From: Bryoerythrophyllum caledonicum
Lineage: Eukaryota > Streptophyta > Bryopsida > Pottiales > Pottiaceae
DNA: 64,000 bases
Direction of reading: 5' to 3'
NCBI GenBank assembly: GCA_963971425.1
Contig: OZ020519.1
Span: forward strand, 24,096,786 to 24,160,785
The position numbers and the translations under genes are program-made. This document shows positions 1 to 64,000 of the stretch, piece by piece. Below the pieces are notes generated by a model. That model had not been told where the DNA came from and made no database searches. It worked only from the letters and a program-made list of their open reading frames with translations. Every line of letters starts with the position of its first letter. Positions within the stretch are counted from its first letter, which is position 1.

Positions 1-971
1 GTGTAGTGTGGCTTCCAATGCATGCGGAAGTAAAGGCGTTGGATACTAGAAATTATGAAAGAGGCTTTGGAGTTGTCCGTCGTGTGAGTATTGACGGTGT
101 AAGTTGCATTCCAGCACACATGGAGTTTGCGGGGAAAACAATGAAGGAGGATAGTCGTGAAAAAAACCGGGAGAAACGTTGAATTGAGGCGTTAGCATGT
201 CCAGTGGACCATGCAGGGGTTATCAAAATCCAGTACCTGGATAGAAGAACATACGAGTCGTATACTCTATGGTGGAACGGTGGCTCACTAGCATCTATTT
301 GGAGGATCGATTCAAAATATGAGGAGGAACACGAAGATGATATTCTTAAAACAGCTGGAATCGACCTTGAGGCTCGTATGGAACTATGCGTGTATCGTAA
401 AAATCGGGCCTATTTAGCATGGGTACTACTGTGCATCATGGATGTGATACATTCCCAGCGCATTTTGCACAACGACTTGAGCCCCAACAATGTTATGCTT
501 CATTTTCCGCAAGAGAAAAAAGATGTAGTGTACATCGGGGTGTGTGATTGGGGAATGGCATCATGGGACGGCGAAGACAAGATGTCAAACTACGGTCGAC
601 CCTCTAGTACAGAGCTCGGTGCTTTCCGAGCTAAGTATCGTCATGCTGCCCCCGAGCTATTCCATGTATATGGGAAGCGCGGAACACCAACGTCACCGAG
701 GAGAATGGGAATAAAGCATAAGCACAACCATAGATCTGAGGCGTATGCAGTGGGGTACTTGGCAAGGAGGATCTACAACCGCGATTGCTCTTCAAGCTTG
801 TTCCAAAAGAACAAAGATCCGAGTTCATTGTCCAAGCGATTTGAGCAAGCCATGGACGAGTTGTTGAAACCCGATCCACTAGAGAGATCAACCGTCACGC
901 ATGTAGTAGACTTGTTGAAAGGACCGCCCTACAACCTAGCTATACCATGGGATTTCTTCCGCAATGAGTAG
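1..971 (+). pseudogene. kinase-fold protein K1 (5' end outside window, one in-frame TGA)
   Basis: Reading frame 3 is open from the window edge except for one TGA at 180-182, and ends with TAG at 969-971. It encodes a protein-kinase-like fold. There is a glycine-loop-like stretch ERGFGVVRRV (about 87-116), a candidate VAIK lysine in EFAGKT, the conserved block YTLWWNGGSLASIW, and a catalytic loop HNDLSPNN (from 468) that keeps the catalytic Asp and the metal-binding Asn but has Ser where kinases have Lys. DWG stands in place of DFG (from 546), followed by APELF and an AYAVGY subdomain-IX motif. It is a clear paralogue of K2 (7,699-9,279) and K3 (49,146-50,630). The TGA falls where K2 has EKRRN, so CGA to TGA is likely. 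The element end E0 lies 1.2 kb downstream. I infer a decayed copy; activity cannot be judged from sequence. Confidence 0.72.
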
Positions 972-1257
972 TATATAGTATATTGTGATTTCATAGTCCT
1001 TAGATACTGTAGGGTATGTAGCATCTTCTCTATGTTGTGAAGTGTTGTCTAATTTGTATTCGGTTATTTGCAAGAAGAGAATGCCTTTTTGGACTTCCCT
1101 GTAATTTTGAATGAAGAACAACTTTGTACAAATTGTTTTGAATTGGTCTCCCAATCCGCCCTTTGTATATTCAGAAATAAAAATGGAATAACGTAATTAA
1201 AAAATATCCTAACTACCATATCCGCGCTCCTCCACTCCCAATCCGCGTTGCATTGGC
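972..1257. other. noncoding 3' flank of K1
   Basis: AT-rich sequence with no supported ORF or repeat. It probably contains the K1 3' UTR. Confidence 0.4.
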
Positions 1258-1935
1258 GCCCCCACACCTAGGCCGGTGTGAGTCCGCGATCAGTCCGCGG
1301 CTAGTTCGCGGCAGTGACCGCGATCAGTCCGCAGAAGTGTCCGCAGCCAGTCCGCGGCAGTGTCCGCGGCCAGTCCGCAGCAGCGTCAGCAGCAACGTCC
1401 GCAGCCAGTCCGCGAGTCTACACTCAATCCGCGGGTCCCCATCCAGTCCGTTGCGTATCCGCAGCCAGTCCGCGGGTCCACATCCAGTCCGCTACGTATC
1501 CGCGGCAGTGTCCACGGCGAGTCCGCGATCAGTCCGCAGCCAGTCCGCGGGTTCCGATCCAGTCCGCTGCGTATCCGCAGCCAGTCCGCGGGTCCACATC
1601 CAGTCCGCTACGTATCCGCGGCCAGTCCGCGGCAGTGTCCACAGCCAGTCCGCGATCAGTCCGCAGCAGCGTTTGCAGCCAGTCCGCGATCAGTCCGCAG
1701 CAGCGTTTGCAGCCAGTCCGCGATCGGTCCGCAGCAGCGTTTGCAGCCAGTCCGCGGGTACATATCCAGTCCGCTGCGTATCCGCAGGCAGTCCGCGGGT
1801 CTGCACTCAGTCCGCGGGTCCAAGTTCAGTCCGCTGCGTATCCGCAGCCAGTCCGCGGCAGTGTCCGCACGCAGTCCGCGGCATGTCCGCGGACGGTCAT
1901 CGCATGTCCGCGTGCAGTCCGCTCCTAAATTGCTC
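1258..1935. repeat. GC-rich minisatellite with core CAGTCCGCGG
   Basis: About 680 bp made of dozens of imperfect units around CAGTCCGCGG / CAGTGTCCGC / CGTATCCGCAGC, with higher-order periods of roughly 30-60 bp. All three forward frames are open (PVRSQSA-type low-complexity peptides), which is expected of such a repeat and is not evidence of a gene. It is very CpG-rich in AT-rich surroundings. It lies between K1 and the E0 end at 2,199, so it is probably part of the element. Confidence 0.9.
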
Positions 1936-1959
1936 CCTCTGAAAAACCCCCCAACTTAA

Positions 1960-2199
1960 TTGATTTTCACTCAAAGGTTAATACAACACAGCAAAGGGTA
2001 AAAGTGGTGAGAGACACGTAGGATGTCAATGCCACATAGGACGGCCACGTCGACGCCAAGGTAACATATGTACCATACATAGGGTTAAAGTTCAGCTTTG
2101 ACCCTAGGTTGACTCTATTGTGTCGTGACGAGAGGGTCCGTCACGACAGGTCACGTCATGACGGCACGTCACTGTCACAATGTCATGATAGACAACCCT
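1960..2199. mobile_element. E0: right terminus of the kinase/H-domain element family
   Basis: The outer 90 bp hold overlapping palindromic GTCACGTCATGAC-type motifs (from about 2,124). They end at ATAGACAACCCT, whose reverse complement AGGGTTGTCTATCATGAC matches the E1 end at 10,021 (AGGGTTGTCATACTCGAC) and resembles both E2 ends. Further in, a block like CACGTAGGATGTCAATGCC and a GTTGACT stretch have degenerate counterparts at 9,880-9,945. I infer the right end of the element that carries K1; the left end is outside the window. Confidence 0.55.
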
Positions 2200-2215
2200 G
2201 CTTGGGCAGGGGCTG

Positions 2216-2560
2216 GGACGTCTCCCCAACCCAGGAGAAGGAGGCATTTGGGGCATTTTGGGTGCTTAGGCACTCCTCCTCTCCATGAGGAGGGTGGAGG
2301 TTTTAATATAGGGTACCTTAATTTTGGTTCCGACAAGATTGCGATGCACTTAAAATTAGACGCAGGTTATGTCTACGAAGGAAGGCTTTCGGGAAAGTAC
2401 TACTTTTGTCCTTTGACCGCATGCTCTCCAATAATGAACACCTCTATTAGCTCCCTAATAAATCAAGTAGTGGATAGCATGGGAGCTATGCAAGTCCCCA
2501 TCCATAACGGGTAGTGTAAGCCTCTAGTAGAATGTAATGTGCAAGTTCTCTAAATATATA
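2216..2560 (+). repeat. direct repeat, left copy flanking H-domain gene H1
   Basis: Matches 3,665-3,995 in order: GGGACGTCTCC, GGCACTCCTC..TCTCCATGAGG, TTTTGGTTCCGACAAGAT, ATGCACTTAAAAT, GCATGCTCTC, TATTAGCTCCCTA. The two copies are about 1.45 kb apart and bracket the H-domain gene at 2,830-3,507, so gene and flanks may have moved or been duplicated as a unit. The ORF across 2,125-2,514 is not supported as a gene. Confidence 0.75.
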
Positions 2561-2624
2561 ATTTAAACACAATTGCCCCACGAAAGATTAGGAATGTACC
2601 ACATACCATGAAAGCAAAAAAATA

Positions 2625-2720
2625 AACCAAGTAGTGGATGGCATGGGAGCTATGCAAGTCCCCATCCGTAACGGGTAGTGTAAGCCTCTAGTAGAATGTA
2701 ATGTGCAAGTTCTCTAAATA
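2625..2720 (+). repeat. second copy of a 95-bp repeat
   Basis: Nearly identical to 2,463-2,560 (motif GTGGATGGCATGGGAGCTAT, then GTAGTGTAAGCCTCTAGTAG), 162 bp downstream. A shorter third trace is at 4,440-4,485. Confidence 0.85.
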
Positions 2721-2829
2721 AATTGGACCATTACAAACAAAAAGGATATTTAAAACCATATAATGTTTAGAGCAAAAGTATTGTTCACAAAATTGATTTG
2801 CTACGTCCTAAACCTTTAAATACTCCTAG

Positions 2830-3507
2830 TCAATAGTAACGTTGGTGAAGGGCTCGTTCGGTCCTCCTCAGCCTACCACGTGCTTGTGTCTTTTCGCTCG
2901 CGACTTGGACGTGGGTTCCGTCGGAGTCATCATCTGAACTTGACGTGTTAGTATCATAGCTAGGTGTGTCGTCCATCACAGTCATGAACTTGCCCAATCC
3001 ACCTTCCGGATACTTGCGCCATCCCATTGGAATTATTCCATTTTCAGGGCGAGGAATTTTTACCTTCCCCGGCATCGACTTCAAAGTGGACCAATCCACT
3101 ATCTTGCCCAACTTCACCTCCGCATGAACACCCCGCGCAATGAAGAGATTTACTTCGTTGCGTTTGACGAATGGGACGTCATACAATACCTGGTAAACTT
3201 CGATGCATCGGTTTTTAAACGCCTCGTCGATGCAATGTTTCAAGTTTGCCTTGTGGAAGCGTCGGTGATAGATGTGTCGCGCCTCTGGGAAAGCCTTGTC
3301 GATGTGGCACCACTCGATGTAGTTCGCGCAATCATCAAAACTCCATGGCTCCACTACGTCCTCCCAACCTTGAAAAGCCAACTTCTCGGGATTTCGAAGA
3401 ACGTGCAACCGCTTCCGATGGGCGTTCCCCGCTCTTGCACGGGTCTTGTCACGCTCCTCCTTGGCCAATTGTCCGGATGAAGACATGGTGTGCACGTGTG
3501 AATGCAA
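2830..3507 (-). CDS. H-domain protein H1 (225 aa, C-terminally short)
   Basis: Unrecognised family, here called H-domain. After a basic start (KEERDKTRARAGNAHRKRLH) comes a domain at about residues 45-165. Its order of conserved features is EPWSFDDCANYIEWCHIDKAFPE, paired H-R-R-F-H residues, RCIEVYQVLY, RNEVNLF, HAEVKLGK and VDWSTLK, followed by a Pro/Gly-rich stretch and an acidic Ser tail. H2 (5,841-7,193) is about 70% identical by eye; the genes at 35,136-35,426 and 40,433 are more distant. The protein stops soon after RTER, where H2 continues into a coiled coil, so this looks like a truncated copy. A GC palindrome array lies 126 bp upstream of the ATG. Function unknown; a DNA-binding or zinc-binding role is only a guess from the Cys/His content. 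Confidence 0.72.
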   Translation of the reverse strand: MHSHVHTMSSSGQLAKEERDKTRARAGNAHRKRLHVLRNPEKLAFQGWEDVVEPWSFDDCANYIEWCHIDKAFPEARHIYHRRFHKANLKHCIDEAFKNRCIEVYQVLYDVPFVKRNEVNLFIARGVHAEVKLGKIVDWSTLKSMPGKVKIPRPENGIIPMGWRKYPEGGLGKFMTVMDDTPSYDTNTSSSDDDSDGTHVQVASEKTQARGRLRRTERALHQRYY

Positions 3508-3632
3508 AATTCTGGCGTGGATGGATGAATGAGACCTCGCACAACGCCCACATCCAGCTCAATGAAGAGATGGTGGATAGAAGTATGCGAGGTGGGGACA
3601 AATGAGGTCCCCCTCCATTAAAATAGTAATCC

Positions 3633-3715
3633 GGTGGGGGCGGAGACGTCCCCGCCCCTGCCCGGGTATGGGGCGGAGACGTCTCCGCCCCACCAGGGCA
3701 GGGCGGGGACGTTTG
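3633..3715. repeat. GC-rich palindrome array upstream of H1
   Basis: Two full units and one part of the perfect palindrome GGGGCGGAGACGTCTCCGCC(CC), centred on GACGTC. Arrays of the same unit lie at 7,361-7,475 and 9,691-9,812, with a decayed trace at 2,203-2,238. Confidence 0.9.
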
Positions 3716-3734
3716 CTTGTAAATTGGGGGGGGG

Positions 3735-3995
3735 GGTTCGTCCCCACAAAACTTTCCAAGGAGGCGTTTGAGGCCACTCTTGCTTGGCCGAGGCACTCCT
3801 CATCTCCATGAGGCGGGTGCACAATTAAATATGGGGTGATTTATTTTTGGTTCCGACAAGATCCTAATGCACTTAAAATAACATGCAGATTATGTCTCTC
3901 CCTAGTTCTAGGGAGGAAGGCAAAATGGAAAGTACAACTCTTGTACTTTGACGGCATGCTCTCTAATAAGGAACACCTTTATTAGCTCCCTATTA
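3735..3995 (+). repeat. direct repeat, right copy flanking H1
   Basis: Homologous to 2,240-2,480: GGCACTCCTCATCTCCATGA, TTTTTGGTTCCGACAAGAT, ATGCACTTAAAAT, GGCATGCTCTC, CTTTATTAGCTCCCTATTAG. Confidence 0.75.
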
Positions 3996-4014
3996 GTTTT
4001 GGAGCAAACATAAG

Positions 4015-4657
4015 AGTGTAGAAAATTATTTCCTTCCAAATTAAAAAAAAATTCCTTGTCTTTAGTGGAAAATAACGCTTCAACTCAAGTCAAAGATTTT
4101 CACATATTGCCAAAAATATAACAGGCAAGGTACCAAAAACAAAAACGTCTTACCACATAAAACTTAGAGATTTTAACTTTTTATACTTTTGATTTTTTCC
4201 ACAACAATATGTGGTGTAGACCTTCATATTGACCATAAATATACATCAATCTAAAACATATCAAGTATCTAAAAACTAAAACGTTACTTGCCCTTTTTTT
4301 AGCTTCCACTAGTAGCATAGTTGACTTGAATAAGGTACACCCTTTTTCTACCTCTAACAATTGGTGTATAAGGAACTAACATCATCCTAAACTACCATTA
4401 GTAATGGATTTAGGCCTTATCTAGTGCAAAAATTTGATACCAAGCAGTGAATAGCATGGGAGCTATGCAAGCCTTTCAATCCGTGTGGTTAAAATTTATG
4501 AAATTTTGTGGGGACATTAACGAAGAAGTATTTATTGTGATCCTACGGTTAGATGTAGAAATAAAAAGGTTTTGTCTCCCTTCTTAGGCATTATACTATA
4601 GCCGGGCAATTTTGAAGTGTTTTTGGTGCAAAAATGCCTTGGTCCTTTAGGGATTAA
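4015..4657 (+). mobile_element. TTAA-type MITE family, internal and right portion
   Basis: Same noncoding family as 47,820-48,450 and 63,700-64,000. Shared blocks include AAGTCAAAGATTTTCACA, ACATAAAACTTAGAGAT, CAACAATATGTGG, AATTGGTGTATAAGGAACTA and AACATCATCCTAAA. It ends in CCTTGGTCCTTTAGGG(A)TTAA, the right terminal inverted repeat of the family. The left end is missing. No ORF. Confidence 0.75.
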
Positions 4658-4907
4658 AAATGTTTGGAGGTTTAAAACTTGTTCTCACCATTTTATTTAA
4701 TACAAACGCACAAATCCTTATGAGGCTTAAGCACATCCATAATCACACAGATTAACACCACTATTATCAAGTAGAATGTAGACAGTACTATTCATTTTTT
4801 TTTTAGTATCCATAATGTAATACGAAAATGGGAAAATACATTAAACGCTAAAAGATGAAGCATTGTAAGAAAATTGTCTCTTGGCACCGCAAAAATAAAA
4901 AATACAC
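4658..4907. other. noncoding, 3' of the RING ORF
   Basis: AT-rich, no supported feature. Confidence 0.4.
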
Positions 4908-5792
4908 CTAGTCAATATTCATCGGGCTATTAGTAGTGCCACTCGCCCCTGCCTCGTTGTCGTGTGCCCCTACGTGCATAGGGAGGTCTTCATCTGAGCC
5001 CAATACAAGTCTACGAGACGCCGATCGTGTTCTCCTTGCTGGTCCATCTTCATCCAACACGGCCCTTAGGATTTGGGATTGCATGAGCTGGTCGAGCGCT
5101 TGCCGTGTCCCTGGACTGTGCACATCGAGCAAGAAGTCGATTCCGTCATTTCGGAAAATTTCTTTCCACTCTGATTCCGATAACTGTCTTAGTTCTTGCG
5201 GGTCTGGTTGGTCAGCGTCGTGAGAAATGCGATCCCCGTTGTCGTCTATGATGCGAACTCCGTCAACGGCCCACAACCATTGCCGTGGATGAGGTCCGAA
5301 ACGAAATTGCTCCCCGTTCTCGTCCCAATGGCCATTAAAGCATTGGTAGAAGAAATTTCGTTTTCCTTTACCGTATTTGTCCTTTAACGGGATCAAATTC
5401 TTGCACACCCGGACAATCTGCTCCGGGTCCCTTTGCCAACCCAACTCGTTTGAGAGGTGCATCTTATCCAACGAGTGCATCTTCAGTTTCCAGCTCCACA
5501 CCAAATCTTTTCCCCACATATGTGATTGATCATGAGCGTTCGTCACATTGAACTCCCAATGCGGGGGCATGTATGGAACTAATCCAAAAAGTTCGTACAA
5601 TCGCTCGTGAAAAGGGGCCTTGCACAATGAGCACCGCCGGTGTACGACCATCAAGCTAATCAAACAAAATGGATGGTACAAGTGCTCACAAGTGCCTAGA
5701 TGCATCCCACCTTCTGGACCAAATGGGTTTAGACAAATTGAGCAAGTCGTACCGTCGGATACGAAGCTCGAAGGTTGTGGCCACAATAACAT
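4908..5792 (-). CDS. RING-H2 finger protein (likely C-terminal half of H2)
   Basis: The N-terminus carries a complete RING-H2 finger: C-x2-C-x14-C-x-H-x2-H-x2-C-x10-C-x2-C in CSICLNPFG..TCEHLYHPFC..CSLC, at about residues 17-58. RING-H2 domains are typical of E3 ubiquitin ligases that recruit E2 enzymes. After it comes an unrecognised region rich in Trp (WGKDLVWSWKLKMHS, WLWAVDGVRI) and an acidic, Ser-rich tail ending at TAG. The ATG is 48 bp below the TGA of H2 and in the same frame; the 16 intervening codons are open. The simplest reading is one protein of about 761 sense codons (H-domain, coiled coil, RING) with a premature TGA at 5,841-5,843. A separately initiated RING protein remains possible. 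Confidence 0.82.
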   Translation of the reverse strand: MLLWPQPSSFVSDGTTCSICLNPFGPEGGMHLGTCEHLYHPFCLISLMVVHRRCSLCKAPFHERLYELFGLVPYMPPHWEFNVTNAHDQSHMWGKDLVWSWKLKMHSLDKMHLSNELGWQRDPEQIVRVCKNLIPLKDKYGKGKRNFFYQCFNGHWDENGEQFRFGPHPRQWLWAVDGVRIIDDNGDRISHDADQPDPQELRQLSESEWKEIFRNDGIDFLLDVHSPGTRQALDQLMQSQILRAVLDEDGPARRTRSASRRLVLGSDEDLPMHVGAHDNEAGASGTTNSPMNID

Positions 5793-5840
5793 GGGTTTGC
5801 CCCGATGATCGAGGGTAGATGAAACCTCCTTTTTGAAATC

Positions 5841-7193
5841 TCATTTGTAACGGGACCAATCGATGGTTGTTTGCCCACCAGCAGTTCTCACCATCGCCAT
5901 TTCATCCATCTTGAAAAGATCATCTACGAGGGCCCACGATGTCAAACCAAACACCCTCTCCTGGTTGTTTTCGGTATAGTTGTTGTCGATTTTTTGGAAT
6001 TCCGCCACCAATTGTCGGGACCGATCGACCGTGAATACGCATGCCAACTTCCATTGATAGTAATGTTCTACCAACACATCCAAGCGACTTTGTAGTCTTG
6101 AATTCTCTTCAAACGCTTTAGCGAGCTCTTTGCCGCCGTCACCCCCCACACCCTTTTCTTTGTTGACCATAGCTTTGTCTGCGTTGGTAAGGGCCTCATC
6201 AAACGACAATGAATCGTCTTGGGTTGACACGTGTACAAGCACTTCTTCCTCCCGTCGTGGATTCCGATCTTCTGTGGTCATTGTACTAGCTTGAAGGGCA
6301 AGTCGGAGCTCCTCCATATCACGTCGTTGTTGGTCAATAACAATGTTTTTATCATTGACATCAACTCTCAACTTGCGAACCTCATCGCGCAATGACAATA
6401 GTTCTGTTGTCTTCCCTTCCAATTGGTTCAGCAAGGTTTGGATAGTGTTGGCAAAAATAGCACCAGTAGAGGCTTCTAACGTTCGATCAACAACCGCGCG
6501 GGATTGTACCTGAGCCCCAACTTCATTAACAGTATTATTAACGACTACGTTAACCGTTTGTTCCGCCCTCCTTCGTTTGGTGCGCGCTTGTGTCCTTTGG
6601 CTCCTTGTGATTGGAACGTGGGATCCGTTAGAGTCTGTATCCGTGTTTGAGGGATCAGTCTCGTACGTGTCGACCGGTTCAGTCTTCGCCATCGATTTGC
6701 CCAATCCGCCTTCTGGATACCTCCGTGTCCCCATTGGAATCAATCCATTCGCCGGAGAAGGAACTCTTATGCTATCTCCCATGGCTTTCAAGGTGGACCA
6801 ATCCACCCTCTTGCCCAACTTTACCTCTGCATGGACACCTCGCGCAAGGAAGAGATTTACTTCGTTGCGTTTGATATAAGGGATGTCGTACAAGACCTGG
6901 TATACTTCAATGCACCGATTTTTGAACGCCTCGTTGGTGCACTTCCATAAATTTGCCTTATGAAAGCGTCGATGATAATTGTGTCGCTCCTCCGGGAAAG
7001 CCTTGTCGATATGGCACCACTCGATGAAGTTTGCGCAATCCTCGAAACTCCATGGCTCCGGAACTTCTTCCCAACCTTTAAAAGCCAATTTAACAGGATT
7101 CCGAAGCACATGCAACCTCTTCTGCTGCTTGTTTTTTGATCGTAGTCGACTCTTGTCTCGTTCTTCTTTATTCATTTTTACCGGCGTGGCCAT
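5841..7193 (-). CDS. H-domain protein H2 with coiled coil (450 aa before TGA)
   Basis: Full H-domain at about residues 30-150 (EPWSFEDCANFIEWCHIDKAFPE, YHRRFHKANL, RCIEVYQVLY, HAEVKLGK, VDWSTLK), closely related to H1. A basic stretch TRSQRTQARTKRRRAEQ follows, then a strong heptad-rich coiled coil (about 245-310: TIQTLLNQLEGKTTELLSLR and on), an acidic linker and a short C-terminal block ending SRYK-TGA. The start ATG is the first in frame and sits 168 bp from a palindrome array. It is divergent from K2 (start 7,699), with 505 bp between the two start codons, which suggests a shared promoter region. The frame continues past the TGA into the RING ORF, so the TGA is probably a nonsense change (CGA to TGA) or a readthrough site. 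Confidence 0.82.
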   Translation of the reverse strand: MATPVKMNKEERDKSRLRSKNKQQKRLHVLRNPVKLAFKGWEEVPEPWSFEDCANFIEWCHIDKAFPEERHNYHRRFHKANLWKCTNEAFKNRCIEVYQVLYDIPYIKRNEVNLFLARGVHAEVKLGKRVDWSTLKAMGDSIRVPSPANGLIPMGTRRYPEGGLGKSMAKTEPVDTYETDPSNTDTDSNGSHVPITRSQRTQARTKRRRAEQTVNVVVNNTVNEVGAQVQSRAVVDRTLEASTGAIFANTIQTLLNQLEGKTTELLSLRDEVRKLRVDVNDKNIVIDQQRRDMEELRLALQASTMTTEDRNPRREEEVLVHVSTQDDSLSFDEALTNADKAMVNKEKGVGGDGGKELAKAFEENSRLQSRLDVLVEHYYQWKLACVFTVDRSRQLVAEFQKIDNNYTENNQERVFGLTSWALVDDLFKMDEMAMVRTAGGQTTIDWSRYK

Positions 7194-7360
7194 GGGTGGG
7201 GAAAATCTAAATAATATATGTGATGTGAATGGATGAAGTCCTCATACGACGCCCACAACCAACTCAATTAAGAGGTGGATGAGGAGGGAGTATGTGAGGC
7301 GGGGACAATTAGGGGTGTGCACGATATTATATAGCCGATAGACGAAGCACTGGTCTAGGG

Positions 7361-7475
7361 TCCCCGGGCAGGGGCGGGGACGTCTCCGCCCCCTACTGGG
7401 CAGGGACGGAGACGTCCCTGCCCCCTACTGGGCAGGGGCGGAGACGTCCCCGCCCTGCCCAGGTAGGGCAGGGAC
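7361..7475. repeat. GC palindrome array between H2 and K2
   Basis: About 3.5 units, period about 43 bp, of GGGGCGGGGACGTC(T/C)CCGCCCC joined by CTACTGGGCAG. It sits in the only intergenic space between two divergent genes, 168 bp from H2 and 224 bp from K2. GACGTC is also the core of plant bZIP sites, so a regulatory role is possible. Confidence 0.9.
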
Positions 7476-7698
7476 GTCTTCGCAAAAGGAACCCTACACC
7501 ATATAAATAGGGGACTTTTTGTCCTTATTCTCTGCCAAGTCTACTCCCTAGGCCTCACGTGTCAGTTCGCTTTGCGGCCTGAAAGTGAGTTTGGTGGGTG
7601 ATCGGGCTTGGCCCATTTATTGTACCCAGACTCTTTGCGGTTTTTTTTAAAACCATCAATTTGGAATTTCGACCACGGTAGGGAGTTGACAATCACAT
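7476..7698 (+). promoter_or_regulatory. putative K2 promoter / 5' leader
   Basis: A TATA-like TATAAATAG lies at about 7,502-7,510, 190 bp before the K2 ATG and just after the palindrome array. Position and motif are the only evidence. Confidence 0.35.
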
Positions 7699-9279
7699 AT
7701 GGCGGGAGAAGGAAGTAGGTCGATGGAGAAGCGCCCAGTATTTATGGACGTGGATGATGTTGATGAGACGGTTCTTCCGTCCACCAACACGGAGTTGACT
7801 TCGAGATCATTGAATCCGTCGTCATCGAGCGGGAAGAGGCGGAAGAAGTCACCAAATCCGGATATGCCCCCGCATGAATACATGGTTGAATGTAGAGGAA
7901 TTGCCGTCGAGTTTTACAAGCGTCGGACGACAGGGGCGTTGACGAGGAGCTATTTGACCCACAACGAAGAGGGATACCACAAGTTGACGGTTGACATGCG
8001 ACACGAATTAATGTCAAACCTTGATAAATCTGAGAAATTTAATAATTTCTCAGATTATTGGTTGCATTCGGAGTGGTTGGACACACAAGTGACCGCACTG
8101 ACCACCAATATCGTTGCGAACTGGTGTTACGTCACAGGGAAGAAGGAGGATGAGAGCACCTGGAACCTGGAGGAGCGCGCACTAGTGGCGAAGATGAGGA
8201 TGATCCAGGGCTTCGTTCAACAGTACTCTTCTTCCCGTAAGAAGAAACTAGCTCCTTGGAAAGCAACTATTGAGGAACAAATTTTGGCTCACTGCGTTGG
8301 TGGAACTTTCAAGTGGCTTGAAAGTTGCGCTAAAGTGATTCCAATGCCAGGGCAGAGCGCGGTGGGTGGCTATGGGGCTATACGGAAGGTGATGATAACC
8401 AAATTGGAAAACATTCCAAGTTGGATTTACTTCGCCGGAAAGACTCTGACCAACACCAACGAGAGGGAGAAGCGCCGAAACATCATCAACGAGGCTAGAG
8501 GGTGTCCGGTAGTACATCCAGGGATCATTAGACTTGCGTACATCCACCCGAAAACTATGGAAGGGTACACGCTCTGGTGGAATGGGGGATCTCTGGCTTC
8601 TTTTTGGTCGAAGTTTGACTCGAAAGTGGACGAAGCATTGCCATTTGAACGGATTGAGATGCATCCGAATACCGGGTTGTCAATCCAAGAGCTTCGGTGG
8701 GTAAAAACTTACCGCCAAAATCGAGTGAACCTCGCGCTATCATTGCTTGTCATTGTGGGAAAATGCCACGATGCAAATTATATACACAATGACATCTCTC
8801 CATCGAATGTTTTGCTCCACTTTGATGAGTGGAAACCCGATACGGTGTACATCGGAATTTGCAATTGGGGGCTTTCTAGTCGGGTTGTGGAGAATGAGCC
8901 ATCAAGGTATGGTTATCAATTCAAGGAGGAGCTTCAACAAGAGAGAGAGCGGCGACGGTTTGTGGCACCAGAACTGTTCTATAATTTTGGGCCCCAGGAC
9001 TCCACCAACTCGCTTGAAGTCATGCAACGGTCACACCTCTACTCCAAGGCAGCAGATGCATTTGCGGTGGGTTGGATTTGTGAAAAAATTTGGAAAGAAG
9101 ATTGGAACACTTCGTATTTCACCAGCAAAAACACGGAGCAATATGTAAACTTGAAGCTAAAACTTACAGCGTTGCAAAAACAACTGCTCGAAGAACGGTC
9201 TTCTGTACCAGATGTTTTAGACACATTAATGAAACCCCCCAACAACTGGACTATGCCTCTATGTTGTTACCGACAATAG
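7699..9279 (+). CDS. kinase-fold protein K2 (526 aa, intact)
   Basis: Uninterrupted ORF ending in TAG. The N-terminal 55 residues are Ser-rich with a nuclear-signal-like GKRRKKSP. A helical region without a recognised domain follows (about 60-200), then a kinase-like fold: glycine loop VGGYGAIRKV (about 222), candidate ATP-anchoring Lys in YFAGKTL (about 248), the family block YTLWWNGGSLASFW (about 290), catalytic loop HNDISPSN (about 363-370) with Asp and Asn kept and Ser at the usual Lys, CNWG in place of DFG (about 388-391), APELF (about 423) and DAFAVGW (about 453). The metal-binding DFG Asp is Asn here, while the paralogue K1 has Asp, so K2 may be weakly active or a pseudokinase. The normal length and lack of stops make it the best-preserved gene of E1. 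It is divergent from H2. Confidence 0.87.
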   Translation: MAGEGSRSMEKRPVFMDVDDVDETVLPSTNTELTSRSLNPSSSSGKRRKKSPNPDMPPHEYMVECRGIAVEFYKRRTTGALTRSYLTHNEEGYHKLTVDMRHELMSNLDKSEKFNNFSDYWLHSEWLDTQVTALTTNIVANWCYVTGKKEDESTWNLEERALVAKMRMIQGFVQQYSSSRKKKLAPWKATIEEQILAHCVGGTFKWLESCAKVIPMPGQSAVGGYGAIRKVMITKLENIPSWIYFAGKTLTNTNEREKRRNIINEARGCPVVHPGIIRLAYIHPKTMEGYTLWWNGGSLASFWSKFDSKVDEALPFERIEMHPNTGLSIQELRWVKTYRQNRVNLALSLLVIVGKCHDANYIHNDISPSNVLLHFDEWKPDTVYIGICNWGLSSRVVENEPSRYGYQFKEELQQERERRRFVAPELFYNFGPQDSTNSLEVMQRSHLYSKAADAFAVGWICEKIWKEDWNTSYFTSKNTEQYVNLKLKLTALQKQLLEERSSVPDVLDTLMKPPNNWTMPLCCYRQ

Positions 9280-9690
9280 TTTTTTGTTAATTAGCTGCAT
9301 TAGTTTCGCATGTGGTGGTTAAATAGGCAATACGGCATCTTCGTAGAAGAATATGTGTAATTGGCAATTGCCATACGTTATATTTTAATCAAAATTGGAT
9401 ACGTCCAAATCTTAAATTCTAAATCCGAGATTTGCATTTGTTCAAGCACAAATAACAATTGATACACTATTGATACACTAAATGTGCACAAGTGAAAGAA
9501 ATAAATTTATTATTTCTACAAAAAATGATACATAGTGTAGTAAATGGCATTTAGTGTCCGGTTATGTCACTACACTAAGTGCCTCATTTGCAATTGGTGT
9601 ATGGGTTCACTTTTAGTGTATACTACAGTAAACATAAATTTTAGTTTACCAACATAGTGTCAATAGTTAAACACTATTAACTAACTCATG
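9280..9690. other. noncoding 3' flank of K2
   Basis: AT-rich, with simple recurrences of TACACTA/TAGTGTA at about 9,460-9,670. No gene seen. Confidence 0.5.
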
Positions 9691-9812
9691 AAGGGGCGGA
9701 GACGTCCCCGCCCCTGCACTAGTAGAGGCGGAGACGTCCCCGTCCCTTTATGGGCAGGGGCGGGGACGTCCCCGCCCCCATACGGGCAGGTCATGGACGT
9801 CTCCGCCCCACC
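9691..9812. repeat. GC palindrome array downstream of K2
   Basis: Four units of GGGGCGGAGACGTCCCCGCC(CC), period about 35-40 bp, the same unit as at 3,633 and 7,361. Confidence 0.9.
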
Positions 9813-10021
9813 TCCCTCTTGCCATTAGTCCCCGATCCTACTCAAACATGACCCTCTCCTACGTGGCAGCTATGTGGTGCCAACATGGCTGTCACGTCGC
9901 CTGTTTTTTACCTAGTGGGTAAGTCAACCCTTAGTTGACTTACCCGGACGGGCGAGAGCTCTACCGGACGGGCGAATCAGACGGACGGGCGTATCGGACG
10001 TCCGTCGAGTATGACAACCCT
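9813..10021. mobile_element. E1: right terminus of the kinase/H-domain element
   Basis: Three imperfect subterminal repeats of ACCGGACGGGCG (9,949-9,990) lead to CGGACGTCCGTCGAG and the end TATGACAACCCT. The reverse complement AGGGTTGTCATACTCGACG aligns with the E2 left end TGGTTGTCAGGACGCTCGA, the E2 right end AGGGTTACCAATCCGACG and the E0 end. A palindromic AAGTCAACCCTTAGTTGACTT precedes them. The left end of E1 and its target duplication were not located. Confidence 0.6.
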
Positions 10022-10049
10022 GAGTGAGATGCACTCCCGGTTCTAGAAG

Positions 10050-10680
10050 ACTTAAAGACAGAAACTTAAGAACACTGTAGGGCTGAATTGATTTAGACAG
10101 TGCAGGTTCTTAAGAATCAGGCCTAAGTGAGTAAGTGAAGTGCTTAAGAACTAAGAGCCCGAGACTGTGTCCTTAAGAACATGGAGTCGACCGAGAATGA
10201 AGTCTTAAGAACTAGTCAGGGATCTTAAGAATTAAATGATGCAAATAAGTGTAGACCACCGTAGTCTTTAAGGAGTAAGTGGGGATATGTGAACTTAAGT
10301 GGAGACTTAAGAGCTGAAACTCCTTAAGACTTAAGTTAACTTGTGTATGATTTTTGAGACTAACCTTGTCTTAAGAACGTGATTACGTGGATTTAGTGGA
10401 CGGACGTGAAAAGTGGAGCGTTTTTGCATGAGGTAAGAATTTGAATTCTTAAAGACTGTAATTAAAGAACCAATGCAATGAGACTTAATGGAATCTTCCA
10501 TTAGCCCAGTGTGGCAAGTGTTTAAGGATTAGTGGCATAAGCACAATCTTAAAAGGACTAATGTTCCGTCTTAAGGCACGAGAGATCCTTTGGGATTAGA
10601 CTTTGTGGGTGGATCCCTTAAGAGTGATGCTAACAGCCCTAAATTCCTAAAAATAGATAGATAACCTTAAGAAGTAACTA
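10050..10680. repeat. cluster of the palindrome CTTAAG
   Basis: CTTAAG occurs 14 times: 10,065, 10,109, 10,143, 10,172, 10,204, 10,224, 10,294, 10,306, 10,323, 10,330, 10,370, 10,570, 10,617 and 10,666, often as CTTAAGAAC. Chance would give well under one per 630 bp. There is no clean period and no ORF. Confidence 0.85.
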
Positions 10681-11754
10681 AAAAGATAGCTTTAACGACA
10701 CAATTAATCCCCAATTACTTAAAACTAGGCGTATGATCATCCCCGTAACGAATCCTATGAGGTGTGGGTACACTTGGGTGTTTTCCTAGAGTGGTGAAAA
10801 ATCACTCTACAATGCTCAATTGGCATCATTATTCATTTATTTCTTTCTCAATTTTTGACTCACTAAAACTAGATAGGACAATGGAGAAATCAAAGTGTGG
10901 TATGGAGATGAATGAGGTCATCTCAAAGTTCATTAATTTGGTGATTGCTAGTAATTTTGAGGTAGAGCCAAAATGCTTTTCAAGAGCTCAAGGTTGGTTT
11001 GCATACCAATGTCACTTACAATGCAAATGAGGATTCGTTCTAGGCTCTCAAATCATTGTTAATAGGCATCTCACACGTCTTTGAGAGGATAGGGAGTTAG
11101 ATCCATATGTTCGGGTGACTAATTATTTTCTGTCTTCCAGCTTCAAGTGATATTGCTTTCAATCACACCTTCTTCAATAAATTAGTTGAAAACTAAAGTA
11201 TGTTTTGTTACAATTTGATTCATAATCTTCCCATGTCTTTTTGATATGACTATCACATGTAAACACAATATTATAATTAACTAGTGGATCCCCATTATCT
11301 CCAACAGTACTAGGGTATTATCCATTGATTTAAACATATTAGTTGAACTAAAGTTATTATGTACTAAACAAAAATAACTTAACTTAATCTAAAATTGCAA
11401 TTTAGCTAAAACTAAAAATGTAACTCAACTTACATTTAAGGAAGGGAGAAACACTCGGTCATCGTTGGATTCCCTCATCGGATATATTCCGTACTATGAT
11501 TTATTAAATTGATCATAAAAAATAGAGGTATGTATTAATGATGACATCACTCTTTATTAAATCGTAGATGATGATGTCAGCCATAATTTCTATAAATATA
11601 TATAAAAATAATTTTGAATTAAAATTTTTCTAATTTTCTAAAAATAAACCACAGTAATAGGGGCCTCTTAGTTCATTTAGTCTACAATAAACCCTTAAAA
11701 GTCTGCTCTCTTTTTCTGCTCACCGCTGTCTGCTCTCTGCTCACCGCTCACATA
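10681..11754. other. noncoding, no supported gene
   Basis: AT-rich DNA. The short ORF at 10,764-11,030 has no recognisable domain. A GATGACATCA / GATGATGTCA inverted pair lies at about 11,537-11,580. Otherwise nothing seen. Confidence 0.4.
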
Positions 11755-12307
11755 CAAGCTTTTCCCAAGACCAAGGTCTACGCGGAATAGGCAATTGCTG
11801 TAGGAGTCCATATGGGCGATGTCAAGGATTCTTGGACCTTGAACAAATATCACAAGAGGTAACAAAATTCTTCACATCTTTTTACATTTGGGGCCACCAA
11901 AAATTTATGGAAAGAAGTTCGAAAGTCTTGTTGTATCCAAAATGACCCGCAGCTAGAAGTCATGACAGGATTGATGAACGCAAAGTCGTGTCAGACCTTT
12001 AGGGATAAATAGACGTTCTTCAAAATATAAAAGATCTCCCTCTGGATCTTAAATTTGTTGTCTTTACCGAGGCAACGCTTGATGTCAATGTTTGCGATGC
12101 GTACTTGGTTGAGGAAGTCAACATCGATAGTTGTTGGTACAACAATAGTGCAAAGGCAAAATAATTCCAGCTTCAACAGAGTTATACACTGTTGATCAAA
12201 TGTTGCTTTTTCAGCCTTGAGCGCAGGATACGATGTCCTCAATAATGCATCGAATAGTCCTTGTTGCTTCCCCGGTTGATAGGTGATGACAAAGTCTAAT
12301 CGTTGTA
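11755..12307 (-). pseudogene. gypsy integrase N-terminal remnant
   Basis: The RNase H-to-integrase linker RLDFVITYQPGKQQGLFDAL is followed by 60-80 residues of spacer and, after frameshifts, an HHCC-like zone (HDFLAAGHFGY) and PYGLL..PIPRRPWSWEK, typical of gypsy integrases. The DDE core is missing because the copy ends at about 11,755. Confidence 0.7.
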
Positions 12308-12758
12308 CAGTCGACCCTCTTTAAATGATACCTCTATAAGTGTTATTCCTCGATAAATGTTATGAAAAATCTTGCTCCCGAAAAATTAACACTACTAAGT
12401 GTTATGTGTTAACACATTCTCCGCTCCCTCCTTTGTTAATTTCACCTCTATAAATGTTAAAGTTGGTAAAATTGGAGAAAATATGGAGTAGTAAATAAAA
12501 GCAAGGCTAGTAAAATGTAATACAAGGTAGTAAAATTGGCCAAGTACGATGCAAATTAGGGTTTATGGTGATTATTTAGGATGAAAATGTCATGATGGAT
12601 AAAAAAATGAATGTAAACTATATTGGTGGATGAAAATTTGATGAAAAATGGATGGAAAATGGCTCAAAAATTAGGTCAGAACTCAATATGTGTTATACCT
12701 CGATAAGTGTTATGTTTTTGGCCGCTCCCGACCATTAACATTTAAAGAGGGTCGACTG
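12308..12758. mobile_element. Tigger/pogo-like MITE (451 bp) in gypsy pol
   Basis: Terminal inverted repeats CAGTCGACCCTCTTTAAATG and its complement are flanked by TA at 12,306-12,307 and 12,759-12,760. Internal CCTCGATAAGTGTTAT motifs match the larger Tigger derivative at 36,079-37,247. No ORF. It interrupts gypsy pol between NMSL and RLDF at a TA target. Confidence 0.9.
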
Positions 12759-12785
12759 TAGTGACATATTCCATTGAGCTTGACG

Positions 12786-13979
12786 TCAATTCAAAACCGG
12801 AGATGACTTGAAATACTCCAAGTTCTTGTGATCTATATATACAGTCACACGATGCACAGCTCCTTCAAGGAAGTGACGCCGCTCTTGAAATGAATCCACG
12901 ATAGCTAGAAGTTCCTTGTCGTGGATCTTATAATTAATCTCGACAGCAAAAAACTTCCGAGAGTAGAACGCAATTGGATGGAGCTTTCCATCTTCACCTA
13001 TTTGCGAAAGTACAACTCCTAGAGCAAAATCCGAGGCATCAGTTTCCAAATAGAATTCCTTCGTAAAATCCGGGTGTACCAAGATTGACGCGGTAATAAA
13101 CGCCGTCTTAAGATCTTCAAATGCCTTTTGAACTAAAAGGCCCCAATCAAGCTTGTCCTTACATATTAACTCACTGAGTGGAGTAGCCACTTGTGAATAA
13201 TTCTTGATGAAGATCCAATAGAAGTTAGCTAAGCCAAGAAAACATTGTACATCTCTAATTGTCTTTGGAACTTCCTACAACGCGAAAGCTTCCACCTTCT
13301 TTGGGTCCATCTTTAGGCCTTCTGTAGTTGCGATGAATCCCAAAAACTCCATCTCAGTTTGATGAAATAAACACTTCTCCGGTTTGGCATAGAGTACTTG
13401 TTCTCGCAACTTTTGAAGGACCAGTCGAACGTGCTTCTCATGGTTTTCTTCGTTCTTGGAAAATATTAAAATATCATCTAATTTGATAACAACAAACTCG
13501 TCGAGGTGCTCCCGAAAGATGTCATTCATCATGTGCTGAAAGACTGCAAGAGCATTCGTAAGGCCAAAAGGCATAACATTGTACTCAAAATAGGCATATC
13601 TTGTACGAAAATTTGTCTTCCGTTTGTCTCCTTCCTTGATTCAAACAAGGTTGTAAGCTCTACGTAGGTCGATCTTGGTAAAGACCTTTGCACTTCCAAG
13701 TTGTTCTAAAAGTTCAGATATCAAAGGCAATGGATAGCAATTATTTTTTGTCACCTTGTTGAGACCTCTATAATCCAAGCACATTCGTAATGAGCCATCT
13801 TTGTTTTTGACAAATAGAATGGGCATTCCAGCTGGTGACTTGGAGTAACGAATGAAGTTTTTGGCTAGATTCTCGCCAAGATACTTTCTTAATTCCGCCA
13901 ACTCCGTTTGCGATAGGTTGTAGATTGGGCCATGTGAACTAAATAAAACCCCCTCTAATGGGAAGTCTATTTTAAACAC
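12786..13979 (-). pseudogene. gypsy reverse transcriptase / RNase H
   Basis: The RT fingers and palm are present ([44 protein letters not shown]), with LDDILIF standing for the YxDD core (V-I-K-L-D-D), then ECLF-like and FLGF motifs. RNase H follows (YLETDASDFALGVVLSQ, KELLAI, DHKNLEY). Stops occur at about 13,640 and 13,275, so three open pieces remain. Not functional as it stands. Confidence 0.9.
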
Positions 13980-15934
13980 AAGGTCCTACTTTAAGGACTC
14001 AACCCTTGTACAACCCGCATCCCAGCCCATACATGCATGCATCACAATAGGGTGAAGGGGGGGTTCACCACATGGTTAAGTGCGAGTTGTTCAACATGGG
14101 TGAATTGGGGACGATTCTGCCTTCGCCTTATGGCTTGACTTCAAAAGCCTATATCTTTTGCCGTATGGCTCTTAAATTCAATGTTTTTGTCTTTAAAAGG
14201 ATCAACAAGTTTTTACCTAACCACATATATAATTACGTTCATTGTTGTTCATGCACACCGATTCACAACACCATACACCACACATACACATGCACTACTG
14301 GGTTGCTCATGGACTGAATGTCATGCGATATCAAGTTCACATTTTTTTTAGGTTTAAGAAACCCTAATTTTGTCCAAATTTTAGCAGCGCTTCCGCATGG
14401 AAGTTAAGACTGGAAACTTTTTTTGTCCTCCGCTCATGCATGCAACGATTACAACGTAATTCCACACCAACAAGTCAAGAGATCAACAGGGTTGGATGAA
14501 GGGGGAGCTCCCTGATCAGAAGCCGCAATCTTTCCCTCTAGCTCGCGACCTTTGTAGCTTGTCCACGGCGCTCTCGGCGGTCTTCTGCTCTCGGCGATCT
14601 TCTGCTCTCGGCGATCTTCTGCTCTTGGTGATCTTCGCAGCTCAAGGCGATCTTCTGCTCTTGGTGATCTTCACAGCTCAAGGCGATCTTCTGCTCTTCG
14701 TGATCTCCACTCTCTTGCTCGTGACCCTCACCCTCTCGCTCGGCGATCTTCTCAGCTCACGACGATCTTCTGCTCTGGGTAATCTCCACGCTCTTGCTCG
14801 CGATCTTCACCCTCTGGCTCGGCGATCTTCACAGCTCACGGTGATCTTCTGCTCTTGGCGATCTTCACAACTCACGGCGAACTTCTGCTCTTGGCGATCT
14901 TCACAGCTCACGACGAATTCAGTCTCTTCCTCTCGCATGTCTACGCACGAGTCTCTTCCTCTTGCATGCCCATGCACAAGTCTCTTCTAGCCGGGGCTTC
15001 CAGCTTTCTTTTCTTGCACACTCCGTATCCGAGTCTATACACCCTATAGCCGGGGCTTCCGGCTCCTGTTCCTCTCTCTCACATCCGATCTCGTCCCCCA
15101 CTTGCACAATGACTGCGCTCACTCTCTGGGAGTGACCCCCCGGAACTCTCCTGCTCCCCATCGTATTCCTCGTTGTTCCCTTGCCATTCCTTTGCAGGGT
15201 ACCACCTCAGCCGCCACCTTGGCTGCCACATTGGCTGCCAACTCCTAAAAACTTGACCTAACATGCCAATTCCTTCCTAGCCACCCTTGCAACAACTAAG
15301 GAGGTGCCTCTGCTATTCTAAGAACACTTCCTCTTGCAATTTTAATCCTTCGTCACAAGGCGTACACATGGGCCTCAAATAATTGAGGCCACTTTATCTA
15401 ATTCCAAGGCCTAATTCTTTCTAAGTCTACCTAACTTCTTGTCACCAATTGCATGTGACTACCTTAATTAAATAGTGATTTGGTGGAGGCTTTTGGTTCA
15501 AGCCTTTTAACCTTTTCCTTGATTAATTTTTGTTAGGCTTTAAGCCTAATTCTTTTTTCCCTTTTCCTTCATCATGATTTTCTCTTTTCTTTCTTTATCA
15601 CCCCTTTTGATTGTGTTAAAAACATTGGGATTTACTTGTGGCCCTTCTAATGGTTGAGAAGGTTTTTATTTTTATTTCCTTCTTATTTTTTCCTCTTCAT
15701 CATTTTTTTAGTTTATTTATAATCCTTGTTTATTTTTTTGGTTAACCACATAAAAATCATTAATTTCCATACTATGACTTCTAAATTGAGAATTGATAGT
15801 TTGAGAGGCCAATTGGCCACTTAAGCAACAAATCACGAGTTAATTTAAACTCTTAACCCAATTCACTACTTCATATTATTAAATTGTGAGTTGTTTAACC
15901 CTTTTGACACCGTGAGCCGATTTCGGGGCTCACA
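13933..15934. mobile_element. solo LTR or LTR-like insertion (2,002 bp) with 5-bp target duplication
   Basis: Starts TGTGAACT and ends GGGGCTCACA, i.e. TG...CA with TGTGA/TCACA inverted ends. It is flanked on both sides by GGCCA (13,928-13,932 and 15,935-15,939). The gypsy frame reads PPFG before it and GPIYNLSQ after it, which proves insertion into pol. No internal reverse transcriptase and no second LTR was seen, so a solo LTR is the best call. One end also forms a CGTGAGCCGATTTCGGGGCT-type hairpin. Confidence 0.8.
14560..14935. repeat. CGATCTTCTGCTC minisatellite inside the solo LTR
   Basis: More than a dozen imperfect units of (CTCGG)CGATCTTCTGCTC and CGATCTTCACAGCTCA. The ORF across it is low-complexity and is not a gene. 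Confidence 0.88.
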
Positions 15935-15939
15935 GGCCA

Positions 15940-16530
15940 AAGGGAGGTCGCGCTCCTTCCAAGTCAACTGCACAATCGTATGGACGGTGCTCCAGTAGTA
16001 TGTCGGCATTCTTTTTTCAAAATACATTGTCAAAATCCTTATACTGCTTCGGAATACTGGGTGCTAAGCTCTTCTCTTTGCTAATTGGCGCCGCATAGAT
16101 GACAAATGGTTTGCCTTCCTTAGACGATCGATTTCTTCATTTTTGGTAGTCTAGCTCGTTTACTAACATGTTTCCTAACAGGTTTGTTGTCTAAATGTTC
16201 TAGGGGAAAAGTCATCTTTTGCAACTTCGAGTCTATATATGGGTTGTAATTTTCTAACCAAGAAAGACCAAGAATGACAGGGTTTGATGGGGTCTTAATG
16301 ACATTGAAGATAATTTTGCTACTATGGCCTTCAAATGTCACTTCAAACCCATTATTTCATGGATATCGTTGCATGAAGACAAAGGTCGTCCATCTATCAC
16401 TTCTTCATTGATGGGTTGAGGTTTCTGAACTAGAGGAAATTTGTGACTTTTGACAAATTCTTCATCCAGAAAACATTGAACAGATGCTCTTGAATCTAGT
16501 AGAGCGGCGGTTTTGAATTTCTGAAGACTT
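15940..16530 (-). pseudogene. gypsy protease and protease-RT linker
   Basis: The retropepsin-like stretch ALLDSRASVQCFLDEEFV replaces the active-site DSG with DSR. It is followed by the gypsy C-terminal protease signature VILGLSWLENYNP and by linker remnants up to EHRPYDCAVDL. The missing Gly and the stop near 16,338 mean it is inactive. Confidence 0.8.
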
Positions 16531-17616
16531 AAAAATAAGAAAATTGTACAACAAGGTGCAGGCTGAGCTAAAAAAGAGGAACCTAAATGTTGTTGTGAAA
16601 TTGAATTGTGGAGCGGCACGGTTCATATTGTGGCTAGGCATCTTTGTTTTCTTGGACTATGGCAGCTGTGGTCTTGATGATATGTTGATTTGGATCCTTT
16701 GGGCAGTTGGGGACTCTGTAACATCCTTTGCCGCAATACACGCATAGTCCGTCCTCCATCCGACGCTTCTTCTCTTCTGGAGTATGATGTTTGATACGTA
16801 GTGAGTCGATTTGCATATCTACAACCTCTGAACAAGAACTCGGACTGCTCGCTGACATAGATGAGGTCTGTCGGATTGTCTGCTCCCTTAATGGAGTCTA
16901 GGAGCTCTGGTCCTGGCAACATTGAAGAGTCGGTTGTCGTAGTTGACCACTTGACTAATTGCCTCATTGAGCGTTTGTAGGTCAGGAAGTGACAACAACA
17001 AATCCATCACGATATCCTTCAAGCTCCAATAGAATTGACTCATAAGTGTTGCTTCATCCCAGTTGATGTCGCATGCAAGTTCTGTAAAGTCTAAGGCGTA
17101 AATTGATGCAAAACGTGTTCCTTGCCTTAGAGACCGAATCTTTGTTGTTTCCCAACTAGCCTTGTCATGTTCTCCAAATGCTTCGGCAAAGGCTTCCAGA
17201 AAAGTGTCGAAGTTGGTCAAGATGGATCAACCTTTCTCAAACAAGGGAGCAAACCATGATAAAGCTTGTCCCGTAAGCAATGTCCCAATCAATCCAACTT
17301 GTGATTCTTCTGTTGGGTAGCGCTTCAATTAGAAGGCAATTATCAATCGAATTTGATTGATAAATCCTCAAAACTTGGAACGTGTGCCATCGAATTTATT
17401 AGCCAGGCTTACGCGAGGTTCCTTCCGTTGTAGTGGTGGATCTTGTTGAATCACAGGCAGAGCTCTTCCCTTTGGGGTGGCGGGAGATTGATGTTGAAGG
17501 CCACCAATGACTCCTTCACTTGTGGTTCAGACCGATAACGTGTTGATAGCATTAAGAATAGCCTCTAACTTAGCCTTGGCGGATTTAGGCATAATAAAGT
17601 ATTGAGTCTCAGCCAT
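16531..17616 (-). pseudogene. gypsy gag with damaged zinc knuckle
   Basis: The best start ATG is at 17,616 (MAETQYFIMPK). Gag core pieces ESQVGLIGTLLTGQALSWFA and FDTFLEAFAEAFGEHDK follow, then a CCHC-like knuckle CVYCGKGCYRVPNC in which the His position is Tyr. Several stops interrupt the frame. Confidence 0.8.
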
Positions 17617-17888
17617 AAGTAAAAAATGAGAATAATTGAAATTAAAATCTTGGCTCAATAGAGGATAAATTGCAACCATTAAGCCTTCAAACCTTCAGGG
17701 AGAGGGGTTATCTGCTGCTCTCACAAGAAGAACAAGACTCAAATGTTGTGACAAAATGAGATATCAGATTAGAGAGGATAAACCGCAAGCTCTAAAATTG
17801 CTAGTCCACCTTCAAAAAAGAGGGGGTAAATCGCAACCTCAAGAAGGGCCCTAACTATGATACTCAAATGACAATAGTCTCGACAAAG

Positions 17889-18184
17889 TGTCAGGGACAC
17901 AATAATACTAAACAAGAGCTCTACTAACTAGAAATGGTTTCAAGAGGAAAACTGATATGAACTTGGATTAACAAGATGAGTACACGAAAACAACAAGAGG
18001 GACAAGCAATGGCTCTAGGAGATGCGTCGTCAAGAATGAAGAACTCTTCAGTCTCAACCCTTATATATATCCTAATCTAAAGTAAAAGGGAAGAAATCAA
18101 AAACTAAAGTAAAAGAAGTTCTAATGTAAAAGGAACTCTAAAGTAAAAATAATATAGAAAGTTTCAAAGGTTATGTCCCTAACA
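17889..18184 (-). repeat. gypsy 5' LTR (296 bp)
   Basis: On the minus strand it starts TGTTAGGGACATAAC and ends GTGTCCCTGACA, giving TG...CA with TGTTAGGGACA/TGTCCCTGACA inverted ends. A weak initiator-Met-type primer-binding trace (GTATCATAG) lies about 30 bp inside. The partner LTR is absent. Confidence 0.75.
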
Positions 18185-18269
18185 ACATAAGGGTTGTGCT
18201 CTTGAAACATGTTTTGGAACAACTCCATTGTATTGCGGTCAAAATACTAAAAAATTCTCATCCAACCAT

Positions 18270-18800
18270 CTAGGGCGGCGTAGTATTCCGTAATATATAA
18301 CTGCGCAAACTTGTAATTCTCTGTATTTGTAGGCAAAAGGTTGTCTGTAGGCAAAAGGTTGTCAATTCTATGATACAACGGTCCTTGTAGTTGGAAGGTG
18401 TAGTTCCACCTCGGGCAAAGCCTTGATCAATATTGGCTCCCAGAGATGTGAATGTCAAACCGATGTTATTCATCTGGATTGATTCTATGAAGCTCCTTGC
18501 TAATCATGTGTCTTCTATCGGCAAAAGCCGCAATGATTGAGGAGGCGCAACTAGTGCCTGAAGCTCAACTTTTCTATAATTACAACACATACTGAAAGTG
18601 GATTGATTTGTGAACTTCTCAAGGTGATGTGTTTTTCCAACCAATGCAATGCGCGATAGGCGCCACAATGGAATGGAGCGATATTGGTGTTTTTGCATAC
18701 AATGGCATTCATTAACTTCAAAAGGCCCAATGTCTCCTCGGGAAACATTTTGAATTTGGGTAGGATACCACGTTGTCAAATTTAGGTACCATCTTGGCAT
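18270..18800 (-). pseudogene. Helitron Rep/helicase N-terminal fragment
   Basis: Across two frames the minus strand gives the Helitron upstream signature: CGAYRALHWLE, NPLS..CC, VELQALVAPPQSLRLL, then a helitron-like N block NNIGLTFTSLGANIDQGF. The tail has an 18-bp tandem duplication (GTAGGCAAAAGGTTGTC twice). Rep HUH and helicase motifs are missing, so this is a relic next to the gypsy LTR. Confidence 0.7.
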
Positions 18801-20447
18801 GATTTTCTAAGATTTTTTCTTGAATGGGCAACTTTTTACTAGCTTCCATAGACACAATTTTTGTAGAACCGGACTTATAGTTCAAAAATTACGATTCTTT
18901 ATATGTAACATATACAAATAGTGCAGCAATTTAGTGACATGTAACAAATAGAAATTCGAGTTTTTGTCCATAATTTAAATTTTTAAAATGGAAATCTTTG
19001 CATCTATTGTACGGATTTTCAAATTTCAAAAATATGGAAAAAATATGATATATGCAAAACTTGACATGTGTTATTGATTCTTAGCACATAGTTGCATTGC
19101 AGGATTTTTGGAGTTTAACCTTTTAGTGCCTACGAGACCCAAAATGGAACTTTGGAAGCGTCAGAGCTCAATTTGCATGAAATTCAAGAGGAATACGGTT
19201 GTGAAATTTGAAGTTCAAATTTGCGCACACGTTACACTCTACAAAAAAATTACACGTACACTCTACAAAAATGAGATCATGATTTGGAGTTATAGAACTC
19301 ATCGGAAAGTTGGGTATACAACACAATATACTTCAAATACACTAAAATACAATGAATACCATGGCACAAACTATGTTGTATATCACATACATGCAATGTG
19401 ATTTTGGTCTTAAGTTTTGATTGAAATTTGACTTTAAGAGATTCTTCATTGTTCTGTGATTGTCAGTCTCTCTCATTGCATACAAAACTTCCATTTTAAT
19501 TCGTATAAGTTTGGAACGCTTTTGTATATCAAGAAGATAAAAGGAAACAAATAATCAATTATCATGTGTAAATGTTTTTTTCACATGTGATATGTCAATG
19601 CAAAGCTATCGGCCTAGTGCCTATGTGGATCTCTTTTGTTCAAAATACCAAAAATTCTTGCAAGAATCTATGGATGGATAAAGTAGTATACCCTCCAAAG
19701 TCCACAATTTTCACCACCAATATACGGTAACTTTAAACACTATAATCTATTCCATCAACTGCTAGATAAAGTAGATCCCAAATTTTAGGTCATGGTTTGA
19801 GTTCAAATTAGTTAGGTTGGATACTAAAACTAGGCATTAAATTTCCATCAACGTTAGTTCGAAGAAAAAATCAGCACATACCTTGGTTTTGGAGAAACAT
19901 GACTTGGGCACACAAGGATTAACCCCTATCTCAACATTTTGACTTGTTTGTGAAAAGATTCAATATTATTGGTGATGTGAGCGATTAGCAGACCACACTG
20001 CTACCGCATCCACAATTGAGGAGTAGAGCCATTGTGAGTGGTATTGACCATGTTTCTAGCTTTTGTCTTTTTTTGTTCTTGGATTTGTTGTGTTTTGCAG
20101 ATAAGTGGATTCAATTTGACATTTCAATTTTATTAGTTTGATGATATATTCGCCAAATAATTCATTAAATTGGAAAGAATATTAAGCAATTTCCGGCAAG
20201 AAATCACATTTTCTATATTTAGATTTTATTTTTTAACGGCCAAAGCTCCTTGACCCAAAGACCTTGAAGCTCCACTTTTGATTTCTCATGCACATTCTTC
20301 TAAAGTTCAAGGCTTTTCCAAGCCCCATTCACATTGGACATCATTCTTCTAAAGTGATGTCCTCCATGGCCGCGAAATTTATATATGAATATTTTTCTCA
20401 ATTTCAACACTTTTGCTTAACAGTTTTCCAAAAGATTTGGCATGCCT
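18801..20447. other. noncoding, no supported gene
   Basis: AT-rich. The 97-codon ORF at 19,108 has no recognisable domain. Nothing else seen. Confidence 0.4.
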
Positions 20448-20591
20448 TCTTGGAATTAATTTAAACCAAACCTGATCCTAACCTCTTGGAATTAATTTAA
20501 ACCAAACCTGATCCTATCCTCTTGGAATTAATTTAAACCAAACCTGATCCTAACCTCTTGGAAATAATTTAAACCAAACCTAACCCGAACC
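20448..20591. repeat. 36-bp tandem repeat, four copies
   Basis: Unit CTTGGAATTAATTTAAACCA..AACCTGATCCTAACCT, three near-identical copies and one diverged. Confidence 0.95.
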
Positions 20592-21378
20592 TCTTTCCTA
20601 TGACCCTACACAACGGTCAGTTTTGAACTTAAGTACTTCAAAATGGAGAAGATTCAAGAGAATTGTGTAGGTGATACGCATATAATGCCTAGGTGATATC
20701 AATTGGTACCCAAACCACTACAATCTAGAAAAATAATTATTTCAAGAGGTAGTGTCCACAAGTGACCACTTCGTACAATACCCCACTTTGTGAACACCCA
20801 TAATCCAATGACAAAACCCTATCCACGGTGAACACCCCTATACTATATAATTCGAGCACATGAAACCCTGGTGGTAGAGTCCATCAGCTCGTCTAAGGAT
20901 TTCTTGATAGAAGCTGTATTATTAGAGTGAAAACTCTGGAAAGACATTGAGAACGTAATAGATAACAAGAAAACATCTTAGGAACCAGAAAATGGTTTTC
21001 TTGGACTGAAAGGAGATCCCGTTCAAAAAACCGCTCCGCATTCTAAGGCTAAAAACTCATAAGTTAGGAGCATTTCCATGTTGAAGTAGCAAAACTTGAA
21101 ATATATTGATTCGTTAATGATTTCTTTGTCCCTGGAGTCAATCGAACAGTTGCATTAGCCCTTGTCAATGCAGCAAATTTCACTTCATTGATGCATATTT
21201 AAAAACGTAGTCTCCGTATGACGTTGAGAACAGAAAAAAGTTACTATAATATGTGGTCCTATAACCAATATGAGTTACATCGATTGGTTCAAACTCAAAT
21301 GTCCAAGGCTAACACCATTTGCATGTGTAGACTCAACAGGTATAGTAACTGTAACATTAACAACCAATAACCTAACTT
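20592..21378. other. noncoding
   Basis: No supported gene or repeat. Confidence 0.4.
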
Positions 21379-21706
21379 ATTAATATTGGGAGTCACACCA
21401 ACACTCTAATTCTCTGAGAATGTATTCCGTAGGAAAGTTACGTTATCTTAAGTTCTCATCTTCCGACTACATGGAATCCGTGATGACGTGTCGCTCTCTC
21501 CTCCAACCTCTATGTATTTCTTTGAGAATTGATATTCTAGAGCCCAGAATACCAATCCTCTTGAAATACATTGAGGTTGGAGAGAGTGGCAAATAATCAT
21601 CATAGATTTCATTAAATGGGGGAATGAGAACTCAATGCAACTCCAACTTCGGATGAAGAAAGTATCTCATCGAACACGTTCTCAAGTGATTGGACCAGGG
21701 CCAATA
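21379..21706. mobile_element. fold-back MITE / miRNA-precursor-like hairpin
   Basis: The left arm (from AATATTGGGAG, through GTTCTCAT, to CCAACCTCTATGTATTTC) pairs with the right arm (GAAATACATTGAGGTTGG, ATGAGAAC, GGCCAATATTT) over about 150 nt per arm around a 7-nt centre AGAGCCC at about 21,543. The inner 45 bp are the best matched. It fits a palindromic MITE; transcripts could be cut as hairpin RNA. Confidence 0.8.
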
Positions 21707-22074
21707 TTTGCCTGTAAAGGTATCATCAATATTAACCATGTAAGATGTACTACTATTTTCAAAATTACTTCAAAAAAATTCAAAGGTTAGGATTGAGTGA
21801 CCCACTACCCACCAACTTCAACATGCCTCTTGCTTTTCACAGAGGGAATGAATCTCTGACTTATGCAATGACCAATCACTTTATAATTTATGTACTGATG
21901 ACCTATATTTCTCCCCTGAAACGTTATAAAAGTTAGTGGTATTGGATCATTCTACCTTGGGCCTATTAAGAGATGCTACACACAAGGGTTGTCTAAGAGC
22001 GATTTTAACCATGTCAAAGCAGTACGTACCTCATGAGATGGACGTTGATACGTGAATGCAGCTCTGTCAGGTCG

Positions 22075-22790
22075 TTAAATCGAATCTGAGCTGGCGGTGA
22101 AGCTAGTGCTGGACTCAGACGAGGTGACCTGTTTCTTCTGACGCGCGGTTGACGTGAAACTATATACACCCTCTTCGTCTTGGACGGGATTCCCAGATGT
22201 CACCAAGCGTGCAGTACTTATCACCTCTGAATCATTGGACGTCGCAGCAGCAGCCTCTGATCTCACTGCTTTCACTGCTCTCACTGGTGTCGCTAGAATG
22301 ATTGGTTGTACATCAAGAGCAGGATTCGCAATGTGAAGACCAGTTCCAGAAGCTCCTCCCACCTCCTGCTGCAACTTGCCACTGGCGTCATCTGCTTCCA
22401 CCATGATGTCCGTTTCCGAGTCTGTTGGACAGATCAATGCGTCGACATGAACATCATCATCAGGTAATTCATCCTCACGTGATTCGAGCGAAGTGATGCT
22501 TGACGTTTCTGGGCTCACATCGACTGCTCGAGGTTGCACAGATCACATCGTGATTACATCTGAGGCTCACATCGTGATCCTGCTGGAGAGTACTGCTACT
22601 CAAAGCTGGGCTCATGTGCGCAGAAAGATATGGACTGTCCAGTGCATCTGCTTCGGGAGCAACCACCTGATCCTCTCCCAACATTAAAGCTTGGTTTAGG
22701 GAGTCTGCTGCGTGAGCCAGCTCCCGAGGATGTGCCAACTGATCTTGTGCTCTAGCGAACCAAATAGTATATTCTACAACTAAGCGTTCT
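22075..22790 (-). pseudogene. acidic-protein segment, tandem copy D
   Basis: Encodes ELAHAADSLNQALMLGEDQV, then NLSAHMSPALSS-like YLSAHMSPALSSSTLQQD and PRAVDVSPETSSITSLES.EDELPDDDVHVDALI, the same series as copy C, with a small insertion and a frame break near 22,535. Low-complexity, acidic, Ser/Thr-rich. No known domain. Confidence 0.55.
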
Positions 22791-23079
22791 TGGCCCGATT
22801 TTGTTACTGTTTTGTTGCGTTCCTGTTTTCTACAAATCTACATGTTAATGTGGAGATGGAGGGTTTTCGAGCTCCGCTCGTATGACGAAGCCTTACTAAG
22901 GGCGTAGCCAGAAGGCGGAGGAAAAAAAATTGGCCGCTTTCACCCTCCACCCGGAAGCACGGAAACAAAACCAGCGGCCAGAAAAAAAAATTATTTGAAT
23001 TTTTTAACTGAATGAGTTGTTAAGACGCTCTGTGTAAGTTTTTGACAAAAGGCAGTCAATTGACTGTTAATCTGCTCAG
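22791..23079. other. noncoding
   Basis: Short spacer between tandem copies. No feature seen. Confidence 0.4.
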
Positions 23080-23974
23080 TCATGTTTTTTTGTTGTACGA
23101 TAGCAGAAATTCCTGAGGGTGATTGTCATCCCTCAACTGCTCCATCCTCCAGGGCCTGCCGCATCTGTAAGAACTCCTCCATGATCTCGGGGTCGAGATC
23201 CGAGCCCCGAAAGTTGTCCTCTCCAAGATCCTCATTGTCGTCCTCTTCGTCGAAAGTGTTACCGTAATCCTCTTCCTCTTCGTCGTCAGGAGCACGCAGC
23301 GGGACGGCGAGCACAAATTGTGTCCGAGTCGAGAGCCTCCTGAGTGGTCATGGACAACTGCGAAGAGACTGGATCACCACCTGCAGGGGCTACAGCTTCC
23401 TTCATGCTGACGGTTTCCGAGTTTGTTGGACTGATCAGTGCGTCGACATGAACATCATCCTCAGGTAATTCATCTTCAGGTGATTCGAGCGAAGTGATGC
23501 TTGACGTTTCTGGGCTCACATCGACTGCTCGAGGTTGCACAACCTGATCCTGCTGGAGAGTGGTGCTGCTCAAAGCTGGGCTCATGTGCGCAGAAAGATT
23601 CGAACTGTCCAGTGCACCTGATTCGAGACCAACCAGCTGATCCTCTCCCAACGCTAAAGCTTGGCTTAGGGGTCTGCTTCGTAAGCCAGCTCCTGAAAAC
23701 GTGCTACCTGATCCTGCGCCCCGGTCAGTTCCTGAGCGTGACTATCATCCCTCAACTGCTCCAGATCCTCCACGGCCTGCCGCATCTGTAAGAACTCCTC
23801 CATGATCTCGGGGTGGAAATTCAAGCCCCGGACGCTGTCCTCTCCAAGACCGTCATTCCGAAATACCCTGTCCGGAGAGATCAAATGAAAAATAGAACAA
23901 AGCCCCTCGACCAAAGACGAGCGTGTAACGCCCGAAGTCAGTGAGAGACAAGGCTCAACAGAAAAGGCCCCCAC
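23080..23974 (-). pseudogene. acidic / coiled-coil segment, tandem copy C
   Basis: Contains EIMEEFLQMRQAVEDLEQLRDD (predicted coiled coil), QELTGAQDQVARFQELAYEAD, NLSAHMSPALSSTTLQQD, the VDALISPTNSET tail and RAPDDEEEEDYGNTFDEEDD. The EEFLQMRQA block occurs twice (about 23,150 and 23,790), so the region is itself an internal duplication with two frameshifts. Confidence 0.55.
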
Positions 23975-24790
23975 TTAGAGCACAAAATAAGCGAGGGAGC
24001 TTCCAGGCAACACAGTAGCTGAAGCCACAAAATCACCACAATACAGGTGAAGCCACAAAATCACCACAATACAGGTGAAGCCACAACATAACCACAATAC
24101 CGGTGAATCCAAAACAAGGCAACTACAATAGAAACAACTAATCTGCCAAGTTGATCGGCTCAAGTAAAACATCATCTGTGTACAGATCGTCAGGAAGAAA
24201 GTTGCCACCCACCTTGATCCCCCTAGGACCCTGCTGCTCCTCGTTATCATCGTCATCAAGAGAGATATTTTCCTGAAATCCATGAGAATCCTCTCAATGA
24301 TGTCCTTGGCAATGGCCTCTCCTTGATCGTGGAGATCTCCAAGGACAAAGTTCAGGATGTCAGCTTGGACGGGAGGTATCCCTGTAGAGAGGGTTAGTCC
24401 TGTTGAAGGCAAAGTACTGCTTGAAGGAGTGCCTGATCAAGAGGTTAAGTCACTTGGTATTGGCTAATGGAGGACTACTGGCTAGCAAGTTCCTTACGTA
24501 GAAATTCAAAGTGGGGAGTGGGTCGCCAAGACCTCATCCCTGAAATACCCTTTTTGGGAGAAATACAATAAATAATGGAACAAAGACAAGGGGGTAACGC
24601 CCGAAGGCACAACAGAAAAAGCCCCTAGGGAGAGCACAAACGAAGCGAGGGAGCTTCTAGGCAACAAAGTAGGTAAAGCCACAACATAACCAAAGTAGGT
24701 GACATAATCAAAGCAGGTGAAGCCACAACATAACCAAAGTTGGTGACATAACCAAAGTAGGTGAAGCCACAACATATCCAGTAGAAACAA
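23975..24790 (-). pseudogene. tandem copy B: last-exon and 3' UTR paralogue
   Basis: A short coding trace GGNFLPDDLYTDDVLLEPINLAD ends at a TAG near 24,142, paralogous to DDVLREPVNLAD at 24,812. Both 3' flanks carry a 25-30-bp minisatellite (GTGAAGCCACAACATAACCA; 23,985-24,110 and 24,672-24,795) and the same GAGCACAAA..GAAGC trace. I infer tandem duplication of the 3' part of the gene at 25.5-24.8 kb. Confidence 0.5.
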
Positions 24791-24811
24791 GGCAACTACT
24801 ATAAAAACAAA

Positions 24812-25464
24812 CTAATCTGCCAGGTTGACTGGCTCACGTAAAACATCATCATCCTCGTCCTCTTCGTCAAAAGGGTTGCCGTAATCCTCTTCCTCTTCGT
24901 CGTCAGGAGCACGCACCAGGCGAACGAGCATAATGCCTCGGGCGCGAGCCTGGTGAGTGGTCATGACCTGGACGACTGCATTCTGCGCTGGTGCTCGGAT
25001 AGCTGCAAAAATCACACACATCGATCTTTAAGGTTTAGTTCCTGCGCATTGAATGTGTATAGACTCTACAACTCTAGACGTTGAGATTCAAGACTGAACT
25101 ACGGAAAAGAATTTAGCAAAGAGCAATTACCAGCTGGACCTGCCGGCACGTTGACCACAGGAAATATTTCGTAGATCTTAGGATCGGGCGCATGCTTTAG
25201 CCAATTGTCCAGCACGTCGAGTGGTTCTTCGACCATAGGAAGTATTTCGTAGATCTTAGGATCGGGCGCATGCTCTAGGCAATTGTCCAAGTTCCTGCGA
25301 GAAGCATCACTGAGTATCAGGTAAATTAATGCTCGATCAGCTTGATAGTGGAAAATCTGTGAAATGATATACGCTACACATTCTTTAACGCCCAAGTCAA
25401 CTTCTGCTGAGGAGAATCTGGCACTGTACGAGGAAAGGCAGGTCTCAGATGTGCATGATCTCAT
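24812..25464 (-). CDS. two-exon gene of unknown function, head of the tandem array
   Basis: The exon from ATG 25,464 encodes SSAEVDLGVKECVAYIISQI and an internal duplication of a 20-odd-residue unit with core HAPDPKIYEI (LEHAPDPKIYEILPMV and LKHAPDPKIYEIFPVV). After VPAGPA a GT-AG intron probably joins it to 25,010-24,812 (MTTHQARARGIMLVRL, then APDDEEEEDYGNPFDEEDED and DDVLREPVNLAD, TAG). Acidic C-terminus; no recognised domain. The exon join is inferred from frame and order. Confidence 0.55.
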
Positions 25465-25469
25465 GAGCC

Positions 25470-28400
25470 TAGTGTAGGAACTAAATTAGGGTTAGATTTG
25501 CAGATTTCGACGATGGACTGAAACAAAAGAGAGAAAGCGACTTCCCGGTCGGTAATCCCGATCGATTCTCATAAATTCAACGTGAACCCGAGAACACTAC
25601 ACCTCTCCAGCGGCCGTGCGCGTGGCTCTCTCATCATCAACAACGAGGTTTCACCACCTCACCTTCCGAGTTCTTCTCGTGCGTCCATGGCGGTGGTGAA
25701 GTTGCTGGCACGCCGTCCCCGCTATCCCGCCCCAATTACGTGCAGGAAGTTTCTTCCGCGCCACTGGCACGTCCCAGGACTCTTCCACGCTAGACAGAAA
25801 ATGCAAAACTCCTCGGCCAGGTTCTACTAAACCGTCGCACACCACTGACGAATTGCGCACAATTCCAAACCCTCCCACCGATGCATCGATCCACTGAATA
25901 GACGACGAGGAAGAGGACGCCACGAAGTGCAAGCAAGAAACCAGTCTTCTACTGCTGCTCGTTGATGCCCGACAGACACCGAGTACAGACTAGTATCACA
26001 TAGGTAACAAATAAATATCAACCACATGCAAGAGACATCAATTGGCCAAATCTAAGCGGCAGAATTACACAAGCAGTGCAAAGGGCTAATCACTAATCAG
26101 CAAGATGAGGATAATGTACTGATTTCGACGTGAGCACCCACGAGCTCAGAGCATGTTACAATCCAGAGGAACATTCCTGCCACAGGGCCTTTTCTATTGC
26201 AGACATAATATTTGTATTGATGGGTAATTTGTATTAGAGTTATATTCGGTTCTAGGGTTTGAGGATCATGACAACAACAGTTAATCCTGGCTGAATACAC
26301 TCGTACGTCTCAGATTTAGGTTTTTCTCTTTTTTCATAGTGCAAAGAAAAAGAATCTTCTTTTAGGTCAAGTCTATTAAGTGGATTCTTTTTAAACATTT
26401 GTGTTTCTACATTCTCGTCAGGGAATGCTTCTAAAATCATTTTTAATGATATATAATTTTCATAAGAATTCTCGTAACCGAATCATGTTCCGTATTTGAA
26501 GACCTTACCTAGGCACATGTGTGTCTAATTTACAAAAGTAACAACTTTCAAGCTTTGATTAGTCAATCATGTGATTATCCTTTCTTTCCTTTACATAGTT
26601 TGTGGTTAAATCAATAATAAAATGCCATAAGTTGACAAATGATTTCAATACAAAAAAGGATATTTTTACATTGTACTATAATATTATTCTGTCTTTTAAA
26701 AAGTTTACAATGAAAAGTCAGAACTATTATCAACTTGACTTCAAAGTCAAGGTCGATGTAATCTTACCTGGTGCAACAAATGAGCTATGATCAATCCAAA
26801 AAGAGTTTGGTATAATTCCCATTGATCGAAACAATACAAGCATTCGAGAACTAGTCTCCAAATGACTGTAAAAAACATTGTGTTTTTTTATCACCACTTT
26901 GAAATCTCCACCATAAATCATAAACCTTCAAGTCTTTGAGTAATTTATTGAGTGCTCCTCAACCCTTGTCATCCTGCTGCCATCGTGAATAGAATCACCA
27001 TAGATGTCTCTTACAACCATAGTACTTTTAGAAACATTGACACTTGAGTATCCAGATACACCAATCCTAAGCATCGTTCTAAATTTCTAAATTCACCACT
27101 ACCAATATTAATATCACTTGAACATCCAACTTGCAAAATATTATTCAACATTTGTGCAGGTTGAAAAGCCTCAGAGCAAAAAATGTGGATATTCTTTAAA
27201 TTGCACATTTAGATGGAGAATATTGCATGCTTGTTCAGCAATGAACCTATGGTCCAAACAGTTTCAGTATCAAAACTAAGGTTACCTGGCCGTGTTAAAT
27301 AATGAGCACCCGTGTCAAAAAACATCCCAAATCGCCTTGTAAAATAATTTGGATTTGCAAACCATGAATACTTTGAAAGACTGTACTCGGAACCAACTAG
27401 AATTCTTGAGATCAGACTGTATGGAATCGCCCCTCCAGTGCTTATAATATTTTACTAGAGAAGAACACGTTGCATCCTTGTTGCAACCTTACTGTCATCA
27501 CTTGATCCTGCAAAAAGCCTTGAGTAGCAAAAACTGGTCTCGCACGAACTGGTCTTTGTGACTGTCGATGATATATTATGGCTGAAAAAATGAGATGAAG
27601 CTATGTACACTCAATAAAATAGCTGTTGTTCCATATATCAAAAGCCTGCTAAAGGTAAGTCATGGTAGGTTGTAGACTAGGTTGTGTGCCTCAATGATTC
27701 TCAAGCTGGCAACCCTTCCATTTCATTCCAAAATATGGTCGCCACTTCGTAGCTATGGAGCATCTTGAATCAGAGAATGACCTGGACAATAGGTTCGTCG
27801 GTAGCCACTTGATGTACCATACTAACTCAGTTTTTAGGAAAGAATAATCACGGTATAGTCCCTCATCTTCCCATAACTCCAAGTACGTCCATATTATGAC
27901 CGGTAGATCAAAGAATCAAGAGTAATACGAACATCAAGTCGTCATTCCCATTCAGTAGAGAACCTGGCATTAACCAGCTTCAGCCTTCGAGGTTTACAAA
28001 TCACATGAGATGTTGATGCATATACCTGCAGGCACACTAGAACCGTATTAAAATTGGGGAAGAGTCTGGTATGCAGTCTCAGAGAACTGGACTTGTTTGA
28101 TAGTCAAGCCAACCTTCTTAGCTTTGACTTGTGCCTTCAAGCAAACTACGAGCAAACTTCAAGCAAACTACGAGCAGACTGAGACTTAGGCCGTCCATCA
28201 GCATGTTGGCCGTACATCAGCATATAATCGTAAAATTATGTTTATTATGTGTAAAGCATGGGAGTGACAGTGAACAGTTATTTGTCTCAGACGACATGCT
28301 CAATGTTAACTTGACTACTTCAAAGTACAGATTTTAGCATTTGTACTAATTTTCAGAAATTGATTACGGGATCGCTGTTCAGTATACATCTGGTGCAAAG

Positions 28401-29140
28401 AAACGAACGGAGAAAAGGAAGATAAAAATATTGGGAACTTTGGCAACAATTCACAAACTTTGGCGGAGAACACTGTACATGTTCATCCATAGATGCCAGA
28501 GTTTATGAAAGCCACCAAAATTCCCCATATCTTGGTGAAGGGAGTACCTTCGATGTGCTCGTAGATCCTGGTAGAGAGTCCACCCAATATCAAATAAACG
28601 CCTTGTTGCACTCTTTGAAGCACTTGATATCAAAACTCAACCGCCACCAAAGCTTGCATGAAGCGTCCAAAGCAAACTACGAGCAGACTGAGACTTAGGC
28701 CGTACATCAGCATGTTGGCCGTGGGTTGATAGACTTCCTTGCCTTACAACAATGGTCACTGCACCAAAAGAGTCTGCAATAGAACTCAGCAAAGTTAGTA
28801 TGCTGAGTAGGAACCACATGGGCAAGTTCACAACTCTTTAAAGTTGTCTCTGAAGAGTCTGCAACAAGATTACTCATAAGAGATATTATACTGGATAGGA
28901 ACCACATGTTCAAGTCAAGAACCCCTGATATCACACATCTGAGTTGCCCTCAAAAGAGGCTAGGACCACTCTTTTCACATATCTAGGTCGACAAGCTAAC
29001 TTCTCTTCCAGCCATAAAGATTTGTGCCAACAGATACCCCTGTTGAATTGAACGGCTTGAATAGCAATACATACCATCCGCAAACTGAACTACGAGATCT
29101 TGATACGCGGAACACTAGTTAATACACATGTGACTACATT
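25470..29140. other. mostly noncoding; possible minus-strand relic at 26.73-27.21 kb
   Basis: Short minus-strand ORFs at 26,730-26,921 (DFKVVIKKHNVFYSHLE) and 27,011-27,208 look protein-like but match no family I know. A 55-bp direct repeat (AAACTACGAGCAGACTGAGA.. to GCATGTTGGCCGT) lies at 28,155-28,215 and 28,673-28,733. Nothing else supported. Confidence 0.35.
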
Positions 29141-29149
29141 AGTTCCGTC

Positions 29150-29352
29150 ACAACATTAGTGCGGACAACGTTAGATTGGTCACAACGTTAGTGCGGACAA
29201 CACTAGTATGGTCACAACGTTAGTGCGGACAACACTAGTATGATCACAACGTTAATTCAGACAACACTAGTTCGATCACAACACTAGATGAGTACACAAC
29301 ACTAGTTAAGTGCACAACACTAGATGAGTCAACAACACTAGTTGAGTCACAA
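29150..29352. repeat. CACAACACTAGT minisatellite
   Basis: About ten units of (T)CACAAC(G/A)(T/C)TAGT with alternating GCGGACAACACTAG, period about 20 then 40 bp. Confidence 0.92.
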
Positions 29353-30298
29353 CGATACTGCTAGCAGCTCTGTCGCTTCCCAAGCATTTTAGAAGCGGTT
29401 ATTTCAATCCGGCCACCAAAGACAAAAAAAAAGAAGCACCCTTTTAGATACAAGTGAAGGGCGATACTTTGAGTGAGGAGCGACAGGGTTGCTTGTAGTG
29501 CGGGTTCCTTCATAGATGTCGACGTCACAGTTGATTCAAGCTTGAGACTAGACGTGCATGTCAAACAAAGGACTTCAAGATATCGTTCTTGACAGGTGAA
29601 TAGTGTGTGCCGGGTGATTATATATGATTGTTCAGGGCCAAGACTTTTCCACATGTTAGAAAAAGTTCTTGTTGTACCCCCGAAAAGAGGGCTTATTCAC
29701 GTGGCCTAGCATCGTTTATAGACGAGCGAGAATGAATTCACGCTTTGGCAACTGGGCTTTACTGTTTTCAATACATTTTTAAGCGGTTATGTAGCGGCGC
29801 TACCATTATTCCACTTCTGTGACGATAGAGTTTTCCCTAGAGTCACCAAAATACAAAAGATAGACACCTCGGATCTTATGGCCTTATATTAGTAACTGGG
29901 ACCACATGCACATGGTGACTTGGTTTGGGAAAGGTCTGGGGAAACTGTTAGTCAACTCTTTGAGAACTTAGGGTACTGTACTACACTATGGGGGAGCTTT
30001 AGCTTGCGTGAAGTAGGGCCCAAGAGTGTTGATGGCGAAGCATTTCATTGGTGCCAAAAAAAAAGAGCATGAGATCTCCCATGCTCTCTATCTTTCCATA
30101 TTTAAATCTCACCTTATCTAGAACCATTTCCATATTGACTTGCCTCTCTAGTACACACTTCCAGGAAAACTCTTATATTAGAGTTTTCCTAAAAGATTGA
30201 GTTTTAGAGGGTGGCCACGTCGTGTCAGCCAAAAAGACATGCCGCAGCACCCTTTAAGGACCTTGTGTTCTTTTCTGATTACCAAAGCAGGGTGAGAT
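29353..30298. other. noncoding
   Basis: The ORF at 29,361-29,654 (minus) is not supported by any domain. No other feature seen. Confidence 0.35.
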
Positions 30299-30302
30299 TT
30301 AA

Positions 30303-31406
30303 CCCCTAAGAGCCCAAGTGTACGTGGGGCGTACATTTTGGATTTTGGGCATGTACCTTTGAGTGGAAAGAATACTCCGATTCTTATGAAAATTTTACAC
30401 TACATTTTCCTTGATGAAATCTATAGAGGGAACATTTCAAATATGATTTTGGACTTTTGGATCAAAAGTTATTAGCCTTCAAAGGTCAAAATGGGGAGTC
30501 TAGACTATAGGAGCAGCCATGTCAACCAATGCAATGTGAGGAGAAAAATGGAGCAAAATTTTGGGACAGAAAGGGCGAGGAAAGGAGTCCAAACTTCCAT
30601 GCACGAAGTCCAAGTGGAAAAAGCTTTGAAAATTATTAAGAGAGTTATTTAAATAGTTTAAGAAAATAGCAAACAACCAACCGTCAGCTGGTCCGCCAGC
30701 GCCAAAAGTGAGCCTGTTGAGATTTTTTTTTTAAATTTAAAATTTTTATTATTATTTTTTTTTTTGTCCAGCTGTGAGGGCTGTCATTAGCGGGACGAAT
30801 TAGCCACCCAATTTCCAGCACTCCCCTTTCCCATAATGCTTTATTTATTCCATATATTCATGAAAATTATGGATTTTACTAATTTTGTCGTCTCTTTTTC
30901 TAAAACTATTTTAAAAAGAATTGAACGTTTCCACCATTGGGATTCTCAAATGCAACAACTTGTATGAAACAAACAATTTCATAATATCACTAATGTTGTA
31001 CATCATTTTGTACCCCCTTTTTACTAAAGTATATATTTCTACATCTATTATCCTGCGAATTGACCTAAAATTTTGCACACAAATAGCTAACAACATAAAA
31101 GTCATATTGGTAAAAGATTTAATCACATTTCAATGTAAAAGCTAGAAGATATGCCTAGTCAAAGTAGGCTGACCTTGCCAGGCAAGGGGGAAAAAATACT
31201 TTTTCTTGCACTTCAAACGCTATAATCTTCCCATCCGTGCGGTGGATTGCAACCAAATTTGTATTGTAAGTTCATATATATGTCTATTTTAAGATTGTAC
31301 GGTTGAAAGTCTAAAATTAGACTTTAATGTTAGATTTTGTTGCCACTTATTGATGATGGCGGTTTTGGAGTGTTTCATGAGGAAAAATACCTTGGGCTTT
31401 TAGGGG
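30303..31406. mobile_element. TTAA-flanked MITE, complete (1,104 bp)
   Basis: Terminal inverted repeats CCCCTAAGAGCCCAAG and CTTGGGCTTTTAGGGG (one mismatch) are flanked by TTAA on both sides (30,299-30,302 and 31,407-31,410). TTAA duplication plus termini beginning CCC is the signature of piggyBac-type elements. No transposase ORF, so it is non-autonomous. Related copies lie at 4.0, 31.6, 38.3-39.4, 40.2, 47.8 and 63.2-64.0 kb. Confidence 0.85.
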
Positions 31407-31624
31407 TTAAAAATGGAAATATTTGTAGGGTGAGATTTCTCATCCTGCATATTTCATGGGCCACGCTTGTAGGACAGGCTGGAGTGTCTCAGTTGGAACT
31501 GACATGGGCTACGTCACAAATGGATTGAGTCAATTATCCAAATTCAATGAAATGGGTTGAGTCAATTACCGGAAATAATAGCCGCATTTATCCATGATCT
31601 CAAATCGCTAGAATTACCCATTAA

Positions 31625-32110
31625 CCCCTAAAAAACCAAATCTCCTTCGGGGGGGTTTCTGACTTTGGGCAAGTTCCTAAGATTCGAAAAAAATCATTTC
31701 TCTCTGAAATTTTTATTCTAGATTGCCTATGATAAGAGCTTCGTGGAGATATTTTTATTTTATTTTTTGGATTTGTGGTTTGAAAGTTAGTACCACTTAA
31801 AGCCAAAAATGGGGACTCCGGGCACCTCCAAAATTTTTGACAAAAGTTTCTATTGACATTGAGATTTTTCACACATATAAAGAATATTTCCTTCTTTGGA
31901 AAATTTCAAAAAAAATTCTTGTCTTTATTGTAAAAATGCATTTTATTCCAAGTCAAAGATTTTCACACATTGTTGGGCAACGGAGGAAAAATTAATTCAT
32001 CTTTTCTACATAAAACCTAGAGATCTTCATATTTTTCACTTTTTATTTTTTCAACAACAACTGGATATTTAACAAAATGTGGAAAAAATGATCAATTGTG
32101 GACCAAATTA
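31625..32110 (+). mobile_element. TTAA-type MITE, left part
   Basis: Begins TTAA-CCCCTAAAAAACCAAATC at 31,621. It shares CTTCGGGG, TTTGGGCAAGTTCCTAA, GATAAGAGCTTCGTGGA, TTTGAAAGTTAGTACCACTT and later blocks with the 63.2-64.0 kb copies. The right end is missing. Confidence 0.85.
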
Positions 32111-32324
32111 GATACTTGTGACGACCCTAAACACCTACTAGATTGTCCTAAAATTTACAATTTATATGGGTGAAGGGTATTCAGAATCTACAGAGGATTG
32201 TTAAATTGTCGCTTTACTTCTCTTGTCCGGGGGCAGCCGACCATGAGGGTGCGCTGACGACCTTTACTAACAGGAATAGTGCTTCGTACCGCAGAGATAT
32301 AGAAGGAGGAATTCAAATGCAAGT

Positions 32325-32341
32325 GTCGGCGGGCAGCCGAG
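32325..32341. repeat. dispersed hairpin GTCGGC-GGGCA-GCCGAG
   Basis: Member of the short hairpin family described for 54,390-54,410. A relative is at 32,651-32,667 (GTCGG..CCGAC), and a decayed one at about 32,779-32,797. Confidence 0.6.
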
Positions 32342-33763
32342 ACGTAGTGTTCGAGGATAAGGTGAAACAAACCGTGATGGAGGATGGCGTCATGCACAAA
32401 GTACGCGATCGTGAGCTTAAAATTCTTTTGAATAAAGGGCTCAAATCCTGCGACTAGTGGAGATAAGCATTAGATAGGGGAGGGTGGTTTGTAAGCACAA
32501 GGAGGCTAGATATGATTAGAAATGAGCTTCATACAAAACAATGAAGCTAGCGGTTGACAACATTTTGACAAACAAAAACGATTGCATATATGAGAAATAC
32601 TACTAAATAGTCGAAACGTTTGTATATGTTGAGTCTAGCGTATAGCCGTAGTCGGTAGGGAGCCGACAAAAACGCTCTCTTCTATCCAGAAAGAGACCTT
32701 GCAATCTAGTAACGAAGAATAGTACGTACAATGCAATCTGACAACAATTGAGTCCTATGATTAGGATTAAGCAGCAATCCATCGGCTGGCAGCCAATGAA
32801 ATAAGAATCAGTCCTCATCTCCACAATTAACTGAGATGCCACCAGCCTCTAGAGTTGCAATCGTAGCGCTCGTTGCCTCAGGCGGAATACGGTAAGAATT
32901 GGGAGGGCCTTTCTTAGTGTGCGATGGATAGCGGTGCGAGTAAAGAACAATTTTGCAGTTTTGTACCTCTAAAAGACAAGGTTCTCTTTGCCATCTCCTA
33001 GTTCAGCATTTCCTCGTGACAATCTTCTTTGATTCCTTCTTTCCTGACATGGGCATCCACCATTCGACTTTGAAATTCTCGTAGCAATCTCCTGGTGTCA
33101 GATTAACGCATTCAAGAACTCGGCCCATCCACACAGGAAGGTAATGACCGTTGTTAGGACGGCAGAGGACAAAATCACCAAGTAAAATGTCTCAATATGG
33201 ATTGAACGACAGCTTTCGACGGCTCAATTCATGGCCACAGAAAGGATATGCGTCAGGGTCATTCTCAGGGGTAATGTCCGAAATTCCAATGACGTCATCA
33301 GGTGACGCAGAGCCGCGAGCATGATTGCGAATCCAGCTTGAAGTAGGCCAAAACCCTTCCTGGAGAGACTCCCGGTTTGGTGGTAGGGGACCAGAAATAA
33401 GTTGATGGATATACTCCCGGTACAAAATGTAGGGGGCCATATCCGCTGTATATCTCTTATCTCGGGACATGCCAGTCTTCCAGAACTCAATATATTTGGC
33501 AATTCCGTTCTTGATGAAGGATTGCTTCTCGCTGACTCCTATGGCCCGAGCAACCTCCTTCTCTAGGTTTCTTTTGTTCTGGTTAACTTGGACGTCTCCC
33601 TAGAGAGGTTTAAATGGGACTGGCTTCGGATCTCCAACAGGTAGGCGTGGATTTCCGTGCTCATCCGCAGTCCACATCTTAACAGGCTTACATGAAGGAG
33701 TCCAAGGAGAATTAGTCGCATAAATTGAATGAGAACATGAACTTAAAGCAAAAACGTTTAGGT

Positions 33764-33785
33764 CCATCGGCCGGCCGCCGACGGA
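33764..33785. repeat. dispersed hairpin in DUF7869 intron-like segment
   Basis: CCATCGGC-CGGCC-GCCGACGG: 8-bp stem with one mismatch and a 5-nt loop. Confidence 0.75.
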
Positions 33786-34726
33786 GAAGAAGGAAGACGA
33801 CGAAGGTGGAAGACGACGAAGGTGGAGAAAGCCCAAGAGAGATGGGAATATGAGTATTTCCACCTTAAATGGCTTACCTGCAGGAAGCCAGGATGAATCA
33901 GTTGCACACTTCTTATATCTCATGACCAGCCATCCAGCGTCATTTCCTTCCTCCTCCACGTAAAACTTGAACAGGTGTATCTCTCCCAGTCCCACAATCT
34001 TATTGCTGCCGTTATGATGATATCCAGCAATAAAACTCTTAAAATCCGCAATTTCTTGGACAAGTTCCGGAATGAACGCGACAGTCTTCTGCGAGTCCAT
34101 GAAGACTTTCATGAGGTCAGCCAAACAATAAGTATTCTTTGGTTTGATGAGTTTCGAAAGGTAACTAAAATGGGCGTCAATATCTTCATGAGTGTGGCCA
34201 ACAATCAAGAATCCCACAGTAACCTCCTTGAAAAAATTTCTAGCTGTAAGAAGCGAGCAAAACGCCATGAGGAACCGATTTTTGTTATCCTTAGCGGAGT
34301 TATCAAGCTGGAGAAACAACTTCCGAGGAAGAGGGACTTGCAACCTACCAAGAGGAGCTCCTTTAGATTCAGGAATTGAGGACATACATCTGGACTTCCT
34401 ATGAAATAGAGCATCAAAGAAAAGATTCAAGGGTGGACATGTGAATAGCTCCTTCGACTCTCGCACGGGGCGCCTCTCTAATGCTCTTAGAAAAAGCCAC
34501 AATGAAGAGATGGTAAAATTTGAGTCCCCCGGCCATAACGACGTCGAGTAATGAACGTAGGCACCGTTGCCGTGTCCATGAGTAAGCATGCCGGTACATG
34601 AAATCGGAAATCTAGCCGAGCCCGGCGGTGGCCTTGGTAATTCCCTACATTTTAGAAATGGCCGTCTTGGAGGTATCCATCTTGTCATGAATTATGCAAA
34701 GGAACTGAGACGGGTACTGAATAGAC

Positions 34727-34737
34727 TGAGCCGACCA
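34727..34737. repeat. target-site duplication, left copy (E2)
   Basis: TGAGCCGACCA on the plus strand, repeated exactly at 51,375-51,385. It belongs to the DUF7869 coding sequence (Trp-Ser-Ala-Gln). Confidence 0.88.
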
Positions 34738-34935
34738 TGGTTGTCAGGACGCTCGATGTCCCTGACGTGCGGACGTCCGGACGGAGGACGTCCTCGGGCC
34801 TATCACGACGTCCGTTGACATAACGAGTTTTGTCAGTTTACCCGGGGGTAAATAGCCGTCCACAGCCCCGGCCGACCGCCCATTCCGTCCGCTAGGGCCG
34901 ACCGCACGGTCGTCCGATGTTTTCTGCGGCCGATC
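34738..34935. repeat. E2 left subterminal GC-rich palindromes
   Basis: Several GGACGTCC / CGGACGTCCGG palindromes, then TTTACCCGGGGGTAAA and degenerate GGCCGTCC motifs up to the gap. Confidence 0.75.
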
Positions 34936-35135
34936 NNNNNNNNNNNNNNNNNNNNNNNNNNNNNNNNNNNNNNNNNNNNNNNNNNNNNNNNNNNNNNNNN
35001 NNNNNNNNNNNNNNNNNNNNNNNNNNNNNNNNNNNNNNNNNNNNNNNNNNNNNNNNNNNNNNNNNNNNNNNNNNNNNNNNNNNNNNNNNNNNNNNNNNNN
35101 NNNNNNNNNNNNNNNNNNNNNNNNNNNNNNNNNNN
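34936..35135. other. assembly gap (200 N)
   Basis: Exactly 200 N, so probably a gap of unknown size. It removes most of the H-domain gene that starts at 35,426 and lies next to GC-rich palindromes, a likely cause of assembly failure. Confidence 0.97.
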
Positions 35136-35426
35136 AGCAAAGTAAGTCGTATGACTTATGTGGCAATCTCTTGGCCAAAGTTTATCGATGTGGTACATTT
35201 TCACGTATTTCTTGCATGTCTTGGATACCCAGTAATCCTCCATTTCAGCCTCCCAAGCTTCCTCCGCCTGAATGTCTTCATTGTCCAAAATCTCCCACCG
35301 TAGATCATAAGTAACACCTTTCTGTTTGAACCGTTTGTTGGACTCTCCCGTTCCAATTTCACTCACATCTTCCACCACAATCCCCTTCTCCGTCGCCATG
35401 ACAACGTTTGCTTTTAAAAAAAACAA
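35136..35426 (-). CDS. H-domain protein H3 (partial, runs into gap)
   Basis: The N-terminal 97 residues are visible from ATG 35,426 (a better start may be the Met at about 35,399, MATEKGIVVEDVSE). The domain opening YWVSKTCKKYVKMYHIDKLWP matches H4 (LWTCTMCKRYVKMKHLMKLWP) and, less closely, H1 and H2 (CANYIEWCHIDKAFPE). The C-terminal part is hidden by the N gap. A GC palindrome zone begins 190 bp upstream, as in the other members. Function unknown. Confidence 0.6.
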
Positions 35427-35609
35427 GCGCGGACACTCCGGTATTAATTCGTGAATGAATGGTTTGGGAAATTAAGAAACAGTTAATCCGGTCACAATAA
35501 AAGGACCCCCGTCTCCTCACCTAGTAAGAACAGCAAGTACAAAAAACTGGAACTGCAGCACATCCAACTCGGCTTGAGAGGAGAGGAAGTGAGAAAAAAG
35601 TAGTGGTCG

Positions 35610-35815
35610 TCCGCATGTATATGCGGACGGCCGCCTAACCTAACCGGGCGGCCGTCCGAACCGGCGGACGGCCAATCGGTCGGGCCCACCGGGCCGGCGG
35701 TCGGCCAATGGGCCGGCCGTCCGAACCGGCCGTCGGCCGAGCCTGGCCAACTGCGCCGGCAGGCCGTCCGCCATACAGCCGACCGCCGGGCTTGCGTCCG
35801 CCAGCCTCCTGGGAC
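35610..35815. repeat. GGCCGTCCG palindromic zone upstream of H3
   Basis: Degenerate repeats of GGACGGCC / GGCCGTCCG and GGTCGGCC, about 80% GC by eye. Same character as 39,758-40,058 and 50,931-51,240. Confidence 0.8.
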
Positions 35816-35816
35816 T

Positions 35817-35905
35817 GTTTTTTTTTTCCTTTTTTTTTTCCCTTTTTTTTCCTTTTTTTTCCTTTTTTTTTCCTTTTTTTTCCTTTTTTCTACCATTTTT
35901 TCTCC
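35817..35905. repeat. polypyrimidine (T8CC)n tract
   Basis: Runs of 8-10 T separated by CC or CCC. The Lys/Arg-rich ORF on the other strand is an artefact of this. Confidence 0.95.
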
Positions 35906-36078
35906 TTTATTTTTTCCTTCGTTAATAGTAATGGAAGGTGTTAATGTCGAAGTACCGTGATAGTTTTCTACCAAAAATACTTCAAAAGTATTGGATTATA
36001 GTGAAATGAACAAAGAAGGAAAAAAAAACTTCTATTTTTAGTTCTGACCATGGGATTTCAATTAAGACTTAGTAAGTA

Positions 36079-37247
36079 CAGTCAAACCTCGTTAAATGTT
36101 ACCTCGATAAGTGTTAAAACTCTATATGTGTTATGGAGATTTCCGCTCCCTTAAAATTAAGACTACTAAGTGTTATGTGTTAAGTGTTACGCAATGTCGC
36201 GCGCCCGACTTTGTTGATTTTACCTCGATAAGTGATAAGTTTCCAAAAAAAGGCTTTTTGTGAGAGCCATTGCTTGGGGGGAGATAATTTTGAGGTAAAG
36301 TAATAGTTTTTAGTTGCAAAGTGACACTAGATGTCCATTCTAGAAACAAACTGATAGGTACATGTATTTCCAAGTTCAATAGTTAATAGATCATATATTT
36401 TTAAGCTCATAAAGTAAAAGACAAGTGTACTTTTAAGTTATAAACTGAAAAATAAAAGGCAACTAGGCAAGGCGGCAAAGACTATAAGAAGGGACTGAAG
36501 GCTATAGAATTATTATTTGTTTTGTGAACTCATTCATAGACTATATGTTGTTAGAGTTTTCATTTGTATTGCAAATTCATCAATAGAAGATATATTGTTA
36601 ACGTAAATTTCCTACAGTTTGCAATGGCAAAAGGTCATGAGTTCACGTTAGAGCAAAAACAAAAGATTATTGAATATTGTGAGACTGTGTTAGCTAGTGG
36701 TGGAAAGATTACCAATAGAGCATTAATTGCGTGGGCCAATGCACACTTTCAAGTAAACGCGTCTGAGATGAATATTCGAAGAATAGTAAAGCGAAAAAAA
36801 CAAGGTAGTGAACACGAAGATAATGATCCTGATGAAGCTAATCTTCACGATATAGTAGAAGAAGTTGTAGGCTTTAAAGATGTAGGTAGTGTTCTTCAAA
36901 CTGTGAAGTAGTTTTTGGAGCAAAGACCTAATGACACCATGTTATCTATGAGGAATGTTGAAGCACTAGAAAAGGAAGTAGAATCTTGGCGTGTAGCAGA
37001 AACTCCCCAAAGTACTATTGATTCATTCTTTCAACGGACTTAGATGAATAATGAATCAATATTTTGTAATTTCATCCATTTTTTCTATAACTGTTATGTA
37101 TTTATCTTTTTAATTCTTCGAAGTGTTATTTTTTTATAAGTGTTACAAATCATCGGCATCACCCTCTATAAGTGTTATGTGTTACTAGTGCCTAAGTGTT
37201 AACTAAAAGTATGCTCCCAATCCCTAACACTTATCGAGGTTTGACTG
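36079..37247 (+). mobile_element. Tigger/pogo-like element, internal deletion derivative (1,169 bp)
   Basis: Terminal inverted repeats CAGTCAAACCTCG..AAGTGTTA and TAACACTTATCGAGGTTTGACTG are flanked by TA on both sides. Inside is an N-terminal CENP-B-type helix-turn-helix ORF and a C-terminal transposase tail, but no DDE domain. Confidence 0.92.
36624..37044 (+). pseudogene. Tigger-like transposase remnant, HTH plus C-terminal tail
   Basis: From ATG 36,624: MAKGHEFTLEQKQKIIEYCE and NRALIAWANAHFQVN are a CENP-B/pogo-type DNA-binding helix-turn-helix. The frame stops at TAG 36,909. A second piece (NVEALEKEVESW, then TIDSFFQRT, stop near 37,042) resembles the usual C-terminus of Tigger transposases. 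The whole DDE catalytic domain is gone, so mobility would need a transposase from elsewhere. Confidence 0.8.
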
Positions 37248-37524
37248 TAATGTACTCACAAAATTTCATAGTTAACTTAGTCTCCTACATAGAAAAAAGT
37301 ATGAGAAAAAATTTAGGGGCAACAATGATCAAGTCCTCCTTCGCACCATCTAGACATTGCCTCTTCGGCAAAGGGGAAAAGAAGTTTCGATTCAACTTTG
37401 AACGTTATGATTTTACAAATGAAAAACATCCAACAATTTAAATTTGAATCAATTCTTCTAAACCGGGTTGCATATTGAATTCCATACTATACCCCATCCG
37501 CACTAATTGGGACCCCAAGAACAA

Positions 37525-37675
37525 TAATTAGGGTCCCCAAAAGGGGCCCCAACAACAGTGGCTGGGGCCCCCAGCAATAGCTTTACAGTCGCTCGGGCCC
37601 CCAGCAACAGTCGTCGGGGCCCCCAATAATAGCTGTTGGGGTCTCAACAAGAGCTGCTAGGATCTGCCCGATTAA
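37525..37675. repeat. GGGGCCCC-containing minisatellite
   Basis: Five to six units of about 27 bp with core GGGGCCCCCAGCAA(C/T)AG. Confidence 0.88.
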
Positions 37676-38269
37676 TTTGAGCCCCCAAATGTAGCACTTT
37701 TTGGAGTGGATGGAGGCCCAAATCATGTCCAAAGTACACAAGAATTGGCTCACTTATTATTTGGCTATGTTTGAAGAGGATCTTACGGTTACTTTTTGAA
37801 TATTTTTCTCCCATTGAGCTCTACATGGAATTTATTTTTGAGGAATTTTTTACTGTATTTCAGCGTTTCGACCCCCCAAGGATGTTTGGGGTTTAATGTT
37901 AAATTGTATTTGGATTGAAAATATGTTTGAAAAAGTGAAACTAGATTCGAAATCGGAGATGGAAAAGAGAATCCTTAGGTTTAGGGTTAAGGGTTTAGTA
38001 TATATAAAGGGGCTAGATTTTAAGTTATAAGTAAGAAATATGCTACATTACACCAATTATTTACCATGAGAATGCCACGTGGAAATTGTTGAAATTTTTG
38101 GATTGAAACATTGATAATTTTGTAATACACTTGCTTTAAAAAATGGGTTCATTTCAACAATTTCTTACGTCTCTAAATTGGTGAATATGGAATTAACATC
38201 AAGCTTCACAGAACAATATAAAATTATGAACTTTTGGATTGGATCAGGGTTTAGGGAAAGAAAAGTCAA
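37676..38269. other. noncoding
   Basis: AT-rich. No supported gene. Confidence 0.4.
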
Positions 38270-39430
38270 AGTCTAGAGTACCAGTCAACAATGGAAGAAA
38301 ATGAACATTTTTTTTTACTTTACACACTATAATCTATCAATCCATGCGGTGGATTGCAACCATAAGAGCATGGTGTGTTCATATAGAAGTCTACTTTAGG
38401 ATCTTACGGTTTAAATTCTAAAGATCACTTGGAAAATGTGATTGCTATGCCTCTTTTTCGATGTGACTGTTTTGGACTAATTTTTTAGCTAAATTGGCCA
38501 TGTTCCTTTAGAGTTTCAAACAAGATAAAATATTTAGACCTTGCATATTACTTAAATATGATTCGAAGTGTTGTCAAAGTCACAGTGTCTCATGAATATG
38601 GATCAACGCAGGGAAGAGAATAAGTTGTTGTTTGGATAGTAAACCCCATGATTTAACTATCCATGCGGTCGATAGGAACCAAATATATGAACACGCCATA
38701 CTATATTAGTTGCAAACTATCGCACGAATCGATAGATTATAGTGTCTATGTAATGTTTGAAGTACAGAAGTTCCAAATCTTTTACCATTGTCAAGTTAAA
38801 AGTTAGGCATCATGTTCATATCCAATACACCAATTTCTAGAGGTAAAAGAGGGGTGTAGCATCTTCGAGAAAATTCAACAACAAGTGGTGGTTCAAGAAT
38901 GGCCAATTCACGTTACAATCACTTGTGAACTAAATATCTTTTAGAATGCTTATCCATATTCCAATTAGTCAATTAAAGGGTGTACATCACATCTTTTAGG
39001 AGAACAAAAGAAGAAGTGAAAAAAAAATAAAAAATTGTAAATTTTATTGAAGAAAAGAAGAAGTTTTGTTGCACATTGCACAAAAAATGGTGAAATTATT
39101 TTACTTCAAATAAAATGCGACTTTACAATGAAGACCATCATTTTTTTGGTAAACCTTTAATGAAAAAAATATTTCAGATGAGTATGAAAAACCTCAATGA
39201 GTGAATGTCAATAGACAATTCTATAAAAGGATTTTAGATGCCCGTGCTCCCCTTTTTTGACTATGGGTGGTACTAAATTTGAAACCACAAATCTACAAAA
39301 AAACTTAATTAATACATTCAAATAGCTCTTCCCAGGGACAAAGTAACATAAATTTTTTGAAAGTTGTTTCTTCATATTCGCAATATAGAAACCTGCCCAA
39401 AATTAAAAACTCGCCGCACAGGAGATTTAG
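38270..39430. mobile_element. two TTAA-MITE copies in inverted orientation
   Basis: 38,280-38,525 is a plus-strand right part (CACACTATAATCTATCAATC, CGGTGGATTGCAACC, to TTCCTTTAGAG). 38,650-39,410 is a minus-strand copy running from the same ATAATCTATCGATTCG zone to TTTGGGCAGG near the left end. Both are diverged. No ORF. Confidence 0.7.
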
Positions 39431-39757
39431 TCATGTAGAGGCCAAAAATCCTTCCATACAAAGTTATGCCTATGCCGTGGGCATGTTATGTTAGATATTT
39501 TAAGTGGAACCATTATTAAGAAACTATATAAATCTTTGCTTCCACGCGCACAATGGAATATCCTCGTGAATGCGCACAAAATCTTCCGGACATACTTCCG
39601 ACCATTAATGCACGTGACTGGATCTCCAGATCTGGATTGCACGTGCAAAGTCAACCGTCCCAGAAAACGAAGTGAAGGACAAGGGAAGGGAGATGAGAGG
39701 GGAGAGAGTTGGGAGGGGAGGGAGCCTAAGTGGGACCAAAGAGGAGAGGCCGACCGA

Positions 39758-40058
39758 TCGGGGTCAGCCGCGGACGGACTCTGCGGACGGATCCGATCGG
39801 ACGGCCGAGACCGATCTGACGGCCGTGGCCGTCTGAGACCGATCTGACGGTCGTGGCCGTCCGATTCGACGACCGCGGCTGCGGACGGCCACGACCGTCC
39901 GATCAGTCGGCCACGATCTATCGGACAGCCACGACCGTTCGTGGCGGCATCGTGGCCGTCCGATCGGGCGATACGCTCGAGGCCGTCCGCCATCGGACGG
40001 CTCAGACGATTCGCAGACCGTCCGCCGAGGCCGTCCGCCACTTGCGGTCGGCATAAAA
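39758..40058. repeat. GGCCGTCCGATC palindromic array upstream of H4
   Basis: About 15 imperfect units of (C)GGACGGCC(A/G) and GGCCGTCCGATCGG in both orientations. The minus-strand ORFs across it are repeat artefacts. Confidence 0.88.
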
Positions 40059-40171
40059 GACGGACGGCTGACCTTTCTCCCACACTCTAGTGGGCGAGCT
40101 GGTCGCTTTGGCATATTTTGCCTAATCGCTTGCGCCACCTCGAGTGGCTCATTATTTCTTAATTCATTTCA

Positions 40172-40387
40172 CCCCTAAACTACCAGAGTCTCCTTCGGGG
40201 AGATTCCTTGATTTTTGGGCAGGTTCCTGAAACTTGAAAACAAATCAATTTTCTCTTAAATTTTTATTCTAGATTGCCTTTGATAAGAGCTTCGTGGACA
40301 AGTTTTTTATTTTATTTTTTTAATTTGTGGTTTGAAAGTTAGTATCACCTATAGTTTTTGAGGGAAATTGTCAAGGAACTTTAGGGG
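40172..40387. mobile_element. short TTAA-type MITE (216 bp) just before H4
   Basis: Ends CCCCTAAACTACC and GGAACTTTAGGGG, flanked by TTCA (one change from TTAA) and TTAA. The end lies 45 bp before the H4 ATG, so the MITE probably forms part of the leader or promoter. Without it the palindrome array would lie about 160 bp from the ATG, as in H1-H3. Confidence 0.8.
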
Positions 40388-40432
40388 TTAATTCCCATTC
40401 ATTCATTTAATAGTTTGTTCTAGTTAGGAAAG

Positions 40433-42833
40433 ATGCCAAGGTCCAACCGGCCCGTTGCTCCAAATGGGAAAGCCCCCGAGATGGATTGGGACGCAACGGA
40501 CGAGTACGGGTGGCAAGATGAGGAAGAGAGGTTGTGGACTTGCACCATGTGCAAGAGGTACGTGAAGATGAAGCACCTCATGAAGTTGTGGCCCAACGCA
40601 CAAGCGAGGATATCGGGGCCGCGGCGCGAAGGTCAAGCGAGCAATTGTCTGAGCGACCATTTCCGCCATGGATATCATGAGGTCACTGCTGCGGTGGGTG
40701 TGCGCAACTCGAGGCCGGAGATCATGTTGTATTCGAACATGGCGATAGTTTGGGCGGAAATCGTCCTACACAACGATGTGGATTGGCGCACCGTGGCGGG
40801 CCGCAATGTCAGCCTGATGGATCGAACTGCCCATTTTATACCAACCACCTGGAATCAACCGAGTGATTGTTGGCCACGTTGGACAAACCGAAGATCCGGG
40901 GACGATTCCGATGCCCACCAACAGCAGCAGACACCTCCAGAAGAGTACGGGGGACATAACTACAAGGACTACAAGGACTACAAGGACTACAAGGACTACA
41001 ACGACTACAAGGACTACAACGACCACAAGGACTACAAGGACCACAACGACTACAACGACTACAACGACTACAACGACTACAACGACTACAACGACTACAA
41101 CGACTACAACGACTACAACGACTACAACGACTACAACGACTACAACGACTACAACGACTACAACGACTACAACGACTACAACGACTACAACGACTACAAC
41201 GACTACAACGACTACAACGACTACAACGACTACAACGACTACAACGACTACAACGACTACAACGACTACAACGACTACAACGACTACAACGACTACAACG
41301 ACTACAACGACTACAACGACTACAACGACTACAACGACTACAACGACTACAACGACTACAACGACTACAACGACTACAACGACTACAACGACTACAACGA
41401 CTACAACGACTACAACGACTACAACGACTACAACGACTACAACGACTACAACGACTACAACGACTACAACGACTACAACGACTACAACGACTACAACGAC
41501 TACAACGACTACAACGACTACAACGACTACAACGACTACAACGACTACAACGACTACAACGACTACAACGACTACAACGACTACAACGACTACAACGACT
41601 ACAACGACTACAACGACTACAACGACTACAACGACTACAACGACTACAACGACTACAACGACTACAACGACTACAACGACTACAACGACTACAACGACTA
41701 CAACGACTACAACGACTACAACGACTACAACGACTACAACGACTACAACGACTACAACGACTACAACGACTACAACGACTACAACGACTACAACGACTAC
41801 AACGACTACAACGACTACAACGACTACAACGACTACAACGACTACAACGACTACAACGACTACAACGACTACAACGACTACAACGACTACAACGACTACA
41901 ACGACTACAACGACTACAACGACTACAACGACTACAACGACTACAACGACTACAACGACTACAACGACTACAACGACTACAACGACTACAACGACTACAA
42001 CGACTACAACGACTACAACGACTACAACGACTACAACGACTACAACGACTACAACGACTACAACGACTACAACGACTACAACGACTACAACGACTACAAC
42101 GACTACAACGACTACAACGACTACAACGACTACAACGACTACAACGACTACAACGACTACAACGACTACAACGACTACAACGACTACAACGACTACAACG
42201 ACTACAACGACTACAACGACTACAACAACTACAACGACTACAACAACTACAACGACTACAACAACTACAACGACTACAACAACTACAACGACTACAACAA
42301 CTACAACGACTACAACAACTACAACGACTACAACCGTGGCAATGATATAGGTTCCGCGCCTGTAACATTTGGTTGGGGGAGTGGCAGCCATTACTGTGAA
42401 GGCGGCCAATGTGGTACATGGACCAACACCCCTCAGAGCTATACGCCAACGCATCCAATGGGTACGTACGAGTCTCATCGTAATTCCCCCGGAAAAGAGG
42501 AAGAAAACGACACTCCAAATCCAGGACCCGTCTATTACGACGGATATGGCCATGCTTACGATGGATATGGCCGGAGCTTAGATGGGAGAGACAACACACC
42601 TCCATCAACGTTTCTACCTCGTTAGGACGAAGATGCCGAGTTTGAAAGACAAATGCATGAAGCCACAATACAAAGCCAGAATGAGTACATCCGCAGGCTC
42701 GAAGTTGAATCTCGCTACATGAACAGGCAATACAATAACTTCTATGATGTTTATTCAAGCGGGCCGTACTCAAGTGGCGCTGAGCCAAGTCAAAGACGTG
42801 ATACTGACTCAGATTCCGATTAATCATACATGG
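40433..42833 (+). pseudogene. H-domain protein H4 with a giant Asn-Asp-Tyr repeat (TAG near C-terminus)
   Basis: Residues about 20-145 form a diverged H-domain: LWTCTMCKRYVKMKHLMKLWP, SDHFRHGYHEV, RPEIMLYSNM, AEIVLHNDVDWRTV. After a Gln patch, codons from about residue 179 to 634 encode K-D-Y, then N-D-Y, then alternating N-N-Y/N-D-Y units. A Gly/Ser/Tyr-rich tail follows ([13 protein letters not shown]). The frame stops at TAG 42,623-42,625 but continues open for 69 codons with a coil-like segment ([13 protein letters not shown]) to TAA at 42,831, so CAG to TAG is likely. Tyr/Asn-rich repeats of this type favour phase separation or aggregation (inference). The TAG may cause only a short C-terminal truncation. 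Confidence 0.72.
40967..42335 (+). repeat. 9-bp coding satellite, about 150 units
   Basis: Unit TACAACGAC. The middle (about 41,047-42,223) is almost perfectly uniform. Variants are confined to the edges: AAG for AAC at the 5' edge, and a six-fold AACAACTAC/AACGACTAC alternation at the 3' edge. As the unit is a multiple of three, several frames stay open (poly-Thr, poly-Val and RCS peptides); only the NDY frame joins the H-domain. Confidence 0.98.
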
Positions 42834-43159
42834 TCTTTGTGTAATGTAATCCATGTGGATAATGTCTTCATGCGAGAACAATGTTGACTACTTTGTAAAT
42901 TTAGAAGGTCATTCTTTAAGATCTTCAAATTGATGTTTATTAAATATTTCTACGTTGCGACCATGTCAATGTGGATGATGAATGTACAATGCATGCTACG
43001 TGTTTCCAAATGAATTTTATTGATAATTTTTTAGTATAAGTGGATGTCTGGAATGAGAAATTTTTATACATTCCAACTTTTCACTCACTTCATAAAAGTT
43101 AAAGAGTATTTCATATCATTACATGTTAAACAGATTCTTTTTTACAACATGTACCCCTC
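42834..43159. other. noncoding 3' flank of H4
   Basis: AT-rich. No feature seen. Confidence 0.4.
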
Positions 43160-44430
43160 AAGTTCATTGAGTATTTCTCATCCAGAAGTTAAAGCAAGAA
43201 AAGAAACGCCGGTCCGCAAAGGGGCCGGCATGAATAAAGAATCTGTTTGTTCCATCACTAAGACCATGCCCACCAGACACCGTGTCGGGGAGGGCTTGGT
43301 TTCTTTTCAATTTTGCGTTGGTGTAGTAGAATGGACATGGCCTGCTGAATGGCAACGGTGTTAATAATATTGAAAGTGTGTAAAATTGTTTCGATGGAGA
43401 TTTTAAAGGTATCTCAAAAGGATATTTATAGATGGGATAAGGGTGGTGGCACGAGCATCGGCAGTGATTACAATAAGTGGGTCCATTTTCCATCCGAGGG
43501 CAACGATGTCATTAATAAGGGGTTGCTTGGTTGGTAATCATTATTTTGTTTTCAATTGTTTCCGGGGAGAATGTATCATTACAATATGTGAATTCGATGA
43601 ATTGAATGGTATATTCTTGGTTAATGTGATCGGGTGCAGGGTCATTGTATGGAAGGCCCCAAATGCAAAGTATGTCGGCTTTGAGTCTAGCGTTACAGGG
43701 ACAGCGCTAAGTTGCGCATGTACAGTACATGGGACTCGGGAGTAGCCAAGGGGGGACCGTATTTCCTTGTGGGTTGTAACTTGTTATTAAAGGTGCCGGC
43801 ATTCATGAGGATAAATCATCGTGATTTTTTGTGGGAGGTAAATAGTTTTCGAATTTCCCATACTGCTTTGTTATGTCTTGTGACAATTAAGGAGTGTATG
43901 TGATGGTTTTGGCATTTTCAGTAGAACATGGAGTGATTTGTCGGGGTCTGAGAAAGTGCATATGGGGCATGTTACATATGGGATTTTTTCTATTCCAAAT
44001 AAGAGTTGTTTTCAGGCGTTTCCCACATATCAACTATTACGGAATTTGATGACGCATGTTATTTATGAGTTCGGGATGATGGGATTTTTTGAAGAATTCG
44101 TAGAGAGTTCATAGTCTATTTTGTTGTTGCCAACCCATTATTCTATATTAGGGAAGTTTTCTTCAATTGTGTCGAGGTTGTTATAGAGATCTTGTTTCTT
44201 GAGATATTTGTTCAAGAATAAAACCGGAACCTTAACGGGGGTATCATCTTTAGGAGGCCAATATTCTTTTTGGAAGTAGTATGGGGTAGCATGTGGATGT
44301 TCGTACAAGTCTTTGGCATTTTCATGCGTTTTTTTGCGGACCTCTTTTCCAAGTTTATTTGCTTGTGCGTTTCCATTGATATTTGCTTGAGCAGAACTTT
44401 GTGAAGGATTGTTATATGTGTTCAATTTTG
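43160..44430 (-). pseudogene. LINE ORF C-terminal debris
   Basis: An ORF at 44,138-44,425 (YYFQKEYWPPKDD, KYLKKQDLYNNLD) lies upstream, on the minus strand, of broken frames containing a zinc-knuckle-like CPICTFSDPDKSLHVLL, as at the C-terminus of LINE polyproteins. Many stops. Assignment is by that motif only. Confidence 0.45.
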
Positions 44431-45004
44431 AAACATGTGGATCAACAACATTAAAATAGTTTGGTCAAGATGGCTATTGTAGAGGATAGGGTTTGTTATT
44501 TTTTTGTTTAGTACATAAAGTGCATTGATACAGTCAGTGAATATGTGTGTGGGTTTGTTGTTGTATTGTGTTGTGATGATTTGTCACGTTTTGTGTATGG
44601 CCATAAGTTCTGCTCTAAGGATATTTTAGTGTGTGGAAATTACTCTATAGAGTACACGAAATAGTATACCAAATACATTATACAATATCAATGAATACAA
44701 CAAAATCTTCCTATAAGCTTTTTTTTCTATTCATATTTGAATGCCTCTACAATTTAATGTATGCATGTTTGTATTAATGATTGCATATACTTCATTGCTT
44801 TAAATTGTTATGGTTCTAGATGTCCGAGTAAATATGTCGTAGCAATCTACCTACAGAGTTAGGCATTGAACTTCCTTAAAATGCTTTATAAACACTCACA
44901 AGAATGTGGTTTTTGGAAAACCTTCTACACAATTTATTTTTTCTACTAAATCAAAACCCTACTTAGAGAGCCGATATCCACTATTGATATAATCTAGCCA
45001 AATT
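44431..45004. other. noncoding
   Basis: AT-rich. No feature seen. Confidence 0.4.
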
Positions 45005-45650
45005 ACAATTTCATCCACTGCGGATGAAAATAGTCAGAGGATGGAAAAGCAGTCCGTGGTTGAAAAAACAGTCTCTGGACGAAAAACAATCTCCAGAAGA
45101 AAAATCGTCCGCGAATGACTAATGCTAAGTGTTAAGAATTATCACGAACAATATTAAGAAACACTTAATGTTTGTAACCCGATCCTTCTCTAGTCTTCCA
45201 ATTTTTTTTAAGTAATTTTGAAATGAATGTTTTTCTTAATATTAAATAATATAGAAAATTCATTAAAGTGGTTGTTATAATGCGTTGCAAAACAACCGCG
45301 AACCAGTACTAAATTTCTATAGATGTAAACTAGCGGTTGGCGCTTGCTTTGCAACGCATTAGTCCAACCATTGTAATGTAGTTTAATATTATAATTAGGT
45401 TCTCAAAAATTCATCTGCAGTCTAATTTTCATCCACTGCGAATGTTTTCATCCGCTGCAAACATTTAAACCGCAGTCTGATTTTCATCCGCATTTTGATT
45501 TTTCATCCGTAGATATTTTTTCATCCGCAGCCTGTTTTTAATTCGTTGCGCGGTTTTTCATCCACTGCGGAAATTTTCATCCACTGCAAGATTTTTCTTC
45601 CGCCGTATAGAATTTCATCCACAGTGGATGAAACTGTTTTTTTGGAAGAA
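45005..45650. mobile_element. fold-back element with TTTTCATCCGCAG arm repeats
   Basis: The right arm has about ten units of TTTTCATCCGCAGTC. The left arm has their complements (GACTGCGGATGAAAA type). The centre pairs AATGCGTTGCAAAACAACCG (about 45,277) with a complement near 45,335-45,365. The outer ends are themselves palindromes (TTTCATCCACTGCGGATGAAA type). No ORF. Confidence 0.75.
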
Positions 45651-45836
45651 TTAACTTAACAGCGAGTTAATAACTTCCAAAATATTCATTTTTTTGGAAT
45701 TCCGACTTCGGATTTGGGCTTATTATGTGCGTTTTCATCTAGTAGATAAGCAAAAAAATTGTTACAAAAGTTTTGAAAATTTGACATTTTGGAGTGTATT
45801 TAAAAATAACATTTCAAGGACTAAACTTTGGATGTA

Positions 45837-47510
45837 CAGTGCCCTCTAGTAAGTAAGGTAACCCCTATGAAATTCTGCATGGGGATGTTTAGACAGTGCA
45901 CCTCCTATCTTTAATTTTCAAGGTGATCTGGAGAAGATATTGTGGATTAAGGAAGCTAACATGCTGAAGAATGTCACAATGACTCACTTGCTGAAAAAAA
46001 ATCAACTATATGAAATACATTAATAAATTTAGCGATTGACATCTGTTGCAATACATGGAGCCCTGAGAAGAAATTGTGTATTTTAATGAGCTTTGTGATT
46101 ATGAATTCATTGATTTCTTGTTGCAATGTGATGAAGTTGACTAGCTGCCTTGATTTTGAGCTTGAAATTGTTGTACATGCCTAGAAAATTTTGTTGCAAA
46201 ACTTCATTTTGGTGCTTCAGTTAGTTGTGTAGAAAGCTGCTCAGTGAGTTTGAGTTGTGCACTGATTCAACACAACACTATGGCAGGACACTTTCTTGGC
46301 ATTGGAGAGCAATGGAGTATTGTAGGAATGAGTAAGGCTGAATCGTCTTTGAGCGAGATTTCACGTCGTGTTGGAAGACCGAAGAAGACTATTTCGTTAG
46401 TTCTGAAGAGATATCGCGAGAGGGGCTCAGTACAAATTGGACAGAGGTCCGGACGGCCTCAAAAGTTGCAGGCTCGTGATCGAAGGCATCTCAAGTATGA
46501 GCTTCAGAAGAGTCGTCGTGTGCATCTTTCAGAACTTGCACATAGTTTGCCAATTCCTGTGTGCCAAACTACGGTACGGAAAGCATTGCATGAGCTTGGA
46601 CTTCGTAGTCGAATTGCAGTCAAGAAGCCTTATTTAAACCAAAGACACAAGGAGCAGAGGTTGTGCTTTGCAAAAGCTCACAAGGATTGGACAATTTGAG
46701 AGTGGAGCTCAGTTATTTGGAGTGATGAGGCATCGTTTGAAATAGGTAAGAATTCACGTCAGATCCGAGTATGGCGGAGTAGTCAGGAGAGATATGATTC
46801 ACAGTGTTTAGCACCAACATTCAAGTCTGGAAGAATGTCAATAATGGTGTGGGGTGCTTTCACTGCATTTAGCAAGTGTTATATAGTCTTGATTCCTTCT
46901 GGACAACGCACTACTGTGGACTTCGTCGATGTTGTATGTGAGAACGGATTATTGCCTTATTTCTACCACCACGCCAACCATGAGCATTTGACTTTGAAGG
47001 TGGACAATGCACCAGTGCATACTGCTAATGTGACAAAGTCTTGGATGGAAGACAATGGATTAAAGACATTGAGCTGGCCCTCAAACTCTCATGATCTCAA
47101 CCCTATCGAAAATCTTTGGATGATTTGCAAAGACCGCGTCCAAAGCATGAACCGGCCGCAGAATAAAGTTCAAATGTGGGATACAGTTAATGGAGCTTGG
47201 GAGAGTATACCAAAGAAGATGTTGAGTGATTTGGTTGCAAGCATGCCCGAACGCATGAAGGCTGTTATTGATGCCAAAGGAGGTAGCACACGTTGGTAGT
47301 AGTTGTTAGTTAGTTCAATTTACATCCCATACTTATGGTAACAATTGTATATATTCAAATTAAGATGCTTCAATATGTCCACAACTTTCTATATATGCAA
47401 AAAAATTGATCCATCATCCACTTCAGATGAAGCATTGACCATGCTTTCCCTTTCATTTCTGTGTTTCTACCAACACTTCACAGGGGTTACCTACTTACTA
47501 GAGGGCACTG
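45837..47510 (+). mobile_element. Tc1/mariner element, structurally complete (1,674 bp)
   Basis: 34-35-bp terminal inverted repeats starting CAGTGCCCTCTAGTAAGTA are flanked by the target dinucleotide TA at 45,835-45,836 and 47,511-47,512. The right repeat differs from the left by one missing A and one substitution. It contains one transposase gene with a single in-frame TGA. High repeat identity implies recent insertion into E2. Confidence 0.97.
46280..47299 (+). pseudogene. Tc1-family DD34E transposase, one in-frame TGA
   Basis: The likely start is MAGHFLGIGEQ (46,280). Two helix-turn-helix DNA-binding regions follow (LSEISRRVGRPKKTISLVLK, and HLSELAHSLPIPVCQTTVRK) with the linker GRPQK. 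The catalytic Asp is in WSDEASF, the second Asp in VDNAPVH, and the Glu in DLNPIENLW, with exactly 34 residues between the last two (DD34E). The only defect is TGA at 46,697-46,699, just before WSS; no frameshift. CGA to TGA or TGG to TGA would explain it. Confidence 0.93.
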
Positions 47511-47512
47511 TA

Positions 47513-47815
47513 GATTATGGCTCGAGAATATGTTCATCACATTTGATCTCATGCATGTTTTTTGTGTGTTAGTGTTGGTTGTGTTTTCAAATTTGTTATA
47601 TATGGCGATATTCATTTACAAGACATGTAAGGTGTCTCATTTCAAATCTCATTTCAAACAATAATATGATGATGGACACGGAAAGAATACAATTGGATGG
47701 AAGGGGACGTCGCCAAAGCGTGCATGAACCCTAAACATGCAAAGTTTGAATCAAACTTTTAACTTTTCTATGCACCTGATTCAGATGTAAATATTTAGAA
47801 GAATGTACATGACAA
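47513..47815. other. noncoding
   Basis: E2 sequence after the Tc1 insertion; no gene seen. Confidence 0.4.
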
Positions 47816-48860
47816 TGTCATGGAAAACCTCATGAGAAACGATGTTTTTCACTGTTCCCTTGAAAAAACAAGTCTTCTCTTTATTGAATTTTTTTAAAAC
47901 AGCATACCAACCCAAGTCAAACATTTTCATACATTGTCACTCATTGTCGCGTGAGGTACCAAAAGATCTTATTAATTTTCACATAAAAAGTTCAGAAGGA
48001 AAAAAAGTTTGAATTGGCAAAGTTTGAACCTCCACTACTTCCACAGTTGTTTTGAATACGCTACACTTGTCCTCTACCTCAAAAAATTGATGTCTAAGGA
48101 ACTAACATCATGCTTAAGGTAGTGGATTTAGACCTTCTGTAGTTCAAAATTTTGACACCAGGTAAAGTCAAAGTCTGCCGATCCACTAAACGCAGTGAAG
48201 TAAATGACTTATAGGCTTCACTTCACACACTATAATCTTTCAATCTGTGCAGTCAAAGTTTTTGAAATTTTGTAAACATATTTTTTAATAAGTCTTAATT
48301 GAGATCCAACTGTCAGAACTAGAAATCAAACTTTTGGTTTCATTCTATGGTCATTGCACTAGAATCCAACAACTTTGAAGTGCTTTCGGTGCAAAAGTGT
48401 CACGATATTTTTGGGGATATAGGAGACATGTTGTATGAGTAGGGAGTCAGGCCTGAGGAGGCGTTTCAAATGGGGGTAATTTCTATAAATGCTAAATTAT
48501 ATTCAAGAAACATAAAATGGTTGAGGTTATGTATGATTTAATGCCATGGGCACTATGATCTGTTCGAACTCAAACTTGTAAAATTTGATATACGTCTTCT
48601 CTACATAAAACCTAGAGATCATCATATTTTACACATTTTGCTTTTTCAACAACATGTAGTGAACACTGAAAACCTTCCTAAACCTAGGTTTGGATTATCA
48701 ATTGAAATCAAATTTAGTTTACAAAAAAATAAAAATAAAACGTGGAATGGCAATTTTTAAACTCCAGTATTCGCGCACTTGATTTGAATATGCTACAATT
48801 ACTTTCTCCCTCTAAAAATTGGTGTGTTGGGAAAGATCATCATAAGGTTGGATTTGGATA
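47816..48860 (+). mobile_element. TTAA-type MITE fragments
   Basis: 47,820-48,450 matches 4,015-4,657 block by block (CAAGTCAAACATTTTCA, GAGGTACCAAAA, GGAACTAACATCATGC, CACTATAATCTTTCAATC, CGGTGCAAAA). 48,600-48,860 repeats the internal part (ACATAAAACCTAGAGATC, CGTGGAATGGCAATTTT). Ends are eroded. Confidence 0.7.
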
Positions 48861-49145
48861 CTTTGACGTAATTTTTTTAAAAATTCTGAAATACAAGAAT
48901 TTGAAATAGAACACATTGATAAGTTAAAAAATCGGAACTATGCCACAAGCAAAACCATAAAAAATACAAAAATGTCGGTCTTTGCACGGCTATATGAAAA
49001 AAGGTTTTTTTACTTCTTGTGCCCAAATTTCAAAGGCATGCAGTACATATTAATCTAAGACTATTGCTACAGTCACTATAAAATGTGCATGCTATCTAGT
49101 ATAGTCTAATAATGCTGAAAGGAATAAAGTAAAATCTATGTATTA
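48861..49145. other. noncoding
   Basis: No feature seen. Confidence 0.4.
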
Positions 49146-50630
49146 CTAATACGTTGACCGAAAATGCTCATGAGGCATGGGCCAGTTGTATGTGCCACTG
49201 AAGCGTGTAATGATATGAAACAACCCTCCAGCGTTTTTTCGATTTTCGTTGCAGACTCTCTCCATGTACATATGAAATGTATCCGCAAATTCTTGATTTG
49301 AGAATACTATGGAACTCCGAGATTCGCATTGCAGATTCTCGTAGTCTATGGACATTGTCCGCCCGTTGATTCGTTGCGCTATTCGGGCCGTAGCAAACTC
49401 CTCCGTAGCCATCGATAACTTCAGAATCATTTGCACATCCGCATCTGGTTTGTGCAAGTACGCAACCCGCGGATCCACCCACCATCGCTTTCGCAGAGTC
49501 TCGGCCATGTCTTCACGCTTTGTGAACGTATAAAGAGACTGCATTGGTTCATTAACCTTCGTGGTCATGCCCCAATTGCATACTCCAATATACACTCGCG
49601 ATTCATCCGGAGGGAAGTGGAGGAGGATATTGTCCGGAGACAAGTCATTGTCGAGATTGTTGCTCTTGTGGACCTCGTTCATGATGCGCAACAATGCCCA
49701 CGCAAGCTCGGTCCGTTTTTTGCGAAAACAAACCAATTGTTGAACTCGAATAATCTCATCATCGGGGAATCTCCCATAGTTCAAATGTGTAATGACATCG
49801 TCACCAAACTCCATATCCCGGTTCAACATCTCTCAAATTGTCCCGCCATTCCACCAATACGCATAGCCTTCGTACTTGTCCGGATGAATGGCCACGAAAC
49901 GGATGACACCTGGATGTGGAATCCTCACCGCCATCGACTCGTTCTGATGCTCCACTTTTGCCAAATCCGGTCATGTCTCCGATTGGTTGGACAATTTGGC
50001 GGCAAATTCCCAGAATGGTTCAATGCCCGGAGCACCCTCAATGCGGACTTTGCGAATGGTGGCGTATCAACCTCTCATGTTGGCATTGTCCATTCGTATA
50101 ACCGCGGCTCTTGGCGGAATGGCAATGAGATGGGCTTTACGCAGCAGGTCTTCTTGGTGCCCCTCTATCGAGTTCCACCATTCCACGGAGCCACGCTTGT
50201 TTCGATTTTTGGCGAATGGCTTCATCTGGGCCACGAACAAATCCGCCTTCAACAACACGTCGTTGAAAGCTTCATCCGCCTCGCGATTGAACCTCCCTAA
50301 CTTGGGCAACAAGTTCTTGGCATTTCAGAGTGAATCATGAACTCTGGCATCCAAGAACTTCAAAAACCCGTGCTTCTGGGTCTCCGTATTCTACATCAGG
50401 GCTTGAAGCGCGTCCATCATGTGCTCTCGCATGTCCGTCCGGAACTTCTCGGGGCCTTCATCTCTGTATCTGACGTACTTGCTCTCCAATGATCGAATGG
50501 AATTTCTCTCATAGAATGTGACGGTCAGTTTTATGAGGAAATTCTTGCAAGCCTCAGATGGAACGTCGTGGATTGGATGAAGCTTCACTCCGAATTCCGC
50601 AACCTTCTGCTTCTTCTTGTCCTTAGGCAT
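49146..50630 (-). pseudogene. kinase-fold protein K3 (five in-frame stops, no frameshift)
   Basis: One frame runs from ATG 50,630 (MPKDKKKQKV) to the stop at 49,146, about 490 sense codons and close to K2 in length. It is cut by TAG 50,391 and TGA at 50,325, 50,067, 49,971 and 49,833, all in the same frame. Domain order as in K2: TIRKV glycine-loop trace, EFAAK (Lys), YAYWWNGGT, catalytic loop NNLDNDLSPDN with the HxD His changed to Asp, CNWG for DFG, then a diverged C-lobe. The catalytic His and DFG Asp are gone, so even a repaired protein would look like a pseudokinase. It starts 744 bp inside the E2 right end. Confidence 0.82.
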
Positions 50631-50654
50631 CTTCTTAAACCCGCCGCCGTTCGA

Positions 50655-50792
50655 AGTTTTTTAAAAAAACTTTTTAGAACAAGTTTTAAAAAAAACTATA
50701 AGAAAAAAACTAGCTTGGAACAAGTTCTTAAAAAAACTTTTAGGAAAAACTAATTAGAACAAGTTTTTAAAAAAACTTTAAAAAAAACCGCA
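50655..50792. repeat. AGAACAAGTTTTTAAAAAAAC tandem repeat
   Basis: Four to five imperfect units of 25-40 bp, self-complementary (AAGTTTTT/AAAAACTT), between the K3 start and the GC array. Confidence 0.85.
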
Positions 50793-50930
50793 AAACCTCC
50801 CCTCCAATGTGAATCACTTTTTCCCTCCCAAAGATGAGGAGCCAATGGATGGAAACTGCCAGCCAAAGCGACTCCGCATCCATTCAAAAATATATTTTGA
50901 GAGGGGAAAGAAAAAGTGAGGGAGAGAGGA

Positions 50931-51240
50931 TGGCGGACGGCCTTTTATAGGGTGGCGGACGGCCATGAGGCCGACCGCCACCACGGCCGTCTGATTGGCC
51001 GTCCGATCGGGCGGCCGTCCGCCCGATCGGACGACCCTAAAGCCGTCAGCATGATCGGAGGGCCGTCGTGCGCCCGCGCGATCAAATCGCGGCCGTACAA
51101 TCGCTCCATCGGCCGTCCGATCAGGCGGACGACCGAGGTGCTGTCCGATTGCTCCGACGGCAGCGACCGATCAGACGACCTGTCGCATTTTGACGAGTGC
51201 GATCTCACCGCGTGGCACTTCGTCGAATCTGACGGTCCAG
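50931..51240. repeat. GGCCGTCCGATCGG palindromic array upstream of K3
   Basis: Dense GGCCGTCCG/CGGACGGCC units in both orientations, starting 300 bp upstream of K3. Same character as 39,758-40,058. Confidence 0.85.
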
Positions 51241-51374
51241 AAACTTACCATGGCGTCCCGTTAATGCATTTTACCCCCCCCCGGACGCTGCGTCCGACGT
51301 GACATCAGGACGTCCTCGTCTTAGGACGTCCTAGGACGCTCTGAAACCCCCAAGGGCGTCGGATTGGTAACCCT
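51241..51374. repeat. E2 right terminal region
   Basis: Contains TTTTACCCCCCCCC, several GGACGTCC/AGGACGTCCTAGGACG palindromes, and the end GCGTCGGATTGGTAACCCT. Confidence 0.8.
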
Positions 51375-51385
51375 TGAGCCGACCA
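51375..51385. repeat. target-site duplication, right copy (E2)
   Basis: TGAGCCGACCA, identical to 34,727-34,737. Confidence 0.88.
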
Positions 51386-52440
51386 GCTGGAATAAATATT
51401 TCTACATGCCCTTTGGTAGTTTAGGTGCATGTTTCTATCATCCGTGAGTCCTTGCCACTCGTCTCACCCGCGATGATATTTTGCGATAAACTCGACCAGA
51501 AAGCCGTACTCCGTGCACCTGGAGAAGTTGCTGCCCACAGACTTTACTTCTACATTCCTGAAGAACCTCTTCTTCATGTTACTCATTGCGGATTGTAAAA
51601 TCGGCTTGGCATTGCATTCGACGTTTACCTGGATGAGACATTTTTAAGGATCATTTAGTAATATAGAAAGACAATGGTGTCAAAGGTATGCCCAGTAGGC
51701 AATGAATGAGTTCCGTTGGCGGGTCGCCGACGGAGCTTGCTGAAGCGACAAGAAGACAGACCATGCTAAATACAAAGATAGGCAAAAGTAATAACAATAC
51801 TTACAAAGTTGGCCATGTCAGTAAGTGATTCCAATTCATGGCCACGGGAAGGACCTTCAACGCAGCGACCCTCTTGTTTTGATGACACGGAACTCATTTG
51901 GCATCTAGTCCGCAGTGTCATTGATAATGCATGATATGGTACCACGAGCATGAACGGTGTGAGGCCTGGGCCTTATAATGCCTGCGTTACCTTGGCTGCC
52001 ATTCACGCGACCGATCTTTGAATCATATTTATAGTTGTAATATGCGGACTTCAACACGCCGTGAATGTTGTACCATGCAACTTCACAAACATCGACACCC
52101 ATGAGGGTGATGTATAATTTTTGGAATCCAGGAATTCGGTGAAGCTGGTCCGCAACAGCATAGGCCATTTCGCGTCGTTGTTCGAAGCTTGACGCGTAGT
52201 ACTTCCTTCAAATCTTGCGGCTGTCTTCCCAACAAAGTAATTGGCAGCATCGTTTCTTACAACACCTTTCCGCGCTAACAAGGCGGCACTCATTTGGGTT
52301 CTGAAGGCGACGGAACTTGGAGACCGACAAATCGTCCTTCGGCAAAAGCTTCCGACGGACACCCCTGTAAGGATCCTTAGGCACACCCTCAAGCCCGTCA
52401 TCCTTGCATGCAGCTTGACTATGCGTTGAGGGGTAGAAGT
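51375..52440 (-). pseudogene. DUF7869-type transposon gene, 5' half
   Basis: The minus strand encodes the conserved region found upstream of DUF7869 domains: RCCKKRCCQLL, AYAVADQLHRIPGFQKLYIT, LMGVDVCEVAWYNIHGVLKS, GNAGIIRPRPHTVHA, then (after an intron with a hairpin at 51,712-51,732) VNVECNAKP and NYQRACRNIYSSW. In-frame stops at 52,208 (TGA), 51,905 (TAG) and about 51,470 (TGA) are C-to-T type; one frameshift lies near 51,860. It ends exactly at the E2 target duplication, and the other half resumes at 34,737. Confidence 0.85.
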
Positions 52441-53034
52441 CAGCTAGAGTTACTCACTTTTGGGCAAAAAAAATATACCCAAAAGTATATTTTTTTGGAC
52501 AAGAAAACTTGATTTTGCCCAATTTAATGGAAAAAAAAGGTTTTTCTTCATAAAAAAGTATGTTTTAAGATGGATCTATGCATGATGTATCTGATTGGAT
52601 AAGAAATCAAAGCAAAATCAATATTGAGTCCTATTTTAGGAGCCTTGAAGAAATATCTTGTTTTTTAGCAATAAAAGTGAAAATAAATTTTCGATCTAGA
52701 ATTTTCAATTATAATATATGAACATATTATGGCATGAATGTGTCCCAAAACTTTTGAAGTATTTAACTTCCTAGAACTCTCAAAATAAGTGTATTTGGCA
52801 AATGTCATATACTTGTGACAGATATATACTGATGAAAGATATACCCATATTGGCCAAACCGTAAGTCAGAACTGAACTTTTTTGGGGTTTCTAGACTTTA
52901 AATCAAGGCAATTATCACATTCCATCAATAGAATTCCAAGATCAATTCCACATTCGCACTATGCTGCAAAAGAAGGTTCGTGACTCTTTCCAAAACCATT
53001 TGTGATACTATAAATATACCACCTTATTGGACTT
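52441..53034. other. noncoding, AT-rich
   Basis: Possible intron or 5' region of the DUF7869 gene. No ORF seen. Confidence 0.4.
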
Positions 53035-54103
53035 TCACCCTGAGCAGAATGTGAGGCACTCAGAAAGAAGTGGACCACCTTCAAGGCGCATGTGAGTTAA
53101 TCGCCAGCGCATTGTTGTCATCTGTAGATCCTCGTCGTCTGAGACAAAGAGGACCCCAACATCAGTGTCCCCTAAAATCTCTGAATCGCATGCCTCATGG
53201 GGCAAGCACACTTGGATCATGGCACGCCCAATAGAAGCGAAGTTGTCATCTAGGAGCTGGGAGTACTTGTTCCGCCATTGTGATCGGTCTGGGAACGAAT
53301 TCGGATCACATAAACCATCGAGGGTAGCGGATGGATTCTTAGAAGAGTGACAATTATGTTGTTGGCGGCCCGCCAATGAGATATCCTCGTCACTTCCAAC
53401 GGACACTTCAGTCTCCGATACGGATCCCTCCATATAACTATGGGTACCATGATTATTATTGTCCTCATATATCCTATCGGAACGGTTGTCGTCGTCCGAT
53501 GCTTTAATGTCAGTATCACTCAATGTAGAGTCAATGCCCAGGGCATTATCAGAGACGACATCAAGTGGAAAGGGACGAACCCGATAGCCACTCCATAGGA
53601 CTAGGTAGCCCACGGAATTGCCGAGAGCTCCGATGGAGAGAATCTCGCAATGTGCGGTATGGTCAACGTATTTGGGATTGACAGATTGAACTCTGACAAG
53701 CAGAAAGAAGCTGTGAGGAATGAGAAATCCCTCCCACGTACTCTTTGGTGAGCATTCGTCGATGACTCCAACTCCTGCACAACATCTCTGATCGCCGCTG
53801 CCATCAAGTAGAACCATCTCCATGCCGTTGCGAAGTTCCAGAAACTCTTAGAAGGGCTTCAGGTCATGAACTAAGAGAGAAGGTTTCTCCACAGGCTCTT
53901 CCATAAGTTCATCGATGTCAGTGTAAGGCCTAAGATCAGCGGCCTCCCAGTTGATCGGTCGACCTTCGCAGTCCCGCAACATGGAAACGCCATCTACAGG
54001 AAATGGAATGGGCATCTCCAGTGCATCGAACACTTCAATAACCTTCACACGTATAATCCATGGGTCCCTGAGAACGACTCTCGACAATCGCCCTACCTGC
54101 AAA
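53035..54103 (-). pseudogene. unknown gene upstream of the DUF7869 gene (one in-frame TAA)
   Basis: The exon probably begins after a 3' splice site (CTTTGCAG, near 54,104) with VGRLSRVVLRDPW, then PFPVDGVSML and CEGRPINWEAADLRPY. The frame stops at TAA 53,848-53,850 and then stays open for about 270 more codons (GDQRCCAGVGVIDECSPK, STWEGFLIPHSFFLLVRVQS), with a long acidic Ser/Asp stretch and a C-terminal block around DVGVLFVSDDEDLQMT. I do not recognise the family. Hairpins at 54,270 and 54,390 lie just upstream. It may be a separate gene or the 5' part of the DUF7869 transcript. Confidence 0.5.
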
Positions 54104-54269
54104 GTAGAGGCCGGAATGAGTAAGAGCAAGAACAACACCCCTACGGAGCTTCCATCGTCCACACTTCCCGTTCCTTATGAACGACAACATGAGTTCAGGA
54201 TCCATGCTGACGTTAGTGATATGAAATCACTTGAGACAAAGGATAAGGGAATGGCAGCTACAATGATTC

Positions 54270-54288
54270 CGTCGGCCGCCCGCCGACG
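54270..54288. repeat. dispersed hairpin, perfect 7-bp stem
   Basis: CGTCGGC-CGCCC-GCCGACG. Confidence 0.85.
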
Positions 54289-54389
54289 AGGGTGGCTCTG
54301 AAATCTCAAAGTCGATGAACATGACCAACAACCACACCAATCCGTAAATTAGCTTCAGAGTTTCTGGGCAATGGGTCTTATAAACCATG

Positions 54390-54410
54390 CCGTCGGCTGC
54401 CCGCCGACGG
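54390..54410. repeat. dispersed hairpin, perfect 8-bp stem (type member)
   Basis: CCGTCGGC-TGCCC-GCCGACGG, 21 nt with a 5-nt loop. Family consensus RTCGGC-N5-GCCGAY; loops read GGGTA, GGCTA, GGCCC, GGCAT, GGGCA or their complements. Confidence 0.9.
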
Positions 54411-55450
54411 TTAAATGTCTCACGTGAAGTCTACCATGTGAAGGATGTGACAGGCATCCGCCGAGTGGATATTATCATCCGCCGACGGACTTTGGAACAG
54501 AAAACAAAATTGGTGGGTATATAGTCAGTAGTACTTGATTTCTAATGAATAATCTAATTTAATGAAGTGCTAGTCACAAGATAGTGAATAACCAAGCATA
54601 TTCAGGGGAAGGAGTGAGATATAAAAAGGATCCAGGCTGGACCAGTGATAACGGGCTTGTGCATGACCAGATATATGGACTCGTGACGAAAGGGCTCTAA
54701 GAGAATCAGTACCAATAGCGAGCGTGAGAAGGCAAAGCATTGAATAGGAGGCGTACCAGTCCAAAAATGACGAGTGAGTTTCAGGGGTTGAGTTCATATC
54801 CTCAACATCATGCGAACTTTATCGCGCGCGAACTTCAAACTTGAAATTAGCTGCCAAAATCGATTAAGGACACCCGCTCAAGGGCTGTCGAGAGCGCCCA
54901 AATTTTGCAGATTCAAAATGGAACGAGGTGACAAGATGAAATCAAATCAGTCGAAGTGACATCGTAGGTGTAGGACCCTATACCCTAGGCCAAATGATAG
55001 CCGAGGCGACATTAATGATGTCACATCAATTCAAGGTATCATGGCCCCAAAATCCTAGTTTCTATGTTTTTATCCGAGACGACACTTTGAGATGGCATGT
55101 CACTTAGAAATTGATATTTGGATCAGGCTGAGCATCCGGGCATGAAATCTACGCCGTCCGTCATCCTTCTTATGAAGATCGAAAGGTTGCGACGGTCCAC
55201 CGGATCCGAGTACAAAACCCTGTCGTCTTCATATTTCTGGTCATTTGTAATCGTGCTCTTCTTGATTTCGCGTTCTCGCTTAGTTAAGCTCGATTACGGC
55301 TTTAAGCTTCGAGTTTCAGTCCATCCGCCGATCATCACCAGCCGACGGTCGTCGGAGACTAGTAGAGGCGCTTCAACACAAGCCATCAGCCAAGGAGTAA
55401 TTCCCACCCGCCGACGAAATGGCGACAACGCAGAGGTATGTACATCATCA

Positions 55451-55471
55451 CCATCGGCGGCTAGCCGATGG
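55451..55471. repeat. dispersed hairpin, perfect 8-bp stem
   Basis: CCATCGGC-GGCTA-GCCGATGG. Confidence 0.9.
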
Positions 55472-55516
55472 ATTTTGAGTTCCGTATTTGAGATGCCCTT
55501 GTAGTTTATGGTGTTT

Positions 55517-55535
55517 CATCGGCGGCATGCCGATG
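55517..55535. repeat. dispersed hairpin, perfect 7-bp stem
   Basis: CATCGGC-GGCAT-GCCGATG. A decayed relative is at 55,680-55,699. Confidence 0.85.
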
Positions 55536-55845
55536 GATGTTGAGTTCACTGTAGTTAAATTTACTGTTGTATTTGAATTTTCGTCCAGAAGTGATCACAA
55601 GAGGATGTAGTCAGGTTTCAGAAAGAATATGTCATAGGGTCTTCAAAATGTTATTTTGTGATACACATTTGACTATGTGCATCGGCGGTCTACTGACGAA
55701 TTTTGAGTTTAGTCTAATAAAAGCCTTTGTGCCATGTGGTATTAGGTCTATTGCACAGAGGTGATAAGCTGAGTGTGTACTGAGGTTTCCCATGTCATAG
55801 TGTCTCCAAACATCCTTTTATGTGGTATACACTAGTCACTGTGGT

Positions 55846-55864
55846 CGTCGGCGGCCCGCCGATG
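55846..55864. repeat. dispersed hairpin, one G-T pair
   Basis: CGTCGGC-GGCCC-GCCGATG. Confidence 0.85.
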
Positions 55865-57329
55865 AAGTCTACGGCAGGTGGTCTGATCAACGTCTTCCTT
55901 TATGTCGCGCAGGATTGTAATTCCAAATAAGCCGAAGTGGCACGTCGGCAGTGCTGTGGACCTCGAAATGGACGTGGGATAGCCGGCTGATAGCAAGCCA
56001 CGAGTCACATGCGAGGTTCACCCACAATTAACGTCGTGGGGCATCACATAGAGAAAGGAGTTGATTGTCGAGTTGGGTATCAATGGGAACCACAACTCTA
56101 AAACATTTGTGGGTGGGAGCGTGGTGTCCGTGCTTGACATGAAGGAGGACCCGGAGGACGAGTTAAAAGTGCGACTCCTAATTCAGGTGAAGGTCAAAAT
56201 AGCTGACAAAAACCCGTACATCATCGCAGTTCAAATTCTCTGGATGACTTGCAGTCAAGAGCTATGCATTACTGTTCACAAGGGCGGGATGTAGTTCATC
56301 GATGTTACCTCTGAAAACAAGAAGGATTTGCTTACCTATTTTGGAGAAGCGAAAGACCTCAGGGACACGGAGAACTCCAGGGCCAGGATTATGACGGCCT
56401 CAAAGCCGAAGCTGGTGAGAAAGCCCAAGAACTTCAGGAAAGCGGCTAATGACGCTCTGACTGAAGTTGCTGGAACTCCCGACACGGGGGACTCGAGTTT
56501 GAAGGTGGTCAAGAAGAGGGCGTCAAAGAAGGAGCCAAAGGTGAAGTCCGTGGCCGATGCGCTTTTATTTGCTAACCACCTGTCTGTCAAGACGAGTGGT
56601 CAGGAGCTGGACATCATGTACAAGGCGTTAGAGGATGGTCTTAGCGCCTGTTATCCATTTGGGCAGAATACGCTCCCAGCAAAGATTTCCTCTGCAAAAA
56701 TTCATGTCGCTTCTGAATCGATGAAATATAGACCCATCATCGCGAAGCACACATAACAACTCGTCTTATTCTACAAAGGATTGGGACCATGGCGGGCAAA
56801 GCCGCCTCTGTACTGTGTTCCTCTGCGGGGTCCTCCGGGAACAAAAGAAAATGGGAGGGAGCTGCACGAGATCGAGCTTGTGCTGCCAAGGATTCCAGCG
56901 TCCATAGACGTCGAGGGTGTGCTTGACGTAGTACACTATAAGTGGTGGAATTCTCCAACATGCTACGAGTACATTGTTGGTGGCCAACACACGTACCTGG
57001 CATGCAAAGCACTCAACGACTTGGAGCCCGTGGATTAGGACACGGCAAATTACTTCCTCAAACACGATATTATCACATTGTAGTGGAGGGATCCGGAAAA
57101 CCTCGTGAATATCTCCAACCTCTTGATCATCAAAATCAAGGACAAGAAAGGGGAGGAGACCTTCGTGTCGCAGCTCCAGAAGATGAGGGATAAGTGGATC
57201 GAGCATGGTTGGCTCGATAGGAGGACCAACTACAAGAAATGGAAGGTAATATGTCACTTCACTAAGCAATTTCGCTCTCGTTAATTGACAATCTCATGAG
57301 AATGGCGGAATTAAATTATTGATTATGTT

Positions 57330-57350
57330 TTGTCGGTGGCCAGCCGACAA
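57330..57350. repeat. dispersed hairpin inside intron 57,246-57,395
   Basis: TTGTCGGT-GGCCA-GCCGACAA, 8-bp stem with one G-T pair. Confidence 0.88.
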
Positions 57351-58756
57351 CATTGTAATTGAGCTCATGTAAATGTGTTATATATCATTGTACAGGAGTT
57401 CTGCAAGGAATACCTTGCAACATTGTTGGAAAAGGACTCCAAGACGGACACATTGAAGTTGCCGCTTGTCTTTGTACCAGACAATCTTTACAACAAGTGG
57501 TAGGAAGTCTTCGACGCATGGGATCGGGGCAACCTGATTGGTGAGGATGGGAAGAAGCCCCAAAACATCCTTAAAATTCCTCGACGGGACCTCACCCTCC
57601 ACGACCTTCAACCCATTATCGCCCTCCGGGACGAGGAATCCATGAAGCTTGCTAATGAAATCCTTGCGAAGAAAGTGTACTTCAAGGTAACGGAGGGGCG
57701 CAAAAAGGATGCAAAAGGAGTTTTGTTGAAATATTGGTGTCAGGATAAGAAGATGGAATACATCATCAAGAACGAGCTCATGCTAATATATTGGAAACTA
57801 TATCCATTGAAGAAGGCTGGCGATAACACCTACTCACCTTGGCCGGTTGAAGAATACATGGAGCTGGTGGACGAGAAGGGCATCAGCAACGAAACCATCA
57901 TGAACATGAGATGCGAGCTGGAGCTTAGTGATCCAGGGAAGGCCTACTTTAAAGAGAGGTACAGCGGGATTACTCCAAGTACCACCCCAACTCCATCAAA
58001 GTTCCATGCGGCGTTTCGGAAGTATGCCTTCAACTGCAGCGATGTTGTAGATGCGAATAGTGTCCGTCACGAAGTTCGGATTGCATAGGATCTTGACGAC
58101 GTCGTGAGCCAGATTGACCAATGTAAGCCGGACTCTTCAATCTTGAGAAGGCGGCGCGCGAGATGTTCATCGTGTTCGGCTTCGATAAGTGTGGGGTTCC
58201 GATCTACTACAACGAAGACGGGCTCAAGGCTGTTGCAGAGAGGGTGTTGCGGGGTGAGGGGGATGACAGGGAACTTTTCGCCTCTTCAGTCTTCATTACA
58301 GACGACGAACTGTCCAATTTCGTGATTGAGACTGAATCTCGTCCGAAGAAGCTGGATTGCGCAGTCCACACCATCCGCTACCTTCCAAACCCCAACAGTA
58401 GATTCACTCCCCTAGCCATGGATGAGAGATCCATCGTGCATGTCGGCATCCTTTTCAACCATCCCGGAGCTCCACGGGACCGTCTACGCCAGTTCCAAAA
58501 GGTAATTGGATTGACGAAGCCTCTGAGTCGACTCTACAACGACGCTGCCTTGCCCTCAGTTGAGAGTTGGGTTGGAGATGAATGCCATCCAAGCTTAGGA
58601 TTGCTCTCATCAATTTTGCAACCCACATTGGTGAAGGGCGACTCAAGTCTAACCGTCTTCAACACTTGGGGTGGAGGCAACGTGACTGCATTTGCCTTGG
58701 TAAGTCTCCTCTCCTTTATCCATTCATTCCTTCTTTCCTTCCCCTTCTCATGTCCT

Positions 58757-58775
58757 TCAGCGGCTCGCCGATGAG
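58757..58775. repeat. decayed hairpin inside intron 58,700-58,819
   Basis: TTCAGCGGCTCGCCGATGA: the right half is intact; the left half seems to have lost three bases. Confidence 0.55.
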
Positions 58776-59311
58776 ACAATGTTCATTCTGATCATTGACC
58801 GAGACTGTTTGCCCAACAGCGACACAAAGCGACAGTGATCGAGTTTGTTCGCGAGGAGGCGGAGGTTGCTGTCGCGACGAAGCGAGTGCAGGCTATGTCC
58901 TTCCTACCTAGGAGAGCTCACCCGCTTGCGCTAACACTTCTAGCTGAGCCTGTTGTGGAACCCAAGGAGGTGATCACATTGTCTGAAACCGACCAGGATT
59001 CAGAGAATGGGACCGAGATGGGCGACGATGCGATGGACGACAGCCTTTTCCTCGGCAACGTGCAGAACGATCGACAGCTCACACCAACCGACTTTGGTGT
59101 TCGTCTCGATGAAGCACGCCTGATAAGGCCTCAGAAGGGAGGAAAGGCACCAACTGTGGTGCCACCAGAGGAGAAGCCGCGACGCGATGACCGTCCCCCT
59201 ACACCAAGCGGGATGATTGTCCCCCTGTTCGCACAGCCTGCAGATGAAATCGTCGTGCGCTCGCAAGGTACCTTCGTCCCTCCCCGAGTTGTGACCTCAA
59301 TCGATCCTAGA

Positions 59312-59328
59312 GTCGGCGGCCCACCGAC
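59312..59328. repeat. dispersed hairpin inside coding sequence
   Basis: GTCGG-CGGCCCA-CCGAC, read in frame as Val-Gly-Gly-Pro-Pro-Thr. Confidence 0.8.
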
Positions 59329-60031
59329 GTTGCCTACACTAAGCCCAGCTGTATCTGTTGGCCGTGTACCGCGTGACAATCCTTCGAGTTCTTTAGAGCC
59401 AAGCGCGTCGACTACTCCGAAATCCATTGAGGTTCTACATCATGCACGGGTGCCAGAAGTGGTGAGCAAGAAGAAGAAACCGAATGTGAAGATTATTCCT
59501 CCAAACCAGAGTACTCACGTTGCGGCTTCCAAAATCAGTGGAGGCTGGACTCCCCAGAGTTCCACCCCCACCAAGCCACCAAAAAAGAAGTAACGGAGCC
59601 ATTTGCAGAAGAGCAAGGCACCGTCGGAAGAAGGTGGCGTTTCCTTGAGGGTGCCGTCACCAAAGAGCAATTCGAAGAACAGTAAGGAGGGGCGGTCTCG
59701 GAAGCGGTCGCCTCTACCTCCAAAAAAGGAATTGCGAAAGGCAAAGAGGGGGAGAGCGTTGGTTCCACCCCAAGAGAACTCTCGATGTCCCCTGACTCTA
59801 CTGATCCCAAGACGGGGCTTTCGCCTAGTGCTCCTCCTGTGAGGCAGGATACATGCAATACATTCAGAGGTTAGTCACGAGATAGTGCACGTAGGAGATT
59901 TTTCTTGTAGTTTAGTACACAACCTTTCTAATAAATGTATTGTATCACGTGAACACAAAGCTCATTTTCTATGGTTGTTCTTCTGAGTTTACAGTCTATT
60001 ATTAGAATGTGTTTTCATGTTCCACTTCTCT

Positions 60032-60048
60032 ATCGGCTACCCGCCGAC
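60032..60048. repeat. dispersed hairpin in intron before last exon
   Basis: ATCGGC-TACCC-GCCGAC, one mismatch. Confidence 0.8.
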
Positions 60049-60957
60049 TGTATATCTAATAGCTTCCATATTTCTATCAATCAGCAGTTGATCCGGGTAT
60101 TCCTCCTGCTGTTGTTTCAACTATAGCAGTTGACGAAGAAGGAGCGGATCGAGAAACGGAGGCATTTGAGCACAACATTCAGGTGGGCACACAACCACTC
60201 AATAACTATTTCCTTGTCCTCTAAGTAAACGGTCTGTTACTCGCCCTGGATATTGACAAGGACGGGTCGTTGTATAGCAAGATCCGGCCACGCATGGTTG
60301 AGTTTCTTAACTACTGCGTTATGAACTTCAGTATTGTGTTCAGGAGTTCAAAGAATCCAAATAGGCATGCCCATGAAATGAAAACCCTTAGAGATGCATG
60401 TCCCAGCATTAGAAGGCTTGGTTATATTTTTAATCAGTTGTACTGCGACGTGGTGAGGTTTGGTGTTGGGGGTCAGAAACTCTACCTGAAGAGGTTGTCT
60501 ACGCTTTTCTTGAGTCCCTCGGCGCTAAAAGGAACTGAAGCAAATAGCGGCAACACCGTGTTGATTGACGTTCCTCTTTTTACAAAAGTCAAGAACAGTC
60601 CATATAATGCCATCCATCCGGTTTCCTTCACCATGGATTCGATTGAGACCTCTACGAATGAGTCCTCTATTCTCTTCAAGGTTTCAAAATTCCTTCAAGC
60701 CATGAAAGTGTCGGGCATGCCTGTACCCTTGTATACCGCGGTTGCAGATTGCCTTTCCTTGGTGAAAGAATCGGCTGTGCCTTTCGAAAGTCCAAGAAAG
60801 GCAGACATTCGCCTGGTAGGAGAAGACAAAACTTCCACTGCCAAGGTCATCGTCCTTGGGATCTGTCGTCTCCTACCATGTGATCCTGAATGGGAGCAAT
60901 ACATATGGTCATACCCAAGCAATAGGCGTCCACGTCCTAGTACTACTTAGAACTTGC

Positions 60958-60976
60958 CGTCGGCGGGTAGCCGACG
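60958..60976. repeat. dispersed hairpin just after the stop codon
   Basis: CGTCGGC-GGGTA-GCCGACG, perfect 7-bp stem, 8 bp after TAG. It could act on 3' end formation (inference). Confidence 0.88.
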
Positions 60977-61129
60977 CTTGCAAGACCCATGTTGTAATTC
61001 ACGTCTGTATAAATCTACAATAATAAAGATTTTCTCCAACAACTTTCTGTGGTACATATTCCAAATTAATATCGTCATGATAATCACACTTACCTCAATA
61101 TTATCCTCATATGGTGAAATTTTTTAAAT

Positions 61130-63216
61130 CCTATACGATAGTCAAAAAGGATTTAGAGCAGAGAGAAGTACCTCTAGACAAATACAAACCATAATTGCTA
61201 GAAGACACACGATTCACAAATCAAGACATATATATTTTAAAGATTGACTTCAAAAACGCCTTTGGCTCTATAGGCCACACTCGACTATTAGCAATAATGA
61301 CTGATCTTGGTAACCGAAAAGATGCAACTACACTAGTTGGAAATATCTACTCCAAATCATCTACTTACTATATCATTGAGCACTTTGGAAAGACTAAGCC
61401 TATCCGCATTCACAGAGGAGCTATACAAGGAGACACCCTTAGTCCTTACCTATTCATTATATTTTTAGAATCACTATTTAGATGGCTAGAGCGAGGCAAT
61501 AATGGATACACTTTTGGTACATCACAAACCACCATAAACTCCGCCGCCTATGCCGATGACCTTGCTACCATAACTAACAAAATAAAATCACTACAAGTAC
61601 AAATTGATAAAATTGATAGATACTGTAAATGGACTGGTGTGGACGTAGGTGTCCCAAAATGTACTGCTACTAGTTGCCCAAATAAATCCAAAACAAATCC
61701 AATTGCACTTAGAGCCCTAATGCAAGCTTCTAACATCAACTACCGTGGCCAACCAATCTCCATACTACACCAAAATGAACCATATGTATACCTAGGCACA
61801 AATCTTGTTCCCTTACTAAAATGGAAAATCCAAATTCACACTACGACCACAAAACTTATTAAATAATGCAAAGAATCAACAACATGCTCGGCGACCATGA
61901 AACAAAAAATTAAAATGGTTGATACTGTAATACGCCCAGGTGTAGCATACAGCTTCTATGTTGTACCATACTCTATGCCAGCTATCAAAAAACTAGATCA
62001 AAAGATTATAGCCATACAAAAAACCATTTGTGATATGCCAAAATGTATGTCCAACGCAATGACCCAACTCCCACATAACCTATTTGGACTTGAAGCTTTC
62101 TCCCTCAAAAATGCCTATATCTGATGTATAGGGGAACAATTACAAAATGCCCTAAATGACAAAGGTAGGCTCGGAAAAGTATATAATTGATTAACTCATT
62201 ATGTACTTGCTCAATATGGCGGTGCCGAAAATATACCTAGAATTAAAAAAAAAACGGATTGTATAAGATCACCAATAACTTGTACATTTTTCTTATTGAA
62301 ACACGTAGCTAAAGTCCACCTCTAATAGTACACTTCCAAATTTCTTCTTTGATCTACATCATTAGAAGTATCATGGCGTCAAGAAACACGAAACCATAAC
62401 ACACTCAACGCCCAACTCTCCCAAAAACTTTTACAAAAACTCCTCTCAAAAAATATTTTTGAATTAAAACAAATTACTTTATCAAACGGCACACACATCA
62501 TGAATAATGAGGACTTCAAAACCTTCCACTTCACCCCATCAAAACTAATCAAGAGTGCCCTAAATGTTGCCAAACAACTTTTTTGCCATCCAACATGCCC
62601 CACCACATGCAACATCCCTTGCAACACACACCCCCACTCCTACATACTCCAAGATCCATTCATCACCATCAACAACAACATCATCCCCAAAAATACCCCC
62701 CCGCCAACCCACCCTCCCAAACCCTCACACCAATACCATCCCCGTCCTCCAACATACATCCTCAAAAATCCCACCATAAACCCTATTAATAACATCATAC
62801 ATCACGAACATATACAACACATAGACACTAACAATATACAAAATACCTATACAAGATATTTATGCCAATGGCAACACAACAACAATACATTCAACAAATG
62901 GCTTCCTCAAAGAAACCTCTTTTCAAGACACAACCGTAATACCTCCACATATAACACCAAAAAATTAAAACAATATTATCAAAAAATTAAAAATAAATTC
63001 TACTCGGAAATCATTCAAGCCCGCCACTCCCAAGAACAACTCCAAGACTCAAGATCCGTAACGCCACCCATAATTATTCCACTTCTAAACATCTATACAA
63101 CGGAATGTAACTCCGAAAATAATATTCTCACATTCTCAAACACAATAAAAATAGAGAACAATCAAGCCCATCTATGTGAAGAAAATGGCCGACATCTACA
63201 TACTATTTCCACTGTA
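61130..63216 (+). pseudogene. LINE (non-LTR retrotransposon) reverse transcriptase relic
   Basis: The RT domain starts KGFRAERSTSRQIQ (frameshift near 61,195). IDFKNAFGSIGHTRLL, GAIQGDTLSPYLFIIFLE and the catalytic AYADD (about 61,550) follow, then the thumb to KLIK. The frame then continues through TAA 61,864 and later TGA codons (NAYI-TGA, VYN-TGA) to a low-complexity Pro/His/Asn-rich C-terminal ORF (62,500-63,216). No endonuclease domain is visible; the 5' part is missing. The sequence is strikingly A/C-rich on the plus strand. Truncated, decayed copy. Confidence 0.82.
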
Positions 63217-63217
63217 G

Positions 63218-64000
63218 CCCCTAAAGGAACAAATCACCTTCGAGGGGATTTCTGATTTTGGGCACGTTCCTAAAATTCGAAAAAAAATCCTTTTTCACTG
63301 ATATTTTTATTTTAGATTGCCTCTAATAAAAGCTTCGTGGACATTTTTTAATTTTTTTTTGGATTTGTAGTTTGAACGTTAGTACCACTTAACCCCTAAA
63401 GGACCATGACCACTTTCGCTCTAAAACCAGTCCAAAATTGCCACTGCCAAAAATAGACATGAAAATCACATTTAAACCCCTAAGAGACCAAACGTCCCCC
63501 AGGGGTCATTTTGGATTTTGGGCATGTACCTACAATTCGAAAAAAAATCCTTTTTAATTGAATTTTTTTTTCAAGATAGGATCTGATAAGAGCTTCGTGA
63601 TATTTTTTTATTTTTTTTTGGATTTGTGGTTTGAAAGTTAGTACCACTTAAAGCCAAAAGTGGGGACTCCGGGCACCTCCAAAATTTTTGACAAAAGTTT
63701 CTATTGACATTGAGATTTTTCACACATATAAAGAATATTCCCTTTTCTGGAAATTTTCAAAAAAAAATTCTTGTCTTTAGTGTAAAAAGGCATTTTATTC
63801 CAAGTCAAACATTTTCACACATTGTCGGACAACGGGGGAAAAAAACTTCATCTTTTCTACATAAAACCTAGAGATCTTCATATTTTTCACTTTTTATTTT
63901 TTCAACAACAATATGTGGTAAAAACCTTCTTATTGACCGTTTGGATTATCATTTGAATACATACGTAGTTCACAAAAAAATAAAACGTGAAATGGCAATT
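63218..64000. mobile_element. nested TTAA-type MITEs at window end
   Basis: A left end CCCCTAAAGGAACAAATC at 63,218 runs to GTACCACTTAA. At that internal TTAA (63,389) a terminus CCCCTAAAGGACCATGAC begins, inverted, and a further left end starts at 63,477 (CCCCTAAGAGACCAAACG). The last copy runs off the window. Insertion into a TTAA inside a sister copy supports TTAA target specificity. Confidence 0.82.

Follow-up and report, generated by a model that had tools for sequence, protein, structure and literature searches.

A probable giant hAT element with RING/coiled-coil and kinase-like genes inserted in a DUF7869 repeat of Bryoerythrophyllum caledonicum

Transposons of the hAT superfamily are usually pictured as small elements with one transposase gene, and the Pack-MULEs and Mutator-like elements are plant DNA transposons known to carry extra gene sequence. 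Among individual hATs, Hermes has a length of ca. 3 kb (PMC10368747), and a typical hAT has been put at ca. 5 kb, in a range from 110 bp to 7144 bp (PMC6710886). The enlarged hATs in the literature examined are fungal and carry captured genes, such as the histone-H3-carrying hAT of Pseudocercospora fijiensis and its relatives, of ca. 9.5 kb and with hundreds of copies (PMC6710886), and ToxhAT, of 14 kb, which carries ToxA (PMC9594970). The En/Spm (CACTA) families of Chondrus crispus are also enlarged, with 16-20 kb and 4-5 ORFs (PMC6431247), and the fungal Starships are classed by their tyrosine recombinase (PMC12134995). A search of the open-licence PMC literature rendered neither a hAT that carries both a kinase and a RING gene nor a plant-lineage hAT of the size considered here. 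We analysed a 64-kb stretch of the genome of B. caledonicum (the window), in which E2, a giant hAT of ca. 23 kb when complete, has very probably been inserted by cut-and-paste in a single member of a high-copy DUF7869 repeat, duplicating 8 bp.

The interrupted DUF7869 sequence

The initial annotation of the window reported an identical 11-mer, TGAGCCGACCA, at both breakpoints of a split DUF7869 gene, and took the DNA in between for a single insertion. Both claims hold. The 11-mer is found at 34727-34737 and 51375-51385 and nowhere else in the 64-kb window, whose other strand was also searched and contains none. When one 11-mer is taken out, the minus frame reads NIYSSW-SAQ-SIQYPSQFLCIIHDKMD unbroken. 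Two of the checks that had been proposed, a comparison of the joined flanks with DUF7869 sequences of the same genome and a search for empty sites with a single copy, proposed for other accessions and made here in the same genome, gave concordant results. The 40 places scored with a 575-nt query of the joined flanks (279 candidates) all span the junction without interruption, at 90-91%. Moreover, in seven fetched paralogues of the same genome (L004, L006, L007, L008, L054, L055, L056) window position 34737 abuts 51375 directly and the site is present once, with one base altered in three of them.

One sequence has been split, as proposed, but it is itself repeated. DUF7869 has 3607 candidate places in the same genome, and the interrupted "gene" is a high-copy sequence that most likely encodes a mobile-element protein and is not a host gene; with thousands of candidate places, DUF7869 can be flagged as a likely protein of this kind. 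A search for a terminal inverted repeat of the DUF7869 element found none, comparison with the PDB gave 0 matches, and a single-sequence fold of the ORF (mean pLDDT 34) was set aside. DUF7869 is not mentioned in the open-licence PMC literature searched. We also considered whether DUF7869 or the cargo might be of viral origin, which is not supported; IMG/VR scans with DUF7869 and with the E1 kinase described below, which reach close relatives only, found none. The features of the insertion are the following.

32063..59800, minus strand: interrupted DUF7869 element (left limit ca. 32063, right limit beyond 59800)
33600..34691, minus strand: DUF7869 portion of the host element split by E2 (PF25273, E 4.2e-41)
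34728..34735, no strand: left copy of the 8-bp target duplication, GAGCCGAC, native in empty-site paralogues
34736..51375, plus strand: E2, putative hAT-superfamily element (ends repeated, 8-bp duplication, 10 copies compared)
51376..51383, no strand: right copy of GAGCCGAC, from sequence comparison with E2 copies
51386..52430, minus strand: upstream portion of the split DUF7869 sequence, which adjoins 34737 in the paralogues

The E2 family and its cargo genes

The ends of the E2 family are CAGGGTTGTC (left) and GTAACCCTG (right), with CAGGGTT as the terminal motif common to both; in the window copy they read CATGGTTGTC and GTAACCCTT, and both terminal motifs are one base away from those of the family. 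E2 is a high-copy family: for either end, 39 further places were scored as matches in the genome (467 and 528 candidates). The terminal pattern of plant hATs, (T/C)AGNGNNG (PMC6027215), is fitted by the family left end, CAGGGTTG, whereas the family right end, CAGGGTTA, departs from it at the final base and the window left end, CATGGTTG, is one base off. GGACG and CGTCC together reach densities of 50, 31.7 and 33.3 per kb in the terminal regions, versus 1.7 in the interior and 0.7-0.9 in the flanks. Three E2 copies with both ends are 22.6-24.2 kb long. The size of 16.6 kb initially given for the insertion is probably too small, since 3.7-10.3 kb of sequence stands in seven of 10 fetched copies where the window copy has its assembly gap. 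The window copy is organised as follows.

34736..34935, no strand: left subterminal region, GGACG/CGTCC at 50 per kb (interior 1.7)
34936..35135, no strand: assembly gap of 200 N, 200 bp inside the E2 left end
35136..35399, minus strand: N-terminal portion of the cargo gene for the RING/coiled-coil protein, the remainder of which would lie in the gap (start codon by eye)
40959..42334, no strand: 9-bp satellite array ACTACAACG, ca. 153 units, expanded in the window copy
45835..47512, plus strand: nested Tc1/mariner-type element, TA at both ends
49146..50480, minus strand: kinase-like cargo gene, broken in the window copy (limits approximate)
50925..51375, no strand: right subterminal region, GGACG/CGTCC at 33 per kb (counted on 50925-51374)

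The Tc1/mariner-type insert is absent from this place in all three fetched copies that allow judgement. Because it carries this insert, a broken kinase frame and altered terminal motifs, the window copy is probably dead.

Over 35136-35583 the identity with copy C1_13548 amounts to 93.5%, and a RING domain is recognised in that copy (PF13639, E 1.6e-8). The kinase-like frame of the window has five stops in a 442-aa alignment; in C1_13548 the match to PF00069 (E 1.4e-5) is below the Pfam cut-off, and matches to the PDB are weak (best E 0.0032). The E2 kinase has 95 scored genome matches, 35 of them without a stop (counted from the table), and a scored match lies within 5 kb of 12 of the 39 right ends, where 0.08 would be expected. 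A scored DUF659 place lies within 6 kb of three of the 39 left ends, with 150 of 1504 DUF659 candidates scored. Broken cargo frames are common, and a comparison among E2 copies showed no codon-position bias in either cargo or transposase.

Homologues of both cargo genes lie in the same window in a second family, E1, with a DUF659 (hAT) domain 2.45 kb before the window start on the E1 side.

4908..7241, minus strand: E1 RING/coiled-coil gene, homologous to E2 cargo, with one stop in the window copy (the frame is 777 aa in many other copies)
7690..9279, plus strand: E1 kinase-like gene, homologous to E2 cargo

The homologues match with E 3e-36 (kinase) and E 9e-19 (RING); the cargo proteins of the two families are 26-31% identical and their DUF659 43% identical, and all eight RING ligands as well as the motif HND....N are conserved between them. 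At 32 of the 82 scored E1 kinase places DUF659 is found 6.4-10.6 kb upstream, always on the opposite strand (0.42 expected; 150 of 1504 DUF659 candidates scored), and at none of the 82 was it found within 15 kb downstream. A scored RING place lies within 15 kb at 54 of the 82 (0.72 expected), and 27 of the 82 kinases are free of stops (counted from the table). The window E1 kinase reads CNWG, in which Asn replaces the Asp of the DFG-type motif, and its PDB matches are weak (best VRK1, E 0.0019). Kinase activity is doubtful, because of this replacement and because the E2 match falls below the Pfam cut-off.

The fact that E1, a diverged and hAT-linked family, has homologues of both cargo genes points to a giant-hAT lineage in which accessory genes have been conserved and in which the RING/coiled-coil and kinase-like genes would, less certainly than the insertion itself, be of long standing. 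We tentatively propose that a lineage of giant hATs in one streptophyte may have kept, across deep divergence, two working accessory genes, for a kinase-like protein and a RING/coiled-coil protein resembling ubiquitin ligases, that aid or regulate transposition, being multi-gene by design; perhaps the accessory proteins would tune the transposase or the host response through phosphorylation and ubiquitination. About equally probable is that E2 is a common hAT with functionless passengers for extra genes, captured or nested, like the histone H3 gene of the fungal hAT, a reading that we consider a serious possibility, if somewhat short of an even chance. Passengers would fit the many broken frames, the lack of codon-position signal, the nested elements and satellites inside E2 and the missing DFG-type Asp of the window E1 kinase, and a hAT with a captured histone H3 and hundreds of inactive copies provides a precedent (PMC6710886). 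They are harder to reconcile with the recurrence of both gene types in E1, a diverged family that is likewise linked to hAT parts and keeps all eight RING ligands and HND....N, with the stop-free kinases of both families, and with a linkage between cargo and hAT parts that is far above chance.

Target duplication, transposase and superfamily

The initial annotation placed the insert at 34738-51374, with an 11-bp duplication, and proposed a Mutator-like mechanism from duplications of 9-11 bp. The genome search with both E2 ends that it called for did render repeated ends, but their duplications are of 8 bp: all eight bases agree in the window, and among eight other copies six have an exact duplication, one agrees at 7/8 and one has none. 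The left ends read CA in 16 of 20 (window counted), TA in three, and are disrupted in one. The last base is T at 51375 in the window and G in all eight other right ends read, for which reason G is taken to be the element's own last base; the ninth duplicated base agrees in four of the seven other copies with a duplication. Judging from this comparison among copies, CA at 34736-34737 is the E2 terminus, equal by chance to the native CA after the target, and T at 51375 the last base of E2, equal by chance to the native T before the target. Three of the 11 shared bases are then chance matches, and the true target duplication has 8 bp. The 9-bp and 11-bp readings were dropped because the terminal bases belong to E2, and the bounds were corrected to 34736-51375.

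hAT domains were read in the two copies scanned, the transposase region of the window copy being hidden by the N gap. A Pfam scan of the region of C1_13548 that corresponds to the N gap gave PF05699 (E 3.7e-10) and PF04937 (E 9.8e-24); C15_19616 gave PF04937 (E 4.9e-34), with PF05699 in a second ORF below the cut-off (E 0.0011). The transposase is spread over frames in the former and over two ORFs in the latter, and neither reads as intact. In C9_15882, which an internal deletion has reduced to 6.2 kb, both ends and the transposase region are still present, flanked by an exact 8-bp duplication, and the transposase region therefore belongs to the E2 ends. By eye, DGW and CTDNA are present in E1 and E2 and CERNWS in one copy, which are candidates for the hAT catalytic D, D and E motifs, and a CxxC...H...H-like stretch, which may correspond to the N-terminal BED zinc finger of hATs, is seen in the transposase region of one E2 copy; the scanned ORFs of that region had no Pfam match to a zinc finger. 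The window itself gave no tblastx match to hATs.

The boundaries, the 8-bp duplication, the empty sites, the repeated ends and subterminal repeats, and the transposase domains (in two other copies) are read from sequence. E2 is classified on these grounds as a hAT transposon, not a Mutator-like element, because of its 8-bp duplications, its ends of plant-hAT type and the hAT transposase domains in two copies. It would have been excised and inserted by cut-and-paste into the DUF7869 element, with duplication of 8 bp of target, and the hAT transposase would, as elsewhere in the superfamily, act on its ends via the repeats of GGACG/CGTCC. Against this explanation stand the window transposase hidden by the N gap, the broken transposase of both scanned copies, the one copy of eight without a duplication, the absence of a codon-level signal, the doubtful kinase activity and the low number of left ends, three of 39, with a scored DUF659 place nearby, though few DUF659 candidates were scored.

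The identical 11-bp string at both breakpoints could be explained by a Mutator-like element that duplicates 9-11 bp of target, but this is very improbable. The duplication has 8 bp in seven of the eight other copies (in one with 7/8 agreement), and in 16 of 20 left ends CA belongs to the element. hAT domains are present, and no ORF scanned with Pfam, in the window element or in two copies, gave a MULE transposase; we rejected this mechanism on the duplications and domains. The window copy also has no long terminal inverted repeat, there being no terminal pair among 14 inverted pairs of at least 25 nt (12-base seeds), although some MULEs have no long terminal inverted repeats. A wrong joining of the DUF7869 halves across the 200-N gap, which sits 200 bp inside the left end, is hardly credible, since the 8-bp site is identical at both halves, which fit together just like the paralogues, and both ends come from one family in the same orientation, so that only the gap length looks wrong.

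Comparison with known elements

Should the proposed reading be true, a recurrent set of transposase, RING protein and kinase-like protein in high-copy elements of at least 20 kb would show that elements of a cut-and-paste superfamily can grow large and carry several genes in the plant lineage, and it would become testable whether transposons control their own movement by phosphorylation or ubiquitination. Large gene-carrying hATs are already known from fungi; the size and gene pair of E2 are unusual. E2 resembles the hAT superfamily (Ac/Ds, Tam3, Hermes, Tol2) in its 8-bp duplication, (T/C)AGNGNNG-type ends, DUF659 and hAT dimerisation domains and dense subterminal repeats, and differs from usual hATs in that its members have 22-24 kb and carry RING/coiled-coil and kinase-like genes. 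It is unlike Pack-MULEs and Mutator-like elements in its 8-bp duplication, short terminal motif and hAT transposase; moreover, the cargo recurs in E1 and E2, two diverged families, instead of being an assortment of random fragments. Starships (PMC12134995) are likewise large cargo-bearing DNA elements, E2 having hAT domains and target duplications instead, and the En/Spm families of C. crispus are likewise oversized TIR transposons with extra ORFs, of another superfamily and host (PMC6431247). ToxhAT is, like E2, a large gene-carrying hAT, but fungal and with ToxA as cargo (PMC9594970). Like E2, the hAT of P. fijiensis and its relatives is enlarged, numerous, flanked by 8-bp duplications and equipped with DUF659 and additional gene content; it is fungal, with one captured housekeeping gene inactivated by RIP (PMC6710886), whereas E1 and E2 have two gene types in common between two diverged families.

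Insertion of E2 into a repeated DUF7869 element

The 11-mer TGAGCCGACCA is present in the whole window only at 34727-34737 and 51375-51385, and the open reading frame at the left breakpoint is DUF7869 sequence. When the flanks of E2, the hAT-superfamily element at 34736-51375, are joined with one copy of the 11-mer removed, the reading frame is kept (NIYSSW-SAQ-SIQYPSQFLCIIHDKMD). The window corresponds to C7:24096786-24160785 of a genome of 437 Mb in 894 contigs. A search of this genome with a 575-nt query of these joined flanks rendered matches of 90-91% spanning the junction in all 40 scored places, the best 40 of 279 candidates. Eight loci were fetched for the 11-mer, from 84 matches listed. 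Window position 34737 is joined directly to 51375, with the site once, in four of them (L004, L006, L007 and L008) as well as in L054, L055 and L056, which came from the joined-flank search and whose 11-mer differs by one base. L005 bears the 11-mer, but it aligns elsewhere in the DUF7869 element, at window 55692-58627, and comparison of L001-L003 with the window rendered no match over 150 bp. Since seven uninterrupted paralogues cross the junction with the site once, the insertion is real and a single event, as proposed in the initial annotation.

The sequence was indeed split, but it is most likely not a host gene. DUF7869 was matched in 150 scored places, the best of 3607 candidates, many of them with frames of about 1066-1077 amino acids (many near 1074). 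On the left the repeated sequence breaks off sharply near position 32063 of the window, 35 of the 42 other match rows starting at query base 656-666, and in most match rows it reaches past 59800. E2 thus sits in a high-copy repeated element, itself most likely mobile, so that no host gene is disrupted. DUF7869 may be a transposase or other element protein that has yet to be described; it had no mention in the open-access literature searched, a search for a terminal repeat of the element found none, and the single-sequence fold was uninformative.

Other features were observed in this part of the window. A 610-bp insert lies in the DUF7869 sequence (52431-53040), with a 4-bp junction overlap, and is missing in the fetched paralogues covering the site. 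An open reading frame for an NLI-interacting-factor-like phosphatase (60225-60950, PF03031, E 5.2e-5) is found immediately past the mapped extent of the DUF7869 element. Elsewhere in the genome the LEAFY domain PF01698 has seven matches, one strong (E 1.3e-27) and six weaker, which may be pseudogenes or repeat-borne fragments. LEAFY being a marker of streptophytes, the genome most likely comes from one.

Ends, target duplication and size of E2

The left 198 bp of E2 matched 39 other scored places at 88-94% (best of 467 candidates), 37 of which begin at query base 2-4, and the right 300 bp matched 39 others at 87-94% (best of 528 candidates), 38 of them reaching the last base. E2 is therefore a repeated family. 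Ten copies were sampled by fetching 20 kb of each; both ends fell inside this length in C1_42385, C9_15882, C1_13548 and C2_28889, and 100-bp pieces holding another four right ends and a single left end brought to eight the copies in which the duplication could be compared. An 8-bp target duplication is exact in six of the eight, retains 7 of 8 bases in C1_50010 and is absent from C2_28889; in the window copy all 8 bases agree. Family copies terminate in CAGGGTTGTC...GTAACCCTG. Of 20 left ends, that of the window among them, 16 open with CA and 3 with TA, and the remaining one is disrupted. The window termini, CATGG at the left and CCCTT at the right, are each one base off the family, CATGG being found also in L023. 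The duplication of 11 bp initially described is, by sequence, the 8-bp duplication GAGCCGAC extended by the element's own CA and terminal T, both of which coincide with the native CA and T of the target. This length across the family, rather than the 9-11 bp looked for, together with hAT domains in two copies, shows the suggested Mutator-like mechanism to be wrong. Towards its ends E2 has subterminal GGACG/CGTCC repeats at about 19-29 times the density of the interior, and dense subterminal repeats are expected of hAT ends (PMC10368747).

The hAT domains come from the stretch equivalent to the 200-N assembly gap at 34936-35135. At the place corresponding to the interval from 34,935 to 35,136, seven of the ten fetched copies have 3.7-10.3 kb; the gap-flanking junction is missing from C9_15882, C2_28889 and C15_17885.

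Size at the gap position in E2 copies
C1_42385: 3.7 kb
Four copies: 6.6-6.9 kb
C9_17445: 8.1 kb
C7_19248: 10.3 kb

Open reading frames of this stretch were scanned in two copies, which rendered PF05699 (E 3.7e-10) and PF04937 (E 9.8e-24) in C1_13548, and PF04937 (E 4.9e-34) with PF05699 below threshold in C15_19616. No intact transposase could be read from either, the frames being interrupted in both, and most of the transposase stretch is missing from C1_42385. C9_15882 spans only 6.2 kb, yet its two ends are present together with the transposase region and its duplication is exact, so the transposase region belongs with the E2 ends. Judging from end-match positions, three two-ended copies (C2_30800, C3_30973 and C7_19248) span 22.6-24.2 kb, and others 4.1, 6.2, 16.5, 18.6 and, in one case, 41 kb. 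Originally the window copy probably measured about 23 kb, although a deletion within the gap is also possible.

Within the window copy, a 9-bp array of ACTACAACG (40959-42334, about 153 units) was observed, the exact unit occurring once in each of four other fetched copies and in none of the remaining six. A Tc1/mariner-type element (45835-47512, PF01498 and PF13358) is also nested there, with TA at both ends and inverted ends of about 33 bp that are 85% complementary.

A kinase-like/RING gene pair in two families

Beside the transposase, C1_13548 encodes on its minus strand a RING protein (PF13639, E 1.6e-8) with coiled-coil and N-terminal parts ahead of it. Close to its right end lies a gene for a kinase-like protein whose match to PF00069 (E 1.4e-5) falls short of the Pfam cut-off. 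The window copy retains an N-terminal piece of the RING protein, and its kinase-like gene is broken. Homologous genes are found in E1, a second, diverged family in the left part of the window.

Kinase-like and RING genes in the left part of the window
183-971: further kinase-like open reading frame, 31% identical to the E2 kinase and 38% to the E1 kinase
4908-7241, minus strand: E1 RING/coiled-coil gene, one stop in the window copy
7690-9279, plus strand: E1 kinase-like gene, homologous to the E2 kinase

The cargoes of E1 and E2 are 26-30% identical (RING, E 9e-19; N-terminal part, E 8e-12; kinase, E 3e-36), with eight of eight RING ligands conserved. All three kinase-like genes conserve the kinase-loop motif HND....N; the DFG-type motif reads CDWG in E2 and in 183-971, and CNWG in the window E1 gene, so that this copy may lack kinase activity. 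Together with the frame at 183-971, a second coiled-coil N-terminal part (2830-3558, 65% to its E1 counterpart) suggests a further related element where the window begins.

The E2 kinase has 2040 candidates in the genome, 95 of them scored, most with frames near 526 amino acids and 35 stop-free by hand count; the E1 kinase has 2334, 82 of them scored. Considering best-scored places only, with expected values that presume a uniform spread, 12 of 39 E2 right ends have an E2 kinase within 5 kb, on the opposite strand in every case (0.08 expected), a DUF659 match lies 6.4-10.6 kb upstream of 32 of the 82 E1 kinases, on the opposite strand (0.42 expected), and 54 of the 82 have an E1 RING place no more than 15 kb away (0.72 expected). 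No DUF659 match was found within 15 kb downstream of the 82 E1 kinases, and 53 of 55 E1 RING-kinase pairs are on opposite strands. The window E1 is among the 32, its DUF659 domain lying 2.45 kb before the window start with 43% identity to that of E2. At E2 left ends, a scored DUF659 match (best 150 of 1504 candidates) is within 6 kb of only 3 of 39. The linkage seen in E1 makes this family a candidate hAT element.

The argument for cargo conservation would stand on the comparison of E1 with E2. A codon-position count in 4-8 aligned E2 copies rendered no consistent third-position excess in cargo or transposase, which would be the pattern of copies decaying after insertion and would not support selection.

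In one case the two families are nested: an E1 copy is interrupted, at the position matching window 8131-8135, by an E2 copy that deletion has reduced to 4.1 kb (L015 and L043, C2, about 28.88 Mb). G+C-rich 32-bp repeats at 7366-7455 and 9692-9790, either side of the E1 kinase gene, may be E1 subterminal repeats.

Comparison with known hAT elements

The initial annotation was correct on the insertion and mistaken on the Mutator-like mechanism, and the split gene is a routine case of mobile elements nested in one another. Two features are unusual, namely the size of the hAT family and the recurrence of the kinase-like/RING pair in two diverged hAT-linked families. No hAT with such a pair was found in the open-access literature searched, and the main text of a giant-transposon review does not mention hAT (PMC6431247). 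The terminal pattern applied to the E2 ends comes from a plant hAT survey, which reports that none was detected in the moss Physcomitrella (PMC6027215). Enlarged hAT elements with a captured gene have been described in fungi, in the sections of the sources consulted, namely a 9.5-kb element carrying histone H3 in Pseudocercospora fijiensis (PMC6710886) and the 14-kb ToxhAT (PMC9594970). A typical hAT is about 5 kb, as stated in part of the former source (PMC6710886), whereas three two-ended E2 copies span 22.6-24.2 kb.
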